DNA of 64,000 nucleotides. It comes from Tateyamaria omphalii (lineage in GTDB: Bacteria > Pseudomonadota > Alphaproteobacteria > Rhodobacterales > Rhodobacteraceae). Each line of letters starts with the position of its first letter. Within the stretch, counting starts at the first letter, position 1. The notes beneath the pieces were generated by a model, which did not search any database, had not been told where the DNA came from, and saw only the letters and a list, made by a program, of their open reading frames with translations. Position numbers and translations under genes: made by a program. Below, in pieces: positions 1-64,000 of this stretch. The stretch covers positions 62,001 through 126,000 of the forward strand of contig NZ_JAHVHT010000001.1 of the NCBI RefSeq assembly GCF_019802125.1. The letters run 5' to 3'.

Positions 1-3000
1 TAAATGCGGACGATCAGATCTGGCATGAGCTCCGCATTTGGCAGGATCTGAACCAGGATGGTGTGACCGACCGGGGCGAGTTGTTTGTGCTCGCTGGTGT
101 GACTGCGACGGCGTGGTATGACGAGAATGATGATGGCATTCAGCAGGCCAGCGAGGTTCACACACTTGAGCAAGCGACTGCCACGGTTTGGAATGACCTG
201 AACGGTGATGGCGAACGGCAGCCCAACGAGCTCACGCAAGAGGTCATCACGGAAATCAATCTGATCTACGACGATGGCTCGGACTATTCAGAAACCGACG
301 ACGACATCACCGTCTTTGGCAACACGCTGCATGGGCTTGCGTCCTTTGTAACTGCCAATGGGACCGTTGAAGGTGGCGTGGGAGATGTCTCGCTGTCGTA
401 TAGCGGCTTGGGCTACCGCGAAGTTGAAACGGATGTCGGTTACTCCATCGAGTTCGAAAGCGGCGAGAGCTACCACTACGCCGTGCTAGATGGGGGGGAA
501 CTCCAACACGTGCTTCTTGATGCGCGGGCTCTGGATGGCGCGACGGGTGATGATCGTCCTAATGCGCTGCTGGCTGCGGGCCACTCTCGATCCGTGCAAA
601 TCTCAGGCGGCGCGGGCAATGACACCGTGCGTGGTAGCGAGAATGACGACCTGCTGTCCGGTGACGCCGGGGCTGATGTTGTTGAAGGGCGGGACGGCAA
701 CGATCTGCTCTTCGTTGACAATGCCGACTTTGAGCAAGGCAGCGTGTCCGGTGGCAACGGTATCGACACGATCATTGTGACCGGCACCGAGGGTGTGGAT
801 GTCACGCTGGTCAACCACGAGCTGGAAGGCGCCTATGGCGGTGAAGGCAACGACGTTCTGTCAGGTGCTGGATCCTCGGACGATCTGCCCATCTATGGCG
901 GGGGCGGCGATGACACGATCACCGGCGGCCATGGTGGAGACAATCTCGGTGGTGACGACGGGAACGACAGCATTGACGGCGGGATCGGAGACGATCTGAT
1001 CTTTGGCGGCGCAGGCCACGATGCGCTTAACGGCGAGGATCATGACGACCGTGTGCTGGGCGGAGCAGGTGATGATGATATCACCGGTGGTGGTGGCGAT
1101 GACCGCCTCTTTGGTGGCGATGGTGACGACTCTCTGTCAGGCGGGCTGCACGACGACTTCATCGATGGCGGCGCGGGTGACGACACTCTGATTGCCGGAT
1201 ATGGGGATGACACGCTGGATGGCGGCGCAGGCAATGACAGCCTGTACTTCTGGCACGGCGACCAGATCCTGTCCGGCGGTGAAGGCAACGACGTGTTCCA
1301 TCTGGACGACCTTGGCCAACACGGGGCGCACAACCCGTATGGTTGGAGCGTTTTACAGGGCGGGACCGGGCATGATGTTCTGGTCATGGATGCGGCTGAT
1401 TTTGCAGCGATCCGGCATGTGGGCGGCAATCAGTGGCAGCTGCTTGTGACATCCGCCGCCGACAGCATTCGGGCTGTTATCGACCTGATCGACGTTGAGC
1501 GGATTGAGTTCACGGATGGCAGTGTGCGCGCGATCCCGGGCAATACGACGCTCGACACCAGCGACAACTACATCCGTGAAAGCTTCAACCAAGGCGTTGG
1601 GGATACACGGATCTTCATCGACGGAAATGGCAATCAATACATACCCGAAACGCACTTCGTGTGGTCCGATGGCGTGCTGCGCGGACAGGCCGGGCATGAT
1701 GTTCTGGTGGGATATCATGAACCTGAACAGGGTGACTACAGTTACCATGGAACGGGCGTGCAAGGAGAAACGCCCGAAGGAGGTGGGCAAACAAACGGCA
1801 CTGGCTCTGGAAACCCAGCGCAAGGGGGCTCAGTCGCAACCAGTGGCGGTACACCACCCCCGCCGCCAACGGCGCGTCCGGACAGCATTGCCGGCAACTC
1901 AGGGAACGACTCGATCTATGGCGGTGAAGACGATGACACGCTGAGTGGTGGCAATGGCGCGGACCTGGTTGTCGGTGGTGCCGATAACGACACGATCTCC
2001 GGCGGTTCCGGCGCCGACATCCTCGCCGGTGGTGAGAGCAATGATTACATCCTCGGCCATTCCGGCGCGGATCAGATGTGGGGCGACGAAGGCGCTGATA
2101 CTCTGATCGGTGGCAGTGGTCGCGACATGCTGAGCGGCGGAGACGGCAATGATGATCTGCAGGGTCAAGACGGCGACGACACGCTCTATGGCGGTGCAGG
2201 CAATGATACCGTGCTGGGTGGCCGTGGTGCGGACTACCTGTCCGGCAATGACGGGAATGACAGCCTGCACGGTCAGCAAGGCGCAGACCAGATCTATGGG
2301 GGCGACGGGGATGATACCCTGATCGGTCACGATGGGTTCGACGCCCTCTTTGGAGGTGCGGGCAATGACGTGCTGGACGGCGGGGACGATGATGACTGGC
2401 TCTCCGGCGGGGATGGCGCTGATACGCTGGAGGGAGGCATCGGTCGCGATGTCCTGAACGGCGGCGCAGGCGCAGACATCATTGATGGTGGTCAAGGCAT
2501 TCTGGATACGGCCAGCTACGCAGGATCGGATGCTGCAGTCACGGTCAATCTGGCCGCTGGTACAGCCTCTGGTGGCCACGCCCAAGGGGATACAATCACG
2601 GGTATCGAGAACCTCGTCGGATCGGAGCACGACGATCACCTGACCGGCGACGGCCAGGACAACATCCTGGAAGGCGGAGCTGGCGGTGATACGCTTGTGA
2701 GCGGGGGTGGCCATGACTCCCTGGTCGGCGGATTGGGGCAGGACTCGATTGATGCAGGCGCGGGCAATGACCGGATTGTAGGTGACTTTGCATCCTCGAT
2801 GCGCGGCCTACTGTACTTCGAATACTATGATCTGCCGGACGGAGCGGCACCGGATCTGACAAGCTTTGATCAAGGTGAGGCGACGGCAACCGGGTATGTC
2901 GGTGCTATCAACGCGGCTGCGCACGCGGAAGCCGAAGGTGAGACCGGCTACTTCGGCATGGCGTTCTACGGCGCGCTCGATATTGAGGCGGCTGGCGACT

Positions 3001-4274
3001 ACACGTTCGAACTCTACTCGGATGACCATGCGGAACTCTGGATCAACGGACAACGCATCGCAACGCATGTTGCGTCGCAGCAGGGCACGGGTGACAGCGT
3101 CACCATTGCGCTTGATGAAGGCTTGCACGAGATTCACATCCGCTACTTCGATTATGCCACAACAGAAGCGCTGGACGTGTATGTCAGCGGACCGGATACA
3201 AACGACGAGCTTGTCGAGTTGATGGGCAGCGGGCTGCTCGGAACGCCCACGGATCATGCAGACGTCTCGGCCCTCTTTGCAGACACAATTGACGCCGGGG
3301 ACGGCAATGACCGTGTTGAAGCCGGGTTCGGCGACGATCATGTGCTGGGCGGGATCGGTGACGATGTCCTCTCGGGTGAGGACGGAAACGACTTCCTGCA
3401 TGGCCAAGGCAACAACGACACGCTCTACGGCGGCGCTGGCGATGACACCCTCGGGGGCGGCAATGGTGACGATATCCTCGATGGCGGCGCTGGAGCGGAC
3501 CATCTTGTGGGCGGCGGCGGCATTGATGCGGCAAGCTACGGCACCTCAGAGGCGGGCGTGCTTGTGGATCTCCGGGAAGACAGCCTGAACACCGGAGATG
3601 CCGAAGGAGACACCTTCGACGGTGTTGAAAACCTCTCTGGGTCGAGGTTCGATGACAATCTGCGCGGTGACGAAGCGGCCAACCAGGTTGACGGCGGCAA
3701 TGGCGATGATGTGATCCATGGCCGCGAAGGCGACGACACGCTTTTGGGTGGCAATGGCAACGACACCTTGCTGGGTGGCCATGGTGCAGATGTGCTGGAC
3801 GGTGGCAATGGCGTTGATCGCGTCGAGTATAATGGCACGATTGGCTTCATCGCTGATTTGCAGAACGCAAGTGTCAACACCGGTGCAGCGGAAGGCGACA
3901 CTTACGTTAGCATCGAAAACCTGCGCGGCGGCAATGGCGACGATATTTTGCGCGGCGACGCTGGCAACAACACGATCTGGGGCGGCAACGGCGATGATGT
4001 GATCTATGGCCGCAGTGGCAGCGACGTGTTGTCCGGCGGTGGCGGCGCGGACACGTTCCACTTCCGACCGCACTATGGTGAAGACATCATCGTGGGCTTT
4101 GAAGACAACTTGGATGCCATTGACCTGACCCGCTTCGGCTTCGCCAGCATGGCCGATGTGAACGCTCTGAGCATGCAGGTAGGGGATGACGTTGTTCTGG
4201 ATCTCGGCAACGGAGATACGCTGACCGTGCGGGACATGACCTTCGCAGAGCTAAGTGATGACATTTTGATCTGA
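1..4274 (+). CDS. RTX-repeat (haemolysin-type calcium-binding) protein with PA14-like domain, 5' end missing
   Basis: The frame is open to the left edge of the window: bases 3-62 translate in frame as a typical RTX lead-in (ends LNQDGVTDRGEL), so the GTG at 63 is not the true start. Dozens of GGxGxDxUx nonapeptides, which bind calcium after secretion, run from about 600 to 1300, 1880 to 2790, 3290 to 3530 and 3660 to 4040. Two DxNxDG loops lie near 120-230. Between about 2800 and 3240 is a PA14-like domain (LYFEYYDLPDG, then ELWINGQRI), a sugar-binding or adhesion fold in known families. A proline-rich linker (GTPPPPP) sits near 1850. The last 75 residues (DTFHF, then IVGFEDNLDAIDL and a hydrophobic end) resemble the C-terminal type I secretion signal. 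No ABC/HlyD export genes are adjacent. Function is probably a secreted adhesin or matrix protein; an upstream enzymatic domain cannot be excluded. Confidence 0.93.
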   Translation, partial: NADDQIWHELRIWQDLNQDGVTDRGELFVLAGVTATAWYDENDDGIQQASEVHTLEQATATVWNDLNGDGERQPNELTQEVITEINLIYDDGSDYSETDDDITVFGNTLHGLASFVTANGTVEGGVGDVSLSYSGLGYREVETDVGYSIEFESGESYHYAVLDGGELQHVLLDARALDGATGDDRPNALLAAGHSRSVQISGGAGNDTVRGSENDDLLSGDAGADVVEGRDGNDLLFVDNADFEQGSVSGGNGIDTIIVTGTEGVDVTLVNHELEGAYGGEGNDVLSGAGSSDDLPIYGGGGDDTITGGHGGDNLGGDDGNDSIDGGIGDDLIFGGAGHDALNGEDHDDRVLGGAGDDDITGGGGDDRLFGGDGDDSLSGGLHDDFIDGGAGDDTLIAGYGDDTLDGGAGNDSLYFWHGDQILSGGEGNDVFHLDDLGQHGAHNPYGWSVLQGGTGHDVLVMDAADFAAIRHVGGNQWQLLVTSAADSIRAVIDLIDVERIEFTDGSVRAIPGNTTLDTSDNYIRESFNQGVGDTRIFIDGNGNQYIPETHFVWSDGVLRGQAGHDVLVGYHEPEQGDYSYHGTGVQGETPEGGGQTNGTGSGNPAQGGSVATSGGTPPPPPTARPDSIAGNSGNDSIYGGEDDDTLSGGNGADLVVGGADNDTISGGSGADILAGGESNDYILGHSGADQMWGDEGADTLIGGSGRDMLSGGDGNDDLQGQDGDDTLYGGAGNDTVLGGRGADYLSGNDGNDSLHGQQGADQIYGGDGDDTLIGHDGFDALFGGAGNDVLDGGDDDDWLSGGDGADTLEGGIGRDVLNGGAGADIIDGGQGILDTASYAGSDAAVTVNLAAGTASGGHAQGDTITGIENLVGSEHDDHLTGDGQDNILEGGAGGDTLVSGGGHDSLVGGLGQDSIDAGAGNDRIVGDFASSMRGLLYFEYYDLPDGAAPDLTSFDQGEATATGYVGAINAAAHAEAEGETGYFGMAFYGALDIEAAGDYTFELYSDDHAELWINGQRIATHVASQQGTGDSVTIALDEGLHEIHIRYFDYATTEALDVYVSGPDTNDELVELMGSGLLGTPTDHADVSALFADTIDAGDGNDRVEAGFGDDHVLGGIGDDVLSGEDGNDFLHGQGNNDTLYGGAGDDTLGGGNGDDILDGGAGADHLVGGGGIDAASYGTSEAGVLVDLREDSLNTGDAEGDTFDGVENLSGSRFDDNLRGDEAANQVDGGNGDDVIHGREGDDTLLGGNGNDTLLGGHGADVLDGGNGVDRVEYNGTIGFIADLQNASVNTGAAEGDTYVSIENLRGGNGDDILRGDAGNNTIWGGNGDDVIYGRSGSDVLSGGGGADTFHFRPHYGEDIIVGFEDNLDAIDLTRFGFASMADVNALSMQVGDDVVLDLGNGDTLTVRDMTFAELSDDILI

Positions 4275-4394
4275 TGGGTTGGGCAAGGGGCCGCGTTGTT
4301 GAGCAAACAGCGCGGTCGATCACAAAGCTGACATTGGTGCAGATGCAGCGAACGGCAGCGAAGTCCGCGATCTGTGAGTTCGAGCGGGCCAAGA

Positions 4395-4482
4395 TTTCCG
4401 CGCTGCAGCGAAAGTCGGCTCTGACGGGCTGCATCGCAGCGTCGAAGGTTGTTGCCGGAGGTCGGCTTAGGGCCGTTTTGGA
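4395..4482 (+). repeat. Degenerate copy of dispersed intergenic element
   Basis: The 293-base gap between the RTX gene and the next gene contains GCTGCAGCGAAAGTCGGCTC, then GGGCTGCATCGCAGC, then GGTCGGCTTAGGGCCG. This order of modules matches the better-preserved copies at 14354 and 20087. A frame of 80 codons starting at 4274 runs through the element but looks like no protein; I treat the gap as non-coding. Confidence 0.45.
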
Positions 4483-4567
4483 CAACCTCAAATTGACATT
4501 TGGGAAAACCAGTTGAAGCTTTCGTCTTGTAGCTTGAGGACTATCCAAAGAAGGGAACGCAATCTCA

Positions 4568-5470
4568 ATGTTCTTCCGTCATCGACCCAAGAAGCAGTTG
4601 CGAGGGCTCAGCTATGAGTTCGGCAGTCAGTCTTTTGGCAACGCGCTCATCATGATTTCAATGTACAGGTACGATGCTGGCCTTGTGAACATTATCTCTG
4701 CAATTGAAGCTTTTACGACAGATGAAACCAAGGACGATGGTAGCACTGATCAACGAACGATTTGGAAGAAACTAGAGGCGTTTGAACAAGCTCACCCATC
4801 TTTCGAAAGCGATTTTCAAAGACGTTCTGAGAGCAATACAGGGCCTAAGGCCAACTTTCACCAGGCGTATCAACTAAGAAATCGGTTGATGCACTCAGGG
4901 CATTCAGCCGCAACTAACCCAGAAGCTGCTAAGGCTATCTTGGATACTTTGCTACCCCTCGTACAGACAATTTATCGAGCCAAATTTGATGGTGAACTGT
5001 ATGAACAACTGGTCGTTGAAATAGAAAGGGCTCTCAGCCTATCTCAGTACTTGAAGGCGAATTCGATCACAGATGAGGCCGGTTGGTTAGTTGCGATGCT
5101 ACCAATAGTTTGGGCAGTGCAACAACACATTCGACCTAATTTTGAGCCGAGGTATTTGATAGATGAAAACGGATTTTATGTGGATCAAAGCGCTGCAATC
5201 TTTGAAGCAGTATCCCAGTTGCAGTCTACTAACGGATACGATGACGAAACACTTTTCTGCCCCGTATGTGGAGAATTGAGCGTGGCGGTGAAGTTTGATT
5301 TTACCTCAAGTGTCTCGCCATTTGGGTTGTACTTAAGCAAGGCGACTTGCGTAGCGTGTGGTCTAGAGCTCGGAGGATCGAGTACTGACGCTGAGCTTGG
5401 CAAGGCATTGTTTGATGATTTTCTAACCGAGAACGAACCTCGCTTGGCTAAAGAGTTTGGCTTAGCCTAG
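4568..5470 (+). CDS. HEPN-like protein with C-terminal zinc ribbon (hypothetical)
   Basis: This 300-residue protein matches no family I can name with certainty. Residues 22-50 form a helix (ALIMISMYRYDAGLVNIISAIEAF is its core region) and residues 100-112 carry RNRLMH, an R-x4-H motif (R104, H109). R-x4-6-H is the catalytic signature of HEPN ribonucleases, which act in toxin-antitoxin and defence systems. Near the C-terminus CPVC (231-234) and CVAC (261-264) make a four-cysteine zinc-ribbon pair. The gene is visibly richer in A+T than its neighbours and stands alone between two intergenic repeats, which suggests horizontal acquisition. No MNT-type antitoxin gene is adjacent. The HEPN assignment is an inference from the motif and helix pattern; a non-catalytic binding role is equally possible. 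Confidence 0.7.
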   Translation: MFFRHRPKKQLRGLSYEFGSQSFGNALIMISMYRYDAGLVNIISAIEAFTTDETKDDGSTDQRTIWKKLEAFEQAHPSFESDFQRRSESNTGPKANFHQAYQLRNRLMHSGHSAATNPEAAKAILDTLLPLVQTIYRAKFDGELYEQLVVEIERALSLSQYLKANSITDEAGWLVAMLPIVWAVQQHIRPNFEPRYLIDENGFYVDQSAAIFEAVSQLQSTNGYDDETLFCPVCGELSVAVKFDFTSSVSPFGLYLSKATCVACGLELGGSSTDAELGKALFDDFLTENEPRLAKEFGLA

Positions 5471-5630
5471 TGTGTTACGCGACTACACAAAATGCCTCGA
5501 GGACGGCAGTGCGCTTGTGGTATCACACACGTGCTTGTTTCACTCAGAGCCAGTGTTTCAACAGTAATTTGGGCGAACTTTTCTGTTGGCGCAGATTGAC
5601 CATTCAAGGGCTCCTGATGATCTAGTAGCG

Positions 5631-5703
5631 GCGAAGGTCTGCTTCAAGGAAGCTGCATCGCAGCGATCGGCAGAGTCGGCAGTGTCCGGTTTGGGCCGTC
5701 GAA
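5631..5703 (+). repeat. Degenerate copy of dispersed intergenic element
   Basis: Within the 298-base gap between the HEPN-like gene and the LytTR gene, GCGAAGGTCTGCTTC is followed by GCTGCATCGCAGC and then GTCCGGTTTGGGCCGTCGAACG, the same module order as the copies at 14354 and 20087. Nothing else is recognisable in this gap. Confidence 0.45.
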
Positions 5704-5768
5704 CGTCACCACGCAGAAGTCTTCAGACATCCATCGGGTGATCGGAGGGAAGTTTGATTGCGGCCGAC

Positions 5769-6614
5769 CTAGAGCCTTTTCTTGAGTTGGGCATGGCGGC
5801 GTCGGCTTACGGGAACCTCCGTCCCGTTTTCGAGCACACAGGCATAGGCGCTGCCGACACGCTTAACTCTTTTGATATGCCGGAACCTCACCCAGTGCGA
5901 TCGGTGGCACTGCATGCCCCGAAACTCCTTGAGCGCTTCGACACAGTCCGACAACGCCAGCTTCATCGTTGCTGTCCCCTCGGTTGTCACCACCGAAACA
6001 TAGTGATCTTGCGCTTCGATCCTGACTAGATCGTCGCCAAGACTATGTGGAACCGGGATCGCGCTTCGCAGCGCTGGCTCTGGTGCCAAGCGAGAAAGTA
6101 TCGCGTGGCGCTGTTGCTTTGCCATCTCTGCCGCCCGATAGGCGAACACGGCCATTATGGCCGACAGGCCCAACGACGGCGGCGCTACGTTCAGCAATTC
6201 CTCAACGTAGCGCCTACTGAACCCTGCATTGATCAGGCTATCGTCCGGCTTTTCACCGAGAAGGACATCGAGAGCCATTGAGAACGGTGCAAGCAATAGA
6301 GGCAGGAAACAAATTGCAACGACCAGAGGCCACGGCATTCGAAGCCCGGACAGTGCCACCAACGTTGCCGTGCCCATCAACAGAACCGCTGCAAGAAAAA
6401 GATGTGTGACCCAGTGCAGAACCGCCGCCCAGAAAGGCATCCCGGAGGTCACGGAAGGATCGAAGCTGGTGATCACCAGTCCGCCCACAACCGCGAAGGC
6501 AAGGCAATGTTGCGCCAACTGGCGCCAGGACAGGTCACCCGAGCCAAGAACACTCAGCAGGTTTGACCTTAAACCGTCGGATGCGAAGCCGGTACGACCT
6601 TCCGGATCTTTCAT
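5769..6614 (-). CDS. Membrane-bound LytTR-domain transcriptional regulator
   Basis: A 281-residue protein with an N-terminal membrane domain and a C-terminal LytTR DNA-binding domain. Four hydrophobic segments lie at about residues 37-55, 64-90, 93-115 and 142-162. The last 85 residues start with VRIEAQDHYVSVVTTEG, pass through CHRSHWVRFRHIKRV and end in VPVSRRRHAQLKKRL, the pattern of LytTR domains that bind direct repeats. No receiver domain is present, so this belongs to the membrane LytTR group whose signal is sensed within the membrane or by a partner. It is divergent from the MipA/OmpV gene; the 244-base intergenic region holds three similar octamers and is the likely target. The ATG at 6614 is the only good start. 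Regulation of the neighbour is inferred. Confidence 0.88.
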   Translation of the reverse strand: MKDPEGRTGFASDGLRSNLLSVLGSGDLSWRQLAQHCLAFAVVGGLVITSFDPSVTSGMPFWAAVLHWVTHLFLAAVLLMGTATLVALSGLRMPWPLVVAICFLPLLLAPFSMALDVLLGEKPDDSLINAGFSRRYVEELLNVAPPSLGLSAIMAVFAYRAAEMAKQQRHAILSRLAPEPALRSAIPVPHSLGDDLVRIEAQDHYVSVVTTEGTATMKLALSDCVEALKEFRGMQCHRSHWVRFRHIKRVKRVGSAYACVLENGTEVPVSRRRHAQLKKRL

Positions 6615-6685
6615 TTACCCCACCTCGCGTAACGCGACTCATTCAACCGTTGGTAGGGCGCAATCCCCTCAACATAAACGTGCAA

Positions 6686-6760
6686 TTCGCGAACGGTCAT
6701 AATACGACCGCTGGCGCACCAATCGTTGCCATTCACGAATTTCTACATCGCGTTCGTGAA
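6686..6760. promoter_or_regulatory. Three TTCRYGAA near-palindromes between divergent lytTR and mipA-like genes
   Basis: TTCGCGAA at 6686-6693, TTCACGAA at 6732-6739 and TTCGTGAA at 6753-6760 lie in the divergent promoter region. The last two are exactly 21 bases apart, two helical turns. ACCGTTGGT at 6646-6654 also fits the published LytTR half-site pattern. These are candidate binding sites for the LytTR protein or another regulator; no protein is shown to bind. Confidence 0.4.
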
Positions 6761-6858
6761 CTGGCCCTTCAAAATCGTCGACACCCCAAGCTGTCTGTTG
6801 GCCGTCATGCGCGCCGATGAAGTTGCCGTGCATGCTGAAACAGAAAAGGGACATTCCA

Positions 6859-7650
6859 ATGTCGTACATTCACAGAGTCTTATCAGTCTTCCCCATGGCA
6901 CTTGCGGGCCAGGTGCTCTGCGCCACAGGGGCCGCCGCGCAAGATCGCGAAAGAGACTTCACCGGTATTGTTGGGGTCGGCGTCAGCTCCGGTCCCGAGT
7001 TTTCTGGTTCTGACGAGACCTCGACCCAGGCTTTTCCAATTATTGATCTCGTATGGCGCGACCGCTTCTTTCTGAACCAGCGGGGGCTGGGTGTCTTTGC
7101 CTTGCGAAACAGAGGGGCGGGCGCTCTCTCTCTTGGTTTCGCGATTGGCTATGATTTTGACGAGCGTCTTGTCGAGGATGATGAGAGGCTCAGTGGATTG
7201 CGCGATGTCGAGGCAGGTGGGCTGGTTACAGCCTTTCTGGAGTATGACGTTGGGATCGCCCATCTGGAGTTTGAGCTGAGCCAAGGCATAAGCAGCGATG
7301 GCCATGAGGGGACCCGCGCCACCTTTGGTGCTGAGTTTTCAGCACCGTTGGGCGATCGCCTTCGGGTGTCTGCCAAGCCGTTTATCGTGTGGTCTGACGG
7401 CTCCTATGCGGACGCATTCTATGGAGTAACCGCTGCCGAAGCTGCTTCGTCAAGATTTGCTGCATTCGATGCAGGCTCCGCTTTTGAACGTGCGGGGCTG
7501 GAGTTGACCGCTTCCTACAGCCTGACCGAACGCACTGGGGTCTTCCTCGGCATCGAGCACTCACGTTTGCTGGGCGACGCCAAGGACAGCCCCATCACCT
7601 TCGACGATGGGCAAACCGAGATTTCAACCGGCGTCTTCTTCCGCTTCTGA
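6859..7650 (+). CDS. MipA/OmpV family outer-membrane protein
   Basis: MipA/OmpV proteins are outer-membrane beta-barrels, some acting as scaffolds for murein enzymes. The start chosen is ATG 6859, preceded by AAAGGGA with a normal gap and opening a clear signal peptide (MSYIHRVLSVFPMALAG, ending in TGAAAQ); an in-frame ATG at 6817 adds 14 non-signal residues. The mature part begins FTGIVGVGVSSGPEFSGSD, the family's first strand, continues with alternating amphipathic strands, and ends in TGVFFRF with the terminal phenylalanine typical of BAM-inserted barrels. Length (263 residues) fits the family. It is divergent from the LytTR regulator, which probably controls it, and is followed 82 bases later by the FAH-fold gene. 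Confidence 0.88.
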   Translation: MSYIHRVLSVFPMALAGQVLCATGAAAQDRERDFTGIVGVGVSSGPEFSGSDETSTQAFPIIDLVWRDRFFLNQRGLGVFALRNRGAGALSLGFAIGYDFDERLVEDDERLSGLRDVEAGGLVTAFLEYDVGIAHLEFELSQGISSDGHEGTRATFGAEFSAPLGDRLRVSAKPFIVWSDGSYADAFYGVTAAEAASSRFAAFDAGSAFERAGLELTASYSLTERTGVFLGIEHSRLLGDAKDSPITFDDGQTEISTGVFFRF

Positions 7651-7732
7651 ATACCGCTTTGACCCAATTGGCTTTGCTCCGGTCTGGGCGCGCAGCCCGG
7701 GTCAGGGCATCCAAACAATCGTGAGGTTCGAA

Positions 7733-8968
7733 ATGAAAACTGCCATCTACCTTCCCGTACTGATCATCGTGATCTGCATCGGCCTGATCTTTTCTGTCCG
7801 CGATGATCCCGCCCGCACCAATCCAATCTCGGCGGAGAGTGCGCCTCTGGTGCCCGGAGTGCTCCCAAGCAGTGAGGCAATCACCCTGGCCAAGACGCAC
7901 ACCGGAGTTCCTTTGCTGGTGACTGGATTGGCCGATGGGCTGATCAAGGCGATTGATTTGACAAACCATGGTGCGCAGCTTGGCGCTGATCTCTTCGACG
8001 CATTTGCGGCGGTGGGCGAAACGCGCTTGGCCAAGCTTGAGATGGAAGCGACCGGCAGTTCTGGAGTAGGTCATGCGGAAAGCTATACATTCGCCCAACT
8101 TGCATCAGCCGCCGGAGACGGAGAACGACACCTTTCTTCGGGCACGAATTTTCCCGAACACGCAGAAGAGACCAATAGTCAGTCCGTCTTTGCCTTCCCG
8201 AAATTCGGCCCGCCGTCTCCTCCCGTTACCACTGTCGTCAAAAGAGAAGGCGTGCTTCTTGATTACGAAGTCGAGCTTTGCGTGCGGTTCGACAGGGACA
8301 TTGCAACAGTTGAGGATTTCGACGCAGCGCGCAAAGGGTTCTTTCTGTGCGCCGATTTCACGGACCGGGCCGTACTGTCGAGAATGATCGATGTGGACAA
8401 TTTCGATTCCGGCTCGGGGTTCAGCGATGCCAAGAGCGGTCCGGACTTCTTTCCTACAGGACCTTTTCTGGTGATCCCCACCGATTGGGAGCGCTTTGTT
8501 ACGGCGGAGCGTATCACAACCCATCGGGGCAACTCCTTGCGGCAGGATGCACGTGGGGGCGAGATGATCCTCAACTTTCGTCAGCTCATCGAGAAAGCAT
8601 TGAGTGATCTTGAGTCCGAACGCTTCGTCTTTCGCGGACAGCATTTCCACTTGCTTGATCAGAAGCGATTGGCACGCGGGCAGGCGCTAATGTCCGGCAC
8701 ACCTGAAGGCGTAATCTTTATGCCTCCAACTTCTTTGCAGATCACCCGGGGCGGATTGCAATACGTCCTGAGCGGTAGCTTTCTGAGGGGCCAGTCTGGC
8801 TATGACAGTGTCGTAGAGGCCTTCATTCGCGAAGAACTGAGAGCAGGCCGGTTTTTGCAGGCTGGTGAGGTGATTAGATACTCTTCATCATCAATGGGCG
8901 AGATATCCATCACCGTCGTGAGCGAGAACGAAGATGAAGTTGCCCTAAATGGCGTTGATGGGCCTTGA
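7733..8968 (+). CDS. Fumarylacetoacetate-hydrolase-fold protein with N-terminal membrane anchor
   Basis: FAH-family enzymes are metal-dependent C-C hydrolases, decarboxylases or hydratases of keto acids. The core is visible: LDYEVELCVRF supplies the metal-binding glutamates, KSGPDFFPTGPFLV the conserved lysine and glycine turn, and MSGTPEGVIF the terminal substrate loop. The start is ATG 7733 with GAGG six bases upstream. The first 25 residues (MKTAIYLPVLIIVICIGLIF) form a single membrane-spanning or uncleaved signal segment, unusual because most FAH enzymes are cytosolic; a catalytic domain facing the periplasm is implied. About 120 residues separate the anchor from the core. It lies 82 bases after the MipA/OmpV gene, probably in the same transcript. 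The reaction is unknown. Confidence 0.82.
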   Translation: MKTAIYLPVLIIVICIGLIFSVRDDPARTNPISAESAPLVPGVLPSSEAITLAKTHTGVPLLVTGLADGLIKAIDLTNHGAQLGADLFDAFAAVGETRLAKLEMEATGSSGVGHAESYTFAQLASAAGDGERHLSSGTNFPEHAEETNSQSVFAFPKFGPPSPPVTTVVKREGVLLDYEVELCVRFDRDIATVEDFDAARKGFFLCADFTDRAVLSRMIDVDNFDSGSGFSDAKSGPDFFPTGPFLVIPTDWERFVTAERITTHRGNSLRQDARGGEMILNFRQLIEKALSDLESERFVFRGQHFHLLDQKRLARGQALMSGTPEGVIFMPPTSLQITRGGLQYVLSGSFLRGQSGYDSVVEAFIREELRAGRFLQAGEVIRYSSSSMGEISITVVSENEDEVALNGVDGP

Positions 8969-9342
8969 TGAAAAAGACTTGCCCTGTGCTTCCAAAGTTT
9001 GCCGCACCGAGGTTCATCCGAGCGCACGCGTCGACGACGGCTCATCACTTTCCTTGGTTGGTACACGACATTGCTTCCTCGGCGTGTGAAACCTGAAGAT
9101 ATCGGCGTCCCTTTGCGGGACGGCGCAACATCAATAGCGACTTCTTCCGTTGGGGGCGGTCGCCAAATGAAACGTCCAGCAAGTCGTTGGTTCACCAACA
9201 GGCAAACCACCGATGTTTCGCCGGGCGTTTTCGTCAGAACCAGGCTTGCGGACAAAGACTGGGCTGCGAGCACAGTCGAAATCGAGCATATTTAGCGGGT
9301 TAGTGCTTGCAGGGACCCTTGCGAAGTGCGCGAACGAAGCCG
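8969..9342. other. Intergenic region without a recognised gene
   Basis: Open frames exist on both strands (for example 8999-9295 plus and 8800-9273 minus), but they are rich in arginine and serine, resemble no family I know, and the longer one runs into the 3' end of the FAH gene in antisense. No terminator hairpin or repeat copy was seen. Confidence 0.5.
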
Positions 9343-9816
9343 TCAGCTGGTCTCAAGGTGGTACTTGAGAAAGTTGGCTCCATCGTAAGTAACCTCGCCG
9401 ACGTGCCTTGCACCCAGCCTCTTAAGTGCGCCCAAATTCTTACGGGATGGCGGCATGAGAAACGTGACGTATGGGATGCGGTCATCGGCAACGGCAAATT
9501 CAATCGCCTTCTTTGCAATACGAGTACCAAGGCCAAAGGAGTCCGGTCGCAAGACCAGGCCGAAATCCCATTCATCACCTTCCTTCTGAAAACCGCCCCA
9601 TCTGACGTACCGACCATCGGCGAAGAAAGCCCAGTGCCCAAGGCCATCGCGCGCCCAGGACTCTTCCTTGTTAGCAATAAATTTCTCCGCCACGCTGGCG
9701 TCCCAATCCATAGAAAGAAGGGGCATGTGTTCCGCCATACGTGGATCGGACATGTGGGCTGCTATCGTTGTTGGCTCAACTTCGTGCAACCGGGCAAATG
9801 TTATCTTACGTTGCAA
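9343..9816 (-). CDS. GNAT family N-acetyltransferase
   Basis: The protein has the RimJ/RimL-like GNAT layout: HMSDPRMAEHMPLLSMDW near the N-terminus, HWAFFADGRYVRWGGF as the central strands, GLVLRPDSFGLGTRIAKKA as the acetyl-CoA-binding loop (a variant of Q/RxxGxG/A), and SRKNLGALKRLGARHVGE as the last helix and strand. GNAT enzymes transfer an acetyl group from acetyl-CoA to an amine; the acceptor cannot be predicted. The frame is open up to a TTG at 9933, but the first 39 residues lie outside the fold, and a TTG at 9816 has AAGAGA about eight bases upstream, so I chose the shorter form (157 residues). Neither start is ATG, so the 5' end is uncertain. It is a single gene facing away from the FAH gene. 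Confidence 0.78.
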   Translation of the reverse strand: MQRKITFARLHEVEPTTIAAHMSDPRMAEHMPLLSMDWDASVAEKFIANKEESWARDGLGHWAFFADGRYVRWGGFQKEGDEWDFGLVLRPDSFGLGTRIAKKAIEFAVADDRIPYVTFLMPPSRKNLGALKRLGARHVGEVTYDGANFLKYHLETS

Positions 9817-9971
9817 TCTAGTGTCTCTTGACCAGGGGATTGTTGTGTAAGCACGCGCTCCGGACCGTCGTTGCAACGTGACATGAACCAGAGCCCGAAC
9901 ATTTGTAGTTTTTGATTTTGACGACTTAACCAAGTCGGCACCAGGAACTCCGCTGTAACCATGATTTCTAC

Positions 9972-10298
9972 CTAGAGTTCTGCCAACTCGTTTTTTAGAG
10001 CCTTCCGAAGCAACGGTGCTGTGTCATGCACCCACTGTGGTTCATTGTTCCTCACAATCAGCCAGAATTTCGTACCTTCTTTCCAGAAGGTGGCATCAAT
10101 CAAACCCGGCTCTTTCTTGTGTCTCTTGAAGTGCCAGTGAACGGAGTTGGGGTACTTCTTGCGCGAATAACCTCCGATATGCGAGATGTATAATCCCGTT
10201 GCAATCGCGGCACGCTCCACAACTCTCAGCATCTTTTTCTTCGTCATGTCGTCTTCAATGCTGATCTCAAGATCATATGATTTCTTTTCTTTCACCAC
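9972..10298 (-). CDS. Conserved hypothetical small protein
   Basis: A 108-residue, highly charged protein with no signal peptide or membrane segment. It contains IEDDMTKKKMLRVVERAA, then HIGGYSRKKYPNSVHWHFKR and GLIDATFWKEGTKFWLIVR, which looks like a compact alpha/beta domain with a basic, aromatic surface. Two adjacent GTG codons could start it; AGAGG lies eight bases before the first (10298). Its base composition is more A+T-rich than the catabolic genes to the right. I do not recognise the family. It is transcribed in the same direction as the GNAT gene but separated from it by over 150 bases. Confidence 0.6.
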   Translation of the reverse strand: MVKEKKSYDLEISIEDDMTKKKMLRVVERAAIATGLYISHIGGYSRKKYPNSVHWHFKRHKKEPGLIDATFWKEGTKFWLIVRNNEPQWVHDTAPLLRKALKNELAEL

Positions 10299-10424
10299 GG
10301 TTTAACCTCTCGGAAGTTTCCGGCGCGCAGCCGATTATGGCTTTGTTGGCGATTTTGGTTCGGTGAGAATGGATCTTTACTGGCGTAGAGCGGCGGCGAG
10401 GCGTGCTATTTTTACGGACATGCC

Positions 10425-11336
10425 TCAGACCTGCTTAGCGATTTTGACGGCCTCGAACTCCGCCACTCCTTCATCCTCCCCATCTGTGAAGCAGGCCACT
10501 GTGACGGGGTCCGGCCTGTCCGGGAAATAGTAGACCGCATTGACGCTGAACGGTCCTCCTCCTGAATGTCCGATGGCCCTCCCAATTTCGCCAACCTCGC
10601 CAGACATCAATCCAAGCGCATAGCCACACTCTGTCCATGGCCGCCCAGGAATTGTTCCACCGATGACATGGCGAGCAAGCATTTCGCGACGGGTTTCGGC
10701 ACGAAGCAGCTGATCATGAAAGAGAGCATGCAAAAGATGCGCTGCGTCCGAAACAGAACCGATCAGGCAGCCATGAAAGACCCAACGTGGATCATAGCCG
10801 TCAGCAGCATCCGATTTCAGAGAAGCCGTTTGTTCGGGCGTCTCCCAATACTTCACGCTCCGCAGACCCAGGGGCTGACATAGGAGGTCCGAAATCACTC
10901 TGCCAATTGGCATACCGGTGGTCTCTTCAATCAATTCGCGAACGTACCGGTAGCCGATGTTGGAATAGGACCATCCTGCATCAGGATCGAAAAGCATGCC
11001 TTGTGCCATTGCAGTTTCCAGCAGCTTCTGGCGAGACCAAGGCTCCTCTTTTCCGGCGACCGCCGCACGATATGATTTTAGTGGCTCGTAGTCCGGAAGG
11101 CCCGAAGTGTGCCGAAGCAGTTGACGAAGAGTAAATGGCTGACCCGATACGCGGGCGTCCAGCCTCAAGTAAGAAGCCTCCACAAGCTTCAGTGCGCAGA
11201 TCGAGATCGCCGTCTTTGTGAAACTCCAGTACGGGAACAACGCTCCGGAAGGGCTATCCCCGCCCTCGTGACCTTCGGCGGTTATCCAGTGGCGGTATAT
11301 CGGCTGGGAGTTCATCGATTGTGGGCCAATCTTCAT
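10425..11336 (-). CDS. Serine hydrolase of the beta-lactamase/PBP (class C-like) fold
   Basis: The catalytic motifs of the family are present: SFTK (S38, K41) as SxxK, YSN in GWSYSNIGYRYV, and HSGGG replacing the KTG box. LLRHTSGLPDYEPL is the typical loop after the first helix. Members include esterases, D-aminopeptidases and penicillin-binding homologues; the specific substrate cannot be told. No signal peptide is seen, so it is probably cytosolic. The start codon overlaps the stop of the upstream MDR gene by four bases (ATGA), implying translational coupling. At 303 residues it is a little shorter than most family members because the N-terminal region is trimmed. Confidence 0.87.
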   Translation of the reverse strand: MKIGPQSMNSQPIYRHWITAEGHEGGDSPSGALFPYWSFTKTAISICALKLVEASYLRLDARVSGQPFTLRQLLRHTSGLPDYEPLKSYRAAVAGKEEPWSRQKLLETAMAQGMLFDPDAGWSYSNIGYRYVRELIEETTGMPIGRVISDLLCQPLGLRSVKYWETPEQTASLKSDAADGYDPRWVFHGCLIGSVSDAAHLLHALFHDQLLRAETRREMLARHVIGGTIPGRPWTECGYALGLMSGEVGEIGRAIGHSGGGPFSVNAVYYFPDRPDPVTVACFTDGEDEGVAEFEAVKIAKQV

Positions 11337-12361
11337 TTTGAGTTGGTCAGCACGACTTTGCCGACAAGGCCACCCGCTTCGAGCATTGAATGGGCCCGGG
11401 TTGCCTCGGACATGGGCACCTCTGCTGCGATGGCCGGATGTAGACGACCCGCTGCGGTCTTCTCCAGTAGGTCCGTCAGCGTATCCCTATACCAGTCGAG
11501 GTTTTTGGCCGGAAAACTCAACATGCTCGGCGACATCGGCACGCTCACACCATTTGGCCAAAGCGCCACCGTACCGGCGGTCAACAGACTGAGCGGAATG
11601 ATTGCAGCGCCGGATTTGTAGATGGATGCCATTCCCAGCATGACCAACCGTCCCCCGCGCCTGAGGCATCGGCTCGATCGCCAAAGCTGGCGGGGTCCGC
11701 CAACGACATCGATCACGACATCCACCCCATCATTGGTCAAATCTTGGATACGGCGGACAAAATTTTCGGCTTTGTAGTTGATGGGGACAGCGCCATTTTC
11801 GGCAATGAAGTCACTGGATTTATCACTTCCAGTGCCGAACATTTGGAACCTAGCTAAGCTGCCAAGTTGCAGAAGCGCTGAACCAAGCCCACCAGCTGCA
11901 CCATGGATCAAAAGCCGCTCGCCGGGATGCACCTTGGCTGTCTTCTCCAGCACAAGCGATGCTGTGAGGTAGTTGGTTATGATCGCGGCCGCTGTGACAG
12001 ACTCAACGCCATCCGGCACTGGAACCAGTGTTTCAGCCGGGCGGATGATCATCTCGGAGTAGCCGCCGCCTTGTCCGAACGTCCAGCCAGTAACCCTTTG
12101 CCCTATTGTGAAACTGGTCACATCCGGCCCGATCGCGTCTACAATGCCAACAAAATCTTCGCCAGGCGTGTATGGCGGTTTTGTGAACCCAAAGAACCAG
12201 TGGCCGCGTATCATGAGATCGAAACCGGATACGCCAGCAGCTTCGACGCGGACGCGCACTTCTCCAGTGGCAGGCGCGCGGACTTGAACCGGCGTCCAAG
12301 AAAGGACGTCTGGCGGCCCGCGACGCTGAACAACAATGTGATGACCTTTAAAGGAATTCAT
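11333..12361 (-). CDS. Zinc-type/quinone oxidoreductase-like MDR dehydrogenase
   Basis: An MDR-superfamily NADPH-dependent oxidoreductase, close in pattern to quinone oxidoreductases. VRVEAAGVSGFDLMIRG and PYTPGEDFVGIVDAIG form the GroES-like catalytic domain; HGAAGGLGSALLQL is the Rossmann nucleotide-binding loop (AAGGLG). The cysteine and histidine zinc ligands of alcohol dehydrogenases are absent, so a zinc-free reductase is likely. The frame is open to 12517, but ATG 12361 begins the domain (MNSFKGHHIVV) and is preceded by AGAGGGGGG at a good distance. The gene overlaps the serine hydrolase downstream and follows the LysR gene on the same strand, so LysR probably regulates both. Substrate unknown. 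Confidence 0.88.
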   Translation of the reverse strand: MNSFKGHHIVVQRRGPPDVLSWTPVQVRAPATGEVRVRVEAAGVSGFDLMIRGHWFFGFTKPPYTPGEDFVGIVDAIGPDVTSFTIGQRVTGWTFGQGGGYSEMIIRPAETLVPVPDGVESVTAAAIITNYLTASLVLEKTAKVHPGERLLIHGAAGGLGSALLQLGSLARFQMFGTGSDKSSDFIAENGAVPINYKAENFVRRIQDLTNDGVDVVIDVVGGPRQLWRSSRCLRRGGRLVMLGMASIYKSGAAIIPLSLLTAGTVALWPNGVSVPMSPSMLSFPAKNLDWYRDTLTDLLEKTAAGRLHPAIAAEVPMSEATRAHSMLEAGGLVGKVVLTNSK

Positions 12362-12549
12362 TGGGTAGCCCCCCTCTCTTGTATATGCAAATGCGGTATT
12401 CGGATGATCAGAAAATTCGCCAGCGGCAGGCGCTGCGAACCCACCGGAAGTGCTCAAGGGATGCCGCAGCGCAAGAAGCTGCATCGGATTGGACTCCTCA
12501 TTTTTGGAACGGTGCAAGAAGGCTCAGCGGAAAGAAGGGTGTCGCGCCA

Positions 12550-13437
12550 CTATTGGGAAAGGCATTCTTTCAGAAGATCGAATGCCAACCGGATGCGACG
12601 ACTTGTGTGTAGCTCTCGATGCGCAACCAGCCAGTTTGGTATTTTGAAGGGCTCAATGTCGGTCAGCACCGGTCCAAATTCCGGGAACCTGGCTGCGATG
12701 CGGTCTGTCATGATCGCGATGCAATGTCCTTGACGCGCGATCTCCAATTCAACGACCTGCGAACGCGAGACATACCTAAAATTCTGTCTTGTCAGCTTGA
12801 GCCCAAGTGTCTGAAAGTGAGCAAGCATGCCTTCTGCATCACCAAAGCTGACGAATTGGTGCTGCGAAAGGTCTTCGTCCAGCTTGGGCTCGCCATATGA
12901 ATCTGTGTACTTGGAGACGACGAAAAAACGTGCCGGGTCTTCACAGACAAGCTTGGCGAGGAGATCCGGTTCTTCCGGCCGAGCATGTCGGATTGCAATG
13001 TCAGCCTGTCGAAGAAGCAGATCACTGACATTGTTATCCGCCACGATATCCAACTCCAGATTGGGCGCGACCAATTGCAATTGGTCGAGCATTGGTGGCA
13101 GCACATAAGCTGCGGTCATGTCCGTAGCCGATATGCGAACCAGACCCTCGATGGTTTGAGATTGACCAGACGCGGCTAGCGACATCATGTTGGCGCCGTC
13201 TGCCATGGTTCTTACGTGATCCAACAGGTTCAATCCGGTTGGCGTGAGGGACACAGATCGCCCAGAACGCTCAAACAGGATCACTTCTAAGTTCTTCTCC
13301 AGAGCTGCAATCTGTCTTGTGATCGTAGGTTGTGTGACACCCAGAACTGCTGCCGCAGCAGAAAGAGAGCGCTCTTCTGCGACCGCAAGGAATGCCCGGG
13401 CCTGGTTCCAGTCGAAAGAGATCGAGTTCCAATTCAT
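12550..13437 (-). CDS. LysR family transcriptional regulator
   Basis: The N-terminal helix-turn-helix is clear: FLAVAEERSLSAAAAVLGVT followed by QPTITRQIAALEKNLEVILF and RSGRSVSLTPTG. The C-terminal half is a periplasmic-binding-protein-like co-inducer domain (GLVRISATDMTAAYVLPPML onwards). The start ATG 13437 (MNWNSISFDWNQA) fits the family; the frame extends to 13500 without conserved residues. A long imperfect palindrome lies 11 to 46 bases upstream of the start and may be its own operator. It sits directly upstream of the MDR and serine hydrolase genes in the same direction, an arrangement less common than divergent LysR pairs. The ligand is unknown. Confidence 0.9.
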   Translation of the reverse strand: MNWNSISFDWNQARAFLAVAEERSLSAAAAVLGVTQPTITRQIAALEKNLEVILFERSGRSVSLTPTGLNLLDHVRTMADGANMMSLAASGQSQTIEGLVRISATDMTAAYVLPPMLDQLQLVAPNLELDIVADNNVSDLLLRQADIAIRHARPEEPDLLAKLVCEDPARFFVVSKYTDSYGEPKLDEDLSQHQFVSFGDAEGMLAHFQTLGLKLTRQNFRYVSRSQVVELEIARQGHCIAIMTDRIAARFPEFGPVLTDIEPFKIPNWLVAHRELHTSRRIRLAFDLLKECLSQ

Positions 13438-13447
13438 GGGCAAACAT

Positions 13448-13483
13448 ATACACCCGGTTTTTGCATAAAAAACCGACGTGTAT
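13448..13483. promoter_or_regulatory. Long imperfect palindrome in the leader of the LysR gene
   Basis: ATACACCCGGTTTTT faces AAAAACCGACGTGTAT across a GCATA centre: arms ATACAC/GTGTAT and CGGTTTTT/AAAAACCG pair with one unpaired base. It could be an autoregulatory operator or a stem-loop in the leader RNA. The gap 13438-13659 holds no gene. Confidence 0.4.
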
Positions 13484-13659
13484 CCGCAGTATACCAACAA
13501 AAAACGTATAGATGCCGCTTCGATATCGAGAGATGTGTCCCTGCGTAGAGCAAACCCACCCCGAGGTGATCCCGCGCCACTTGGCAGAGTGTCCTTGGGG
13601 CAACCGGCAGGACAAAGGTATCTCGGCCCGCAGTTTTGCCTCTCAAAAAACTCCGGTTG

Positions 13660-14028
13660 TCAGGATGATCTGCTAATGCTGAGTTTGTTCCCGTCCGGGT
13701 CTCGAAAATCACCGCCGCAGAAGTTCCGACCGCGTCTGCCAGGAGCCCCTTCGTCAGTTGCGCCATGTTCAAGTGCGGTGGCATGGACAGTGTCGACATG
13801 ACTGCTGTCGCTGGCAGCGAGCGCAATCATTGTGCCGTTGCCATGGGAAGCCGGCTGTCCGTCATAGGGGTAGGTGACTATTATCATCGGCTTGCCCGTT
13901 CCGAAACTATAGCCGATCATGTTTCCAAGGTTGTAGGCGCGGGTGCCCTTGATTGCGTCAAGCACGGCATCGAAAAAGATTGCCGAAGCAGTAAGGTCTC
14001 TAGTACCGATCACTACATAGTTGATCAT
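13660..14028 (-). CDS. VOC family (glyoxalase/bleomycin-resistance fold) protein
   Basis: A small (122-residue) single VOC module pair: MINYVVIGTRDLTASAIFF begins the first beta-alpha-beta-beta-beta unit, and HVDTVHATALEHGATDEGAP, with FRDPDGNKLSISR, the second. Members bind a metal and catalyse isomerase, dioxygenase or thiol-transfer reactions, or simply bind drugs. Start ATG 14028 removes 16 non-conserved residues. It is followed by the LysR gene on the same strand over 200 bases away and is probably transcribed alone. The substrate is unknown. Confidence 0.82.
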   Translation of the reverse strand: MINYVVIGTRDLTASAIFFDAVLDAIKGTRAYNLGNMIGYSFGTGKPMIIVTYPYDGQPASHGNGTMIALAASDSSHVDTVHATALEHGATDEGAPGRRGRNFCGGDFRDPDGNKLSISRSS

Positions 14029-14353
14029 GATTTCTCTATTGCGTGACGAATTTGCAGGCGATGAACGCGCCAACAATCGATTTCCGAGAAAGGGTTCAAG
14101 ACGGGCCGCTCAAGCAATCATTTGGGATGGGTAGCGGCGACTGGCCCAAAGATAATGGCCCTCCTCTGCCTCGGCAGACCTTCCACCTATCACTAAAATG
14201 CTGCGTTCATAGCCCGCATGGCTGCCAGTGCTCAGTTTTGGCACGATCCGAGGCCTGGACCCGGGCAGAAAGCGAACCTTGCTGCCAGAGAATCTAACGG
14301 CTGGTTTGTCTCACGATGCGTGAGTTGTAGTGGATCAGGGTTTCGGCAGCGCA

Positions 14354-14424
14354 GCGAAAGTCCGGTTTGGAGGGCCGCACTGCAGCAACTATCTTTACGG
14401 GCGAACGGCAGGAATGGGCCGGAA
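14354..14424 (+). repeat. Dispersed intergenic element, copy C
   Basis: This 71-base stretch aligns without gaps to 20087-20157, with about 52 of 71 positions identical by hand count. Shared blocks are GCGAA-GTC, TTTGG-GG, GGGCGAACGGCAG and TGGGCCG. It occupies part of the 435-base gap (14029-14463) between the VOC and sulfatase genes; the rest of the gap shows no gene. Confidence 0.65.
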
Positions 14425-14463
14425 TGCAAAGCACCCAAGTTGACCCGCTAGGGCGGTTCTCGA

Positions 14464-16035
14464 TCAAGCGCGATAGGCCGGTAGCGGGGATCGATCCTGA
14501 AGAGATATCAATCTCCGTAGCATGATCTCCGAGATGGTCCGACGCACTTCTTTCGCCGAAGCCTGATCGTACAGATTGTTTGTTTCGCCCGGATCTTCCT
14601 TCAAATCATAGAGCTCGTTCCAGTCTTCGCCTTCTCGCAGCGACATTCGGTACCGGTCTGTGACAACTGTGCGAACCCGTTGTGGGCGGTCGAAGCCGGT
14701 CATGCTGCGTTGGCTGTCTTCTTCGATAATCACGGCCTCAGGTGGTTCGCAGGAAATGAGGTTACGGCCCTGAATACCGTTGTACGGCTGGATACCAGCC
14801 CGAGCGAGGATCGTAGGCGCAATATCAATAGAAGAGGCCAACCCATGATCGATTTGATCCGGTGTCCGCGACTCGGGATCGTGCCAGATGAATGGAACTC
14901 GGATTATTCCTTGGTAATGCAACAAGAGCTTCAACATCAGCCCGTGGTCACCCATGTAGTCGCCGTGGTCAGACGTGAAGATGACCACTGTGTTGTCTGC
15001 GAGGCCGAGTTCGTCCAACCGCTGCAGCACGCGACCGACGGCATCGTCGATCATTGTAATCATACCGTAGGTCAGAGCGATTATCGATCGGGCCTCGTCT
15101 TCGGTGACAGCAAACGGGTTCTGATTGTCGCGGGGATCGGAGCCCTTCTCCATTGCCTCTTTCATGGCTTGGATAGGGGGCAGATCACCGTTCCCAAACG
15201 TGGCAGGAAGTTCAATGTCCGCCGGATCATACATATCCCAGTAGCGTCCAGGAGGTGTGAAGGGATGATGTGGGTCAGGGAAAGACATTTGCAGGAAAAA
15301 CGGTGCGGCGTCGTTCGCTCGATCAGCCAGCCAGGATACACTGCGATCTGCGATCCAATTGGTTGAATACAGCTCTTCAGGAACCGCGGTGCGCCATGCC
15401 TGAGGGGCATTTATTCGGTTGTCCGGCAGAGCGTTCTCCGGCCCAACCAATTGATCGAAGTCTTTTCGCTGTTCCCGTGCCCAAAGAAGATAGTCGCCGG
15501 AGGCACGGTCGGCGTGGTCTGCCGCCACTTCGACGTGTTCGAACCCATAAAAATCGCCGTCGATTCGCTCGGCCAGCGGGCGGTTCCACGTGGGAACGAC
15601 CTCCAAGTCGTAGTCCGGTGTATGGCGGTTGTTCTTGACGGCATCGCGGAGATGCAGCCTGGGCGTGTGAAGGCCCTCAGTCGGTTCGAACTGATTTGTG
15701 GCGGGAAGGCCCGTGAAACTTTGAAGGTGGGATTTGCCGATAAGGCCGGTGAGGTATCCGGCGTCGCGTAGAAGTTCCACAAAGGTGGTGTGATCTTTCG
15801 ATAGTGGAATGCCGTTGTGGCGCGCGCCGTGCGCCGAAGACATCCGCCCGGTCATGATCGAGGCGCGGTTTGGCATGCAGATCGGGTTGGCGACGTAGAA
15901 GCGATCCCACATCGTGCCTTTTGCCGCGATGCTGTCGATGTTGGGGGTGCGGACAACCGTATTGCCACCGCAGCCCAGGTGATCGGCGCGGTGCTGATCG
16001 GTGATGATGAACAGGAAGTTGGGGCGTTTGGTCAT
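14464..16035 (-). CDS. Sulfatase (arylsulfatase/choline-sulfatase-like), cytoplasmic
   Basis: A type I sulfatase that hydrolyses sulfate esters using formylglycine. NFLFIITDQHRADHLGCGG holds the first metal ligands (D13, Q14), ICMPNRASIMTGR is the formylglycine signature with C53 (C-x-P-x-R, asparagine replacing the usual serine), and IFTSDHGDYMGDHGL supplies the remaining aspartate and histidine ligands. No signal peptide is present, so it acts on an imported substrate. ATG 16035 begins the fold and overlaps the stop of the TRAP permease gene by four bases; the open frame up to 16104 lies inside that gene. The operon order is binding protein, TRAP permease, sulfatase, so the transporter probably imports the sulfated compound. 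A formylglycine-generating enzyme is not in the window. Confidence 0.9.
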   Translation of the reverse strand: MTKRPNFLFIITDQHRADHLGCGGNTVVRTPNIDSIAAKGTMWDRFYVANPICMPNRASIMTGRMSSAHGARHNGIPLSKDHTTFVELLRDAGYLTGLIGKSHLQSFTGLPATNQFEPTEGLHTPRLHLRDAVKNNRHTPDYDLEVVPTWNRPLAERIDGDFYGFEHVEVAADHADRASGDYLLWAREQRKDFDQLVGPENALPDNRINAPQAWRTAVPEELYSTNWIADRSVSWLADRANDAAPFFLQMSFPDPHHPFTPPGRYWDMYDPADIELPATFGNGDLPPIQAMKEAMEKGSDPRDNQNPFAVTEDEARSIIALTYGMITMIDDAVGRVLQRLDELGLADNTVVIFTSDHGDYMGDHGLMLKLLLHYQGIIRVPFIWHDPESRTPDQIDHGLASSIDIAPTILARAGIQPYNGIQGRNLISCEPPEAVIIEEDSQRSMTGFDRPQRVRTVVTDRYRMSLREGEDWNELYDLKEDPGETNNLYDQASAKEVRRTISEIMLRRLISLQDRSPLPAYRA

Positions 16036-17957
16036 GGATTGGTCTCGGCCGGTTCTATGGTGCGGGCGGCCCGGATGTCCCAGAGGATGAGGGCGATGCC
16101 GCAAGCGATGGCGGGCAAATGCACCGCCGGGTTCGGGGCGAGCATCGTGAAGGCCAGGGCGAAGCGGAGGATGATTTCGGGGAGGCTCAGCTTGCGGCGG
16201 TCGTAGCCTGAGAGGGCCGACGAGAAGAGCCAGATGCAGAAGCAGGTTCGGGCGACGATCCAGAGGAAGGGGAGGAGGCTGAATTCCTCGATGATCAGGA
16301 TGGTGGGATAGTAAGCGAAGACGAAGGGGATGATGAACTTTGCCATGCCAAGACGGAACGACATGAAGGCCGTCATCAAAGGATTGGCTCCTGCTATGGG
16401 CGCTGCCGCATAAGCCGCGATTGCGACCGGCGGCGTCAGTGAAGAGGCGACGCCGTAGTAGAAGACGAACATATGCGCCGTCAGCATCGAGACGCCCAAC
16501 TGCTGAATGGCGGGGCCCATCACCAGAATGATGATCAGGTAAGCAGGCAGCGTCGGCATGCCCATGCCGAGGACGAGCGCTCCAACCATGGCGACGAGAA
16601 GAGCCGAGAAGAGGCTCTCGCCGCGTACCGTGGCGATGACATTGGCAAGTTTCAGGCCCAGGCCCGTGGAATCGAGCGACCCTACCAGGATGCCGATGGC
16701 GGCGATGGCGATGAGAAGCGTTGCGCCGGATTGCGATCCCTTGAGGAACGAGCGCCAGATGCGCAAGGGATCCGACCGGACATCCGGGTTGATGACCGAC
16801 AGGGCCAGTAGAACGACAACGGCATAGAAGCCTGCAGCAGAGGTTGAGAATCCGGCGACCAAACAGCCAATGATGGAGAGGATTGGCCCCAGGAACAGCA
16901 CGGAATTGATCAGATCGATCCGCGTGATCCGGTCATCCACCGACATCGGCTGCACTTCGATGCCCTGGCGGCGTGCCTCAACGGTGACGGCGGCGAAGAG
17001 GCTGAAGTAGTAAAAAAGTGCGGGAAACAGTGCCGCCACAATGATATTGAGATAGCCGACGCCAGTTAGATCAGCCATCACAAGCGCCGCTGCGCCCATG
17101 ATGGGCGGCATGATTTGACCACCAGACGATGCCGTCGCCTCAATCCCGGCAGCGAAGGTCGGCGAAAATCCACGCTTCTTGATCATCGGAATGGTGAATG
17201 TTCCTGTGCCGACGATGTTGGCCACGGTTGACCCGGACATTGTTCCGAACATGGACGACGCAAGAATAGCTGCATGGGCCGGGCCGCCGCGCATGCGGCG
17301 TGTGGCGAGGAAGGCGAATTTCAGAAGTGTGTCACCGGCACCGGTTCCTTCCAGAAGCACCCCGAAGACGATGAAAATGAAGACTGTCGAGAGAACGATA
17401 TTCGTGATCGATCCGAATACGCCCTTGTTGGTGTTGTACCAAAGGGCTTCAGCGACCTCTTTAAGAGAGAAGCCGGTATGAGCCATGATCCCTGGCAGGT
17501 CCTGTCCGTAGAGCAGGTACAAAACACCGAAGGCTCCGACACCGAACAGCCCCCAGCCCCAAAGCCTTCGGCATAGCTCCAAAAAGACGACAAGACCGGC
17601 CAGTGCGGGCCAGGCATCGGCTTGGGTCACGTCGTACAGCGCCGTCTCCATCTGGGTCTGGACAAAGAAGAAAGACCAGATCGACCAAAGCCCAGCTACG
17701 AGCATCGCAACATCCATAGCCAAATGGATTGCAGCCTTCGCTCCCGCGACCGGGCCCTTGGCTTCTCGCCGGTTTCGAGACGCCGTGATGCCCACGACCA
17801 AGGCTAAAGCGAACCCCGCTGCACGGTGGAATTTTTGCTCCACGAGTCCAATGCCGGAACTGTAAAGAGCGAGGGCACCCAGCAAACAACAGGCAAGAGC
17901 CGAAAGCAGTGGATAAAGCTTACCAATTCCGCCGGACGGATTTGCCTCTGCGGTCAT
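16032..17957 (-). CDS. TRAP transporter fused permease (4TM + 12TM), TAXI type
   Basis: A 641-residue protein with some sixteen hydrophobic segments, in which the small DctQ-like and large DctM-like subunits are fused, as is usual for TAXI systems. Typical DctM elements are ILASSMFGTMSGSTVANIVG, EATASSGGQIMPPIMGAAAL and GMGMPTLPAYLIIILVMGPA. TRAP permeases use a sodium gradient together with a periplasmic binding protein. It lies 69 bases after the TAXI binding-protein gene and overlaps the sulfatase gene by four bases, so all three form one operon, probably under the divergent LysR gene. A sulfated organic anion is the suggested cargo, by inference from the sulfatase. Confidence 0.93.
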   Translation of the reverse strand: MTAEANPSGGIGKLYPLLSALACCLLGALALYSSGIGLVEQKFHRAAGFALALVVGITASRNRREAKGPVAGAKAAIHLAMDVAMLVAGLWSIWSFFFVQTQMETALYDVTQADAWPALAGLVVFLELCRRLWGWGLFGVGAFGVLYLLYGQDLPGIMAHTGFSLKEVAEALWYNTNKGVFGSITNIVLSTVFIFIVFGVLLEGTGAGDTLLKFAFLATRRMRGGPAHAAILASSMFGTMSGSTVANIVGTGTFTIPMIKKRGFSPTFAAGIEATASSGGQIMPPIMGAAALVMADLTGVGYLNIIVAALFPALFYYFSLFAAVTVEARRQGIEVQPMSVDDRITRIDLINSVLFLGPILSIIGCLVAGFSTSAAGFYAVVVLLALSVINPDVRSDPLRIWRSFLKGSQSGATLLIAIAAIGILVGSLDSTGLGLKLANVIATVRGESLFSALLVAMVGALVLGMGMPTLPAYLIIILVMGPAIQQLGVSMLTAHMFVFYYGVASSLTPPVAIAAYAAAPIAGANPLMTAFMSFRLGMAKFIIPFVFAYYPTILIIEEFSLLPFLWIVARTCFCIWLFSSALSGYDRRKLSLPEIILRFALAFTMLAPNPAVHLPAIACGIALILWDIRAARTIEPAETNP

Positions 17958-18026
17958 TACATCAGCCTTGGTTGATGGTGATCAAAGGGTAGGAGAACCG
18001 CCACGCGATCCTCCACCTGATCCAAT

Positions 18027-19034
18027 TTACGGGCGAAGAGCGTCCGGGATCGCGATACCGGCCTCTTCATAGTACCGAGCCGCACCGGGATGCAGGGGCA
18101 CGTTGACGGAAGAAAACGCGGTTTCCGGCGTGACCTCTTTCAGGAAGAACGCAGTTGCGTGAACTTCGTCGAGGTTTTCCCAGAACGCCTTGGTCGCGTT
18201 GTAGACAACATCTTCATCCACGCCAGTATGGGTGCCGATGAATTGGGTGAAGCCCAGAGCCGTGATCACGCCGCCGGTCAACTGACCTTTGTAGACGCCG
18301 CCGTCAAACTGGAGCATTCCTCGACCCGGACGCCCGAATAGAGCCTGCATGGCTTCTGATCCAACCACTTCTTCGGGAATGGACAGAACTCGAAACTCGC
18401 CGGACAGGCCAAACTGCTCGATCTTGGATGAGCCGATCTCAGCCGGACGGACCATCATATCGATTTTCTTGTCGGCAAGGGCCGCGTAGCCTTCGCCCCA
18501 GCTTAGGCGGACGGCTTCATAGTCTGTGCCCGCTTCATAGCCGGTAATGATCTTGATGAGCGCCTCGGACGTGGCCGAAGCCGACCCGGCGGGCGGGCCT
18601 GTGAATATGGTTTTGCCCTTCAGGTCTTCCCAGGTCTCGATGCCGGAACCTGCCAGCGTGACCGGGTGATACGCACCTGCCTTGAACCCAAGGATTGAAC
18701 GTAGCTCGCCAGCCGCTGCCGGAGCGTCGTCCACGCTTTCATACATGCGCTTTTGGCCCTTCATAAGGTTGACGAGAGACGGCACGGTCGAGAAGAAGTC
18801 GATCTCCTGCCGCCCACCTTTGAGCATAGACTTTGTGAGCGTCTGGCCAGCGTTGACTTGAATCTCGACATCCGACTTGCCCGCTTGGTTTGCGAACGTC
18901 ACGAACATCGTGTGAACGGGATCGCCCACGCCTGCCGTTTCGCCCTTGAATATTTGTGCTGTAGCCGCAGCAGGTGCGAATGTTGCCGTCGCCAATATCG
19001 CAGTGGCAGCAGCGATTTTCCTGAAGTTGTACAC
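18027..19034 (-). CDS. TAXI family TRAP transporter solute-binding protein
   Basis: A 335-residue periplasmic protein. The signal peptide (MYNFRKIAAATAILATATF, cut after ATAQ) is followed by the TAXI fold: QVNAGQTLTKSMLKGGRQEI, LKGKTIFTGPPAGSASATSE (the substrate-loop region) and ADKKIDMMVRPAEIGSSKIE. It captures the solute and delivers it to the fused permease encoded next. An AGGGAGGA-like ribosome site precedes ATG 19034. First gene of the transporter-sulfatase operon, divergent from a LysR gene across 89 bases. Confidence 0.92.
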   Translation of the reverse strand: MYNFRKIAAATAILATATFAPAAATAQIFKGETAGVGDPVHTMFVTFANQAGKSDVEIQVNAGQTLTKSMLKGGRQEIDFFSTVPSLVNLMKGQKRMYESVDDAPAAAGELRSILGFKAGAYHPVTLAGSGIETWEDLKGKTIFTGPPAGSASATSEALIKIITGYEAGTDYEAVRLSWGEGYAALADKKIDMMVRPAEIGSSKIEQFGLSGEFRVLSIPEEVVGSEAMQALFGRPGRGMLQFDGGVYKGQLTGGVITALGFTQFIGTHTGVDEDVVYNATKAFWENLDEVHATAFFLKEVTPETAFSSVNVPLHPGAARYYEEAGIAIPDALRP

Positions 19035-19089
19035 AGAGTCCTCCCTTGATTTTGACTAAGAACCTAGCAGCGAACTTACATTTAATATA

Positions 19090-19107
19090 ATCAGACATGC
19101 GACTGAT
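19090..19107. promoter_or_regulatory. Candidate LysR operator (ATCAG-N8-CTGAT)
   Basis: ATCAGACATGCGACTGAT has perfect five-base inverted arms in the 89-base divergent region between the TRAP operon and the LysR gene, 16 bases before the LysR start. Outer bases (ATA and TAT) extend the symmetry. LysR proteins typically bind such interrupted dyads (T-N11-A type) beside their own promoter. Confidence 0.55.
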
Positions 19108-19123
19108 CGTATAAAGAATTGCT

Positions 19124-20008
19124 ATGAAACTTGATCCAAAGCATCTCGCTCAACTATCGGTCATCGTCGAGACCGGATCATTCCAAGCGGCAGCAGATCG
19201 ACTAGGTCTGACGCAGCCTGCTCTCAGCCGAAACATGAAAGCCCTGGAAGTCAGGCTGGGCGCGACCCTTTTTAATCGGGACGGACGGAAATCGATACCG
19301 AATGCATTGGGACTTCGTCTTTCCCGCAATGGGCAAGCCATCCGGTTGGCCGAAGAACAGGCAAGCGTTCTGGCAGATCAGTCGGCTAAGGGGGCAGTCG
19401 GAGAACTCAGGATCGGCGCACCGCCCATCGTTGCGGGCCGCTTCTTGAGCACCTCCATAGCCCGATTTATCCGTGAAAACCCGAATTGCGTCGTCGAGAT
19501 GCGGACCGGGCTGGTCCATGAACTCCGCACTATGCTGGAACAGGGACAGGTGGATTTTGTCCTGGGCCCCCAAAGCTTGGCTGATCCATCTGATGGCTTG
19601 GATTTCGAACCGCTCATCGATGACAGAGTTGGGATTCTGTGCCGAACAGGGCATCCGTTGACAGCACGCAAAAATGTGATGGCTTCGGACCTTGAGGCGC
19701 AGGTATGGCTTGCACATTCCCGTGGTAGTTTGTTGCGGCAACAAACCGAAGCCGCGATGACCGCATCAGGGGTCAAGTCCATGCACATCGTTTGCGAAAC
19801 CGACTCCATAAGGTCGGTCCTAGAAATCGTTGGAGATACCGACCTGATCACCACAATGCCAAGAGCAACGACGGCCTCATATCTGGAAGACAAGCTGGTC
19901 TTTCTAGACTTCGACCATCCACGATTTCACCGACCATTGGGTGTCATCAGGCAAACAAAGTCATCTTCCAATCCAATGGAGGTTAGGTTTCTGTCCACCC
20001 TTGTCTGA
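19124..20008 (+). CDS. LysR family transcriptional regulator of the TRAP-sulfatase operon
   Basis: A 294-residue LysR protein. LSVIVETGSFQAAADRLGLT with QPALSRNMKALEVRLGATLF is the winged helix-turn-helix; the co-inducer domain starts at GELRIGAPPIVAGRFLSTSI. ATG 19124 is the natural start. It is divergent from the TAXI-TRAP-sulfatase operon, the classic arrangement for a LysR activator of the neighbouring operon, and a dyad lies between them. The inducer is presumably the transported sulfate ester or a product; this is inference. Confidence 0.92.
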   Translation: MKLDPKHLAQLSVIVETGSFQAAADRLGLTQPALSRNMKALEVRLGATLFNRDGRKSIPNALGLRLSRNGQAIRLAEEQASVLADQSAKGAVGELRIGAPPIVAGRFLSTSIARFIRENPNCVVEMRTGLVHELRTMLEQGQVDFVLGPQSLADPSDGLDFEPLIDDRVGILCRTGHPLTARKNVMASDLEAQVWLAHSRGSLLRQQTEAAMTASGVKSMHIVCETDSIRSVLEIVGDTDLITTMPRATTASYLEDKLVFLDFDHPRFHRPLGVIRQTKSSSNPMEVRFLSTLV

Positions 20009-20086
20009 TCGATGGCAAGACCAATGGTTCTGGCGGGGACGTCGTGCGGCTTAGGTCATTGAAAGAGCCACAAGGTTGGAACCTCA

Positions 20087-20157
20087 GCGAATGTCTCCTT
20101 TGGCGGGCTGCGCCGCAGCGATTGGCATGCCGGGCGAACGGCAGCATTGGGCCGTCA
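20087..20157 (+). repeat. Dispersed intergenic element, copy D
   Basis: Aligns without gaps to the copy at 14354-14424 (about 73% identity by hand count), starting GCGAATGTC and ending GGGCGAACGGCAGCATTGGG then CCGTCA. It lies in the 446-base gap between the LysR gene and the ABC binding-protein gene. No gene was seen in that gap; its right end holds the palindrome described next. Confidence 0.65.
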
Positions 20158-20402
20158 ACATCGAAACAGAGTTTTCCTCTTTCCCCACTTGTCGCCTCAC
20201 TCTCTCGAGCAACGCCAACTGGACGAAGTTTATCAGTAGCGTGTCTTTCGCTAGCGCGCGGCGCCTTGGATTGCGCCACTCTGGATGACTGTCCAAGTGC
20301 TGGGCTTTGAGTTGCGCGCATCGCCCAGCGATTCAGCACTGTGAAACTGGTTTTTCTGCAATTGCCCTGAATTTCCTTGACTCCAACAGGGTTTTCCAGA
20401 AA

Positions 20403-20438
20403 TTCTATATAACGGCACATTTGTGCTGATATATAGAA
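20403..20438. promoter_or_regulatory. 36-base palindrome upstream of the ABC transporter operon
   Basis: TTCTATATAACGGCACA and TGTGCTGATATATAGAA are inverted arms around a TT centre, matching at 15 of 17 positions. The site ends 16 bases before the binding-protein ATG, just ahead of the AGGGAGGT ribosome site. The left arm, read on the other strand (TGTGCCGTTATATAGAA), recurs exactly at 30185-30201. A regulator operator is likely; the IclR protein encoded at 29021 is the prime candidate. Confidence 0.7.
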
Positions 20439-20454
20439 CAATAGGGAGGTCATC

Positions 20455-21489
20455 ATGCTCACTAAATCTTCTTTTCTCGGCATAGCGGCGGCCGCACTAG
20501 CGATGCTGCCCGCCACCGCTATGGCTGAGAGCCCGACTGTCCAGCAGATCAAAGAACGCGGGACGCTGCTTTGCTCCGGACACAACGGCAGCTACTTCGG
20601 CTTTGTCGAAGTGAACGACAAGAATGAGTGGAAGGGTCTCGACATCGACCTTTGCCGCGCGCTAACCACCGCGATCCTCGGCGATCCGAATGCCAATCAG
20701 ATCGTACCGCTCTCCTGGGCGCAGCGCTTCCCCGCACTACAGTCGGGCGATGTGGACGTCATAATTAAGGCGACGGGCTGGACGATGGGCCGTGACACTG
20801 AACTTGGTCTTCAGTTCAGCCTGCCTTACTTTTTCGGCGGTACTCAGTTCATGGCGCATGGAGATCTTGGCATCACAGAAGCGAAGGATCTCGAAGGCGG
20901 TACGATCTGCGTTGAGGCTGGCACAACCATCGAACGCATTTCGGCAAACTACCTGTCGACGATAGGCGTTGAGCACACGATGGTGTCCTACGAAAGCGCG
21001 GCTGAATTGCGAGCGGCCTACGTCGCCAACCGTTGCGACGCCTTTGCGGGTTGGGGACCGAACCTGGCTGTTCTGCGTGCAACCGAGATCGACAACCCGG
21101 ATGCACACGTGATCCTGAGCGACCAACTTTCGTCCGAACCTATTTCTGCTGCGATGCGTCAGGGTGACGAAGAGTTTGTCGATGTGGTCAACTGGATGCT
21201 GGCCGCGATGCTGATCGCGGAGGAAGAGGGTGTCACCATGGCCAATGTCGAAGAGATGGCCGCGAACCCGCCCAACCCTAAGGTTGCGCGGCTCCTGGGC
21301 GCCGAGCCTGGCATGGGCGAACGGCTTGGCCTACGCGACACCTGGGCCCGCGAGATGATCGCGGCGGTCGGCAACTTTGGTGAGGTCTACGACCGTAACC
21401 TGGGTGCAAACAGCCCCTACAATCTGGATCGTGGTCTCAACAACCTGTGGAGCCACGGCGGCGTTCTCTACGCGCCGATCCTCGACTGA
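20455..21489 (+). CDS. Amino-acid ABC transporter substrate-binding protein (AapJ-like)
   Basis: A 344-residue family-3 periplasmic binding protein. The signal peptide covers MLTKSSFLGIAAAALAMLPA and ends in AMAES. IKERGTLLCSGHNGSYFGF, KGLDIDLCRALTTAILGDP and ALQSGDVDVIIKATGWTMGR follow the AapJ pattern of general L-amino-acid transporters, and the C-terminus carries the AapJ-type extension with YDRNLGANSPYNLDRGLNNL. A strong AGGGAGGT ribosome site precedes ATG 20455. It is the first gene of an operon with two permeases; the partner ATPase is 15 kb downstream at 38309. The substrate may be an unusual amino acid of the island, not a common one; this is inferred from the neighbours. Confidence 0.92.
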   Translation: MLTKSSFLGIAAAALAMLPATAMAESPTVQQIKERGTLLCSGHNGSYFGFVEVNDKNEWKGLDIDLCRALTTAILGDPNANQIVPLSWAQRFPALQSGDVDVIIKATGWTMGRDTELGLQFSLPYFFGGTQFMAHGDLGITEAKDLEGGTICVEAGTTIERISANYLSTIGVEHTMVSYESAAELRAAYVANRCDAFAGWGPNLAVLRATEIDNPDAHVILSDQLSSEPISAAMRQGDEEFVDVVNWMLAAMLIAEEEGVTMANVEEMAANPPNPKVARLLGAEPGMGERLGLRDTWAREMIAAVGNFGEVYDRNLGANSPYNLDRGLNNLWSHGGVLYAPILD

Positions 21490-21502
21490 AGTCAACAGAC
21501 GC

Positions 21503-21530
21503 AAGGGTCGGCGGTTGGGCCGGCCCTTTT
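21503..21530 (+). terminator. Hairpin with T-run between binding-protein and permease genes
   Basis: AAGGGTCGGC pairs with GCCGGCCCTT (one G-T pair) around GGTTGG, followed by TTTT. Such hairpins after a binding-protein gene commonly lower permease expression relative to the binding protein. Confidence 0.65.
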
Positions 21531-21552
21531 CTCTTTCCGGGTAGGGGCCATC

Positions 21553-22689
21553 ATGTCAAAGGCTGATGAGCTGCGCCGCAAGGCGAAGCAACGCAGGTTT
21601 TTTATCCAAGCAGCGCTGGTTGGGTTGTCTGGTTTTGCTGTCGCTGGTGCCTTCATGACCGCGCGAACCAATCTCGAAGCGCAGGGACTGACCAGCGGCT
21701 TCGGGTTTCTGGAGCGCAGTACCGGGTGGGACTATAGTTTCTCACTGGTCGAAAAAAGCATCATGGACCCGTATGCGCAGACGCTGTTTGTCGGGTTTCT
21801 GAACACTTTGTTTGTCGGTTTCATTGCGATCTTCCTGACCACGCTGTTCGGGTTCATCATCGGTACAGCGCGGGATGCGTCGAACATCGCGGTAAAGTCG
21901 GCGGCGACGGTGTATGTACAGGTTTTCCGGAACATTCCGCTGATCCTGCAACTTGTCTTTCTCTACGCGGTGCTCATCAACCTGCCAGGCCCCCGGCAAG
22001 CGATGTCGATGGCGGATACTTTTTTCCTATCGAACCGCGGTTTGATGATGCCGGGGCTGAGCGTCACACCGGGAGTAGCGGTGGCGCTGCTATTGGCGTC
22101 CATTGTGCTTGGAGTCGTGCTGATCTGGAACAAGCAGCCCTTGCTCAGAGGATTGTTGATCTGGATGGGTGGGTCGATTCTGCTGAGCCTGATCGTGGCG
22201 GCGATCATGCGTCCAGAAGGAGAGGCGCTCGTTTCGATCCCTTCGCTTCAGGGCTTGCGGTTCCGGGGCGGGATCACGGTGCCGATCGAGCTGTTCGGCA
22301 TGATTGTTGCGATCACGCTGTATGGCAGTGCCTATATCGCCGAGGTCGTCCGTGGTGGGCTGGCGCAGGTGCCGCGCGGGCTGACCGAGGCCGGGCAGGC
22401 TTTGGGGCTATCGACGGGCCAGATCTGGTCGCGGATCAAGATGCCGATGGCGTTGCGTTCGATCATTCCGCCGTTGGGCAACCAGTGGATCTTCATGATG
22501 AAGGCAACGACCATTGGTGTGGCGATCGGGTTTAGTGACCTCTTTTACATCGTCTCGATCTCGATCACGCAGTCGGGGCAAACGCTGGAGCTTATTGCGA
22601 TTTTGGCGGGCGCGTTCCTTCTCGTGAACGGAGGCTTGGCCGTGTTTACCAACTGGCTCAATGCCCGCATGGAACTGAAGGCACACTGA
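21553..22689 (+). CDS. Amino-acid ABC transporter permease (AapQ-like)
   Basis: A 378-residue membrane protein with an N-terminal segment (RRFFIQAALVGLSGFAVAGA) and a C-terminal HisM-type permease domain. TLFGFIIGTARDASNIAVKS and VYVQVFRNIPLILQLVFLYA are the start of the conserved core; EVVRGGLAQVPRGLTEAGQA then LGLSTGQIWSRIKMPMALRS is the EAA loop that docks on the ATPase. It pairs with the second permease, whose gene begins one base after its stop. The dimeric AapQ/AapM arrangement with a long insert is typical of the Aap/Bzt group. Confidence 0.92.
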   Translation: MSKADELRRKAKQRRFFIQAALVGLSGFAVAGAFMTARTNLEAQGLTSGFGFLERSTGWDYSFSLVEKSIMDPYAQTLFVGFLNTLFVGFIAIFLTTLFGFIIGTARDASNIAVKSAATVYVQVFRNIPLILQLVFLYAVLINLPGPRQAMSMADTFFLSNRGLMMPGLSVTPGVAVALLLASIVLGVVLIWNKQPLLRGLLIWMGGSILLSLIVAAIMRPEGEALVSIPSLQGLRFRGGITVPIELFGMIVAITLYGSAYIAEVVRGGLAQVPRGLTEAGQALGLSTGQIWSRIKMPMALRSIIPPLGNQWIFMMKATTIGVAIGFSDLFYIVSISITQSGQTLELIAILAGAFLLVNGGLAVFTNWLNARMELKAH

Positions 22690-22690
22690 C

Positions 22691-23782
22691 ATGGCCGATA
22701 TCTCAGCATCCGCACCCCCTAGCCCGACGACGTCCATCGGGGCGACATTGCGCAAACGGGCGTTCTCGTCACCATCCGACACGGCTTTGACAGTGATCGT
22801 CTTCGGCATCCTGTTGTGGCTGGCCTGGACCCTGTTCGATTGGGCCATCCTGCGCGCGATCTGGTCGGCGGAAAACGTCGATCAATGCGGCAAGGGTACC
22901 GGGGCAGGGGCCTGTTGGGCCGTCATCGATGCGCGGCACCGACTGATCCTGTTCGGGCTTTATCCGTTCGACCAACACTGGCGGTCAACGCTGGCCGCCG
23001 TGGCGATCATCGCGACGGTCATCCTGTCTTGCATACCTCTGATGTGGACCGCCCGCAGGATCGTCACGCTGTGGATCGTCGGTTTTGCAACTTACTACCT
23101 GTTGATGGAGGGAAGCCTCATCGGGCTGCAACAAGTCACGACAGATGGTTGGGGCGGCTTGTCGCTGACACTGTTCCTGTTCTCGTCGGTCGTGCTGCTT
23201 GGAATGCCGATGGGTCTCGGACTGGCGCTGATGCGGCGGTCGAAGATGCCGTTTGTGCGCGGTTTTGCGGTGGTACTGATCGACTTCGTGCGCTCATTGC
23301 CGCTGCTAGTGACGCTTTTTACCGCTGCCGTCGTGATCCCGATCATACTGCCAAGTTGGTTGGAAGGCGACAAAATCTGGCGGGTCATCATCGCCTTCGC
23401 CCTGTTCTTTGCCTGCTATCAGGCCGAAGTGTTCAGGGGCGGGTTTCAGGCGATCCCGAAGGGGCAGTTCGAGGCCGGGGCCGCGTTGGGACTCAGCTAT
23501 TGGCAGACGCTGGGGCGCATCGTATTGCCGCAAGTATTCCGTCACGCTCTGCCGTCGACGATCAACATGGTGGTCATCACGTTCAAGGAGACAGCGCTGG
23601 TCATCATTATCGGCTTCTTCGACATCATGGCCTCGGCTAAAGCGGCCTTCGGCACAGGTGAATGGGCGCCACATTACCTGGAGGTCTATGTGTTCGTCGC
23701 ACTGATCTACTGGGCGTTTATTTTCTCGCTTGGCCAGTATGGCGAGTACCTGAAAGGCCGCATGGCCATTTCTGAGCGCTAG
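22691..23782 (+). CDS. Amino-acid ABC transporter permease (AapM-like)
   Basis: A 363-residue partner permease. It has an N-terminal hydrophobic region, a periplasmic stretch with CGKGTGAGACWAVIDARH (characteristic of AapM), and a HisM-like core with LLGMPMGLGLALMRRSKMPF, DFVRSLPLLVTLFTAAVVIP and EVFRGGFQAIPKGQFEAGAA as the EAA loop. Start ATG 22691 is one base after the stop of the first permease. A strong terminator follows 25 bases after the stop, so the ATPase is not in this transcript and must come from 38309 or elsewhere. Confidence 0.92.
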   Translation: MADISASAPPSPTTSIGATLRKRAFSSPSDTALTVIVFGILLWLAWTLFDWAILRAIWSAENVDQCGKGTGAGACWAVIDARHRLILFGLYPFDQHWRSTLAAVAIIATVILSCIPLMWTARRIVTLWIVGFATYYLLMEGSLIGLQQVTTDGWGGLSLTLFLFSSVVLLGMPMGLGLALMRRSKMPFVRGFAVVLIDFVRSLPLLVTLFTAAVVIPIILPSWLEGDKIWRVIIAFALFFACYQAEVFRGGFQAIPKGQFEAGAALGLSYWQTLGRIVLPQVFRHALPSTINMVVITFKETALVIIIGFFDIMASAKAAFGTGEWAPHYLEVYVFVALIYWAFIFSLGQYGEYLKGRMAISER

Positions 23783-23806
23783 ACTTTTCCCTCCCTGAAG
23801 ACTGGA

Positions 23807-23836
23807 CGGGCTGCACAGTTGTGCAGCCCGCTTTTT
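23807..23836 (+). terminator. Rho-independent terminator after ABC permease operon
   Basis: CGGGCTGCAC and GTGCAGCCCG form a perfect ten-base stem around AGTT, followed by CTTTTT. It lies between the convergent ends of the permease operon and the ETHE1-like pseudogene and overlaps the latter's stop by two bases. Confidence 0.9.
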
Positions 23837-24724
23837 AAGGTCTGTTCAAGGAAAGCTTCCGTGACATACTGCCATCGTCGTCCCTTGGGACAACTCCCAT
23901 ATGGATGTTCACCTGAAGTGAAGGGATGATGAGGGCGGGCATGGAGAGCTGTGCGTCACGTTCTGTACGCATGCGGATGAAGTCATCGCGGCTCGTGCCG
24001 CCGCCAACGTGGATATTCTCCTCTTTCTGCGCTCCGATCGTGGTTTCCCAGGCGATAGCACGACTGCCTGGCCCATAATCGTGGCACACGAACAGGCGCA
24101 TCCCGTCTGGCAAGGAAAAGACCCGCTGAATGGAATCGTATAGCGCTCCCGCACCCCCATCGGGAAAACCCGCCTTTGCCGAACCGCCATCCGGCATGAA
24201 GAGCGTATCTCCTGCAATGGCTGCGTCGCCGACAACATGAACCATTCAGGCGGGCGTGTGGCCGGGGGTGTGCATGGCGAAACCGTCCATACCTCCGATT
24301 TGGTAGCTGTCACCATCCGCGAAGAGGGCGTCGAATGGAGAACCGTTCCGCTCGAAGTCGGTGCCTTCGTCGAAAACCTTGCCGAAAATGTCCTGGACGG
24401 TGACGATGTAATCGCTGATGCGGATCTTGCCTCCAAGACGCTTCTGAATGTAACGCGCGCCGGTCAGGTGATCTGCATGGACATGGGTTTCAATGATCTA
24501 ATCTAGCTTGAGCTCGTTTGCTTCGATATGATCGATCATCGCGTCGGCGCAATCGAAACTGAGACGGCGAGCGGCGCAGTCAAAACTCATTACCGCGTCG
24601 ATGACCGCACAGGCGTTGCTGTCCGGATCACGAACGATGTAGCTGATCGTGTTGGATTGAGCGTCGAAACACGCGAGCTTACTTTCGCATGAACCGTCAG
24701 GTCGGGATCGGGTGGAGCGGGCAT
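23835..24724 (-). pseudogene. ETHE1-like persulfide dioxygenase (MBL fold), inactivated
   Basis: ETHE1-type enzymes oxidise glutathione persulfide to sulfite using one iron. Pieces of a whole gene are recognisable: start MPAPPDPDLTVHAK at 24724 with an AGGAGG site, ACFDAQSNTISYIVRDPDSN-like segment, ETHVHADHLTGARYIQKRLG (metal-binding HxHxDH), MHTPGHTPA, and AGDTLFMPDGGSAKAGFPDG with CHDYGPGSRAIAWETT to the natural C-terminus. Three lesions break it: a frameshift near 24675-24683, TAG at 24498-24500 where the family has a bulky residue before IIETHVHAD, and TGA at 24246-24248 where the family has a cysteine after GHTPA. Last gene of the minus-strand operon behind the VOC and PLP-enzyme genes. 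Loss may be recent, as the reading frames are otherwise well preserved. Confidence 0.88.
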
Positions 24725-24737
24725 GGAGCCTCCTGCT

Positions 24738-25376
24738 TCAGTCCAGTGTGACCGAGCCCGTGGGTGTGCCCAACTCAAACGAAAGCGCTTCGGGGCCTTC
24801 ATGGAGCTTGGCCAGATGATCGATGGAGAGCGCTTTCAGTGTGATGGAAAGCGCTTCGGGGTCTGGGTGGTGCAGGTGAACGTTTTTTAGCGTCACGCCG
24901 AGGTTCTGCTGCCCTGTGCTGGGATGTGGACCCGGCGACCATTCGATGAATGCGGGCAACAGGCCGCCCATGGGCAAGCTGCCGTCAACGGGCACAGTCA
25001 AACGCCAGGTGCGATCGCCGCGGGCGAAGTCGACGACTTCGCCCAGGTCGACCGGACTTGCCGCGAGGACGCCGTCAAGGTCGTCGGTGTTCACGACCCA
25101 GCAGAGCGCGCGGGGGCGTTCGGCCAACCGGGCCCTTGTGGTGGGATCGTCAAGCGTGAACCAGCGGGTGCGGCTCGGGTCGGGCGCGTCCGGGTCGATA
25201 GCGATCAGTTCGAAGAAACTTTCGTTTCCCGCCTGCATAACGCAGTTATGTGTACTCATCGCGTCGTGTTTGCTGCCGCGTGGCACCTCGACACCGAGTG
25301 TGTCCGACATGGCAGCGACGCCTTTCTCTAGCGTGTCGGTTCCGATGGCGAAATGGTCGATCTTATTGGACGGCAT
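24738..25376 (-). CDS. VOC family protein (glyoxalase-like domain)
   Basis: A 212-residue protein with a glyoxalase-like fold (two VOC modules in one chain). KIDHFAIGTDTLEKGVAAMS begins the first module with a metal-ligand histidine; ESFFELIAIDPDAP supplies a glutamate; TLKNVHLHHPDPEALSITLK begins the second. ATG 25376 has GGAG eight bases upstream and is preferred over a TTG at 25397 that would overlap the previous stop. It lies 17 bases after the PLP-enzyme gene and 13 bases before the ETHE1-like pseudogene, in one operon. The reaction is unknown; in context it may act on a product of the C-S lyase step. Confidence 0.82.
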   Translation of the reverse strand: MPSNKIDHFAIGTDTLEKGVAAMSDTLGVEVPRGSKHDAMSTHNCVMQAGNESFFELIAIDPDAPDPSRTRWFTLDDPTTRARLAERPRALCWVVNTDDLDGVLAASPVDLGEVVDFARGDRTWRLTVPVDGSLPMGGLLPAFIEWSPGPHPSTGQQNLGVTLKNVHLHHPDPEALSITLKALSIDHLAKLHEGPEALSFELGTPTGSVTLD

Positions 25377-25393
25377 GAGTGGCTCCGGATGGG

Positions 25394-26569
25394 TCAAGCG
25401 TTGAGAAGGGGTAGTGCGGCCGCGAGGTCGTCTTTGAGCGACTGAGTATCCTCAAGGCCAATGTTGAAGCGGACAAGCTGGCCCTCCTCGTCCCATGTGC
25501 CCGCGCTGCGGACGGGCTTGACGGGTAGGACGAGGCTCTCAAATCCACCCCAGCTGACGCCGATACCGAAATGGTGAAGCGCATCGACGAAGGCGCGGAT
25601 CTGGTCGTCGTGGCAGGGGTGGAAGGCTACGCCGAAGAGGCCGGAGGCGCCGGAGAAATCACGCTTCCAAAACTCGTGGCCGGGGCAACTCTCAAACGCC
25701 GGGTGTAGGACGCGTTTTGTCTGCGGTTGCTTGGCAAACCAGGCCGCCATCTCGCGCCCTGCGGCGTTGGCGGATGCCATGCGGAGCTTCAACGTGCGCA
25801 GGCCGCGCAGCATCAAGAAGACCTCCTGCCCGCCGGTCTTGTCGCCCACGGCCATGACGGTTTCGCGCACGGCGGCGAAGTGCTCTTCGGTCGTGGCGAT
25901 TGTGCCGAGCATACAGTCGGAGTGGCCGCTGAGGTATTTCGAGCCTGAGGCCACGGAGATGTCGACCCCGAGGTCGAGCGGGCGGCAGAAGAGCGGCGTG
26001 GCCCAAGTGTTGTCAAAGATAGTCGGCAAGCCACGCGCGCGCGCGACGCCTGTGATGGCTAAGATGTCTGGGACCTCAAAAGTGCCGGAGCCGGGGGCCT
26101 CGAACATGATGGCGCAGGTGGTGTCGCGGATCAGAGCGTCCACATCCGCGCCGATCATCGGGTCGTAGTATTCGACCTCGACGTTCATGCGGCGCAAGAA
26201 GTTTACGCAGAAGATGCGGGTGTTGCCGTAGACGTGGTCCGCAACGAGTAGGTGACTGCCCGGGCGTGCGAAAGTCATCAGCGCCAGCGTGATCGCGGCA
26301 ACGCCGGACGAGGTCATGGTGATGCCGTGGGCGCCCTCGAGATCCGCCAGCATCCCCTCGAGCTGAAAAACCGCTTCGTTGCCGTAGCGCCCGTAATACA
26401 TCGTTCCTGGCTCGTAGCGGGCGTCACGGGCGGCCTCGAAGGCGGCGAGCGTGTCAAAAACAATTGTCGAGCCAAGCTCGATCGGCAGATTTACATGGCG
26501 GCCGTCAATGTGGGCCGGACGGCCTCCCTGAACGAGCTGGTCAGCGACTGGTCTGGATTTTTGCGACAT
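25394..26569 (-). CDS. Cystathionine beta/gamma-lyase-like PLP enzyme (Cys/Met metabolism family)
   Basis: A 391-residue fold-type I PLP enzyme of the MetC/MetB group. MYYGRYGNEAVFQLEGMLAD holds the neighbouring-subunit phosphate-binding tyrosine and arginine, EAPGSGTFEVPDI and FDNTWATPLFCRPLDLG the cofactor aspartate, and SGSKYLSGHSD the PLP lysine (K211). These enzymes split C-S bonds of cystathionine, cysteine conjugates or methionine, giving pyruvate or 2-oxobutyrate, ammonia and a thiol; bacterial MetC can take S-alkylcysteines. ATG 26569 starts MSQKSRPVADQLVQGG, a natural family start; a TTG at 26623 lies within a likely operator. First gene of a minus-strand operon with VOC and the ETHE1-like remnant, divergent from the molybdoenzyme. 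The substrate is inferred to be sulfur-containing. Confidence 0.9.
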   Translation of the reverse strand: MSQKSRPVADQLVQGGRPAHIDGRHVNLPIELGSTIVFDTLAAFEAARDARYEPGTMYYGRYGNEAVFQLEGMLADLEGAHGITMTSSGVAAITLALMTFARPGSHLLVADHVYGNTRIFCVNFLRRMNVEVEYYDPMIGADVDALIRDTTCAIMFEAPGSGTFEVPDILAITGVARARGLPTIFDNTWATPLFCRPLDLGVDISVASGSKYLSGHSDCMLGTIATTEEHFAAVRETVMAVGDKTGGQEVFLMLRGLRTLKLRMASANAAGREMAAWFAKQPQTKRVLHPAFESCPGHEFWKRDFSGASGLFGVAFHPCHDDQIRAFVDALHHFGIGVSWGGFESLVLPVKPVRSAGTWDEEGQLVRFNIGLEDTQSLKDDLAAALPLLNA

Positions 26570-26615
26570 GGGATGCGTCCATAGAGTTGACTCGGTTGTG
26601 GCATTGCCCTTCAAT

Positions 26616-26655
26616 TGTGTCAATATTCAGAATATGTGTTCAGCATAGTGGCACA
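26616..26655. promoter_or_regulatory. Degenerate operator pair between PLP-lyase and molybdoenzyme genes
   Basis: TGTGTCAATATTCAGAA (26616-26632) and TTCAGCATAGTGGCACA (26639-26655) are inverted relative to each other with 13 of 17 positions symmetric and a six-base centre. Each matches the arms of the 20403 palindrome at about 12 of 17 positions. Located in the divergent promoter region. Confidence 0.5.
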
Positions 26656-26676
26656 TTGAGTGAGGAACCCACCAAG

Positions 26677-28983
26677 GTGGTCGTAGAGACAAAGCTTACT
26701 GCAAATCACTGGGGCGTCGGTGTCGCCCGGGTGGAAGACGGGCGTATCCTGTCTGTCGAGGCGCACCCCGACGATCCGAACGGCTCGCCGATCAATGACA
26801 ACATTTCCGGTGGTCTGGCGGGGTCGGCGCGCATTCTCCGCCCTGCGGTGCGGAAAAGCTGGCTCGAAGGAGAGCCGGGGCGCGTTCCGCGGGGACGGGA
26901 CGCCTTTGTCGAGGTCTCTTGGGATCGCGTGCTTGACCTGATCGCAGGCGAGCTGGCGCGCGTGCGTGAAATGCACGGCAACGCGGGCATCTTTGCGGGC
27001 AGTTACGGTTGGTCGAGCGCTGGGCGATTTCACCATGCGCAAAGTCAGTTGAAACGGTTCCTGAACTGCATCGGCGGGTTTGTGCGGTCTGAGGGGAATT
27101 ACAGTTACAACGCCGCGCTGGTAATGATGCCTTATATTGTTGGGCCGTTCCGTAGCCATGTCGCGCAGGCGACGAGGTGGTCGGTGATCGCAGAGCATAG
27201 CGATCTGGTCGTGATGTTCGGCGGTATGGCGCTCAGGAACACGCAGGTCAGCGACGGCGGCGTCGCGCGGCACCGGATGGCGGACAACTTAGAGGCCTGT
27301 GCGGAGGCGGGGGTGCAGTTCGTAAACATAAGCCCGCTCAGGACTGATGCCGCCGAGGCGCTCAGCGCAGATTGGATGCCCGCCAATCCCGGCTCGGATA
27401 CGGCGTTGATGTTGGGGCTGGCGCACGTGTTGCACGACGAGGACCTGCACGACCCCGCGTTTCTTGATCGCTACACCGTAGGCTTCGAGAAATTCGAGGC
27501 CTATCTGACCGGCGCCAGCGACGGGGTGGCGAAGACAGCCGAATGGGCAGCCGAGAAAACGGGGCTCGACGCCGCCGAGATCCGTGCGCTGGCCCGGCGT
27601 ATGGCCGGTGGGCGCTGCATGATCTCGGTCGCTGCCGGGGTTCAACGCACCGATTACGGCGAGCAACCGCTCTGGATGGCAGTGACGCTGGCCGCGATGT
27701 TGGGGCAGATCGGTCTTCCGGGCGGTGGCTATACGGTCGGCTACGGCGTGAACGCCAACGTGGGGAACATCGAGCGGCTGTTCCGCTGGGGGACGATGCC
27801 GCAGGGGCGCAATCCGGTGGCGGATTTCATACCGGTGGCGGCAATCTCCGAAATGCTGCTGAACCCTGGTGGGGCCTATACCTATTGCGGTGAGACGCGG
27901 CATTTCCCAGACGCGCGGCTGGTCTGGTGGGCAGGGGGCAATCCGTTTCACCACCACCAGCACCTGAGCCGGTTGCACGAAGCGTTTCAGACGCCCGATA
28001 CTGTGATTGTAAACGACGTCAACTGGACGGCGACCACACGACACGCCGACATCGTGCTACCGGTCGCAGCGGCGCAGGAGCGGCGGGATTTCGGGGCCGG
28101 CAAGTCAGATAATGGATTGATCCCGATGCACGCGCTGACGGCCCCGCCAGGCGAGGCGCGTGTCGAATACGAGATGTATTGTGATTTGGCCGCGCGGATG
28201 GGTGTACTGGAGGCGTTTTCCGAAGGACGATCATCCGAAGAATGGCTTGAGGCGATCTGGGAGCAGACGCGCAGTGCTGCGGCTGGTCATGACCAGAACC
28301 TGCCCGACTGGAAAACGTTCATGGGGGGGGATGTCATTACTCTGCCCGATCCCTCACCAAACCAGATTTTCCTCGCCGACTTCCGCGACGAACCGGCGGA
28401 AAACGCTCTGCCGACACCGAGCGGGAAGATCGAAATCTTCTCCGAGACGCTGGCCTCTTTCGGCCTCGACGATTGCTTCGGTCACGCAGCGTGGTTCCCA
28501 CCGCGCGATCTGGCGGCGGGAATCGGAGAGGTCTACTTGCTGTCAGGGCAGCCGAAGACCCGTCTCCATAGTCAGTTGGATAATGGTGCCTACAGCCTCA
28601 GCCACAAGATCGCGGGGCGGGAACCTGTGCTGATCCACCCCGACGACGCGGCTCCGCTGGGGATTGCGCATGGCGATGTCGTCGAGTTGTTCAATGCGCG
28701 TGGGCGCTGTCTGGCGGGCGCGAAAGTCACCGATGAGATTCGGCAGGGTTGCGTGTTTCTGTGGACCGGCGCCTGGTGGGACCCGGATTTCAATGCGCCG
28801 CAGATGCGCGACCGTCATGGGAACCCAAATGCGTTGACGCACGATCTGCGGACGTCGTCCCTGTCGCAGTCACCCGCGGCGCACTCTGCCAGGGTGTCGA
28901 TGCGAAAGTTCGAGGGTCCATTGCCGGAGATTAGGGTCCACGCACCACCACCCCTTTCAAAAGAGGACGAAGCAGAGGCATAA
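26677..28983 (+). CDS. Molybdopterin oxidoreductase, BisC/DMSO-reductase family, cytoplasmic
   Basis: A 768-residue type III molybdoenzyme carrying bis-MGD, the family of DMSO, TMAO and biotin/methionine sulfoxide reductases. AGSYGWSSAGRFHHAQ keeps the active-site tyrosine and tryptophan (Y110, W112), and EGNYSYNAALVMMPYIVG places a serine (S143) where the molybdenum-ligand serine of DMSO reductase lies. FLAD, PTPSGKIEIFSET and LSGQPKTRLHSQLDNG continue the family pattern to the cofactor-binding C-terminal domain. There is no N-terminal iron-sulfur motif and no Tat signal, as in BisC, so it works in the cytosol. GTG 26677 with GAGGAA nine bases upstream is preferred; the frame runs back to 26464 through the operator and neighbour gene. 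Divergent from the PLP lyase and followed by the IclR gene. Sulfoxide reduction is the best guess; another oxidised substrate is possible. Confidence 0.9.
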   Translation: MVVETKLTANHWGVGVARVEDGRILSVEAHPDDPNGSPINDNISGGLAGSARILRPAVRKSWLEGEPGRVPRGRDAFVEVSWDRVLDLIAGELARVREMHGNAGIFAGSYGWSSAGRFHHAQSQLKRFLNCIGGFVRSEGNYSYNAALVMMPYIVGPFRSHVAQATRWSVIAEHSDLVVMFGGMALRNTQVSDGGVARHRMADNLEACAEAGVQFVNISPLRTDAAEALSADWMPANPGSDTALMLGLAHVLHDEDLHDPAFLDRYTVGFEKFEAYLTGASDGVAKTAEWAAEKTGLDAAEIRALARRMAGGRCMISVAAGVQRTDYGEQPLWMAVTLAAMLGQIGLPGGGYTVGYGVNANVGNIERLFRWGTMPQGRNPVADFIPVAAISEMLLNPGGAYTYCGETRHFPDARLVWWAGGNPFHHHQHLSRLHEAFQTPDTVIVNDVNWTATTRHADIVLPVAAAQERRDFGAGKSDNGLIPMHALTAPPGEARVEYEMYCDLAARMGVLEAFSEGRSSEEWLEAIWEQTRSAAAGHDQNLPDWKTFMGGDVITLPDPSPNQIFLADFRDEPAENALPTPSGKIEIFSETLASFGLDDCFGHAAWFPPRDLAAGIGEVYLLSGQPKTRLHSQLDNGAYSLSHKIAGREPVLIHPDDAAPLGIAHGDVVELFNARGRCLAGAKVTDEIRQGCVFLWTGAWWDPDFNAPQMRDRHGNPNALTHDLRTSSLSQSPAAHSARVSMRKFEGPLPEIRVHAPPPLSKEDEAEA

Positions 28984-29020
28984 ATGAACAGCATTACCGG
29001 AGGAAGAGACGATTACAGAA

Positions 29021-29776
29021 ATGAAAGAGCCAAAGGTTGACTCAACGCTCTCCAAGGGGCTGTCCATACTCGAAAGGCTGGCAGGGTCGAACAGCAGTAT
29101 GGGCGTGACGGAGCTGTCCAAGTCACTCGATCTGACGAAGTCGAACACATTCCGGTTGCTGCAATCGTTGACTGCACTTGGATACGTGAAGCAGAACGCC
29201 GACAAGACATACGCGGCGACGTTGAAAACCTGGCAGGTCGGGCGGGCGCTGCTGGACAATCTGAACTTGCGCGAGTTGGCGGCGCCGGAAATGAAGCATC
29301 TGAGCCAGGAGACCGGCGAGGCTATCTATCTCGCGGTGCCGGAAAATCTGATGGTTGTCTACATTGACAAGCTGGACAGTCCTAAACCGATACGGTCGTG
29401 GAACCCCATCGGTGGGTCGGCGCCGATCCATTGTGTCGGGACCGGCAAGGCCATCCTCGCTCGGAACTATGATGTGCTGCGGCCGCAGGTGACCGGTCAG
29501 CTCAGTCGGCATACCGAACTGACGCTGACGAACATGACGCAGCTCGATGCCGACATCGATGAAACGTTGCGACGTGGTTACGCAATCGATCATGGCGAGT
29601 TTCGCGAGCGGATCCTGAGCTTCGGCGCTGCGATCACCCTGCCCTCGGGCGAGGCGATCGCCGCTCTTGGTGTGTCTTTGCCGGATGTTAACATGCCCGA
29701 GAAGGGACCGGAGTGGCTAGGCTCGCTGGTGGCCCACGCTGCCAACTCTGTAACGGCGAAGGTCGGGCGGACCTGA
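29021..29776 (+). CDS. IclR family transcriptional regulator of the island
   Basis: A 251-residue IclR protein. LSKGLSILERLAGSNSSMGV then TELSKSLDLTKSNTFRLLQS is the N-terminal winged helix-turn-helix; the rest is the effector-binding domain with YLAVPENLMVVYIDKLDS, IHCVGTGKAILA and HGEFRERILSFGAAITLPSG. IclR proteins bind palindromes in the promoters of catabolic operons. It lies 37 bases after the molybdoenzyme stop in the same direction, with GGAGGAAGAG upstream of ATG 29021, so it is in the same transcript. Its stop abuts the stop of the rhodanese gene on the other strand (29776/29777). It is the only regulator inside the 20.4-39 kb island and is the likely binder of the shared palindromes. 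Confidence 0.92.
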   Translation: MKEPKVDSTLSKGLSILERLAGSNSSMGVTELSKSLDLTKSNTFRLLQSLTALGYVKQNADKTYAATLKTWQVGRALLDNLNLRELAAPEMKHLSQETGEAIYLAVPENLMVVYIDKLDSPKPIRSWNPIGGSAPIHCVGTGKAILARNYDVLRPQVTGQLSRHTELTLTNMTQLDADIDETLRRGYAIDHGEFRERILSFGAAITLPSGEAIAALGVSLPDVNMPEKGPEWLGSLVAHAANSVTAKVGRT

Positions 29777-30178
29777 CTACTTTTTCTCGACGGGCTCGAC
29801 CGGGCCGCCCTGTTCCGCCCAGGTCGAGAAGCCTTCTTTCAGGTGCGCCGCGTCAAAACCCATGTCCTGAAGCGTGGCCACGGTAAGCGACGAGCGCCAG
29901 CCAGAGGCGCAGTGGAAGACGTACTTCTTGCCCTCCTGTGCGAAAACCTCCTTGTGATAGGGGCTATCTGGATCGACCCAGAATTCGATCATCCCGCGCG
30001 GTGCATGCACCGAGCCGGGGATCGCGCCAGTGCGCTGGCGTTCGCGGATATCGCGAATGTCGACAATTACTACATTTGGTTCACCGACCATTTTGATCAG
30101 GTCTGTGGTTTCGATTTCCTCAATGCGTGCGCGTGCCGCCTTAACCATCTCGGAGGAGGAGAGCTTGAGCTTTGTCAT
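29777..30178 (-). CDS. Rhodanese-like sulfurtransferase domain protein
   Basis: A 133-residue single rhodanese domain. VVIVDIRDIRERQRTGAIPG opens the fold, GSVHAPRGMIEFW follows, and FHCASGWRSSLTVATLQDMG contains the active-site loop with C90 (C-x3-G-W-R-S). Such proteins carry persulfide sulfur between donors and acceptors. ATG 30178 is chosen because it begins the conserved N-terminus; the frame runs upstream through the divergent promoter. An exact half-site of the island palindrome lies seven bases upstream of the start, overlapping the leader. Together with the ETHE1-like remnant it points to sulfane-sulfur handling in this island. Confidence 0.9.
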   Translation of the reverse strand: MTKLKLSSSEMVKAARARIEEIETTDLIKMVGEPNVVIVDIRDIRERQRTGAIPGSVHAPRGMIEFWVDPDSPYHKEVFAQEGKKYVFHCASGWRSSLTVATLQDMGFDAAHLKEGFSTWAEQGGPVEPVEKK

Positions 30179-30184
30179 AGTATT

Positions 30185-30225
30185 TGTGCCGTTATATAGA
30201 ACAAGTTTTTCATATATTGACACGA
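30185..30225. promoter_or_regulatory. Island operator half-site between rhodanese and FAD oxidoreductase genes
   Basis: TGTGCCGTTATATAGAA at 30185-30201 is identical, over 17 bases, to the reverse complement of the left arm of the 20403 palindrome; with flanks, 20 of 22 bases match the right arm. TTCATATATTGACACGA (30209-30225) is a degenerate second half in inverted orientation. It sits in the divergent region in front of both genes. Confidence 0.65.
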
Positions 30226-30285
30226 CAAAGGGGTTGATGCAACCTTCCCATACTGAGGTCACTCTGACTTTCGCGGGGGTCTGCC

Positions 30286-31560
30286 TTGAAACGCAACGGT
30301 GCAATTTCGCTTTGGGACACCTCCGCCGCTGAGGAGGACTATACCAATCCGATGACCGAAGACGCCACGGTTGATGTTGCAATCGTGGGTGGCGGGTTTA
30401 CCGGTCTGTCGACCGCGTTGCACTGTGCTGAGGTCGGGCTAAAGGCGCTGGTGCTGGAGGCGAACCACATCGGTTATGGCGGGTCCGGGCGCAATGTCGG
30501 ATTGGTCAATGCGGGCGTCTGGCATCCGCCGGCCAAGGTTCGTGAAAAGTTGGGTGACACCTACGGGCCGCGCTTTGTGCAGCGGTTTGGCGAGGGACCT
30601 GAGAAGGTTTTCTCGCTGATCGAAAAGCATCAGATTCGCTGTGAGGCGACGAAAACGGGCACGCTCCACGCGGCCCACGCGCCCTCCGGCTTCGAAGATT
30701 TACGGTCGCGCTACGAAGAATGGAAGCGGCTGGATGCGCCAGTTGAGTTGCTCTCCCGCGACGAGATGGCCGAAAAGGTTGGGACCAAGGTGTTTCACGG
30801 CGGTCTGTTGGATCAGCGCGCCGGGACGATCAACCCTATGGGCTATTGCCGGGGTCTGGCGCGCGCGGCACGCGGCGCGGGCGCCGAAATTGTCACGGGC
30901 GTTCGGGCGAAGAAGCTGCGCAAGGACGGTGCCGGATGGGTCGTTGAGACGACCGCTGGAACGGTCAGCGCGAAACATGTCGTGTTGGGCACCAATGCCT
31001 ACACGGACGAGCTTTGGCCGGATCTGAAACGCGTCTTTACGATGATCCACTATTTTCAACTCGCTACCGAACCGATGGGCGACCGCGTGATGCACATCCT
31101 GCCCGAGCGGCAGGGGCTGTGGGACACCGGGCAGATTATGTTCTCGCTGAGGCGCGATATGGAGGACCGTCTGATTATCGGCTCGATGGGCACGGTCGTC
31201 GGCTCGGTGGGGCAAGGGCTGTCGCATCGTTGGGCGAAGAAGCAGCTCACGCGGCTGTTCCCAGATCTCGGGCCGGTCACGTTCGAAGAGGCATGGCACG
31301 GACAGATTGCCATGACACCTGACCACCTGCCACGCATCTACAATCTCGGCGACGGGCTATACACCTCAATCGGCTATAACGGGCGCGGGATCACGACCGG
31401 GACGCTCTTTGGCGAAGCGATGGCCGAGTTGCTGTCGGGTGCCGACCCGGCGGACCTGCCGCTGCCGATCACAGATGTGACGACGGTACCGTCGGCTCCC
31501 ATCATGTCGCGGCTCTACCAGACCGCGTTCACTGCAAACCAAATTCTGAGAAGTCTCTGA
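30286..31560 (+). CDS. FAD-dependent amino-acid/amine oxidoreductase (DadA/PuuB-like)
   Basis: A 424-residue flavoprotein of the D-amino-acid-oxidase-like group. VDVAIVGGGFTGLSTALHCA is the dinucleotide-binding motif (GxGxxG type), VLEANHIGYGGSGRNVGLVN the following FAD-contact region, and GLYTSIGYNGRGITTGTLFG the C-terminal FAD-binding region. Relatives oxidise secondary or primary amines, such as gamma-glutamylputrescine or D-amino acids, to imines or aldehydes. The TTG at 30286 gives the AISLWDTS N-terminus typical of PuuB-like proteins and follows GGGGGT; an ATG at 30352 would remove it. First gene of a long operon to 39046 with hyuAB, SDR, ligase, RidA and ABC ATPase. The specific substrate is unknown. 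Confidence 0.88.
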   Translation: MKRNGAISLWDTSAAEEDYTNPMTEDATVDVAIVGGGFTGLSTALHCAEVGLKALVLEANHIGYGGSGRNVGLVNAGVWHPPAKVREKLGDTYGPRFVQRFGEGPEKVFSLIEKHQIRCEATKTGTLHAAHAPSGFEDLRSRYEEWKRLDAPVELLSRDEMAEKVGTKVFHGGLLDQRAGTINPMGYCRGLARAARGAGAEIVTGVRAKKLRKDGAGWVVETTAGTVSAKHVVLGTNAYTDELWPDLKRVFTMIHYFQLATEPMGDRVMHILPERQGLWDTGQIMFSLRRDMEDRLIIGSMGTVVGSVGQGLSHRWAKKQLTRLFPDLGPVTFEEAWHGQIAMTPDHLPRIYNLGDGLYTSIGYNGRGITTGTLFGEAMAELLSGADPADLPLPITDVTTVPSAPIMSRLYQTAFTANQILRSL

Positions 31561-31564
31561 CAAG

Positions 31565-33652
31565 ATGTCCCAACCAGAAGTCCGCGTCGGCGTCGACATT
31601 GGCGGCACATTCACCGATGTTGCGCTTGCCCATCCCGGCGGGCTGTCGACGACGAAAGTTCTGACGAACTACAGCCAGCCGGAGCAAGCGATCCTTGACG
31701 GGATCGAGAAGGCCGCCAAACAGGCCGGGGTGCCCCTGTCGGCGATTGAGCAAGTGATCCACGGCACAACGCTGGTCACCAACGCATTGATCGAACGGCG
31801 CGGTGCGAAGCTGGCCTTCATCACGACGGAAGGTTTCCGGGACGTGATTGAGATGCGGTCGGAAAACCGCTTCGAGCAGTATGACTTGAACCTGAACCTC
31901 CCGGTCCCGCTGGTTCCGCGCAGCGACCGTCTGACGCTCAACGAGCGCATGGGGCCGGCGGGCGAGGTTCTCATGCCGCTGGACGCAGGCGAGATCGCCC
32001 AAATGGCGCAGCGCGTCGTGGACGGCGGGTACGAGGCGGTGGCGATCGGACTGATGCACGCCTATGCCAACGACGCGCACGAGGTGCAGATGGCCGAAGC
32101 GCTACGGAAGGTCGCGCCGGATCTGTCGATTTCGATCTCTTCGGTGATCTCGCCGCAGATGCGCGAGTTGCCGCGCTTCAATACCGTGATTGCAAACGCT
32201 TACGTGCAGCCGCAGGTAGCCGACTACCTGAGTCGGTTGGTATCGCGTCTGCGCGAGGCGGGCGTGGGTGCTCCGGTCTTCATGCTACACTCGGGCGGCG
32301 GGTTGATCTCTGTCGAGACGGCCGCCGAACAGCCCGTGCGGCTGTTGGAATCCGGTCCAGCCGGGGGCGCGATCTACGCCGCTGACTTCGCGCGCGCGCA
32401 TGGGCTCGACAAGGTCCTGAGCTTCGACATGGGAGGGACGACAGCGAAGATTTGCCTCATCGAAGACGGCAGCCCGAAGACGGCGAACACCTTCGAGGTC
32501 GCGCGAACCTATCGCTTCAAGAAGGGCTCCGGTATGACGGTCTCGACCCCAGTGGTCGAGATGGTCGAGATCGGGGCGGGCGGCGGCTCGATTGCCTCGA
32601 TTGACGCGATGGGGCGCATTCAGGTCGGGCCGAAGTCGGCCGCCTCGGAACCGGGGCCCGCATGTTATCAGCGCGGCGGCGAGGAGCCGACGGTCACGGA
32701 CAGCAATCTGCTGCTCGGACGGTTGGACCCGAAGAATTTCGCGGGCGGGGCCATTCCGCTGTCGCCGGAGTTGTCGGACACCGCGGTGAAGGCGCGGTTG
32801 AGTGAAGCGACCGGGCTTTCGACCCAAGACGCCGCCTTTGGCGTGACTGAGATGGTGGATGAGAACATGGCCAATGCCGCCCGGGTTCACACGGTGGAAA
32901 ACGGGCGCGACATCGAGCATTTCACGATGATCGGCTTCGGTGGCGGCGCACCGCTCCATGCCTGCCGGCTCTGTGAGAAACTCGGCATCCGCGAACTCTT
33001 GATCCCGCCAGGTGCGGGAGTCGGCTCGGCCATCGGGTTCCTGAAGGCGCCGTTCAGCTACGAGGCCACGCGGGGTCTGTTCCAGCGCCTGTCCGACTTC
33101 GATGCGGGCGCGGTCAACGAAATGCTGGCCGAGTTGGAGGAGGAAGCCACGGCCTTTGTCCGCGCGGGCGCGGCCGATGCAGAAACCAAGACGCAACTGA
33201 CAGCCTTTATGCGCTACTCGGGGCAGGGTTGGGAAATTCCGGTGCCGCTGGAGCACAAGACCTTTGCAGAGGGTGACGCCGAGATGGTCCTCGCGGCCTT
33301 TGAAGAGGCGTATCGGACGCTCTTTGGCCGGATCATCGATGGGCTGGCCTGCGAGATCACGAACTGGTCGCTGATCGTGGCGACGGTTTTGCCCGAGGTC
33401 ACGGCGGCGGCGCGGCATGATGGCGGGATGGCGGCGACAGCAATCCGCACCCGGCAGTTCTACGACGCCGCAAAGCGCCGCATGGTCGATGCCGAGGAAG
33501 TCGTGCGCGAGGCGCTTTCGCCCGGTGTCAGCGTGGACGGCCCGGCGGTGATCGTGGAGCAGGAAACGACCACGATTGTGACCTCGGCCTACCGGGTCAC
33601 GGGGCAGGGCGACGGCAGTTTATTGTTGAGCTGTAAGGAGGGCGCAGCATGA
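31565..33652 (+). CDS. hyuA: Hydantoinase/oxoprolinase A subunit (HyuA family)
   Basis: A 695-residue ATP-dependent ring-opening subunit. VRVGVDIGGTFTDVALAHPG is the N-terminal ASKHA phosphate-binding loop; IHGTTLVTNALIERRGAKLA, FMLHSGGGLISVETAAEQPV, LSFDMGGTTAKICLIEDG and EIGAGGGSIASIDAMG are the conserved HyuA motifs. With the B subunit it hydrolyses cyclic amides such as N-methylhydantoin or 5-oxoproline at the cost of ATP; related enzymes also open 2-oxothiazolidine-4-carboxylate. It starts five bases after the FAD oxidoreductase stop and overlaps hyuB by four bases. Which ring is opened here is not known. Confidence 0.9.
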   Translation: MSQPEVRVGVDIGGTFTDVALAHPGGLSTTKVLTNYSQPEQAILDGIEKAAKQAGVPLSAIEQVIHGTTLVTNALIERRGAKLAFITTEGFRDVIEMRSENRFEQYDLNLNLPVPLVPRSDRLTLNERMGPAGEVLMPLDAGEIAQMAQRVVDGGYEAVAIGLMHAYANDAHEVQMAEALRKVAPDLSISISSVISPQMRELPRFNTVIANAYVQPQVADYLSRLVSRLREAGVGAPVFMLHSGGGLISVETAAEQPVRLLESGPAGGAIYAADFARAHGLDKVLSFDMGGTTAKICLIEDGSPKTANTFEVARTYRFKKGSGMTVSTPVVEMVEIGAGGGSIASIDAMGRIQVGPKSAASEPGPACYQRGGEEPTVTDSNLLLGRLDPKNFAGGAIPLSPELSDTAVKARLSEATGLSTQDAAFGVTEMVDENMANAARVHTVENGRDIEHFTMIGFGGGAPLHACRLCEKLGIRELLIPPGAGVGSAIGFLKAPFSYEATRGLFQRLSDFDAGAVNEMLAELEEEATAFVRAGAADAETKTQLTAFMRYSGQGWEIPVPLEHKTFAEGDAEMVLAAFEEAYRTLFGRIIDGLACEITNWSLIVATVLPEVTAAARHDGGMAATAIRTRQFYDAAKRRMVDAEEVVREALSPGVSVDGPAVIVEQETTTIVTSAYRVTGQGDGSLLLSCKEGAA

Positions 33653-35298
33653 GCGGGCCAACCAGCATCGACTTTCAGATCATGTGGAACCGGCTGATCG
33701 CGGTGGTCGAGGAACAGGCCACCACGCTGATCCGCACGGCATTTTCGACCTCGGTGCGCGAGGCGGGTGACCTCTCGGCGGGGCTGTTCGACCGGCAGGG
33801 CCGGATGATCGCGCAGGCTGTGACGGGCACGCCTGGGCATGTGAACGCCATGGCCGAAAGCGTGACGCATTTCGTACGCGAGATCGGCGTTCAGGAGATC
33901 TACGAGGGCGACGTTCTCATCACCAACGACCCCTGGATGGGCACTGGGCATCTGCACGACATCACCATCGTGTCTCCCGTGTTCCGTAAGGGCACGCACA
34001 TTGGCTACTTCGCCTGTACGGCGCATGTGGTGGATATTGGCGGGCGCGGGTTTGGGCCGGATGGTAACGAGGTTTACGAAGAAGGCCTGCTGATCCCGAT
34101 CATGAAGTTCGCCGAGCGCGGGCAGGTGTCGAAAGACCTCGTGCGCCTCATCCGCTCCAACGTGCGGACGCCGGACCAGACGGTGGGCGATATCTACTCG
34201 CTGGCGGCCTGTAACGAGGCGGGCGAGCGGCGGCTTCAGGCGATGCTGGACGAGTTTGACATCGATAATATCGACGGGCTCTCGGATTTCATCATCGAGA
34301 CCAGCCGGAAGGCCACACATGAAGCCATTGCAAAGGTGCCGGACGGGATGTTCGAGCATACGATGCAGGTCGATGGCTACGAGGCGCCGGTGCATATGGC
34401 GGTGCGGTTGGACATCGAAGGCGACACGCTTTTGGCGGATTTCGCCGGAACCAGCGGCATGAGCCGGTTCGGCGTGAACTGCCCCGAGGTCTACACGCGG
34501 GCCTACGCCTGCTATGGGTTGAAATGCGCGATTGCGCCGCAAGTCCCGAACAACACCGGCTCACTAGAGCCGTTCCGCATCACCGCGCCCGAGGGCTGCA
34601 TTCTGGCCGCCAAGCGCCCCGCGCCGGTTTCGGTGCGCCATGTGATGGGGCATCTGGTGCCGGACGTCGTCTTGGGCGCGCTCCACAAGGCGCTGCCGAA
34701 CACGGTCCCGGCGGAGGGGTCGTCGGCGCTTTGGAACATTCAGATCTCGTCGCGGGCGAGCGACCCCGACAGCGGGTTGCCGAACCGCGAGGTGCTGATG
34801 TTTAACTCCGGCGGCACCGGCGCCCGGCCCTCGTTCGACGGGCTGTCGGCGACGGCGTTTCCTTCCGGCGTCTCGACGATGAGCGTCGAGGCCACCGAGC
34901 AGGTCGGCCCGATCACTGTTTGGCGCAAGGACTTGCGGGCCGGGTCCGGCGGTGCGGGCGCGCTGCGCGGCGGGCTGGGCCAGACCATCGAGATCGAGCC
35001 GCGCGCGGGCTATGACTTCTACTTCAACGCCATGTTCGACCGGGTCAAGAACCCCGCACGGGGCCGCGACGGCGGTGGCCCAGGTGGCGAGGGGCGTGTG
35101 GAACTGGCCGATGGCACACAACTTCGCTCGAAGGGGCGACAGCTTGTGAAGAACGGCCAGCGGCTTGTGCTGAGCCTGCCGGGCGGCGGCGGCTACGGCG
35201 TGCCGTCCGGGCGCGATCCGGCACTCGTTGCCGCTGATGTCGACGCGGGGCTGATTACGAAAGAACAGGCGAAGGCCGACTACGGGCAGGATATCTGA
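33649..35298 (+). CDS. hyuB: Hydantoinase/oxoprolinase B subunit (HyuB family)
   Basis: A 549-residue B subunit. FQIMWNRLIAVVEEQATTLI, TAFSTSVREAGDLSAGLFDR (conserved core), VLITNDPWMGTGHLHDITIV and GVNCPEVYTRAYACYGLKCA follow the family, and the C-terminus contains GYDFYFNAMFDRVKNPARGR and a glycine-rich SLPGGGGYG. It supplies the amidohydrolase half of the ATP-dependent enzyme. ATG 33649 overlaps the hyuA stop by four bases, indicating coupled translation, and the SDR gene begins one base after its stop. Confidence 0.9.
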   Translation: MSGPTSIDFQIMWNRLIAVVEEQATTLIRTAFSTSVREAGDLSAGLFDRQGRMIAQAVTGTPGHVNAMAESVTHFVREIGVQEIYEGDVLITNDPWMGTGHLHDITIVSPVFRKGTHIGYFACTAHVVDIGGRGFGPDGNEVYEEGLLIPIMKFAERGQVSKDLVRLIRSNVRTPDQTVGDIYSLAACNEAGERRLQAMLDEFDIDNIDGLSDFIIETSRKATHEAIAKVPDGMFEHTMQVDGYEAPVHMAVRLDIEGDTLLADFAGTSGMSRFGVNCPEVYTRAYACYGLKCAIAPQVPNNTGSLEPFRITAPEGCILAAKRPAPVSVRHVMGHLVPDVVLGALHKALPNTVPAEGSSALWNIQISSRASDPDSGLPNREVLMFNSGGTGARPSFDGLSATAFPSGVSTMSVEATEQVGPITVWRKDLRAGSGGAGALRGGLGQTIEIEPRAGYDFYFNAMFDRVKNPARGRDGGGPGGEGRVELADGTQLRSKGRQLVKNGQRLVLSLPGGGGYGVPSGRDPALVAADVDAGLITKEQAKADYGQDI

Positions 35299-35299
35299 C

Positions 35300-36046
35300 A
35301 TGACCGACAAACCAATAGCACTCGTCTCCGGAGCCGCGCAGGGCATAGGCCTGGCTTGCGCAGAAGCACTCGCCGAGGATGGTTTCAGGGTCATCCTCGC
35401 TGACATTAAGGACAGCGTAGTCGAGGCCGCTGAGAAACTCGGTGGCGCGGGCTACGTCTGCGATTTCGGCGACACCAACGCGATTTTGAAGCTGTTCGAC
35501 AAAATCGAGGCCGAGCACGGCACGGTTTCGGCGCTGGTGAACAACGCCGGGATCGCGATGCCGGGCGACTTTCTGAGCTATGATCTCGATGCCTTTGACA
35601 CAGTCATCGGCATCAATCTGCGCGGCGTGTTTGTGGCGACGCAACGGGCGGCCAAAGCGATGGTGGACAAAGGCATCGAAGGCGCCATTGTAAACATGTC
35701 GTCAATCAATGCTCAGGTCGCGATCCCGGCGATCCCAGCCTATTGCGCCTCCAAGGGTGGTGTCATGCAGCTGACCAAGGTGGCCGCGCTGGCGCTCGCG
35801 AAGAACAACATCCGCGTCAACGCGGTCGGCCCAGGTTCCATCGACACCGAAATGATGGCCGGCGTGAACGCGAACCCCGAAGCTTTCAAGATGGCGATGT
35901 CGAGGACGCCGTTGGGCCGCGCAGGCACGGCGCGGGAGATCGGCGACGTCGTAGCCTTCCTTTGCTCGAAAAGGTCCAGCTATGTGACCGGCGAGACGAT
36001 CTACGTCGATGGTGGTCGGCTTGGCCTGAACTACGTGATGTCATGA
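35300..36046 (+). CDS. SDR family oxidoreductase
   Basis: A 248-residue classical short-chain dehydrogenase. ALVSGAAQGIGLACAEALAE is the NAD(P)-binding GxxxGxG, LVNNAGIAMPGD the NNAG motif, NMSSINAQ the catalytic serine, and YCASKGG the YxxxK pair; the C-terminus VTGETIYVDGGRLG is typical. RVILADIKD, with an aspartate after the second strand, suggests NAD preference. It sits between hyuB (one-base gap) and the CoA ligase (four-base overlap), so a hydroxy or keto intermediate of the pathway is the likely substrate. Confidence 0.9.
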   Translation: MTDKPIALVSGAAQGIGLACAEALAEDGFRVILADIKDSVVEAAEKLGGAGYVCDFGDTNAILKLFDKIEAEHGTVSALVNNAGIAMPGDFLSYDLDAFDTVIGINLRGVFVATQRAAKAMVDKGIEGAIVNMSSINAQVAIPAIPAYCASKGGVMQLTKVAALALAKNNIRVNAVGPGSIDTEMMAGVNANPEAFKMAMSRTPLGRAGTAREIGDVVAFLCSKRSSYVTGETIYVDGGRLGLNYVMS

Positions 36047-37944
36047 CCTACGAAACTGCATATGCCGCGTGGAAGGCTGATCCAGTCGCTTTCTGGGAAG
36101 AGGCGGCGAAGGGCATCGACTGGTTCGAACCGGCCACGTCGGTATTCAACGCAGACGCGGGCGTCTATGGGCGCTGGTTCGACGGCGCGCAGTGTAATAC
36201 CTGCTTCAACGCCGTGGATCGGCACGTCGAAGCTGGACATGGCGACCGTCTGGCGCTTGTTTATGACAGTCCAGTAACAGACACGGTTTCGCGGTTTACC
36301 TTTGCCGAGCTTCAGGCCGAGGTGTCGGCGCTGGCCCATGTGCTGCGCGGCCTTGGCGTCGAAAAGGGCGACCGGGTCGTGATTTATATGTCGATGGTGC
36401 CGCAGGCGGTATTCGCGATGCTGGCCTGTGCGCGACTAGGGGCGATCCATTCGGTTGTATTCGGCGGGTTTGCCGCCAACGAGTTGGCGACGCGGATCGA
36501 TGACGCGGCCCCTAAGGCGATTGTCTCGACCTCCTGCGGGATCGAGCCTGGGCGTATCGTTTCCTACAAGCCGCTTCTGGACGAGGCGATCGAGATCGCG
36601 AGAGCCAAGCCGAACGCTTGCCTCATCTTGCAGCGCGAGGTGCATCCTTGCGAGCTGACCGAGGGGCGCGATCACGATTACGCCGACTTGGTCGGCGCCG
36701 CAAAAGCGGCAGGGCAGGGAACCGAATGTGTGCCCGTCGCCGCGACCGATCCGCTCTACATTCTCTATACTTCGGGCACGACGGGTCAGCCAAAGGGCGT
36801 TGTCCGCGACACCGGCGGGCACATGGTCGCGCTCAAGTGGACAATGGAGAAACACTACGGGCTCAAATCCGGCGAGGTGTTCTGGGCCGCGTCAGACGTG
36901 GGTTGGGTCGTGGGGCACTCCTACATATGCTACGGGCCACTTTTGCATGGCTGCACGACCGTGATGTATGAGGGCAAGCCCGTGGGCACGCCGGATGCGG
37001 GCGCTTTCTGGCGTGTCATTCAGGACCACAAGGTCGCGGCCCTGTTCACTGCGCCAACCGCCTTTCGCGCGATAAAGAAGGAAGACCCGAAAGGCGAATT
37101 GATCGCAAAGTACGACCTGAAAGATTTCCGCACGTTGTTCCTGGCAGGCGAACGGTCCGACCCCGCGACGATTGAATGGGCGCAGGAGAAGCTCGACCGC
37201 CTAGTAGTCGACCACTGGTGGCAGACGGAGACCGGCTGGGCGATGTCGGGCAATCCGGTGGGCCTTGGCGCATTTCCTATCAAGCTTGGAAGTCCTGGCA
37301 AGCCGATGCCTGGCTACGATATTCACGTGCTGGACGACGAGGGCAACCCAGTCGTCCCAGGCACGCTCGGCAACATCGTGTGCAAGCTGCCGCTGCCGCC
37401 GTCGGGGTTCCCGACGCTGTGGAATGCGCCGGAACGCTTCCTGTCGTCTTACATGGAAGAGTTTCCCGGCTACTACGCCACGTCTGATGCCGGGATCATT
37501 GATGACGACGGCTATGTGTTCATCATGGCGCGCACCGATGACATCATCAACGTCGCGGGTCACCGGCTTTCGACCGGCGCGATGGAAGAGGTCATCGCCG
37601 CGCATCCCGACATTGCCGAATGCGCAGTGGTCGGGAAGGTAGACGCCCTGAAGGGTCAGATGCCGCTGGGTTTCTACGTAACGAACGACGGCGCGAACCG
37701 GGCGAGTGACGAACTTGAAAAGGAATTGGTACAACTGGTGCGCAACAAAATTGGAGCGGTTGCGGCCTTCAAGACAGCTGTGCCGGTCCTCCGCTTGCCG
37801 AAGACAAGGTCGGGTAAGGTGCTACGCGGGACCATGCAGAAGATCGCCGATGGCGCGGACTACAAACAACCGGCTGCCATCGACGATCCGGCAATTTTGA
37901 CCGAGATCACAGATGCGCTGAATACGCGCGACCTGATTGGATAA
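36043..37944 (+). CDS. Propionyl-CoA synthetase-like acyl-CoA ligase (PrpE family)
   Basis: A 633-residue AMP-forming ligase with the full length of PrpE. The AMP-binding signature is YTSGTTGQPKGVVRDTGGH; AASDVGWVVGHSYICYGPLL, ALFTAPTAFRAIKKEDPKGE and WWQTETGWAM match the PrpE group closely, and RLPKTRSGKVLRGTMQKIAD holds the C-terminal catalytic lysine. It activates propionate or a similar short acid such as acrylate or 3-hydroxypropionate to its CoA thioester. ATG 36043 overlaps the SDR stop by four bases; the frame upstream of it lies in the SDR gene. The position suggests that a three-carbon acid is an end product of the island's pathway. Confidence 0.92.
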   Translation: MTYETAYAAWKADPVAFWEEAAKGIDWFEPATSVFNADAGVYGRWFDGAQCNTCFNAVDRHVEAGHGDRLALVYDSPVTDTVSRFTFAELQAEVSALAHVLRGLGVEKGDRVVIYMSMVPQAVFAMLACARLGAIHSVVFGGFAANELATRIDDAAPKAIVSTSCGIEPGRIVSYKPLLDEAIEIARAKPNACLILQREVHPCELTEGRDHDYADLVGAAKAAGQGTECVPVAATDPLYILYTSGTTGQPKGVVRDTGGHMVALKWTMEKHYGLKSGEVFWAASDVGWVVGHSYICYGPLLHGCTTVMYEGKPVGTPDAGAFWRVIQDHKVAALFTAPTAFRAIKKEDPKGELIAKYDLKDFRTLFLAGERSDPATIEWAQEKLDRLVVDHWWQTETGWAMSGNPVGLGAFPIKLGSPGKPMPGYDIHVLDDEGNPVVPGTLGNIVCKLPLPPSGFPTLWNAPERFLSSYMEEFPGYYATSDAGIIDDDGYVFIMARTDDIINVAGHRLSTGAMEEVIAAHPDIAECAVVGKVDALKGQMPLGFYVTNDGANRASDELEKELVQLVRNKIGAVAAFKTAVPVLRLPKTRSGKVLRGTMQKIADGADYKQPAAIDDPAILTEITDALNTRDLIG

Positions 37945-37947
37945 GAC

Positions 37948-38292
37948 ATGATTGAACGCATGCATACCTCGGACCGGATGAGCAAGATCGTGAAGCACAA
38001 TGGCGTCGCCTACCTGTGCGGGCAGGTCGGGGCGGGCGAGACGGTGGCCGAACAGACCATGGACTGCCTGAACCGCGTCGACGCCCTGCTGGCTGAGGCT
38101 GGATCGGATCAAAAGCACATCTTGCAGGCGATCATCTGGCTGGCCGATATGTCGGACTTTGCCGAGATGAATGCAGTTTGGGATGCCTGGGTGCCTAAGG
38201 GCCATGCGCCTGCACGCGCCTGTGGCGAAGCCAAACTGGCCCGCGATGTTTTGAAAGTCGAAATCATAGTGACCGCCGCAGTCAAAACCTGA
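37948..38292 (+). CDS. RidA/YjgF/UK114 family enamine/imine deaminase-like protein
   Basis: A 114-residue RidA-family protein: [20 protein letters not shown], then [20 protein letters not shown] and [20 protein letters not shown]. The family arginine in PARAC is kept, the residue that binds the carboxylate in deaminating members. RidA hydrolyses reactive enamines such as 2-aminoacrylate, made by PLP C-S lyases, to keto acids and ammonia. Its gene lies three bases after the ligase and 16 before the ABC ATPase. It fits well with the cystathionine-lyase-like enzyme encoded at 25394 or with imines from the FAD oxidoreductase; this is inference. Confidence 0.88.
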
Positions 38293-38308
38293 CGTTGAGG
38301 AGACAGTT

Positions 38309-39046
38309 ATGAAACCCGCCGTAGAAATGAAGAGCGTGAACAAGTGGTACGGTTCCTATCACGCGCTCAGGGATGTAAACTTGAACGTCTCAAAAGGGGA
38401 AGTGCTGGTCGTGTGCGGTCCTTCCGGCTCGGGCAAGTCGACGATGATCCGAACGATCAACCAGCTTGAAGAACACCAGTCGGGGCAGATCCTCATCAAC
38501 GGCGACGAGATTGCCGCGGACGCGCCGAATATCGAAGAGATGCGGCGCGAGGTCGGTATGTGTTTCCAACACTTCAACCTGTTCCCGCATCTCACGATCA
38601 TGGAGAACTGCACGCTCGCGCCGATGTTGGCCCGCAAGATCTCCAAAGAAGATGCCGAAAAGACCGCGATGGAGTTTCTGAATAAGGTGCAGATCGGCAA
38701 CCAGGCGGAGAAGTACCCAGGGCAGCTCTCAGGCGGCCAGCAGCAACGCGTGGCTATCGCTCGGGCGCTTTGCATGAAACCAGAGATCCTTCTCTTCGAT
38801 GAACCGACATCGGCGCTTGACCCTGAAATGATCGGAGAAGTGCTAGACGTCATGGTGACGCTTGCCCAAGAGGGCATGACGATGATCTGCGTGACCCACG
38901 AAATGGGCTTTGCGCGTAAGGTGGCCGACCGAGTCATCTTCATGGATGCGGGCGAGATTATCGAGGAAGACGATCCTGAGAGCTTTTTCAGTGCGCCGAA
39001 AAACGAGCGGACGAAAAACTTTCTTGACCAGGTTCTCAGCCATTGA
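38309..39046 (+). CDS. Amino-acid ABC transporter ATP-binding protein (AapP/GlnQ-like)
   Basis: A 245-residue ATPase. [20 protein letters not shown] is Walker [17 protein letters not shown] the Q-loop, [20 protein letters not shown] the ABC signature, and [15 protein letters not shown] Walker [16 protein letters not shown] has the switch histidine. It powers amino-acid uptake and has no permease or binding protein beside it. The only permeases of this type in the window lack an ATPase and lie at 21553-23782, so I assign it to them. It is the last gene of the operon that starts at 30286. GAGGAGAC precedes ATG 38309. Confidence 0.93.
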
Positions 39047-39282
39047 AGTCAGAAAGTTTCGTGGGCAGGCAAACCTGGAAGCTGCCCTATTTCCGTCAGA
39101 GTTCGCCGGAGAATGTTCTGATCTTTGGCGTCATTTCTGGGCGCCGACGGTGACATCATTGCCTTCGGCTCTTACGCCGTCACGAAATCCCTTGCCAAGC
39201 CCAGCTTCTGCGCATCCACAACTTTTTGACGCTATTCACACAACATTTTTTGAGCAATTTCCATGCAGCTTTGCGTCAAGGT

Positions 39283-39355
39283 TAATGTCCGCTTTGCGGA
39301 CTGCAGGCGCAGCATCCGGAACATGACACGGAAGGCAGTTAAGGGCCGCACTGCA
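39283..39355 (+). repeat. Degenerate copy of dispersed intergenic element
   Basis: TTAATGTCCGCTTTGCGGAC, then GCAGGCGCAGCATCCGG and AAGGCAGTTAAGGGCCGCA, follow the module order of the copies at 14354 and 20087. It lies in the 376-base gap between the ABC ATPase and the SLC13-type gene; no gene was seen there. Confidence 0.45.
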
Positions 39356-39422
39356 CTTTCTGAAGTGGGTCAAAGAGATAGAGTTCTCCGGGACCACTCA
39401 AGAGCAACATCTTGCAGCTGCC

Positions 39423-41312
39423 TCAGATGAAGAGTGTCAGCCCGATCATCGATACTATCAGGAACAAGATGGTCATAATTCCACCGGAACGGATAAAATC
39501 TACAACCCGGTAGCCTGCTGGCCCCATTATCAAAGCGTTGACCTGGTGAGTTGGGATCAGAAACGAGTTCGAGGTCGAAATCGCAACCGTCAAAGCGAAG
39601 ACTGCCGGATCGCCTCCGGACGAAATCGCAATTGAGATGGCCAATGGTACCAGCAACACAGTCGCGCCGACGTTCGACATCACGAGGGTGAAGATCGTCG
39701 CGAGTACCGCCAAGCCGGCCTGGAGCGACCAGAGCGGCCAGCCATCCAACAGAACAAGCACTTTTTCCGCTATCCAAGCTGCCGTGCCAGTGTTTTGCAC
39801 AGCAATTCCCAACGGGATCAGCGAAGCCAAAAGGAAGACAGTGCTCCAACTGACCGCGTCATAAGCTTCATCGATCGAAAGTACACGCGACAGGATCATC
39901 CCAACCGCTCCCGCCAAGAGAGCAAGTGACAGGAGCAGGTCGGTAAACAATATCAAGCAGAGCGTCATCAAAAAGAAGCCGAGTGCCCATTGGACCTTGT
40001 GTGGGCGCAGTTCTTCTTGCGGGAAATCCGACGTAACGACCACGAAGGCCTGGTCAGACTTGAGACGCGTGAGCCGTTCCCATTGGACGTGAACAACCAG
40101 AGTGTCGCCAGCTTGCAGCAAAACTTCACCGATATGGGTGGCAACGTGGTCTTCGGTTTCGACATGGCTCATCGTTTCTTCGCCACGATGTATAGCTAGG
40201 ATGGACAGACCGTGCGTTTGACGCAAGCGGAGCGCGATGGGCGATTGACCGATAACCGAAGAGCCCGGCGGGATCACGACTTCGGCGACCCCGGACTCGG
40301 TTGCGGCGAAGTCATCGGCGAACACATCCAAACTGGGCAGAATTTCCAGACCATACGGCTCGGCAAATTCGTCCTGCAGCACCCGTCTGAGGCCCAGAAT
40401 AGCCAAGCGCGCAGGGGCTTCGATTGTGGTATCCGCCATCGGAGCGATGACCTTGTGACCTCTGTAAGACGTACCCAGTATGTAAATATGGTGCGCGACC
40501 ATGATATCGGCCAGTGTCTGCCCTATCAGGATTGATCCTTCTGGAACGCGTACCTCGAACATATCGGCGCGCAAACCATAGGTATTCTCGACATATGTCT
40601 GCATTGACCGTGCCGCGCCTGCGTCCTCGCCGCGCCCACGATGGCCGGGCAAAATCCATCGACCGAGAAGCACAAAGTACAAGACGCCAGTGAGTACCAA
40701 CATCACGCCAATTGGTGTTACAGAAAAAAGACTAAACGGCTCCATCTGATGTTCGGCCGAAAGTGTTCTGTTCGACGAAATCAGCAGGTCATTCAGCAAG
40801 ATCAATGGCGAGGATCCAACCATCGTGATCGTCCCGCCAAGGATAGCGCAGAAGCCCATTGGCATTGCGAGGCGGCTCATTGGAATTTCGGTCCGTGCCG
40901 ATATTCGGCTGATAACTGGCAGGAACAATGCAGCTGCGCCCACATTCTGCATAAAGGAGCTGATAACCCCTACAGTGCCGGAAACGATCGGAATAATTCT
41001 TGCTTCGGTTGTGCCGCCGCGTTTCAAGATCAGCGCCGCGACCTTTGACATCAGTCCTGTTTTGTCCAGTCCGGCCCCGATAATCATGACAGCGACAATC
41101 GAGATAACGGCATTTGACGAGAAGCCGGAAAACAGATCGGCCCGGTTGGAAAGGTTTTCGAGCCCGGGCAATGTGCTTAACGCACCCAAGATCACCATGA
41201 TCAGGATCGCCGCCAAATCAATGCGAACGATCTCGGACACGAACAGAAATACGGTCAGGCCCAGAAGCCCCAACACCACCATCATTTCGTACGTTAGAGC
41301 CGTCGTTTCCAT
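39423..41312 (-). CDS. SLC13/DASS-type sodium-coupled anion transporter with two RCK_C (TrkA-C) domains
   Basis: A 629-residue carrier. Hydrophobic segments fill residues 5-215 and 440-629, with GGTITMVGSSPLILLNDLL and SNSFLIPTHQVNALIMGPAG as the paired SNT-like substrate/sodium loops of the divalent-anion:sodium symporter family. The middle 220 residues are soluble and hold two RCK_C-like units (MFEVRVPEGSILIGQTLADI and VAEVVIPPGSSVIGQSPIAL), as in the sulfate-transporter subgroup. Sulfate, sulfite-related anions or dicarboxylates are possible cargo. It is a single gene, convergent to the island operon; a link to sulfate export or import is only suggestive. Confidence 0.88.
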   Translation of the reverse strand: METTALTYEMMVVLGLLGLTVFLFVSEIVRIDLAAILIMVILGALSTLPGLENLSNRADLFSGFSSNAVISIVAVMIIGAGLDKTGLMSKVAALILKRGGTTEARIIPIVSGTVGVISSFMQNVGAAALFLPVISRISARTEIPMSRLAMPMGFCAILGGTITMVGSSPLILLNDLLISSNRTLSAEHQMEPFSLFSVTPIGVMLVLTGVLYFVLLGRWILPGHRGRGEDAGAARSMQTYVENTYGLRADMFEVRVPEGSILIGQTLADIMVAHHIYILGTSYRGHKVIAPMADTTIEAPARLAILGLRRVLQDEFAEPYGLEILPSLDVFADDFAATESGVAEVVIPPGSSVIGQSPIALRLRQTHGLSILAIHRGEETMSHVETEDHVATHIGEVLLQAGDTLVVHVQWERLTRLKSDQAFVVVTSDFPQEELRPHKVQWALGFFLMTLCLILFTDLLLSLALLAGAVGMILSRVLSIDEAYDAVSWSTVFLLASLIPLGIAVQNTGTAAWIAEKVLVLLDGWPLWSLQAGLAVLATIFTLVMSNVGATVLLVPLAISIAISSGGDPAVFALTVAISTSNSFLIPTHQVNALIMGPAGYRVVDFIRSGGIMTILFLIVSMIGLTLFI

Positions 41313-41790
41313 CGCGTCTTCCTGCGCCGGAGCTTAGCAATGCTCTTCGATGCGGCATAGGGCCAGTCCCGCAGAGTTTCTTTGCCAGTGCCAGATTTCT
41401 TGATGTTGTTTTCTGACAAGCAGCGATTGGTGTAGTCGTGAACGGTGCTCATCTTGTCCGCGTTGCAGCAACTGGTCGAAAATCCAGGGCAGGCAATCTC
41501 CTCCGGCTTTGGTCGCTCGGTAGCCATTCTTGGTTTTCTGTTTCTAAAACATAGCGGCGGACCAATTCAGTTGTGGAGATTCACGACGACAATTTTGGAG
41601 GCCGTTGCTGCGAATGCCAACTTTCATGCTGGGAGCATGAGGATCGGTTTGGCCTGCTGAGCCGTATCCCGAATTGACCGGTTGCTGCGCACTCGGCCAA
41701 TGACCACTTCGGAGAATGCTGCGCTGCGGTGCTAAGCGCGATGACCGAAGGCGGCTTTGGGCCAGTCTCCAGCAGCCCGTCTATCTGCGA
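41313..41790. other. Intergenic region without a confident gene
   Basis: Between the SLC13-type gene and a LysR gene. A 77-codon minus-strand frame at 41294-41527 starts with ATG and contains four cysteines near its N-terminus, but it overlaps the neighbouring gene, has no good ribosome site and matches no family I know. The right part, 41699-41771, holds a minus-oriented degenerate copy of the dispersed element. Confidence 0.4.
41699..41771 (-). repeat. Degenerate copy of dispersed intergenic element, inverted
   Basis: CTGCGCTGCGGTGC followed by GACCGAAGGCGGCTTTGGGC resembles the 3' half of the copies at 14354 and 20087, with CACTTCGGAGAATGC before it. Alignment is loose, so orientation and limits are uncertain. 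Confidence 0.3.
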
Positions 41791-42696
41791 TCAACAATCC
41801 ATCTGCTCCATACACCGTTGAGCATAGATTACCTTTAGGGCGTCAACGAATGCACGACTGACGTCTCCCTTTCCATCTGGGTTCGGGATGAAATAGCCGA
41901 TGTCGATATCCATGCGCGGCTCCCAGTCGACAAGGCGTACCTCCTCTTCCAATTCTGGGTCCAGGGCGATCGGATCCGCAAACGTAAAGCCAATACCCCG
42001 CTGGACAAGCCTGTAGGCCGCCGACCCCAATGACACTTCATGCGCGACTTTTAGCGTTGTCCTCCCTGCCTCCAACTTCTGGTCCGTGATCCGTCGGATG
42101 ACGGTGGTGTCGTCAAGTGCGATATAGGGAACGTCGACAACATCCTCAGGCCGCAAAACGGTGCTTCGGCTCAATGGATGATCTTTGGCGATCGCCACCT
42201 TCAGAGGAGCGGCACCTAGAAGAGTCGGTTTGGGCTGATCAACGGGTAGCGGCAGTGCGGTGATGCCGACGTCATACCTATCGTTCATCATGCGCCGCCC
42301 AAGATCGCGTCGCGGATAAATTTCAAGCTTTATGGGTTGGTCCACAAAGGTGTCGCGCAATAGCGCGATGGCAGGGATGACGAGGCCGTTAACGATCCTT
42401 GTCTGAGCGATGATGCGAAAGGGCTCTGGCGTGCCGGATTGAATTTCCTGGATGAAATGCGGCAGGCCGTCGATCTGCGAAAGGATACGCAGCGCCTCCG
42501 GATAGAAACGCTCGGCCTCGGCTGTCGGTATCAGGCGGCGATTGTCTCTGCGAAAGAGCCGAACTGCGAACTCTTCCTCCAGCAAGTGAAGCAACCGGCT
42601 TGCCGCAGATTGGCTGAGGTTCATGCTCTTGGCTGCGCGTGCAAGCGTGCCTTCTTCCATCACGAGCGCAAAGACCTTGAGGCTGCGTAGGTTCAT
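41791..42696 (-). CDS. LysR family transcriptional regulator of the tct operon
   Basis: A 301-residue LysR protein. LKVFALVMEEGTLARAAKSM with NLSQSAASRLLHLLEEEFAV is the helix-turn-helix, then RRDNRRLIPTAEAERFYPEA; the co-inducer domain begins at EPFRIIAQTRIVNGLVIPAI. ATG 42696 is preferred to a TTG seven codons upstream. It is divergent from the tctCBA-CoA-transferase operon across 128 bases and probably senses the transported acid or its CoA ester. Confidence 0.9.
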   Translation of the reverse strand: MNLRSLKVFALVMEEGTLARAAKSMNLSQSAASRLLHLLEEEFAVRLFRRDNRRLIPTAEAERFYPEALRILSQIDGLPHFIQEIQSGTPEPFRIIAQTRIVNGLVIPAIALLRDTFVDQPIKLEIYPRRDLGRRMMNDRYDVGITALPLPVDQPKPTLLGAAPLKVAIAKDHPLSRSTVLRPEDVVDVPYIALDDTTVIRRITDQKLEAGRTTLKVAHEVSLGSAAYRLVQRGIGFTFADPIALDPELEEEVRLVDWEPRMDIDIGYFIPNPDGKGDVSRAFVDALKVIYAQRCMEQMDC

Positions 42697-42713
42697 TGTT
42701 CGAATTTCTCGAT

Positions 42714-42732
42714 GCAATCTTCTGATAATTGC
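42714..42732. promoter_or_regulatory. Candidate LysR operator (GCAAT-N9-ATTGC)
   Basis: GCAATCTTCTGATAATTGC carries perfect five-base inverted arms 18 bases upstream of the LysR start, in the divergent region shared with the tct operon. A second ATTGCG follows about 17 bases further on. Confidence 0.45.
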
Positions 42733-42824
42733 GTTTTTTCTACGTTATTGATTGCGATACGATCCCGTCAAGCAAACAGCGACGCAACGAAGAAAAAGGC
42801 GTCGTGGATCCATGGGAGGACAAA

Positions 42825-43787
42825 ATGAAACGACGCGATTTCATAAAGACTGGTCTGTCAGCTTCCGCGCTGCTGGCCGCAGGCCCGGCGCTTGCCGAGT
42901 GGTCCCCGCAACGACCGATAAACGCTATCTTGCCGTATTCTGCAGGCGGCGGCACCGACGCGCTGGCGAGGGCGGCGGCCGCCTCTGCTGACGGGATTTT
43001 ACCGGTACCACTTGTCATTGTGAACAAGCCCGGTTCTTCAGGGATCACCGGTGCGACCGAAGCAGCCGCATCCCGTCCCGACGGAAACACGGTCATGGTC
43101 ACTTCTGCCGGCTCGTTCCTGCTGACGTCGATGTTGCGTGATACGGACGTGAATCCGTTCGACAGCTTTGAGATCATCGCCCAGATCGGCAATCTGACAC
43201 CTGCGGTCATCGTCCCCGCAGCGAGCCCGTTCCAGTCGGTGCAAGATCTCGTCGAAGCAGCCCGTGCCAACCCCGGTAGCCTGCGGTGGGCTCACAACGG
43301 GCGCGGCGGCTTCCATCAGGTGGCGGGTCAGAGCTTCCTAAACCGCAACGATCTTGATGCGCAGGATGTGCCGTTCAAGGGCGGCGGCCCGACCCGCGCC
43401 GCCGTCATCGGCGCGCAGGTCGATTTCGCATTCGTAGGCATCCAGCAGGCTGCGGGTTTCGAGAATGAATTGCGCGTCCTTGCTCTTGTCGCGCCAGAGC
43501 GTGACCCGGTCCGGGACGACGTGCCGACCCTGGCCGAGCTTGGCTTCGACTACGTGGCCGTGTCGTCACCCATCGTTTTCTTTGCGCCGAAAGGTACTGA
43601 TCCGCAAATCATCTCTGGCATGGAAGCGGCGTTGAAGAAGATCACCGGCACCCAGCAGTTTGCGGAGCTCATGCGCGCGCGCGGCAATGTCCCAGCCTTC
43701 CTGAGCGGAGCGGACACCAAGGCACGGCTGCGCCAGATGCAGGTCGAGACACAGCCCGTGATCGACGCCCTGAAGTCGCAGGGCTGA
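42825..43787 (+). CDS. tctC: Tripartite tricarboxylate transporter substrate-binding protein (TctC/Bug)
   Basis: A 320-residue Bug-family periplasmic receptor. ATG 42825 follows GGGAGGA and opens a twin-arginine-like signal peptide (KRRDFIKTGLSASALLAAG, cut after ALA). The Bug motifs are RPINAILPYSAGGGTDALAR, VNKPGSSGITGATEAAASRP and FKGGGPTRAAVIGAQVDFAF. It binds a carboxylate and delivers it to TctBA. It leads an operon of tctC, tctB, tctA and a CaiB-type CoA-transferase, divergent from a LysR gene. Confidence 0.93.
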   Translation: MKRRDFIKTGLSASALLAAGPALAEWSPQRPINAILPYSAGGGTDALARAAAASADGILPVPLVIVNKPGSSGITGATEAAASRPDGNTVMVTSAGSFLLTSMLRDTDVNPFDSFEIIAQIGNLTPAVIVPAASPFQSVQDLVEAARANPGSLRWAHNGRGGFHQVAGQSFLNRNDLDAQDVPFKGGGPTRAAVIGAQVDFAFVGIQQAAGFENELRVLALVAPERDPVRDDVPTLAELGFDYVAVSSPIVFFAPKGTDPQIISGMEAALKKITGTQQFAELMRARGNVPAFLSGADTKARLRQMQVETQPVIDALKSQG

Positions 43788-43792
43788 CAAGC

Positions 43793-44257
43793 GTGACCTC
43801 GGAGTCTTCTCCCGCTCCTCGGGTGGTTGGATTGGCACTGATCCTGATCGGGATCGGTGCCACCATCACCTCACTGGGCATTTCGCTTGATCAGTACGGA
43901 CGGTGGGGCGCACGGCTTTTCCCGCTGGCAGGATCCCTTGCACTCATCGTCCTTGGCATGCTCGAGTTGCGGCGCTCCGAAGGCCCGCGGCTCGACCGAA
44001 AGCATTGGCCCGCGGTTGCCGGATTGCTGTTTCTGTCGATGGCCTATGTCTGGGCAATCTCGGTAGTGGGATATCTGATCGCGACCGCGTTGGCCGCGCC
44101 GTTGGCACTCTGGATCTTCGGTGTGCGGAGCGTGATCGGTCTTTCCGCCGCGGCCGTACTCTGCCCTGGGGTCTATCATCTGGTGTTCTTCGAGCTTCTC
44201 GGTGTCTTCCCTCCGCTTGGGCGCTGGTTCGACCTCCTCGACGTCATCGCCCGGTAG
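43793..44257 (+). CDS. tctB: Tripartite tricarboxylate transporter small membrane subunit (TctB)
   Basis: A 154-residue protein with four hydrophobic segments (about 10-30, 41-59, 72-105 and 112-140), matching the four-helix TctB subunit. LILIGIGATITSLGISLDQY and GARLFPLAGSLALIVLGMLE follow the family's first half. The start is GTG 43793, five bases after the tctC stop. It assists TctA in sodium-coupled uptake. Confidence 0.88.
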   Translation: MTSESSPAPRVVGLALILIGIGATITSLGISLDQYGRWGARLFPLAGSLALIVLGMLELRRSEGPRLDRKHWPAVAGLLFLSMAYVWAISVVGYLIATALAAPLALWIFGVRSVIGLSAAAVLCPGVYHLVFFELLGVFPPLGRWFDLLDVIAR

Positions 44258-44264
44258 TGAGCGC

Positions 44265-45770
44265 ATGGATATCTTCCCCGCCCTTGCGAGCGTTGTTGCC
44301 GATCCCGTCCTTTTAGGCTGGGTCTTACTAGCCGCCATCGTCGGCATGATCGTCGGCGCGATCCCAGGGCTGACCGCCTCAGCGGCGATCGCGATGCTTT
44401 TGCCGCTGACATTCTACATGGAGCCATTGCCCGCACTGGCCTTCCTCTATGTGATTGGCAAATCGGGCCGCTACGGCGGGTCCGTCGCCGCCATCCTCTT
44501 CAACACACCTGGCACAGCCGCGTCCGCAGCGACCCAGATCGACGGCTACCCGCTGGCGCGGCAAGGCAAGGCCAGCAAGGCCATGAAGGTCGCTACGATC
44601 TCGTCGGTCATCGGCGATTTCACGGGGGAAATCCTGCTGATTGTCGGGGTCGCGTGGATCGCGGCTGTCGCGCTCAAGCTCGGCCCGCCCGAGCTTTTCG
44701 CGATCTATTTCGCGGCCTTCATCGTCATCGGGTCCGTGATCGGCAAGTCGGTGACGCGGGGCCTTGCATCGGCAGCCCTTGGCGTGCTGGTAGCGATGAT
44801 CGGGCTGGATCCGATCAGTTCGACAGAGCGGTTCACCTACGGCAGTTTCGATCTGACCAACGGCATCGGCCTTGTGCCGCTGATGATCGGTATCTTCGTT
44901 CTTGGCGAGGTCTTTGCCCAGATCGAGGAACGGGAGAAATCGACTGAAATGGCACAAGGAAGGGAGGATCCTGCGCGTAATGTCCTGACTTGGGCCGAAT
45001 ATAAGCCATGCCTGTCCCATGTCGCCCGGTCGTCCTTCATCGGCGCATTCATCGGGATGCTGCCTGGTCTTGGCTCGGCCATCGCGGCTTTCGTGGCCTA
45101 TGGCGAGGGCAAGCGTCGTGCGAAGGACCCAACCACCTGGGGGAAAGGAGCGCTTGAAGGTGTCGCCGCGCCAGAAGCGGCCAACAACGCCGTCAGCGGC
45201 CCTTCTATGGCCCCGTTGCTGACGCTCGGCATTCCGGGCTCCACTATCGGCGCCATACTGATCGGTGTCTTCCTGATCCATGGCATTCAGATCGGGCCGA
45301 CACTGTTTCTAACCAGCCGTGATCTGGTCTTCGCCCTCTTTGCATGCGGGCTTATCGGCATCGTGATGTACGGACTGATCGGCTATTACGGCGCAGCCTT
45401 CGTCGGGCGGTTCATCACCCGTATTCCAACCCGCGTTCTCTATCCCGTCATCTTCCTGACCTCGTTCGTTGCCGCCTACACCTCCCGCGGCAATCTCTTC
45501 GATGTCTACGTCATGGTTGCCGCCGGATTCGCCGGCTGGGCAATGCGCAAGCTCGATTTCAATCCGGCGGCCTTCGTGATCTCCTTCGTTCTGGCGAGCG
45601 GAGCGGAGGAGACGTTCCGTCAGGCGCTTCTCTTGTCCGACAGCGGGTTGATGATCTTCGTCACCCGGCCCCTCGCACTCCTGTTCCTGCTGATCGGTGT
45701 TGCGGCGCTCATATTCCGGGTGCGCAGCCTCGGTAAAAGGGCCCGGGGCCAAGCGTTGGGAGACGCATGA
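44265..45770 (+). CDS. tctA: Tripartite tricarboxylate transporter large permease subunit (TctA)
   Basis: A 501-residue permease, the standard TctA length. GMIVGAIPGLTASAAIAMLL, GKSGRYGGSVAAILFNTPGT (the family's NTPG substrate loop) and FIGMLPGLGSAIAAFVAYGE with APEAANNAVSGPSMAPLLTL are the hallmarks. ATG 44265 is seven bases after the tctB stop; an open frame to 44202 lies inside tctB. Its stop overlaps the start of the CoA-transferase gene by four bases. Confidence 0.93.
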   Translation: MDIFPALASVVADPVLLGWVLLAAIVGMIVGAIPGLTASAAIAMLLPLTFYMEPLPALAFLYVIGKSGRYGGSVAAILFNTPGTAASAATQIDGYPLARQGKASKAMKVATISSVIGDFTGEILLIVGVAWIAAVALKLGPPELFAIYFAAFIVIGSVIGKSVTRGLASAALGVLVAMIGLDPISSTERFTYGSFDLTNGIGLVPLMIGIFVLGEVFAQIEEREKSTEMAQGREDPARNVLTWAEYKPCLSHVARSSFIGAFIGMLPGLGSAIAAFVAYGEGKRRAKDPTTWGKGALEGVAAPEAANNAVSGPSMAPLLTLGIPGSTIGAILIGVFLIHGIQIGPTLFLTSRDLVFALFACGLIGIVMYGLIGYYGAAFVGRFITRIPTRVLYPVIFLTSFVAAYTSRGNLFDVYVMVAAGFAGWAMRKLDFNPAAFVISFVLASGAEETFRQALLLSDSGLMIFVTRPLALLFLLIGVAALIFRVRSLGKRARGQALGDA

Positions 45771-46969
45771 TGGTTGCTCCGCTTGATGGCATTCGTGTGG
45801 TGGACTGGACGCATGTCCTCGCCGGGCCGGCCTGTTCGTACTATCTCGGACTTCTCGGTGCAGAGGTCATCAAGGTCGAACGCCCGGGCCGCGGAGATGC
45901 CATGCGCCATCGAGGCGGCACCGACAAGGAACGGGCTGCGAATGGTATGAGCACGGCCTATCTGACGCAAAGCGCCGGAAAACAGTCGCTGGCTCTTGAC
46001 CTAGAGAGTGAGGCCGGGCGGGCCGTCTTCGAGAGGCTTCTCAAAACCTCCGATGTCCTGGTCGAAAACCACCGCCCTGGCACTCTTGCGCGCCTCGACC
46101 TGGACGAAGACACGACACGCGCGATCAATCCACGCCTGATCCACTGTGCGATGACAGGTTACGGACGCGGGAATTCCTTGGCTGACACCCCCGCCTATGA
46201 CGTGAATATTCAGGCGATCAGCGGCCTCATGGCGCTGACCGGCACCGAAGAGACGGGTCCTCTGCGCACCGGAGCACCGATCGTTGATTATGCATCCGGC
46301 ATGGCGTCGGCCATGGCGATTTTGGCGGCCCTGATGCAGCGCGAACGAACCGGAACCGGCACTTTTGTGGATGTGTCTATGCTGGAAACCGCCTTCACCT
46401 TGATGAGCTCCACAATCACGGATTTCCGGCTGACCGGACGTGCGCCCAAACCCCAGGGAAATGCCGCCAACAGCCGCTCGCCCTCGTCAGGAATATTCAC
46501 ATGTGCCGAGGGCCACATCAGTCTTGGCGTGAACGAGGAAGCACAATTCCGGGCCTTGGCGCGCGCACTTGATCGGGAAGACTGGCTATCCGATCCGAGG
46601 TTCGCCGACCCTAGCGGTCGCAATCGAAACGGCGCAGATCTTGGCCAAGCTATCTGCGATGCCCTGCAATCGCGTACAGCTGATGATTGGGAAAGGACCT
46701 TGATGGCCGCTGGCGTCCCATGTGCGAGACTGCGTACGCTTCCCGAGGCACTGAAGCTTGCACCATCAAGGGAACGCGCGTTCACGAGCCGCGGCCCGGT
46801 TGGGTTCTGCGGCTTGCCATTCGCCATGCAAGGCATAACACATCAACGCGTCGCGGAACCGCCGCAAACACTTGGATCCGGAACACGTGATGTACTTATC
46901 GCGCTCGGCTATACACCTGATGAGATACAGACGCTTGCCGACCGAGGTGCCGTCAGTACTGATTGGTGA
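45767..46969 (+). CDS. CaiB/BaiF family (class III) CoA-transferase
   Basis: A 400-residue class III CoA-transferase. PLDGIRVVDWTHVLAGPACS begins the fold, GAEVIKVERPGRGDAMRH and LVENHRPGTLARLDLD follow the family, and PIVDYASGMASAMAILAALM carries the candidate catalytic aspartate. These enzymes move CoA from a donor thioester to a carboxylate in both directions. It overlaps tctA by four bases (two adjacent ATG codons possible), so it probably activates the acid imported by TctCBA. The acid's identity is not evident. Confidence 0.9.
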   Translation: MMVAPLDGIRVVDWTHVLAGPACSYYLGLLGAEVIKVERPGRGDAMRHRGGTDKERAANGMSTAYLTQSAGKQSLALDLESEAGRAVFERLLKTSDVLVENHRPGTLARLDLDEDTTRAINPRLIHCAMTGYGRGNSLADTPAYDVNIQAISGLMALTGTEETGPLRTGAPIVDYASGMASAMAILAALMQRERTGTGTFVDVSMLETAFTLMSSTITDFRLTGRAPKPQGNAANSRSPSSGIFTCAEGHISLGVNEEAQFRALARALDREDWLSDPRFADPSGRNRNGADLGQAICDALQSRTADDWERTLMAAGVPCARLRTLPEALKLAPSRERAFTSRGPVGFCGLPFAMQGITHQRVAEPPQTLGSGTRDVLIALGYTPDEIQTLADRGAVSTDW

Positions 46970-46983
46970 TCGTGCCCGTCGCT

Positions 46984-47055
46984 GATGTCCGCTTTGCGAA
47001 AGCCACAGCGCGGCAACCGCCACTTAGCTCGATGTCCGGTATGGGCTGCCCGTGA
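46984..47055 (+). repeat. Degenerate copy of dispersed intergenic element
   Basis: GATGTCCGCTTTGCGAAAGC, then CAGCGCGGCAACC and GATGTCCGGTATGGGCTGCC. Located between the convergent ends of the CoA-transferase gene and the lipoprotein remnant. Confidence 0.4.
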
Positions 47056-47071
47056 AAGCGCCCGGGCGAAT

Positions 47072-47262
47072 CTAAATTGCAATGGCTTCAGCAATAGCTA
47101 AGGCATCTTCAAGCTTAACGCCAAGATACCTAAGCGGCTGATGGTCAAATAGGTTTTCTGGATGCTCGCCGACAGCTCCGGATCGGCAAACGCAATCCGA
47201 TCCGGTGGTCTGGCACATGCCGCACTGATCAGGACAGTCGCGATCAAGAGCGGCAGACGCAT
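47072..47262 (-). pseudogene. Small lipoprotein gene, apparently frameshifted
   Basis: ATG 47262 opens MRLPLLIATVLISAACARPP, a lipoprotein signal with lipobox ISAAC (cysteine 16), then FADPELSASIQKTYLTIS. In that frame the reading soon stops at 47098 (54 residues). One base over, the text continues as PLRYLGVKLEDALAIAEAIA and stops at 47072, which looks like the true C-terminus. A single lost base near 47140, at a run of Cs, would explain this. It lies nine bases after the RND gene in the same direction, so it is the third gene of the efflux operon. Function unknown; if the first frame is the real product, it is merely short. Confidence 0.5.
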
Positions 47263-47271
47263 GGTGATCTG

Positions 47272-50200
47272 CTACACCTCGCTGCCTTCGACGCGGAAGA
47301 AGATGGCATAGAGCGTGGGCACGATGATCAACGTCAGGACCGTTGCAAAGCTGAGCCCGCAGATGATCACAATCGCCAGTGACTGGAAGAACGGATCCCA
47401 CAACAGCGGCACGACGCCTAGAACGGTTGTCAGCACCCCCAGTGACACCGGCCTGACACGGCTGACCGCCGCGTCGACGACCGCCGCCATGCGTGCCTTG
47501 CCGTCAGCGATCTGTGTGTCCGTCTCGTCAATCAGCACGATGGCATTTTTGATCAGCATGCCGGTCAGTGACAGGATGCCGAGGATGGCCATGAACTCCA
47601 GCGGGGTCTGCGACCCGGCCAGCCCGTAAATCACGCCGATCAGCGCCAGCGGCACGACAAGCCAGATGATGATCGTCTGCCGCCATGCGTTGAACAGGAA
47701 CAGGGTGACAATGAACATCGCGCCAAAGCCCACCGGCATGGTCGCGGCCAGACCGGCATTCGCTTCCTTAGAGTTGCCGTACTCGCCCTTCCATTCAAAA
47801 CTGTAACCGGGTGGCAGGTTTATCGCTTCGATCGGCCCGCGCACCGCGTCGAAAAGATCGCCCGACAGCACTCCCGGCGCGTTGTCGGATTGTGCGGTGA
47901 TTGTAAGCTCGCGGTCGATCCGGCGCAGGTTGCCTGCCTCGAACACGATGTCGAAACGGTCGACCACCTGCGAAATCGGGACGTAGCTGCCTGTTGCACT
48001 GCCAAAGACCTGGATGTTGCGCAGCTCGCTGATGTCGTCCCGCGCCACGTCCACCGGACGCATGACAATGTTCAAAAGCTCATCGCGTTCGCGGTAGACG
48101 CCCAGGTTGGTGCCGGTCAAATGGCCGTAGATCGCGTTCGAGATCTCGCCTTGCGTCAGCCCCAGACGGCGGGCGTTTTCAATGTCGATGATGGGGCGCA
48201 CAACCTGCACCTGCTCGCGCCAATCGTCCTTGACCGCCACAGCGCCCGCATCCGACATGATCGTCTTGGCCTGCTGCGCCAGATCGCGCAGGACAACCGG
48301 ATCAGGCCCATAGAACCGCGCCTCGATCTTGGATCCGCCGCCGGGGCCCAGCACGAATGTCCAGACCTTGGCATTCGATTCAGGAAAGGCCTCGTCAATA
48401 TAGCCCTGCAGATGCGTGCGCAGGTCCTCGATCTGCTCGTAATCCTCAACATCCACCAGAACCTGACCATAGGCCGAATTCGCATTTTCGGCTTCATAGA
48501 TCAGCATGAAGCGCTGGTGCCCGGCCCCTACGACGGTGTTGGTACCGGTCACACCTTCAAGGCCGCGCGTGTATTCGGCGATATCCAGGATGTCCGCCTC
48601 GGTCCGGCCGATGTCCGTGCCTTGCGGCAGGAAATAGTCGATTGCGAACTGGGCCCGGGTCGAAGAGGGAAAGAACCCCGGTGGCACCTGGCTGAACAGC
48701 GCGATGGCCGACACAAAAAGCGCCACAACCCCACCCACGGTAAACCAGCGCACCTTGATCGCACGCGCCAGCAACTTGCGATAACCGACAAGAATGGGGT
48801 TCTCCTTGGGTTGCTCATCCGTCTTACCCGGCTTGAGCAGCAGCACGCAGTAATACGGCGTCAGCCAGATCGCCACGAGCCACGAAAAGAGCAACGCAAT
48901 CGCAATCGTCCAGAACAGAGAGCCCGCATACTCGCCGGTATTGTCCGGTGAAAACCCGATGGGAGAAAAGGCAAGGATGCCCACGACCGTACCGCCCAGA
49001 AGCGGCCACATGGTCTGTATGACAACGGCTCGCGATGCCTCAGACGCATCTTCACCGCGCTGCACACGCACCAGCGTCCCTTCGACCACCACGATGGCGT
49101 TGTCGACCAACATGCCCAGCGCAATGATCAACGCGCCCAACGAAATCCGCTGCATGTCGAGCCCATAAAGGTACATGCCGAAAAGCGTGCCCGCGACGGT
49201 CACCAGAAGGATGCCGCCCATCAGGATGCCAGACCTGAGCCCCATGAAGACCAAGAGCGTGCCCACAACAATGGCAAGCGCCAGCACCACGTTGACCACG
49301 AAGTCATCGATGGACACCTTCACGCTCGCCCCCTGATCCGAGATCGGCAGGATGTTGATGCCGATGGGCCGGTCGCTCTCCAACTCCGCAATCCGGGCGC
49401 GTACCGCGTCCGCCATGTTCACGACGTTGCCGCCCAACTGGTTTGACACCCCCAGACCGATCGCGGGCTGTCCGTCGCGGTAAAGCAGCGTGCGCGCCGG
49501 TTCCTCGACCCCGCGGGACACCTCCGCGATGTCGCCCAGACGGAACGAAGCGCCTGTTTGCGCATCCGTCATCAGCAGGTTTTCGATGGCATCAAGCGAC
49601 CCCACCGCACTTTCGGGGCGCACGGTCAGGCGCGCCATGCCCGCCACGATGGACCCCGCCGGTGTGACCAGGTTCTGTCCTTCGAGCAATTGCGCAATCT
49701 GCGCAGGCGCGAGGCCCAATTCGGTCAAACGCGCAGGCGAATACTCGACATAAATCACCTCGTCCTGAACACCATTCAGCACTACCTTGGACACCCCTTC
49801 GACGGTCACCAGCTCGCGCTGCAGATCTTTGGCGTATTCGTGAAGCTCGGCCAGCGAATACCCTTCGCCGACAATTGCATAGTACTGCGCATAAACATCG
49901 CCGAAGTCGTCATAGACCTGCGTCGCCAGCGCGTTTGGCGGCAGTTGCGGCTGCGCATCCAGTATCTTAGCGCGCATCTGTTGAAATCTCTGGTTCAATA
50001 ACGTGCGTGTCTTGGTGGACGCGATGGTGAATTCCACCGTGACCGTGCTGACGCCGGGCGAGGACACGGAACGCACTTCGTCAACGCCCTGCAATTGCTG
50101 CAGGGCATTTTCGATCACTTCGGTGACCTCCTCGGCCACCTCCTCGGCGGAGGCGCCGGGATAAGGCGTGATGATCTGTGCCTGCCGGATGATGAATTCC

Positions 50201-50313
50201 GGGTCTTCAAAGCGGGGCAGGGCCGTGTAGGCAAAGTAACCGGCAAACAGGATGAGAAGGGTCGAGACGGCCGAAATCAGCCGCTTTTCCAGAGCGAACC
50301 GTGCGAAGTCCAT
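47272..50313 (-). CDS. RND family efflux transporter permease subunit (HAE1-type)
   Basis: A 1013-residue AcrB-like pump with twelve membrane segments: one near residues 13-33, five around 336-480, one near 530, and five at the end. PYPGASAEEVAEEVTEVIEN and SSPGVSTVTVEFTIAS form the porter domain; GALIIALGMLVDNAIVVVEG is the TM4 relay region with one aspartate followed by asparagine in place of the usual pair. GMLIKNAIVLIDETDTQI lies in the second repeat. It exports hydrophobic or cationic compounds by proton exchange with a periplasmic adaptor and an outer-membrane channel. The adaptor gene ends four bases upstream; no TolC homologue is in the window. Confidence 0.93.
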   Translation of the reverse strand: MDFARFALEKRLISAVSTLLILFAGYFAYTALPRFEDPEFIIRQAQIITPYPGASAEEVAEEVTEVIENALQQLQGVDEVRSVSSPGVSTVTVEFTIASTKTRTLLNQRFQQMRAKILDAQPQLPPNALATQVYDDFGDVYAQYYAIVGEGYSLAELHEYAKDLQRELVTVEGVSKVVLNGVQDEVIYVEYSPARLTELGLAPAQIAQLLEGQNLVTPAGSIVAGMARLTVRPESAVGSLDAIENLLMTDAQTGASFRLGDIAEVSRGVEEPARTLLYRDGQPAIGLGVSNQLGGNVVNMADAVRARIAELESDRPIGINILPISDQGASVKVSIDDFVVNVVLALAIVVGTLLVFMGLRSGILMGGILLVTVAGTLFGMYLYGLDMQRISLGALIIALGMLVDNAIVVVEGTLVRVQRGEDASEASRAVVIQTMWPLLGGTVVGILAFSPIGFSPDNTGEYAGSLFWTIAIALLFSWLVAIWLTPYYCVLLLKPGKTDEQPKENPILVGYRKLLARAIKVRWFTVGGVVALFVSAIALFSQVPPGFFPSSTRAQFAIDYFLPQGTDIGRTEADILDIAEYTRGLEGVTGTNTVVGAGHQRFMLIYEAENANSAYGQVLVDVEDYEQIEDLRTHLQGYIDEAFPESNAKVWTFVLGPGGGSKIEARFYGPDPVVLRDLAQQAKTIMSDAGAVAVKDDWREQVQVVRPIIDIENARRLGLTQGEISNAIYGHLTGTNLGVYRERDELLNIVMRPVDVARDDISELRNIQVFGSATGSYVPISQVVDRFDIVFEAGNLRRIDRELTITAQSDNAPGVLSGDLFDAVRGPIEAINLPPGYSFEWKGEYGNSKEANAGLAATMPVGFGAMFIVTLFLFNAWRQTIIIWLVVPLALIGVIYGLAGSQTPLEFMAILGILSLTGMLIKNAIVLIDETDTQIADGKARMAAVVDAAVSRVRPVSLGVLTTVLGVVPLLWDPFFQSLAIVIICGLSFATVLTLIIVPTLYAIFFRVEGSEV

Positions 50314-50317
50314 GTGT

Positions 50318-51580
50318 TCAGTTCCCGACCGATGTGATGGGACGTATGGTCATGCCCTCGATGATCTCGCTGACCCCGGCCGCAACAATCGTGTCGCCAT
50401 CGGAAAGCCCTTCGGTCACGACAACACGTGCGCCGTTTGCCTCGCCCAACGTAATCGGTTGCGCCGAAACCTGGCCGCCCTCCTCGACCAGCCACACAAA
50501 CGGAGCCCCGTCCGATGCCGCAGCCACGGCTGAAATCGGCGCGCGGATCTGGGCCTTTGCACCCTCGGTGGACGCGATCACGTTGGCGATCATGCCGGGC
50601 AGGATGAACGACTCTTCGGGCACCGTCACCGCAACGCGCCCTCGATAGGTTTGCGTCGCGCTGTCAGCCTGAACAGAGAATTCAACCATCTCGGCGTCGA
50701 ACTCTTGCCCGGGCAAGGCGTCGAAGATTGCAATATTCGCGATCTGGTCCGGGCCATTCTGCGCCAGGTCGGATACATCAGGGCCGGGGATGTCAAAAGC
50801 AAGATGCACGACATCAAGCCCCTGAAGCAGGGCAATGGGCTGGCCCGCCTGCACATTTGTGAAATTCTCGATATCGCGCCGCGCCACGATACCGTCAAAG
50901 GGCGCGGTGAGCGTCGCATCGGCGAGCGCATCGCGCGCAATTTTTACTTGCGCATCAATCGCTTCAAGCCCGGCTTCGGCAGCAGCAATATCTTCGGGCC
51001 GGCCACCCACCTGGCCGATCCGCAGCTGCTCTTGTTGCGCCCGCAGATTGGCCTCGGCAACCCGAGCTTCCGCTTGCGCTGCTTCCACTTGCGCGCGCGT
51101 CGACACACCGCGCTCAAGCAGTTGTTCAGCACGCGACAGGGCCTCGCGCGTCTGATCCACCTGCGCTTGGGCAGACGCTACGTTCGCCTCCAGAGCGATG
51201 ATTTCCTCTTCACGTGCGCCCGCACGCAGTGCTTCAAGCTGCGCCTCGGACTGGGCGCGCTGGCTTTGCAATTGTCGGATCTGATTTTCGAAATCCCGCG
51301 GATCGATCTGCGCGATGACATCACCCGCAGACACCTGCGACGCGGCGCGAATGGGAAGGTCGATCACCTGCCCGGACACTTTGAACGAAAGCTCGATCTC
51401 GCGGGACGGCAATACAGTCGCAGGGTAAGTGCGCGACACAATGTTGTCCGTCGCTTGCAAGGTCACCACCTTGGCTGGGCGTGGAACTGCGTCTTGCGCA
51501 AATGCGCCCGCGTACAATGCAGTAAAAGCAGCAGCCGCAATCCCCAAGATGTTGCGTGGTGTCATAATTGCGGCTCCCAT
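50318..51580 (-). CDS. RND efflux periplasmic adaptor subunit (HlyD/MFP family)
   Basis: A roughly 420-residue membrane-fusion protein. A signal peptide (TPRNILGIAAAAFTALYAGA, cut after FAQ) precedes a beta-barrel/lipoyl part (VSGQVIDLPIRAASQVSAGD), a long coiled-coil hairpin (QLQSQRAQSEAQLEALRAGA to ARDALADATL), and the return lipoyl half LTAPFDGIVARRDIENFTNV. ATG 51580 has GGCGAG upstream; ATG 51565, five codons later, has GGGAG and is equally possible. It bridges the RND pump to an outer-membrane channel. Operon: adaptor, pump, small lipoprotein; divergent from the channel-like gene at 51639. Confidence 0.9.
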   Translation of the reverse strand: MGAAIMTPRNILGIAAAAFTALYAGAFAQDAVPRPAKVVTLQATDNIVSRTYPATVLPSREIELSFKVSGQVIDLPIRAASQVSAGDVIAQIDPRDFENQIRQLQSQRAQSEAQLEALRAGAREEEIIALEANVASAQAQVDQTREALSRAEQLLERGVSTRAQVEAAQAEARVAEANLRAQQEQLRIGQVGGRPEDIAAAEAGLEAIDAQVKIARDALADATLTAPFDGIVARRDIENFTNVQAGQPIALLQGLDVVHLAFDIPGPDVSDLAQNGPDQIANIAIFDALPGQEFDAEMVEFSVQADSATQTYRGRVAVTVPEESFILPGMIANVIASTEGAKAQIRAPISAVAAASDGAPFVWLVEEGGQVSAQPITLGEANGARVVVTEGLSDGDTIVAAGVSEIIEGMTIRPITSVGN

Positions 51581-51638
51581 GTGGATTTCTCGCCTGTAAA
51601 TTGCGTTCGTAACGGTTTTTTGTTGTAGGAACACCTTC

Positions 51639-52092
51639 ATGACGGCGCTCCAACAGATTTTATTTGGAACTGGCCTGCTTTTGTTCAGCGCCATGGTCCA
51701 TGTCAGCGTAGTATCGCTCAGCATCCCTTATTTTGCGAAGCTGTCCAGTTTCCTGCCCAATAAGACATTGCCCCGTCTGCGCAACGTGATCTTTTTTACC
51801 AGCTGCAATCTTTGTTCCGGTATTTGCACATACTATTCAGGTCTGGTCGTGGGCGACCTTGTTCCTTCTGGTCACCGAATTGCCAGACCCATCGACCAGC
51901 TTCTATTTTGCGACCGTGACCTACACGACTCTTGGCCACGGCGACATCGTTTTAAGTACTGAGGCTCGCATCGTGGCAACCTTTTGCGCGATCACTGGCC
52001 TACTCACGTTTGGCATCAGTACGGCGTTTCTGACTGGAGTATTGTCGCGCATCCTGCCGGATATGATTGGTGAGCTAACCCGAAGCGGTTAG
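51639..52092 (+). pseudogene. Two-TM potassium-channel-like protein, frameshifted in a T6 run
   Basis: Frame one encodes MTALQQILFGTGLLLFSAMV and onwards to PRLRNVIFF; a second frame continues FLPAAIFVPVFAHTIQVWSW, then FYFATVTYTTLGHGDIVLST and GISTAFLTGVLSRILPDMIG. Together they make an ion channel of about 150 residues: outer helix, pore loop with the selectivity filter TLGHGD (histidine for the usual tyrosine) and inner helix. The shift maps to TTTTTT at 51792-51797; five Ts would restore the frame. It could be a true mutation, transcriptional slippage or a sequencing error. Divergent from the efflux adaptor gene by 58 bases. Confidence 0.75.
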
Positions 52093-52264
52093 CAGAACGA
52101 CAGCGGGTTTGCGTCTTTTTGTGTCTGGCGGAAGCCTTGAAACTAAATCCAGTATCCGCCACGTGTTCGCGGTTTGTATCGACATTCGCCTCTGGAAAAG
52201 CATTGCGTCTTCAGCATTGGGCGCTCACTTCTAGCTGAGCGATTGTATCGGTGCCTGTGCTTTG

Positions 52265-52571
52265 GTGAGCAGTTTGCCAAAGGTGGAACGGCTGCTAGAG
52301 GATCAAGGTTGGGACGCCGATTGGTCCCGAGAGGCGTTGAAAGACATAGGGATAAGGGCCTCGATCCCCGGTTGAAAGAAGCGCGGCATGGCTGTCCGAC
52401 ATGACAAGCGTCGATACAAACGACGCAATCGGATCGAGATCATGTTTGGTGGACTGAAGGACGGGCGGCGCGTTGCAACACTACACAAAAAGGTGCCCGA
52501 AGGTCTTTCTCTCTGCCATGGCACTCGCCGCGCTCGTCGTCGACTGGCTATGTGCCCCCAGCCTAGGATAA
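52265..52571 (+). pseudogene. IS5-type transposase remnant (C-terminal part)
   Basis: GTG 52265 reads VSSLPKVERLLEDQGWDADW then SREALKDIGIRASIPG, a TGA stop at 52373, then KRRYKRRNRIEIMFGGLKDG RVAT with an in-frame continuation broken near 52485-52495, and finally CPKVFLSAMALAALVVDWLC to TAA 52571. This is the DDE C-terminal end of IS5/IS4-group transposases (YRRRNxxE motif). At least two lesions and loss of the N-terminal half make it inactive. No intact inverted repeats were found. The flanking stretches 52093-52264 and 52572-52866 contain nothing recognisable. Confidence 0.8.
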
Positions 52572-52866
52572 AGGAGAGCCGGAGTTTAACTGAAGAGGGT
52601 GTATAGCACCTGACCCATCAAGGGTCCCTAAATGTCATGACTTCGACTCAATTCTGCAGTGCCGGTCCAACTTGGTCGTCCAGGATCTGCGATGTGAACC
52701 TCGAACTCAGTGATGTCTATGTAGCTTGATGACCAATGGGTATATTCGATGACTTGGCGAGCTTAGAGATGCGCAGGCGTTTGATCGGACACGCATCATG
52801 TCAGTGCGTAAAATGTCCATGGATTGAAAACCGGTGGTGGTGTCCGGCCAACTGGAACAATCGCAT

Positions 52867-54672
52867 ATGACCCGCTCCTATTCAATCGGGGCCGCGCGTC
52901 GGTCCGGTATATGGATACCCTCGGCTTTCGGCCTGACCATAGCGACGCTCGTCGGACTGGCTGTTTGGCCAACGGTTGTCGACCGGCTTGTCGACGCAGA
53001 AAGACGAGCTGCTGCAGCTACACTTCGTCTGGTAGCGCAGTCACTTGAGCAAACTGTAGAGCGCTTTGATCCCATCCCGAGCTTGATTGCTGATAGGCCG
53101 GTTCTGCTTCGCCTGCTTCGCGATCCTGGAAACACAGGCCTTGGGCCCTTCGTCAATGAGACACTGAGCCAGATCGCCCGCGCTGTCGGGGCATCCGACG
53201 TGTATCTGTTGGACATGGACGGGCAGGTTGTCGCCGCGAGCGACTATCGCGGCGACAACTCATCCATTGGCCGCGACCTCGCGAGCCGACCCGACATTCG
53301 CGCTGCGGCGCGCGGCGGTGCGGCGCGCTTCCATGGGATCGACGTGGATACGGACAGGCGCGTCCTGGCCTTCGCAGGACCCGTGACTGAAGGTATCGAC
53401 GTGCTGGGTGTTGTCGTAGTGCGAAATAGCGCATCTGCGTTGGAGACCGGCTGGTCAGGGTTGTCCCAATCCGTCGCTATCGTGGATGGCGACGGTGTTG
53501 TATTCCTGTCGAGCGAAGCGGACTGGGTCTACCGGACGCTGCGTCCGCTGGCTTCAAACGACAGGATACGGTTGGCCGCAGGTCGCGGTTATCCGTCGGA
53601 ACGGCTTGAACCACTCCGGCTTTCGCGATTGCCCTCGCTCACCGAGCCGACGCGCGTGACGATTGATGACGCCTCCACGTTTACCGCTGAAAGCCGCCCG
53701 CTGAGCCTGCCAGGGTGGCAGGCCATTGTCCTGAGCCCTCTGCTGCCGGTCCAGCGTCAAGCTGCGCTGATGGTCGGCGTCGGTGTGCTGGCCATTTGGG
53801 CCTTGGCCCTCGGGGCCACAATTTTCCTTCAACGACGCGCCCGCTTGGCGGAGCGGGTGGCTTATGAAGCCACCTTGCGTGACGACCTCGAACGGAGGGT
53901 CCTGGAACGCACAGAAGCACTGGGCCGCGAGGTAGATGAGCGACGCGCAGCCGAGGAGAAGTTGCGGCGGACACAAGCTGAGTTGGTACATGCTGGCAAA
54001 CTGGCAGCGCTTGGGCACATGTCTGCGGCTCTCAGCCACGAGATCAACCAGCCGCTCGGTGCGGTGAAATCCTACGCCGAAAATGCGGCACAGTATCTCG
54101 ACCGGGGGCGGACCGACGAGGCCAGAGAGAACGTCACGCTGATCTCGCAGATGGCCGATCGCATGGCACGGATCTCGGGGTATCTGCGCGATTTCGCACG
54201 GCGGCCCGGAGACGCTCTTGGCGCGGTACCGGTGAGCGAGGTTGCAGAGCGCGCGCTTGTGCTGACCGGCCCACGTGCCCAGCGTGCCGGGGTCACCATC
54301 GCGTTTGAGCCGCCTTCGACCGAGCTTCATGCGGTGGCAGGCGCTCTGCGGCTGGAGCAAGTGATTGTGAACCTTTTGTCGAACGCACTTGATGCGGTCG
54401 CGAGCAATGAGATGCCAGAGGTTTCTATGGAGGTCGCAGCAGCAGAAGATACCGTCGAGGTTCGCGTCCTCGACAATGGCCCCGGGCTCGCGCCGGATAT
54501 CGACCCGTTCGAGCCTTTCTTTACCACCAAGCCCGCCGGCGAAGGCATGGGGATCGGTCTTTCGATTTCATACAACATCGTCGAAGATTTCGGCGGCCGC
54601 ATCGAAGCGTCCAACCGCCCCGGCGGCGGAGCGGTCTTCACTGTCGTCTTGAGACTTACGGAGGAAAAGTGA
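52867..54672 (+). CDS. DctB-like sensor histidine kinase
   Basis: A 601-residue transmembrane kinase. Membrane segments lie near residues 14-36 and 300-325, enclosing a periplasmic PDC/Cache-like sensor (LLDMDGQVVAASDYRGDNSS, IGRDLASRPDIR, then VLAFAGPVTEGIDVLGVVVV) as in DctB. A coiled linker leads to the HisKA box LSHEINQPLGAVKSYAENAA (H391), the N box VIVNLLSNALDAV, and DNGPGL with GMGIGLSISYNIVEDFGG. ATG 52867 is chosen; a frame upstream adds 11 residues. The response regulator gene starts at its stop. The pair precedes a TAXI TRAP transporter and probably controls it in response to its substrate. Confidence 0.92.
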   Translation: MTRSYSIGAARRSGIWIPSAFGLTIATLVGLAVWPTVVDRLVDAERRAAAATLRLVAQSLEQTVERFDPIPSLIADRPVLLRLLRDPGNTGLGPFVNETLSQIARAVGASDVYLLDMDGQVVAASDYRGDNSSIGRDLASRPDIRAAARGGAARFHGIDVDTDRRVLAFAGPVTEGIDVLGVVVVRNSASALETGWSGLSQSVAIVDGDGVVFLSSEADWVYRTLRPLASNDRIRLAAGRGYPSERLEPLRLSRLPSLTEPTRVTIDDASTFTAESRPLSLPGWQAIVLSPLLPVQRQAALMVGVGVLAIWALALGATIFLQRRARLAERVAYEATLRDDLERRVLERTEALGREVDERRAAEEKLRRTQAELVHAGKLAALGHMSAALSHEINQPLGAVKSYAENAAQYLDRGRTDEARENVTLISQMADRMARISGYLRDFARRPGDALGAVPVSEVAERALVLTGPRAQRAGVTIAFEPPSTELHAVAGALRLEQVIVNLLSNALDAVASNEMPEVSMEVAAAEDTVEVRVLDNGPGLAPDIDPFEPFFTTKPAGEGMGIGLSISYNIVEDFGGRIEASNRPGGGAVFTVVLRLTEEK

Positions 54673-56003
54673 TGACGGGACAGGTCCTTTTCGTTGACGA
54701 TGAAGCGCATCTGAGACGCGCAGCAGAGCAAAGCTTTGATCTTGCTGACATGACTTTCGCAGCGTTCGAGGGTGGACCTGCAATGCTTGAGGCGCTTGAT
54801 CCTGCTTTTGACGGTGTCGTGGTGACTGACATCCGCATGCCTGAAATGGATGGGATGGAAGTGTTGGACAGCGTTCTGGCCATTGATGCTCAGATCCCCG
54901 TCATCCTGCTGACTGGGCATGGAGACGTGTCCCTCGCTGTGCAGGCGATGCAGTCCGGCGCATACGACTTCCTCGAGAAGCCTTTCGATCCGGCGCGCCT
55001 GGTCGCGTCGGCGCGACGCGCAATAGAATCCCGACGCCTGGTGCTGGAGAACCGCAGCCTGCGCGACCGGGTCGCTCGCGGGGAGCCGACCATGTCCCGC
55101 CTCGTTGGACCCAGCATTGCCATGGAGGCACTGCGCGCGCGTCTCGGCTCGATCGCGGCCACCGATGCGGATGTTTTGATCGAAGGAGAGACGGGCACCG
55201 GCAAGGCGATCGCGGCGCGGCAGATCCACGACAATAGCGCGCGACGCTCCGGCCCGTATGTGGAAATCAATTGCGCGTCGCTGCCCGAGGCAATGATCGA
55301 AAGCGAGCTGTTCGGACACGAGGCAGGCGCATTTCCGGGCGCGCTGCGTGCGCGCTATGGCAAGCTGCAGCACGCGCAGCGCGGCACGCTGGTCCTTGAT
55401 GAGATCGACAGCCTGCCACTGGCTTTGCAAGGCAAACTCCTGCATGTGCTCCAGGATCGAACCGTAACGCCGCTTGGATCAAATGAAGCCATCCCCCTCG
55501 ACCTGAGGGTCATCGCGGTTGCGAAGGATGGCTTGGCGGCACGAGCCGAGGACGGCACGTTTCGATCCGATCTGTATTACCGCTTGGCTGTGGCCAAGGT
55601 CCGTATCTCACCTCTGTCCGAACGTCCCGAGGACGTGCCCCATCTCTTCGCGGCTATGCTTGCGGAGGCGGCGGCGCGGCACGGGCGCGATGCACCGTCG
55701 GTGCCCCCGGCGCTTTTGCAAGCGCTTGCCGGGCGCGATTGGCCCGGAAACGTTCGGCAACTGGGCAACGAAGCGGAACGCTACCTTCTGGGCCTAGAGA
55801 CCGGTGCGCTGATGACTGGCGAAACCGGAACACTGGCCGAACGAATGGAAAGCTACGAACGCGGTGTCCTAGGCGCCGCCTTGGCGGCCCACGGCGGAAA
55901 ATTGCGTGACGTCTACGAAGCGCTCGGCCTGTCGCGAAAAACTCTTTACGAGAAGCTCCGACGGCACGGCCTTGACCGCGAGGACTATGTCGATCGGGAA
56001 TGA
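54672..56003 (+). CDS. DctD-like NtrC-family response regulator with altered GAFTGA motif
   Basis: A 443-residue regulator with receiver (VDDE, D53 in VVVTDIRMPEMDG, lysine in FLEKPF), AAA+ and Fis-type helix-turn-helix (GKLRDVYEALGLSRKTLYEK) domains. Walker A is GETGTGKAIAARQIH and Walker B is LVLDEIDSLP. The sigma54-contact loop reads GAFPGA at residues 219-224 instead of GAFTGA. ATG 54672 shares a base with the kinase stop and has GGAGGA six bases upstream; the GTG at 54669 is too close to it. It probably controls the TRAP operon 170 bases downstream. No clear -24/-12 promoter was found by eye in that gap, in line with a possible sigma54-independent mode. Confidence 0.9.
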   Translation: MTGQVLFVDDEAHLRRAAEQSFDLADMTFAAFEGGPAMLEALDPAFDGVVVTDIRMPEMDGMEVLDSVLAIDAQIPVILLTGHGDVSLAVQAMQSGAYDFLEKPFDPARLVASARRAIESRRLVLENRSLRDRVARGEPTMSRLVGPSIAMEALRARLGSIAATDADVLIEGETGTGKAIAARQIHDNSARRSGPYVEINCASLPEAMIESELFGHEAGAFPGALRARYGKLQHAQRGTLVLDEIDSLPLALQGKLLHVLQDRTVTPLGSNEAIPLDLRVIAVAKDGLAARAEDGTFRSDLYYRLAVAKVRISPLSERPEDVPHLFAAMLAEAAARHGRDAPSVPPALLQALAGRDWPGNVRQLGNEAERYLLGLETGALMTGETGTLAERMESYERGVLGAALAAHGGKLRDVYEALGLSRKTLYEKLRRHGLDREDYVDRE

Positions 56004-56172
56004 TGTGTCGGCTGCCACCCATGTTTTGCGGCCATACATCACCGTTCTGACCCACCTCTGCATCTCCCGCGCAAGTTTCCATGCGAATTCCGCAGATCGG
56101 TCTTGCGCTGAATGCATGGTTGATACCGTGTTCCACCACCACGGGCGGATCGCCCAAACGGGAGGAACCCTT

Positions 56173-57168
56173 ATGAATTTGAATCGCTTCACGAGCGCTG
56201 TGGTGCTCACCATGCTCGCCACGACACCCGCAATCGCCGACGGCCATCTGGATCGCACCGACTGGCCCCAGAGTTTCACTGTGGCAACTGCCTCACAGGG
56301 CGGCACCTACTTCGCCTACGGCTCTGGCTGGGCGAACCTTGTGGCCGAAGAGCTGGGTCTGACCGGCGGCGGCGAAGTGACCGGCGGCCCGATGCAGAAC
56401 ATGGCTCTTGTCCACACGGGCGACGCGCAGTTTGGCATGACCACGATGGGCCCGGCACGCGAGTCTCGTGAGGGCACAAATCCGATCGCACCGGGCCTGC
56501 AAATGACCAACGCATGCGCGATGTTCCCCATGTATCAGACGCCGTTTTCGGTTACGGCCCTGTCATCGTCGGGCATCACTTCCATCTCCGAGATCCCTGC
56601 GGGAGCACGAATTGGGTTTGGTCCCGCGGGCTCGACGTCTGACACTTACTTCCCGCGAATGATGGAAGAGCTTGGCGTCGAGTTCGAGCGGCGCAACGGC
56701 GGCTGGTCGGACTTGGGCGGCCAGCTTCAGGATGGACTGCTGGACGTGATCGCTTTCGCCGTTGGCGTGCCGGTTCCAGCCGTATCGCAGCTCGAAGTAC
56801 AGACCGACGTCAACATCATCGAGTTTACCGAAGAGGAACAGGCAAAGATCCTCGAAGCCTTCCCGGTCTCGGAGCTTTCCATCGCCGCCGATACGTACAC
56901 CACGCTAGAGGCAGACGCGCGCTCGGTCTCGATGTGGAACTTTGCGATCGCCAACTGCGACCTGCCTGACTCGCTGGTAAATGCCGTTGTCGACGTCGTG
57001 ATGTCGGACAATGAGCGGATGGTTAGCATCCACCGCGCCGCAAGCTCCACCCTGCCCGAAAACTGGGACAAGAACGGAGATGTTCTGCCTTGGCACCCCG
57101 GCGCGGCGGCTTGGTTCGTGGAGAACGCAGGCGCAGAGATCCCGGCAGACCAGATCTACGGCAACTGA
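56173..57168 (+). CDS. TAXI family TRAP transporter solute-binding protein
   Basis: A 331-residue periplasmic receptor of the second TAXI system. ATG 56173 follows GGAGGA and opens a signal peptide (MNLNRFTSAVVLTMLATTPA, cut after AIADG). TVATASQGGTYFAYGSGWAN is the canonical TAXI start (GGTYY-like), GGPMQNMALVHTGDAQFGMT and RIGFGPAGSTSDTYFPRMME follow. It delivers an unknown organic acid to the fused permease. A terminator-like hairpin separates it from the permease gene. Confidence 0.93.
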   Translation: MNLNRFTSAVVLTMLATTPAIADGHLDRTDWPQSFTVATASQGGTYFAYGSGWANLVAEELGLTGGGEVTGGPMQNMALVHTGDAQFGMTTMGPARESREGTNPIAPGLQMTNACAMFPMYQTPFSVTALSSSGITSISEIPAGARIGFGPAGSTSDTYFPRMMEELGVEFERRNGGWSDLGGQLQDGLLDVIAFAVGVPVPAVSQLEVQTDVNIIEFTEEEQAKILEAFPVSELSIAADTYTTLEADARSVSMWNFAIANCDLPDSLVNAVVDVVMSDNERMVSIHRAASSTLPENWDKNGDVLPWHPGAAAWFVENAGAEIPADQIYGN

Positions 57169-57176
57169 CAAATCTG

Positions 57177-57210
57177 AGGGGCCCGTTTCGATCCGAGCGG
57201 GCCCTTCTTT
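57177..57210 (+). terminator. Hairpin after TAXI binding-protein gene
   Basis: GGGCCCG pairs with CGGGCCC around TTTCGATCCGAG and is followed by TTCTTT, 11 bases after the stop. It probably reduces read-through into the permease gene so that the receptor is made in excess. Confidence 0.65.
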
Positions 57211-57261
57211 GTGGTGAGCCGTGCGGTCGAAATGCAGCGCTCGGCGAGGGAGGGAATGATT

Positions 57262-59514
57262 ATGGCGACCATCGATCCGGAGCACACTCCGAGTGTTTTT
57301 GAGGCCAATGCCGACGGACTGAAGGACGGTCCCGTGATCGCGGACGGCGTGGACGAGGAGCCGGTAGAAGGCAATCGCCGATTGTTCGAAGGAAGCGTCA
57401 ATCTGGTCGTGGCTTGGATGGCCGGGCTTTACGCGCTCTTCCACATGGCGGCGTTGAATGGCTGGTCGATCGAAGCCATGACCGGCGTCGATATTCCATA
57501 CCTGCCGACCTTCCCGATGGAGACATGGACCTTCCGCATTGTTCACGTGGCGGGGGCACTGATCCTGGGCTTCGTGCTCTATTCCGCGCGCGCATTCCCC
57601 GACGCTGATCGCGGTGGTCGCCATCCGCTCGACCTTGTCGGCTGGGCGCTCGCGCTGCCAGCTCTCTATGCATGTTGGACGGCCATCGGTTTTGCTGCTG
57701 AGATCGCAGGCGGGACCATGTGGAACGGTATGGATGCCGGAATCCGCGCCGCCGAGACGTGGCACTACGGTGCGCCGCTCCTTTTTGCTATCGCGGGCAG
57801 CATTCTCGTTGGTTGGGTCCGCCCGCGCGTACGTGATGCGATTGCTCCGGCCGACCTGACGCTGGGCATCTGTGCTGCGGCGGCGGCGATCTATCTCATC
57901 ACGATCTATGGCACGACAATGCGCAACGCGACCGGGACGCCGTTTGCCCCGATTGGCATGAGCTTTGCGGCCATGGCCGGCACGGCCCTCATCATGGAAC
58001 TCACCCGCCGTGTTGCGGGCCTCGCACTGATCGTGATTGCGGGCGTCTTCTTGGCCTACGTCTTCGTGGGCGACCTGTTGCCGGGCTTCCTGAACGCGCC
58101 AGAAATTCAGTGGACCCGCTTCTTCAGCATTGTCTATACCGATGCTGGCATCCTTGGGCCAACGACGGCCGTGTCGTCGACCTACATCATCCTATTCATT
58201 ATCTTTGCCGCCTTCCTGCAGGCGTCGAAAGTCGGGGACTACTTCGTGAATTTCGCCTTTGCCGCCGCCGGTCGCGCGCGTGGTGGTCCGGCCAAGGTGG
58301 CGATCTTTGCCTCCGGCCTCATGGGCATGATCAACGGCACCTCGGCGGGCAACGTGGTTGCAACCGGCTCGCTGACGATCCCGTTGATGAAGCGTGTCGG
58401 CTACAAGCCGCAGACGGCAGGCGCAGTCGAGGCGGCAGCTAGCACCGGCGGACAGATCATGCCACCGATCATGGGCGCTGGCGCCTTCATAATGGCCGAA
58501 ATCACGGGCATCCCTTACACTGACATCGCGGTCGCAGCGATCATTCCGGCCATCCTCTATTTCGCATCGATTTACTTCATGGTCGACTTCGAGGCAGCAA
58601 AGCTGGGCATGCGTGGCATGCGCGAGGACGAGCTGCCGAAATTCCGTGACATGGCGCGCCGGGTCTTTCTGTTCCTGCCGATCATCATTCTGATCGCGGC
58701 GCTGTTCATGGGGTATTCTGTGATCCGGGCGGGCGCCTACGCGACAGCCGCTGCGGCAGTGGTCTCCTGGCTCACACCGTACCGCATGGGGCCGCGCTCT
58801 ATCGCCCGAGCGTTCGAGATCGCGGGCGTCATGTCGGTTCAGATTATCGCTGTCTGTGCATGCGCCGGCATCATCGTTGGCGTCATCAGCCTGACCGGGG
58901 TCGGCGCACGCTTTTCCTCGGTCCTGCTGGACATCGCGGCCGCGAACCAGTTTCTTGCGCTGTTCTTTGCGATGTGTATCGCGATCCTGCTGGGAATGGG
59001 AATGCCCACGACAGCGGCTTACGCGGTAGCCGCCTCGGTTGTCGCGCCGGGCCTCGTGCAGCTCGGCATCCCGATGCTCACGGCGCATTTTTTCGTGTTC
59101 TACTTCGCCGTTGTCTCGGCAATTACTCCGCCTGTAGCATTAGCAAGCTATGCGGCGGCGGGCATCTCAGGGTCCAATCCAATGGCAACCTCGGTCACGA
59201 GCTTCAAGATCGGAATCAGCGCATTCGTCGTCCCGTTCATGTTCTTCTACAACGCGGCCATCCTGATGGACGGCACCTGGTTCGAAGTGATCCGCGCAGG
59301 GCTGACGGCGGTGTTCGGCGTCTTCCTGTTGTCCTCTGGCGTGCAGGGCTGGTGGAATGGCGCGCGGGCAAACACTGCGATCCGCGTTGGGTTGATCGTG
59401 GTCGCGCTGCTGATGATCGAAGGCGGCTGGCAGTCCGATCTGATCGGACTTGGTGGAGCGGCGGTTCTGTTCATCCTCGCACGCACAATGCGGTCGCGTA
59501 CCGCCGCCAGCTAA
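57262..59514 (+). CDS. TRAP transporter fused permease (4TM + 12TM), TAXI type
   Basis: A 750-residue permease. The N-terminal 50 residues are soluble and acidic (ATIDPEHTPSVFEANADGLK), followed by the DctQ-like helices and the DctM-like part with IFASGLMGMINGTSAGNVVA, EAAASTGGQIMPPIMGAGAF and LLGMGMPTTAAYAVAASVVA. GAGGGAGGGA precedes two in-frame ATG codons (57256, 57262); spacing favours 57262. It works with the binding protein encoded just upstream and is probably under the DctB/DctD-like pair. Longer than the other TRAP permease of this window because of its N-terminal and C-terminal extensions. Confidence 0.93.
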   Translation: MATIDPEHTPSVFEANADGLKDGPVIADGVDEEPVEGNRRLFEGSVNLVVAWMAGLYALFHMAALNGWSIEAMTGVDIPYLPTFPMETWTFRIVHVAGALILGFVLYSARAFPDADRGGRHPLDLVGWALALPALYACWTAIGFAAEIAGGTMWNGMDAGIRAAETWHYGAPLLFAIAGSILVGWVRPRVRDAIAPADLTLGICAAAAAIYLITIYGTTMRNATGTPFAPIGMSFAAMAGTALIMELTRRVAGLALIVIAGVFLAYVFVGDLLPGFLNAPEIQWTRFFSIVYTDAGILGPTTAVSSTYIILFIIFAAFLQASKVGDYFVNFAFAAAGRARGGPAKVAIFASGLMGMINGTSAGNVVATGSLTIPLMKRVGYKPQTAGAVEAAASTGGQIMPPIMGAGAFIMAEITGIPYTDIAVAAIIPAILYFASIYFMVDFEAAKLGMRGMREDELPKFRDMARRVFLFLPIIILIAALFMGYSVIRAGAYATAAAAVVSWLTPYRMGPRSIARAFEIAGVMSVQIIAVCACAGIIVGVISLTGVGARFSSVLLDIAAANQFLALFFAMCIAILLGMGMPTTAAYAVAASVVAPGLVQLGIPMLTAHFFVFYFAVVSAITPPVALASYAAAGISGSNPMATSVTSFKIGISAFVVPFMFFYNAAILMDGTWFEVIRAGLTAVFGVFLLSSGVQGWWNGARANTAIRVGLIVVALLMIEGGWQSDLIGLGGAAVLFILARTMRSRTAAS

Positions 59515-59597
59515 GACGTGGCCATAGCATGTGGAGTGGCCTTCCCGACAAGAGGGCCACTCCGAGCCATGTCGCACCGTTGACAATCGGGGACTAG

Positions 59598-59759
59598 GTT
59601 CTCGAAGACGGTACATACTACTTCAACTACTACGGCCGCCTCTGTGGGGTCGGGCAAGGTGTTCGCGAAATTTGTCGCGATCTGCGTGAGATGGAGCTCT
59701 CCGAACTCATCGGGGCACTACGTCATGTACAGCGGGCCAGCGCGATGAAGGTCAGATAG
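59598..59759 (+). other. Coding-like fragment without start codon
   Basis: In the 388-base gap after the TRAP permease, 53 codons between two stop codons read VLEDGTYYFNYYGRLCGVGQ to RHVQRASAMKVR. The composition looks like protein and lacks a start codon, so it may be a gene remnant. I do not recognise the family. The remainder of 59515-59902 shows only the hairpin at 59867. Confidence 0.25.
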
Positions 59760-59866
59760 CCATCGCAGATCTGACCGGAAATGTTGCGCGGGATGTCGTG
59801 ATTGCAGACGCCGGAATGGTCTCCTGGACTGCGTGACAAGGTGCGGATGCCGGATACGGACGTGAT

Positions 59867-59891
59867 GGAGGGCCCCGCATGGGGACCCTCC
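59867..59891 (-). terminator. Hairpin downstream of the alpha/beta hydrolase gene
   Basis: GGAGGG and CCCTCC with an inner CCCC/GGGG stem around GCAT and one bulged base, 12 bases after the hydrolase stop. No T-run follows on the minus strand, so terminator activity is uncertain. Confidence 0.4.
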
Positions 59892-59902
59892 ATCAATGGG
59901 CG

Positions 59903-60835
59903 CTACTTGATGTCTCTTGCTGCGTAAAAAACGCGGATCTTGTCGGCGATAAGGGCGCCGTCCTCTTCCAGCGCGAAGTGACCGGTATCGAGAATGTTGT
60001 AGTCCACATCCTTCAAATCACGCTTAAAACCTTCTGCGCCTGGCGTGGGAAAGAAAGCATCATTTGCAGCCCAAACCACAAGCGCGGGTGGCTGATGTTC
60101 GCGCAGATACGCCTGCCATTCGGGATACTTGGCCACGTTGTTGCGGTAGTCGTAGAAAAGACCCAACTGAATATCATGCTGACCTTCGCGATTGATCAGT
60201 TGGTGGTCGAGCAACCAGTTGTCCGGGAGGATGGCTTCGGGGTTGCGTGTGCCGTGGGTGTACTGCCACTTCAGTCCTTCAAGACTGAACACCTGCGCGG
60301 CAATCTGAGCCTCGATCTCGGCATTGCGGCCCCCTTCCCACAAAGCCATGATGGGAGCCCACGTATCCGGGTTCAAACCTTCCTCGTAGACATTGCCGTT
60401 CTGTACGATCAGCGCCTGAACCCGTTCAGGGTGTTCGGTTGCAATGCGCATCCCCACCGGCGCACCGTAGTCCTGGATGAACAGCGCATATTCGTTCTGC
60501 CCGCGTTGTTCCAGGAAGCCATCGATGGTGTTGGCGAAGTTGTCAAAACTATAGGAATACGCATCAGCTGACGGAAAATCGCTCGCGCCGAAGCCGGGAT
60601 AGTCTGGGGCGATCAGATGAAATTCATCGCTCAGCGTTTCGATCAGATCTCTATACTGGTGCGATGAGCTGGGAAAGCCGTGCAGTAGCACAATCGTGGG
60701 ATCAGACGGATCGCCTGCCTCCCTGTAAAATATGTCGTGTCCGTCCACGTTTTCATAGCCATAGCGAGTTTCGGCTGCGGCGGCATGTGAGAGGGCAGTG
60801 ATCATTGTTGCACCGATCAGTATCTGACGTTTCAT
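59903..60835 (-). CDS. Exported alpha/beta hydrolase with aspartate nucleophile (epoxide hydrolase/haloalkane dehalogenase-like)
   Basis: A 310-residue alpha/beta hydrolase. The signal peptide is MKRQILIGATMITALSHAAA (cut near AAAE). LLHGFPSSSHQYRDLI holds the oxyanion HGFP, and FIQDYGAPVGMRIATEHPER has aspartate (D122) in the nucleophile elbow in place of serine, as in epoxide hydrolases and haloalkane dehalogenases. APDYPGFGASDFP and LDTGHFALEED (catalytic histidine) complete the site. Periplasmic location and Asp nucleophile suggest hydrolysis of an epoxide or halogenated compound. AAGGAA precedes ATG 60835. It follows the SDR gene on the same strand, and the pair is likely controlled by the divergent TetR protein. 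Confidence 0.88.
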   Translation of the reverse strand: MKRQILIGATMITALSHAAAAETRYGYENVDGHDIFYREAGDPSDPTIVLLHGFPSSSHQYRDLIETLSDEFHLIAPDYPGFGASDFPSADAYSYSFDNFANTIDGFLEQRGQNEYALFIQDYGAPVGMRIATEHPERVQALIVQNGNVYEEGLNPDTWAPIMALWEGGRNAEIEAQIAAQVFSLEGLKWQYTHGTRNPEAILPDNWLLDHQLINREGQHDIQLGLFYDYRNNVAKYPEWQAYLREHQPPALVVWAANDAFFPTPGAEGFKRDLKDVDYNILDTGHFALEEDGALIADKIRVFYAARDIK

Positions 60836-60869
60836 GATGCATTCCTTTCTTGAATTGGGAGGGGAGAGA

Positions 60870-60890
60870 GACCTGCCGAAAGGGCAGGTC
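60870..60890 (-). promoter_or_regulatory. Perfect hairpin between SDR and hydrolase genes
   Basis: GACCTGCC and GGCAGGTC form an eight-base stem around a five-base loop in the 69-base gap between two co-directional genes. On the minus strand it is followed by a pyrimidine tract without a clean T-run. It may attenuate or stabilise the transcript. Confidence 0.5.
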
Positions 60891-60904
60891 CAGGAGCAAT
60901 GGGG

Positions 60905-61672
60905 TTACTGACGCCCGGCGGTGACACCACCATCGACGGAAAGCACCTGGCCGGTGATCCAGGAGGCCTGGTCGGACGCGAGGAACATCAGCGCATCCGC
61001 CACATCGCCGGGTTGGCCGTTGCGCCCAAGAGGATGAAAGCTGTTGAAGGTCGGCAATGTCTCGGCCACCTGCTCTGCCGTCAGGAACGTGCCGTACACC
61101 GGGGTCTCAACAACGGCGGGTGCAACGGCATTTACCCGGATATTGTCACCCGCAAGTTCCAGCGCGAGGTTGCGAACAAGTGCATGCACTCCGGCATTGG
61201 CAGCCGAATATGCAGCCGAGGGCGTTGCTCCAATGGCCTGCAAGGCCCACAATGATCCAGTTTGCACAATGGCACCGCCGCCACGCGCTTGCATCGCTTT
61301 CGCTGCAGCTTGCGCCATGAAAAACTTGCCTTTCAGAATGGTGTCGAGAAACCAGTCGTATTCGCCTTCATCAAGGTCGAGGAACGGCTTGGGCTGAAAG
61401 ACCCCCGCGTTGTTGAACAGCACATCGACACCGCCAAAGTCCGCTGTGGCTCGTTTGACCAGTTTTTCGGCCGTTTCAGGTTTTGCGATGTCCCCTGCCT
61501 CGGTTCTGACCCGCGCGCCCGAAGGGTCAATCTCATTAGCCGCTGCAGAGAGTTTGTCCGCATTCCGACCGTTCAGAACGACGTTTCCGCCTGCCTGCAC
61601 GAACCGGGACGCCACCTCTTTGCCGATCCCTGATCCGCCGCCGGTCACGATTGCCACCTTGTTTCCAAACAT
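60905..61672 (-). CDS. SDR family protein with YxxxN in place of YxxxK
   Basis: A 255-residue short-chain dehydrogenase-like protein. VAIVTGGGSGIGKEVASRFV is the GxxxGxG cofactor loop, LFNNAGVFQPKP the NNAG motif and VQTGSLWALQ the catalytic serine (S140). The active-site tyrosine is in YSAANAGVHALV, so the residue four after Y155 is asparagine (N159), not lysine. ASWITGQVLSVDGGVTAGRQ is a normal C-terminus. The start ATG 61672 begins the fold; the frame upstream covers the operator. It is divergent from the TetR gene, with an operator 12 bases upstream of its start. Catalytic competence is uncertain. Confidence 0.88.
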   Translation of the reverse strand: MFGNKVAIVTGGGSGIGKEVASRFVQAGGNVVLNGRNADKLSAAANEIDPSGARVRTEAGDIAKPETAEKLVKRATADFGGVDVLFNNAGVFQPKPFLDLDEGEYDWFLDTILKGKFFMAQAAAKAMQARGGGAIVQTGSLWALQAIGATPSAAYSAANAGVHALVRNLALELAGDNIRVNAVAPAVVETPVYGTFLTAEQVAETLPTFNSFHPLGRNGQPGDVADALMFLASDQASWITGQVLSVDGGVTAGRQ

Positions 61673-61683
61673 CTCGATCTCCT

Positions 61684-61703
61684 TATCTATCAATAGGTAG
61701 GTA
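61684..61703. promoter_or_regulatory. Second TetR operator, degenerate
   Basis: TATCTATCAATAGGTAGGTA matches the perfect palindrome at 61746 at 15 of 20 positions and lies 12 bases upstream of the SDR start. Two sites facing both promoters are typical for divergently controlled TetR pairs. Confidence 0.6.
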
Positions 61704-61745
61704 ACGAGCGACGATCTACGGATTGAGGCCGCGCCTTGCAACACC

Positions 61746-61765
61746 TATCTACCACGTGGTAGATA
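61746..61765. promoter_or_regulatory. Perfect 20-base palindrome, TetR operator
   Basis: TATCTACCACGTGGTAGATA is fully self-complementary and lies 26 bases upstream of the TetR ATG. It is the probable main operator of the TetR regulator for itself and for the SDR-hydrolase operon. Confidence 0.8.
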
Positions 61766-61791
61766 ACCATTTCGTGAGACAGGAGACGCAA

Positions 61792-62298
61792 ATGTCCGGC
61801 AAACGCGACGAAATAATGGATGTGGCCGAGCGCATGATCCGCACGCACGGGTACAACGGTTTTTCCTTCCGCGAGATTGCTGCGGAGGTCGGCGTGAAGT
61901 CGGCAAGCGTACACTATCACTTTGCAACAAAAGCGGATTTGGCCGCTGCGGTGGCGAGACGCTTTCGCGAACGGTTTGAAGCTGAACTAGCGGAGCGCAG
62001 TACCGCAGACAGCAATCCGCTTTCTGATTGGCGAGACCTTTTTCGAGGCGCGCTGGCAGATGATGGATTGATGTGTCTGTGCGGTATCTTGGCGGTCGGA
62101 GGAAACGACCTCCCACTCGAAGTCGCACAAGAAGCTCGTCAATTTATGCTGGACGGAATTGATGCGATTTCCAATTTGGATGGTTTCAGCGCAGAAGACG
62201 GAGCGCGCATCATGGCCCAGTTGGAGGGTGCAATGCTGTTGGCGCGATCTTTGGGTGATCCCACTGTCTTTGATAAGGCAACCCGACATCTGGTGTAG
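61792..62298 (+). CDS. TetR/AcrR family transcriptional regulator
   Basis: A 168-residue TetR protein. IMDVAERMIRTHGYNGFSFR then EIAAEVGVKSASVHYHFATK is the helix-turn-helix; the C-terminal ligand domain includes GLMCLCGILAVGGNDLPLEV, similar to the TetR group beginning with short cysteine-bearing helices. ATG 61792 follows AGGAGA. It is divergent from the SDR-hydrolase pair, with two palindromes between them, and very likely represses both. The inducer is unknown; an electrophile or a substrate of the hydrolase is one possibility. Confidence 0.92.
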   Translation: MSGKRDEIMDVAERMIRTHGYNGFSFREIAAEVGVKSASVHYHFATKADLAAAVARRFRERFEAELAERSTADSNPLSDWRDLFRGALADDGLMCLCGILAVGGNDLPLEVAQEARQFMLDGIDAISNLDGFSAEDGARIMAQLEGAMLLARSLGDPTVFDKATRHLV

Positions 62299-62581
62299 TC
62301 AAGGCATCGCTGAACGAGAGCAAACGTCTGATCCGTTCTTGCGCAATCAATGTCGGCTCTGAAGCACCTTGCCGTTGTTTGTGGTCAGAATTCGACGCAG
62401 CGTTGCGGCCCGTCGAATCTGTCGTTCGCAGCGGCCGCTCCTGTCCCATTTTAGCAAGCCCATTCTTGGTCGCTTTTTTGTCCGCCCCTATAGGTCCGGG
62501 CGAAACATTGAGGAACTGACGCCACGGTTGCTTCCGTCACCAAAGTGTGTGGTGACCCTTTGGGGTTGGACAACCGATACG

Positions 62582-63592
62582 ATGAATAGACGTACATTTT
62601 CTGCTACGGGATTGGCGGCAATTTTGGCGCCTCTGCCGCGTTCGACATCTGCGGAGGCGGCCGCGCAGAAGCCTTCCGGTTATCAAGTTGCGGCAATCAA
62701 TCGCGGCCTTCTGATGGCGCGCCACAGTGGCATGGCCGATGAACAAAGCGCAGTTGATGACGATACCCTGTTCCAGGTTGCGTCATGCTCAAAGACAGTG
62801 ACGGCGTTGGCCGTCCTGACCATGGTCCGAGACGGGCGCATCGACTTGGATGCGCCCGTCAATCGGAGTTTACGTCGCTGGCAATTGCCGGGGCCCAGGG
62901 GAATGACGGCAACGATAGCCAACCTGATGTCTCATACAGCAGGAACGACCGTACAAGGGTTTGAAGGGTATGGCCCGAACGAGGAGCTTCCAACATTGTT
63001 GGACATTCTGGCGGGACGTCGCCCCGCAAACTCAAGCCCCGTCCGGACACGACCCAGGATATTCAACCGTTTCAGATACAGTGGAGGCGGGACGATGGTT
63101 CTGCAGTCCCTGATTGAAGACGTCACCGGCATGGATTTTGCAACGTACACAGCCAAAGAGGTTCTCGAACCCGTCGGGGCCTCTCGCGCAACGTTTGCAA
63201 TAGCGCCGGCAACACCTTTCGCGCACGGCTGCTATGAGGACGGTCAATCGCTGCAAGGTGGCTTCAGGAGGCATCCGGAAAGCGCGGCAGCTGGGCTCTG
63301 GGCGACAGCATCAGACCTCGCCAAAGTCTTTCAAGCGGTTCTGCACGCATTGGGCGGCCTACGCCATGCCATCATTCCTGTGGCCTTGGCTGAACGCATG
63401 GTGACGCCTGTGAGCCAAGGATCGGGGCTGGGCGTATTTTTGTCCCCTGGCCCGACAATTTCGCACCAAGGGCGAAACCACGGGTTTGACTCGATTGTGG
63501 CTGCCAATCTCAAGACTGGTCAGATACGCGCTGCTGTCACAAACCGAAATGGTGCGATCAATAGTTACACCCAACAGCTCTTATCCGAATAG
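62582..63592 (+). CDS. Tat-exported serine hydrolase of the beta-lactamase/PBP fold
   Basis: A 336-residue serine hydrolase. ATG 62582 opens MNRRTFSATGLAAILAPLPR, a twin-arginine signal. SCSK is the SxxK motif in VASCSKTVTALAVLTMV, RYSGGGTMVLQSLI holds the second-site tyrosine (YSG in place of YSN), and HQGRNHGFD replaces KTG. LMSHTAGTTVQG follows the class C-like loop. Relatives are esterases and D-Ala-D-Ala-peptidase homologues; the substrate is unknown. The frame is open upstream to 62369 but without conserved residues. The gap 62299-62581 holds no other feature. Confidence 0.85.
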   Translation: MNRRTFSATGLAAILAPLPRSTSAEAAAQKPSGYQVAAINRGLLMARHSGMADEQSAVDDDTLFQVASCSKTVTALAVLTMVRDGRIDLDAPVNRSLRRWQLPGPRGMTATIANLMSHTAGTTVQGFEGYGPNEELPTLLDILAGRRPANSSPVRTRPRIFNRFRYSGGGTMVLQSLIEDVTGMDFATYTAKEVLEPVGASRATFAIAPATPFAHGCYEDGQSLQGGFRRHPESAAAGLWATASDLAKVFQAVLHALGGLRHAIIPVALAERMVTPVSQGSGLGVFLSPGPTISHQGRNHGFDSIVAANLKTGQIRAAVTNRNGAINSYTQQLLSE

Positions 63593-63669
63593 TTTGGCTC
63601 AGTTCGCCCCGTATGTCATTGCAGCTATTGCGGTCTGGTCTCTTGAGCAAGATTGAGAGAGTTTACGGC

Positions 63670-64000
63670 ATGGATGACATCATCATCGAATTGACTGGCA
63701 CCAGCACGTTCGCGATCGCGACGTTTGGTGCTGTGTTCTGTTTGATGCAATCAAGGTCCTCACCCGTCAACCGCAGCTTTGCTGCATTCCTTGTTGCTGT
63801 GGCGGTCAACAACGGTCCTGAAGCGGTCAAGCGGTTGGTTGACGCCATACCCGGCTCAATCGGACCAGTGATCGACCTCGTGACCTGGCCCAGCTCCTTC
63901 TTTCTTGCGCCGCTCTTTTGGATGTATGTGTTCACCCTCACATCCACGTCGCAACTCCCCCCGCGACGCCTCATCCGACATTTTGTGTTACCGGGTATAA
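63670..64000 (+). CDS. AraC-type regulator with N-terminal membrane domain, 3' end missing
   Basis: An open frame from ATG 63670 runs off the right edge (110 codons, no stop). It reads MDDIIIELTGTSTFAIATFG, then FAAFLVAVAVNNGPEAVK and SSFFLAPLFWMYVFTLTSTS followed by RRLIRHFVLPGI. Such hydrophobic N-terminal segments with a PLFWMYV motif are typical of AraC-family regulators that have a membrane domain before the helix-turn-helix. GAGAGAG lies about ten bases upstream of the start. The DNA-binding part is outside the window, so the assignment is tentative. Confidence 0.55.
   Translation, partial: MDDIIIELTGTSTFAIATFGAVFCLMQSRSSPVNRSFAAFLVAVAVNNGPEAVKRLVDAIPGSIGPVIDLVTWPSSFFLAPLFWMYVFTLTSTSQLPPRRLIRHFVLPGI

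Follow-up and report, generated by a model that had tools for sequence, protein, structure and literature searches.

A gene island within the 64,000 nucleotides of Tateyamaria omphalii DNA analysed here (the window) very likely carries, at three places, paired 17-bp operators of the IclR type that belong to one local regulon under the IclR-family protein encoded at 29021-29776 (Table 1). As the original prediction had proposed, the three places face five transcription units by gene layout. The pairs starting at 26617/26638 and 30186/30207 lie in divergent regions and would control four units, and the pair at 20402/20423 lies before the ABC transporter operon and would control it. Gaps between neighbouring genes in the operon from the FAD oxidase to the ATPase are at most 16 bp.

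Table 1. Genes, putative operator sites and candidate promoter elements of the island (positions in the window).
Feature	Position	Strand	Remark
ABC transporter operon: solute-binding protein (SBP) and two permeases	20455..23782	+	
PLP-lyase operon: MetC-type lyase and Glyoxalase_3 protein	24738..26569	-	
MetC-type lyase	25394-26569	-	presumed start
Glyoxalase_3 protein	24738-25376 or longer	-	
BisC-family molybdoenzyme	26677..28983	+	presumed start at a GTG
IclR-family regulator	29021..29776	+	HTH_IclR and IclR_C domains
Rhodanese-domain protein	29777..30181	-	
FAD oxidase, HyuA, HyuB, SDR, ACS-like ligase, RidA-like protein, ABC ATPase	30286..39046	+	
ABC transporter operator, site 1 (putative)	20402..20418	+	17 bp; consensus scan; tandem motif 26.6 bits
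ABC transporter operator, site 2 (putative)	20423..20439	-	21 bp from site 1; consensus scan, tandem motif
MetC<>BisC divergent-promoter operator site (putative)	26617..26633	-	consensus scan; tandem motif 40.0 bits
MetC<>BisC second operator site (putative)	26638..26654	+	21 bp away; consensus scan, tandem motif
Rhodanese<>FAD divergent-promoter operator site (putative)	30186..30202	-	consensus scan; tandem motif 55.4 bits
Rhodanese<>FAD second operator site (putative)	30207..30223	+	21 bp away; consensus scan, tandem motif
TTGACA facing MetC	complement of 26618-26623	-	inside site 26617..26633
TTGACA facing FAD	30217-30222	+	inside site 30207..30223
Candidate weak -10 of MetC promoter, CACAAC	26595..26600	-	17 nt after TTGACA
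Candidate weak -10 facing FAD, CAACCT	30240..30245	+	17 nt after TTGACA; position conserved in relatives

The original prediction started from a 17+2+17 palindrome at 20403-20438, and its observations were reproduced. The arms match at 15 of 17 positions, the left arm is found again, inverted and exact (17 of 17), at 30185-30201, 20 of 22 bases are identical between 20420-20441 and 30183-30204, and a weaker inverted pair is present at 26616-26655. Such an exact match is indeed improbable by chance: when the three intergenic stretches were simulated 2000 times with an order-1 Markov model, a 14-mer shared on either strand appeared in only 2 runs, while the real stretches share a 17-mer. The palindrome exists, but the repeated unit is the 17-bp site: every place carries a tandem of two putative operators, not a single 36-bp palindrome. 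In a consensus scan, the starts of the two sites are 21 bp apart at each place, which is about two helical turns; this common spacing had been overlooked, as had the second site at 30207-30223. The 36-bp palindrome at 20403 arises because the two sites there happen to be inverted and nearly identical. Calculated from the coordinates, the centres of this pair lie 45 and 24 bp before the ATG of the ABC operon. Across the 4.49-Mb genome, the arm pattern TTCTATATAWCRGCACA has three matches without mismatch, all at the 20403-20438 and 30185-30201 places, and two more with 3 mismatches; only the exact matches are informative, because the pattern read backwards as a control also gives 5 matches at up to 3 mismatches.

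Relatives of the island allowed us to derive the motif independently of the window. IclR orthologues were collected from 30 genome contigs (loci L001-L030; best-segment identity 56 to 90%), and expectation-maximisation on 63 upstream regions of L004-L030 without L011, with the window and L001-L003 excluded, returned a 38-bp tandem motif, TGTTCcGaTATAtAgAACA..taTtccatATATTGACA, of 36 bits. Scanning the window with this motif, only three places exceed the top score of 100 Markov simulations (13.6), a control that concerns the scan of the window rather than the derivation of the motif. Together with their reverse-strand readings, the three places score 55.4, 40.0, 29.5, 27.8, 26.6 and 17.5 bits. 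Lower matches of 5.9 and 2.2 overlap the same sites, and the best unrelated place in the window reaches 0.9. Among the relatives, with spacings of 17-25 permitted, the best pairs whose mismatches summed to no more than 5 were all spaced by 21. For the Roseibium loci, different scans pair the SBP-side site with different partners.

The placement of sites in the 30 loci follows the starts of operons. Gene content was counted by homologue: FAD is present in 29 loci, HyuA in 26, HyuB, SDR and VOC in 25 each, BisC in 24, MetC and the second permease (P2) in 23 each, SBP, the first permease (P1) and rhodanese in 22 each, ATPase in 21, ACS in 19, a metallo-beta-lactamase-fold piece in 12, TRAP permease matches in 1 and LysR in none. 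Contig ends truncate several of these loci, and a few of the matches are distant paralogues. Counting by script a site as a match above 16 bits directly upstream of a gene, we found sites before rhodanese in 22/22 loci, FAD in 27/29, BisC in 23/24, MetC in 21/23 and SBP in 17/22; L005 and L011 share DNA and the L007/L008 and L010/L012 pairs are close, so the independent counts are a few lower. Among the five SBP genes without a site, that of L002 is truncated and that of L021 lies at a contig edge, leaving L014, L016 and L025. The other absences concern FAD in L024 and L025, BisC in L001, and MetC in L001 and L026. Genes inside operons almost never have a site directly upstream (P1 0/22, P2 0/23, HyuB 0/25, SDR 0/25, ACS 0/19, ATPase 0/21). 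HyuA has one in 1/26 loci, L030, where it comes first, and VOC in 4/25 (L003, L021, L023, L025), in all four directly facing BisC or IclR. Additionally, a 35-bit site in L030 precedes a gene for a family-5 solute-binding protein.

The anatomy of the sites suggests how they could act. The most conserved half-site, TTGACAC, contains the -35 hexamer TTGACA and points towards FAD and MetC; as this outer half-site is found in both divergent regions, the operator covers the -35 hexamer facing each of these genes. Seventeen bases past TTGACA lies a CAACCT-like stretch at 26 FAD sites and a CATCAT-like stretch at 22 MetC sites, the window being in both sets, and position 2 of this stretch is A in 25/26 and 22/22 sites, respectively. 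On average, an offset of 14 nt at MetC sites resembles TATAAT slightly better than 17 nt (3.45 vs 3.09), and an offset of 15 nt does so at FAD sites (2.62 vs 1.88); the -10 elements were thus assigned by spacing and conservation rather than by consensus. A sigma-70 consensus scan of 20250-30300 found 0 promoters, versus 2.8 expected from shuffles. A sigma-54 promoter, suggested by the TTGACAC...TTGC pattern, was rejected by eye for its overly long spacing.

In the simplest scheme, two IclR dimers or one tetramer would sit on one face of the DNA at each 21-bp pair, and bound IclR would keep RNA polymerase off the promoters until a metabolite of the pathway releases it. The regulator would also control its own gene, given that iclR directly follows BisC. 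An operator over the -35 hexamer suits repression, while the poor -10 elements and the precedent of BhcR make activation an alternative. The same IclR on the same operators could be an activator, at least of the FAD and MetC operons and with repression elsewhere, which would bind over or next to the -35 hexamer and recruit RNA polymerase to promoters with a poor -10. We consider this possible but somewhat doubtful. The weak -10 candidates agree with it, as does BhcR, the best-scoring NCBIfam model for the island IclR (NF045644), which activates transcription in Paracoccus denitrificans and has its palindrome upstream of the -35 (PMC11323563). The analogy is loose, however, because the score of 155.7 bits is far below the cut-off of 350, so that the island protein is not BhcR, and in the island TTGACA lies inside the site, not downstream of it.

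Whichever way the regulator acts, the sites are specific to the island within the genome. A sequence-only model built from 50 sites of relatives, without the window's own, does not scatter its matches over unrelated loci, but has its three best matches in the window's genome at the island places (E 2.5e-10, 6.3e-7 and 0.046), followed by a match elsewhere at E 1.7. At the ABC place the fit to the tandem model is poor (E 0.046, over half of the model) because the two sites there are inverted. Among 248 genomes of the family, sites occur in 12 (E <= 0.01) and the IclR orthologue in 10 (E <= 1e-60), with both in 9 (hypergeometric 2.6e-13); only one of these nine, G203, shares site DNA with the loci of the model. 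The tenth orthologue is that of G007, whose best site reaches only 16 bits. The order was sampled with 292 genomes, of which 11 have sites (E <= 0.001). Stretches of five of these were read besides the window's genome: G395, G417, G423 and G471 hold island genes with iclR, and that of G470 holds neither the island nor a site above 15 bits (the IclR check leaves aside G352, G390, G431 and G432). Three genomes of the same genus (G240, G424, G449) have no match to the site model, and the island is therefore sporadic. It may also be divided. In G471 it is split between two places about 560 kb apart, with sites at both, and in G110 the rhodanese-FAD-SDR stretch and its site are on a different contig from BisC-iclR, a stretch with no site above 15 bits. 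In both cases the FAD operon retains its site away from iclR, and such sites in trans fit a diffusible regulator. The operator layout is kept across alphaproteobacterial and gammaproteobacterial contigs.

This co-occurrence across the family genomes supports the proposal of the original prediction that the IclR protein is the binder, and from such comparisons the protein at 29021 very probably binds the sites. It exceeds the cut-offs for PF09339 (HTH_IclR) and PF01614 (IclR_C), and its DNA-recognition segment is conserved better than its effector domain, with a mean identity to the window of 0.79 for residues 35-52, 0.71 for the HTH domain and 0.66 for the effector domain (28 sequences, window included). 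We think it very unlikely that another regulator binds the sites and that iclR merely accompanies them. Three genomes do carry a site although no IclR orthologue reaches E <= 1e-60 in them; in G174 the site sits between FAD and rhodanese homologues, and for G043 and G136 the fetched stretches contain no island gene. Against this, the spacing and the outer boxes fit the IclR family. Of the window's regulators that were tested in the loci, IclR is present in 30/30, having been the query, and the neighbouring LysR in 0/30, on which ground LysR was rejected as binder. The extra open reading frames recurring in three or more loci form six clusters (RidA-like, two out-of-frame readings, CoA transferase, sulfatase-like and thiol-dioxygenase-like), none of which looked like a regulator when the translations were inspected by eye, with Pfam or PDB support for three.

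Alternatively, the leader RNA of the ABC operon might form a functional hairpin from the 36-bp palindrome. Six sequences were folded in all. The window palindrome folds at -17.5 kcal/mol (z -7.9), and its counterpart in L004 also folds (z -5.1), but the stretches of L007 and L015 do no better than shuffles (z -0.8 and 0.1) and the other two places in the window fold weakly (z -1.6 and -1.3). We rejected this highly improbable explanation, as pairing is lost in two of the three relatives folded and no Rfam family matches 20000-30600 at E <= 0.1. Finally, a copied repeat could account for the exact arm taken by itself, but we give practically no credence to chance or to a functionless repeated element, given the fixed spacing, the placement at operon starts in alphaproteobacterial and gammaproteobacterial contigs, and the restriction to the island in the genome.

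The genes brought together by the putative IclR operators give some hints about the pathway. The BisC-family reductase, MetC-type lyase, rhodanese and metallo-beta-lactamase-fold protein point to a sulfur compound, and the L-pipecolate-oxidase-like FAD enzyme and caprolactamase-like HyuAB to a cyclic amine or lactam step; the island may thus break down a sulfur-containing amino acid. In its intact form in L004, the metallo-beta-lactamase-fold protein matches PDB 9g8t and PDB 4ysk, the latter presumably a persulfide dioxygenase. An extra protein in L018 matches 3-mercaptopropionate dioxygenase (E 8.7e-9) and has no Pfam match, and the same locus carries genes for a CoA transferase and an enoyl-CoA hydratase-like protein. 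One speculative proposal, which we regard as unlikely, is that the regulon serves an undescribed route for sulfur amino acids that are cyclic or S-oxidised, such as compounds of the cycloalliin type or of the chondrine type, the thiazane carboxylates of seaweeds. A cyclic sulfoxide amino acid like chondrine or cycloalliin would use all of these island steps: sulfoxide reduction would fall to the BisC-family enzyme, lactam formation to the pipecolate-oxidase-like FAD enzyme and SDR, and ATP-dependent opening of the lactam to HyuAB, and pyruvate, ammonia and a mercapto-acid would be set free by the MetC-type lyase. The sulfur and carbon ends would be completed by rhodanese with a persulfide-dioxygenase-like or thiol-dioxygenase-like protein, together with the ACS-like ligase or a CoA transferase.

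No description of the island gene set was found in the literature searched. Searches on thiomorpholine, S-carboxymethyl and chondrine degradation returned nothing, the matches listed for chondrine or cycloalliin include no bacterial breakdown, and those on caprolactamase, 5-oxoprolinase and IclR do not describe the island, the latter two judged by title and start of abstract. Because the genes beside the operator vary between loci, with another transporter type in L030 and thiol-dioxygenase-like and CoA-transferase genes in L018, the operator can serve as a marker for gathering parts of this unknown, probably sulfur-amino-acid, pathway. Five transcription units are tied into one predicted regulon under one identified regulator, conserved in alphaproteobacterial and gammaproteobacterial contigs, and the exact fragments and a spacing rule are now available for testing.

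Compared with known systems, HyuA, HyuB and the FAD enzyme are relatives rather than members of described families. HyuA and HyuB are nearest to the NCBIfam caprolactamase CapAB (447 and 204 bits, cut-off 1000 each), and the FAD enzyme to L-pipecolate oxidase AmaA (463.5 bits against 600). Like BhcR, the island IclR would be an IclR-family regulator of a catabolic cluster; the enzymes of the island are different ones. The operators appear to be of a known kind, and the island that they would control was not found described. Suvorova and Gelfand (2021, PMC8222616) report 94 orthologous groups of the IclR family with paired sites whose centres are 18-22 bp apart, a layout explained by tetramer binding; the island has centres 21 bp apart at three places and encodes a regulator with HTH_IclR and IclR_C domains beside them. 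Its sites deviate at the central positions from the group 1 consensus given there, GKTYCRYW3-4RYGRAMC, the mismatches to it numbering 2, 2, 3, 3, 4 and more than 4 across the six sites. Used by itself, this consensus lacks specificity, two unrelated places in the window also reaching 2 mismatches, and it was therefore replaced by the motif derived from relatives. The island resembles the group 1 tandem operators of PMC8222616 in having two palindrome-like sites with centres 21 bp apart, GTT/GTG...AAC/CAC outer boxes and a predicted local regulon adjoining the regulator gene.

The two nearest relatives show the same island decaying. At L001 (6866-9933), one of the relatives' loci with an IclR orthologue, the permease matches fall into shifted pieces and MetC and BisC are shortened; at L002 (6647-7465) remnants of the solute-binding protein and MetC adjoin each other. 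Within the window itself, the raw sequence of the metallo-beta-lactamase-fold gene is interrupted by two in-frame stop codons, and its N-terminal part lies in a shifted frame; an intact copy is present in relative L004. The window's TRAP and LysR genes, although neighbours of the island, are not recurrent companions of it among the 30 relatives' loci compared, and they look like a separate unit.

Window features beside or within the island
Feature	Position	Strand	Remarks
Sulfatase-like, TRAP transporter and LysR genes	14464-20008		adjoining island
Metallo-beta-lactamase-fold (persulfide-dioxygenase-like) gene	23838-24724	-	broken; raw sequence
RidA-like gene (PF01042)	37948-38292	+	between ACS-like ligase and ATPase

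Additional tandem sites, scored under the 38-bp motif derived from the relatives, occur at two of their loci. At L030, a 35-bit site (17217-17256) lies 5′ of genes for a family-5 solute-binding protein and permeases, a transporter type other than the island's ABC transporter. A weak site of 16.7 bits at L013 (9946-9985) is located immediately 5′ of iclR, within the BisC-iclR operon. Weak tandem sites of 16 and 18 bits were also found in genomes G043 (L072, near 5118) and G136 (L074, near 3571). No IclR orthologue was found in either genome, nor any island gene within the stretch examined around the site, and these matches may reflect chance or a different regulator.

Open reading frames resembling the RidA-like gene are found at seven loci, and such a gene would be in keeping with imine intermediates. 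Adjoining the island at L018 (16848-19372) are genes for a thiol-dioxygenase-like protein and a family III CoA transferase, and an enoyl-CoA hydratase-like gene. Similar dioxygenase-like reading frames are also present at L017 and L026, and similar CoA transferase frames at L014 and L024. The L018 gene set hints at a mercapto-acid intermediate.
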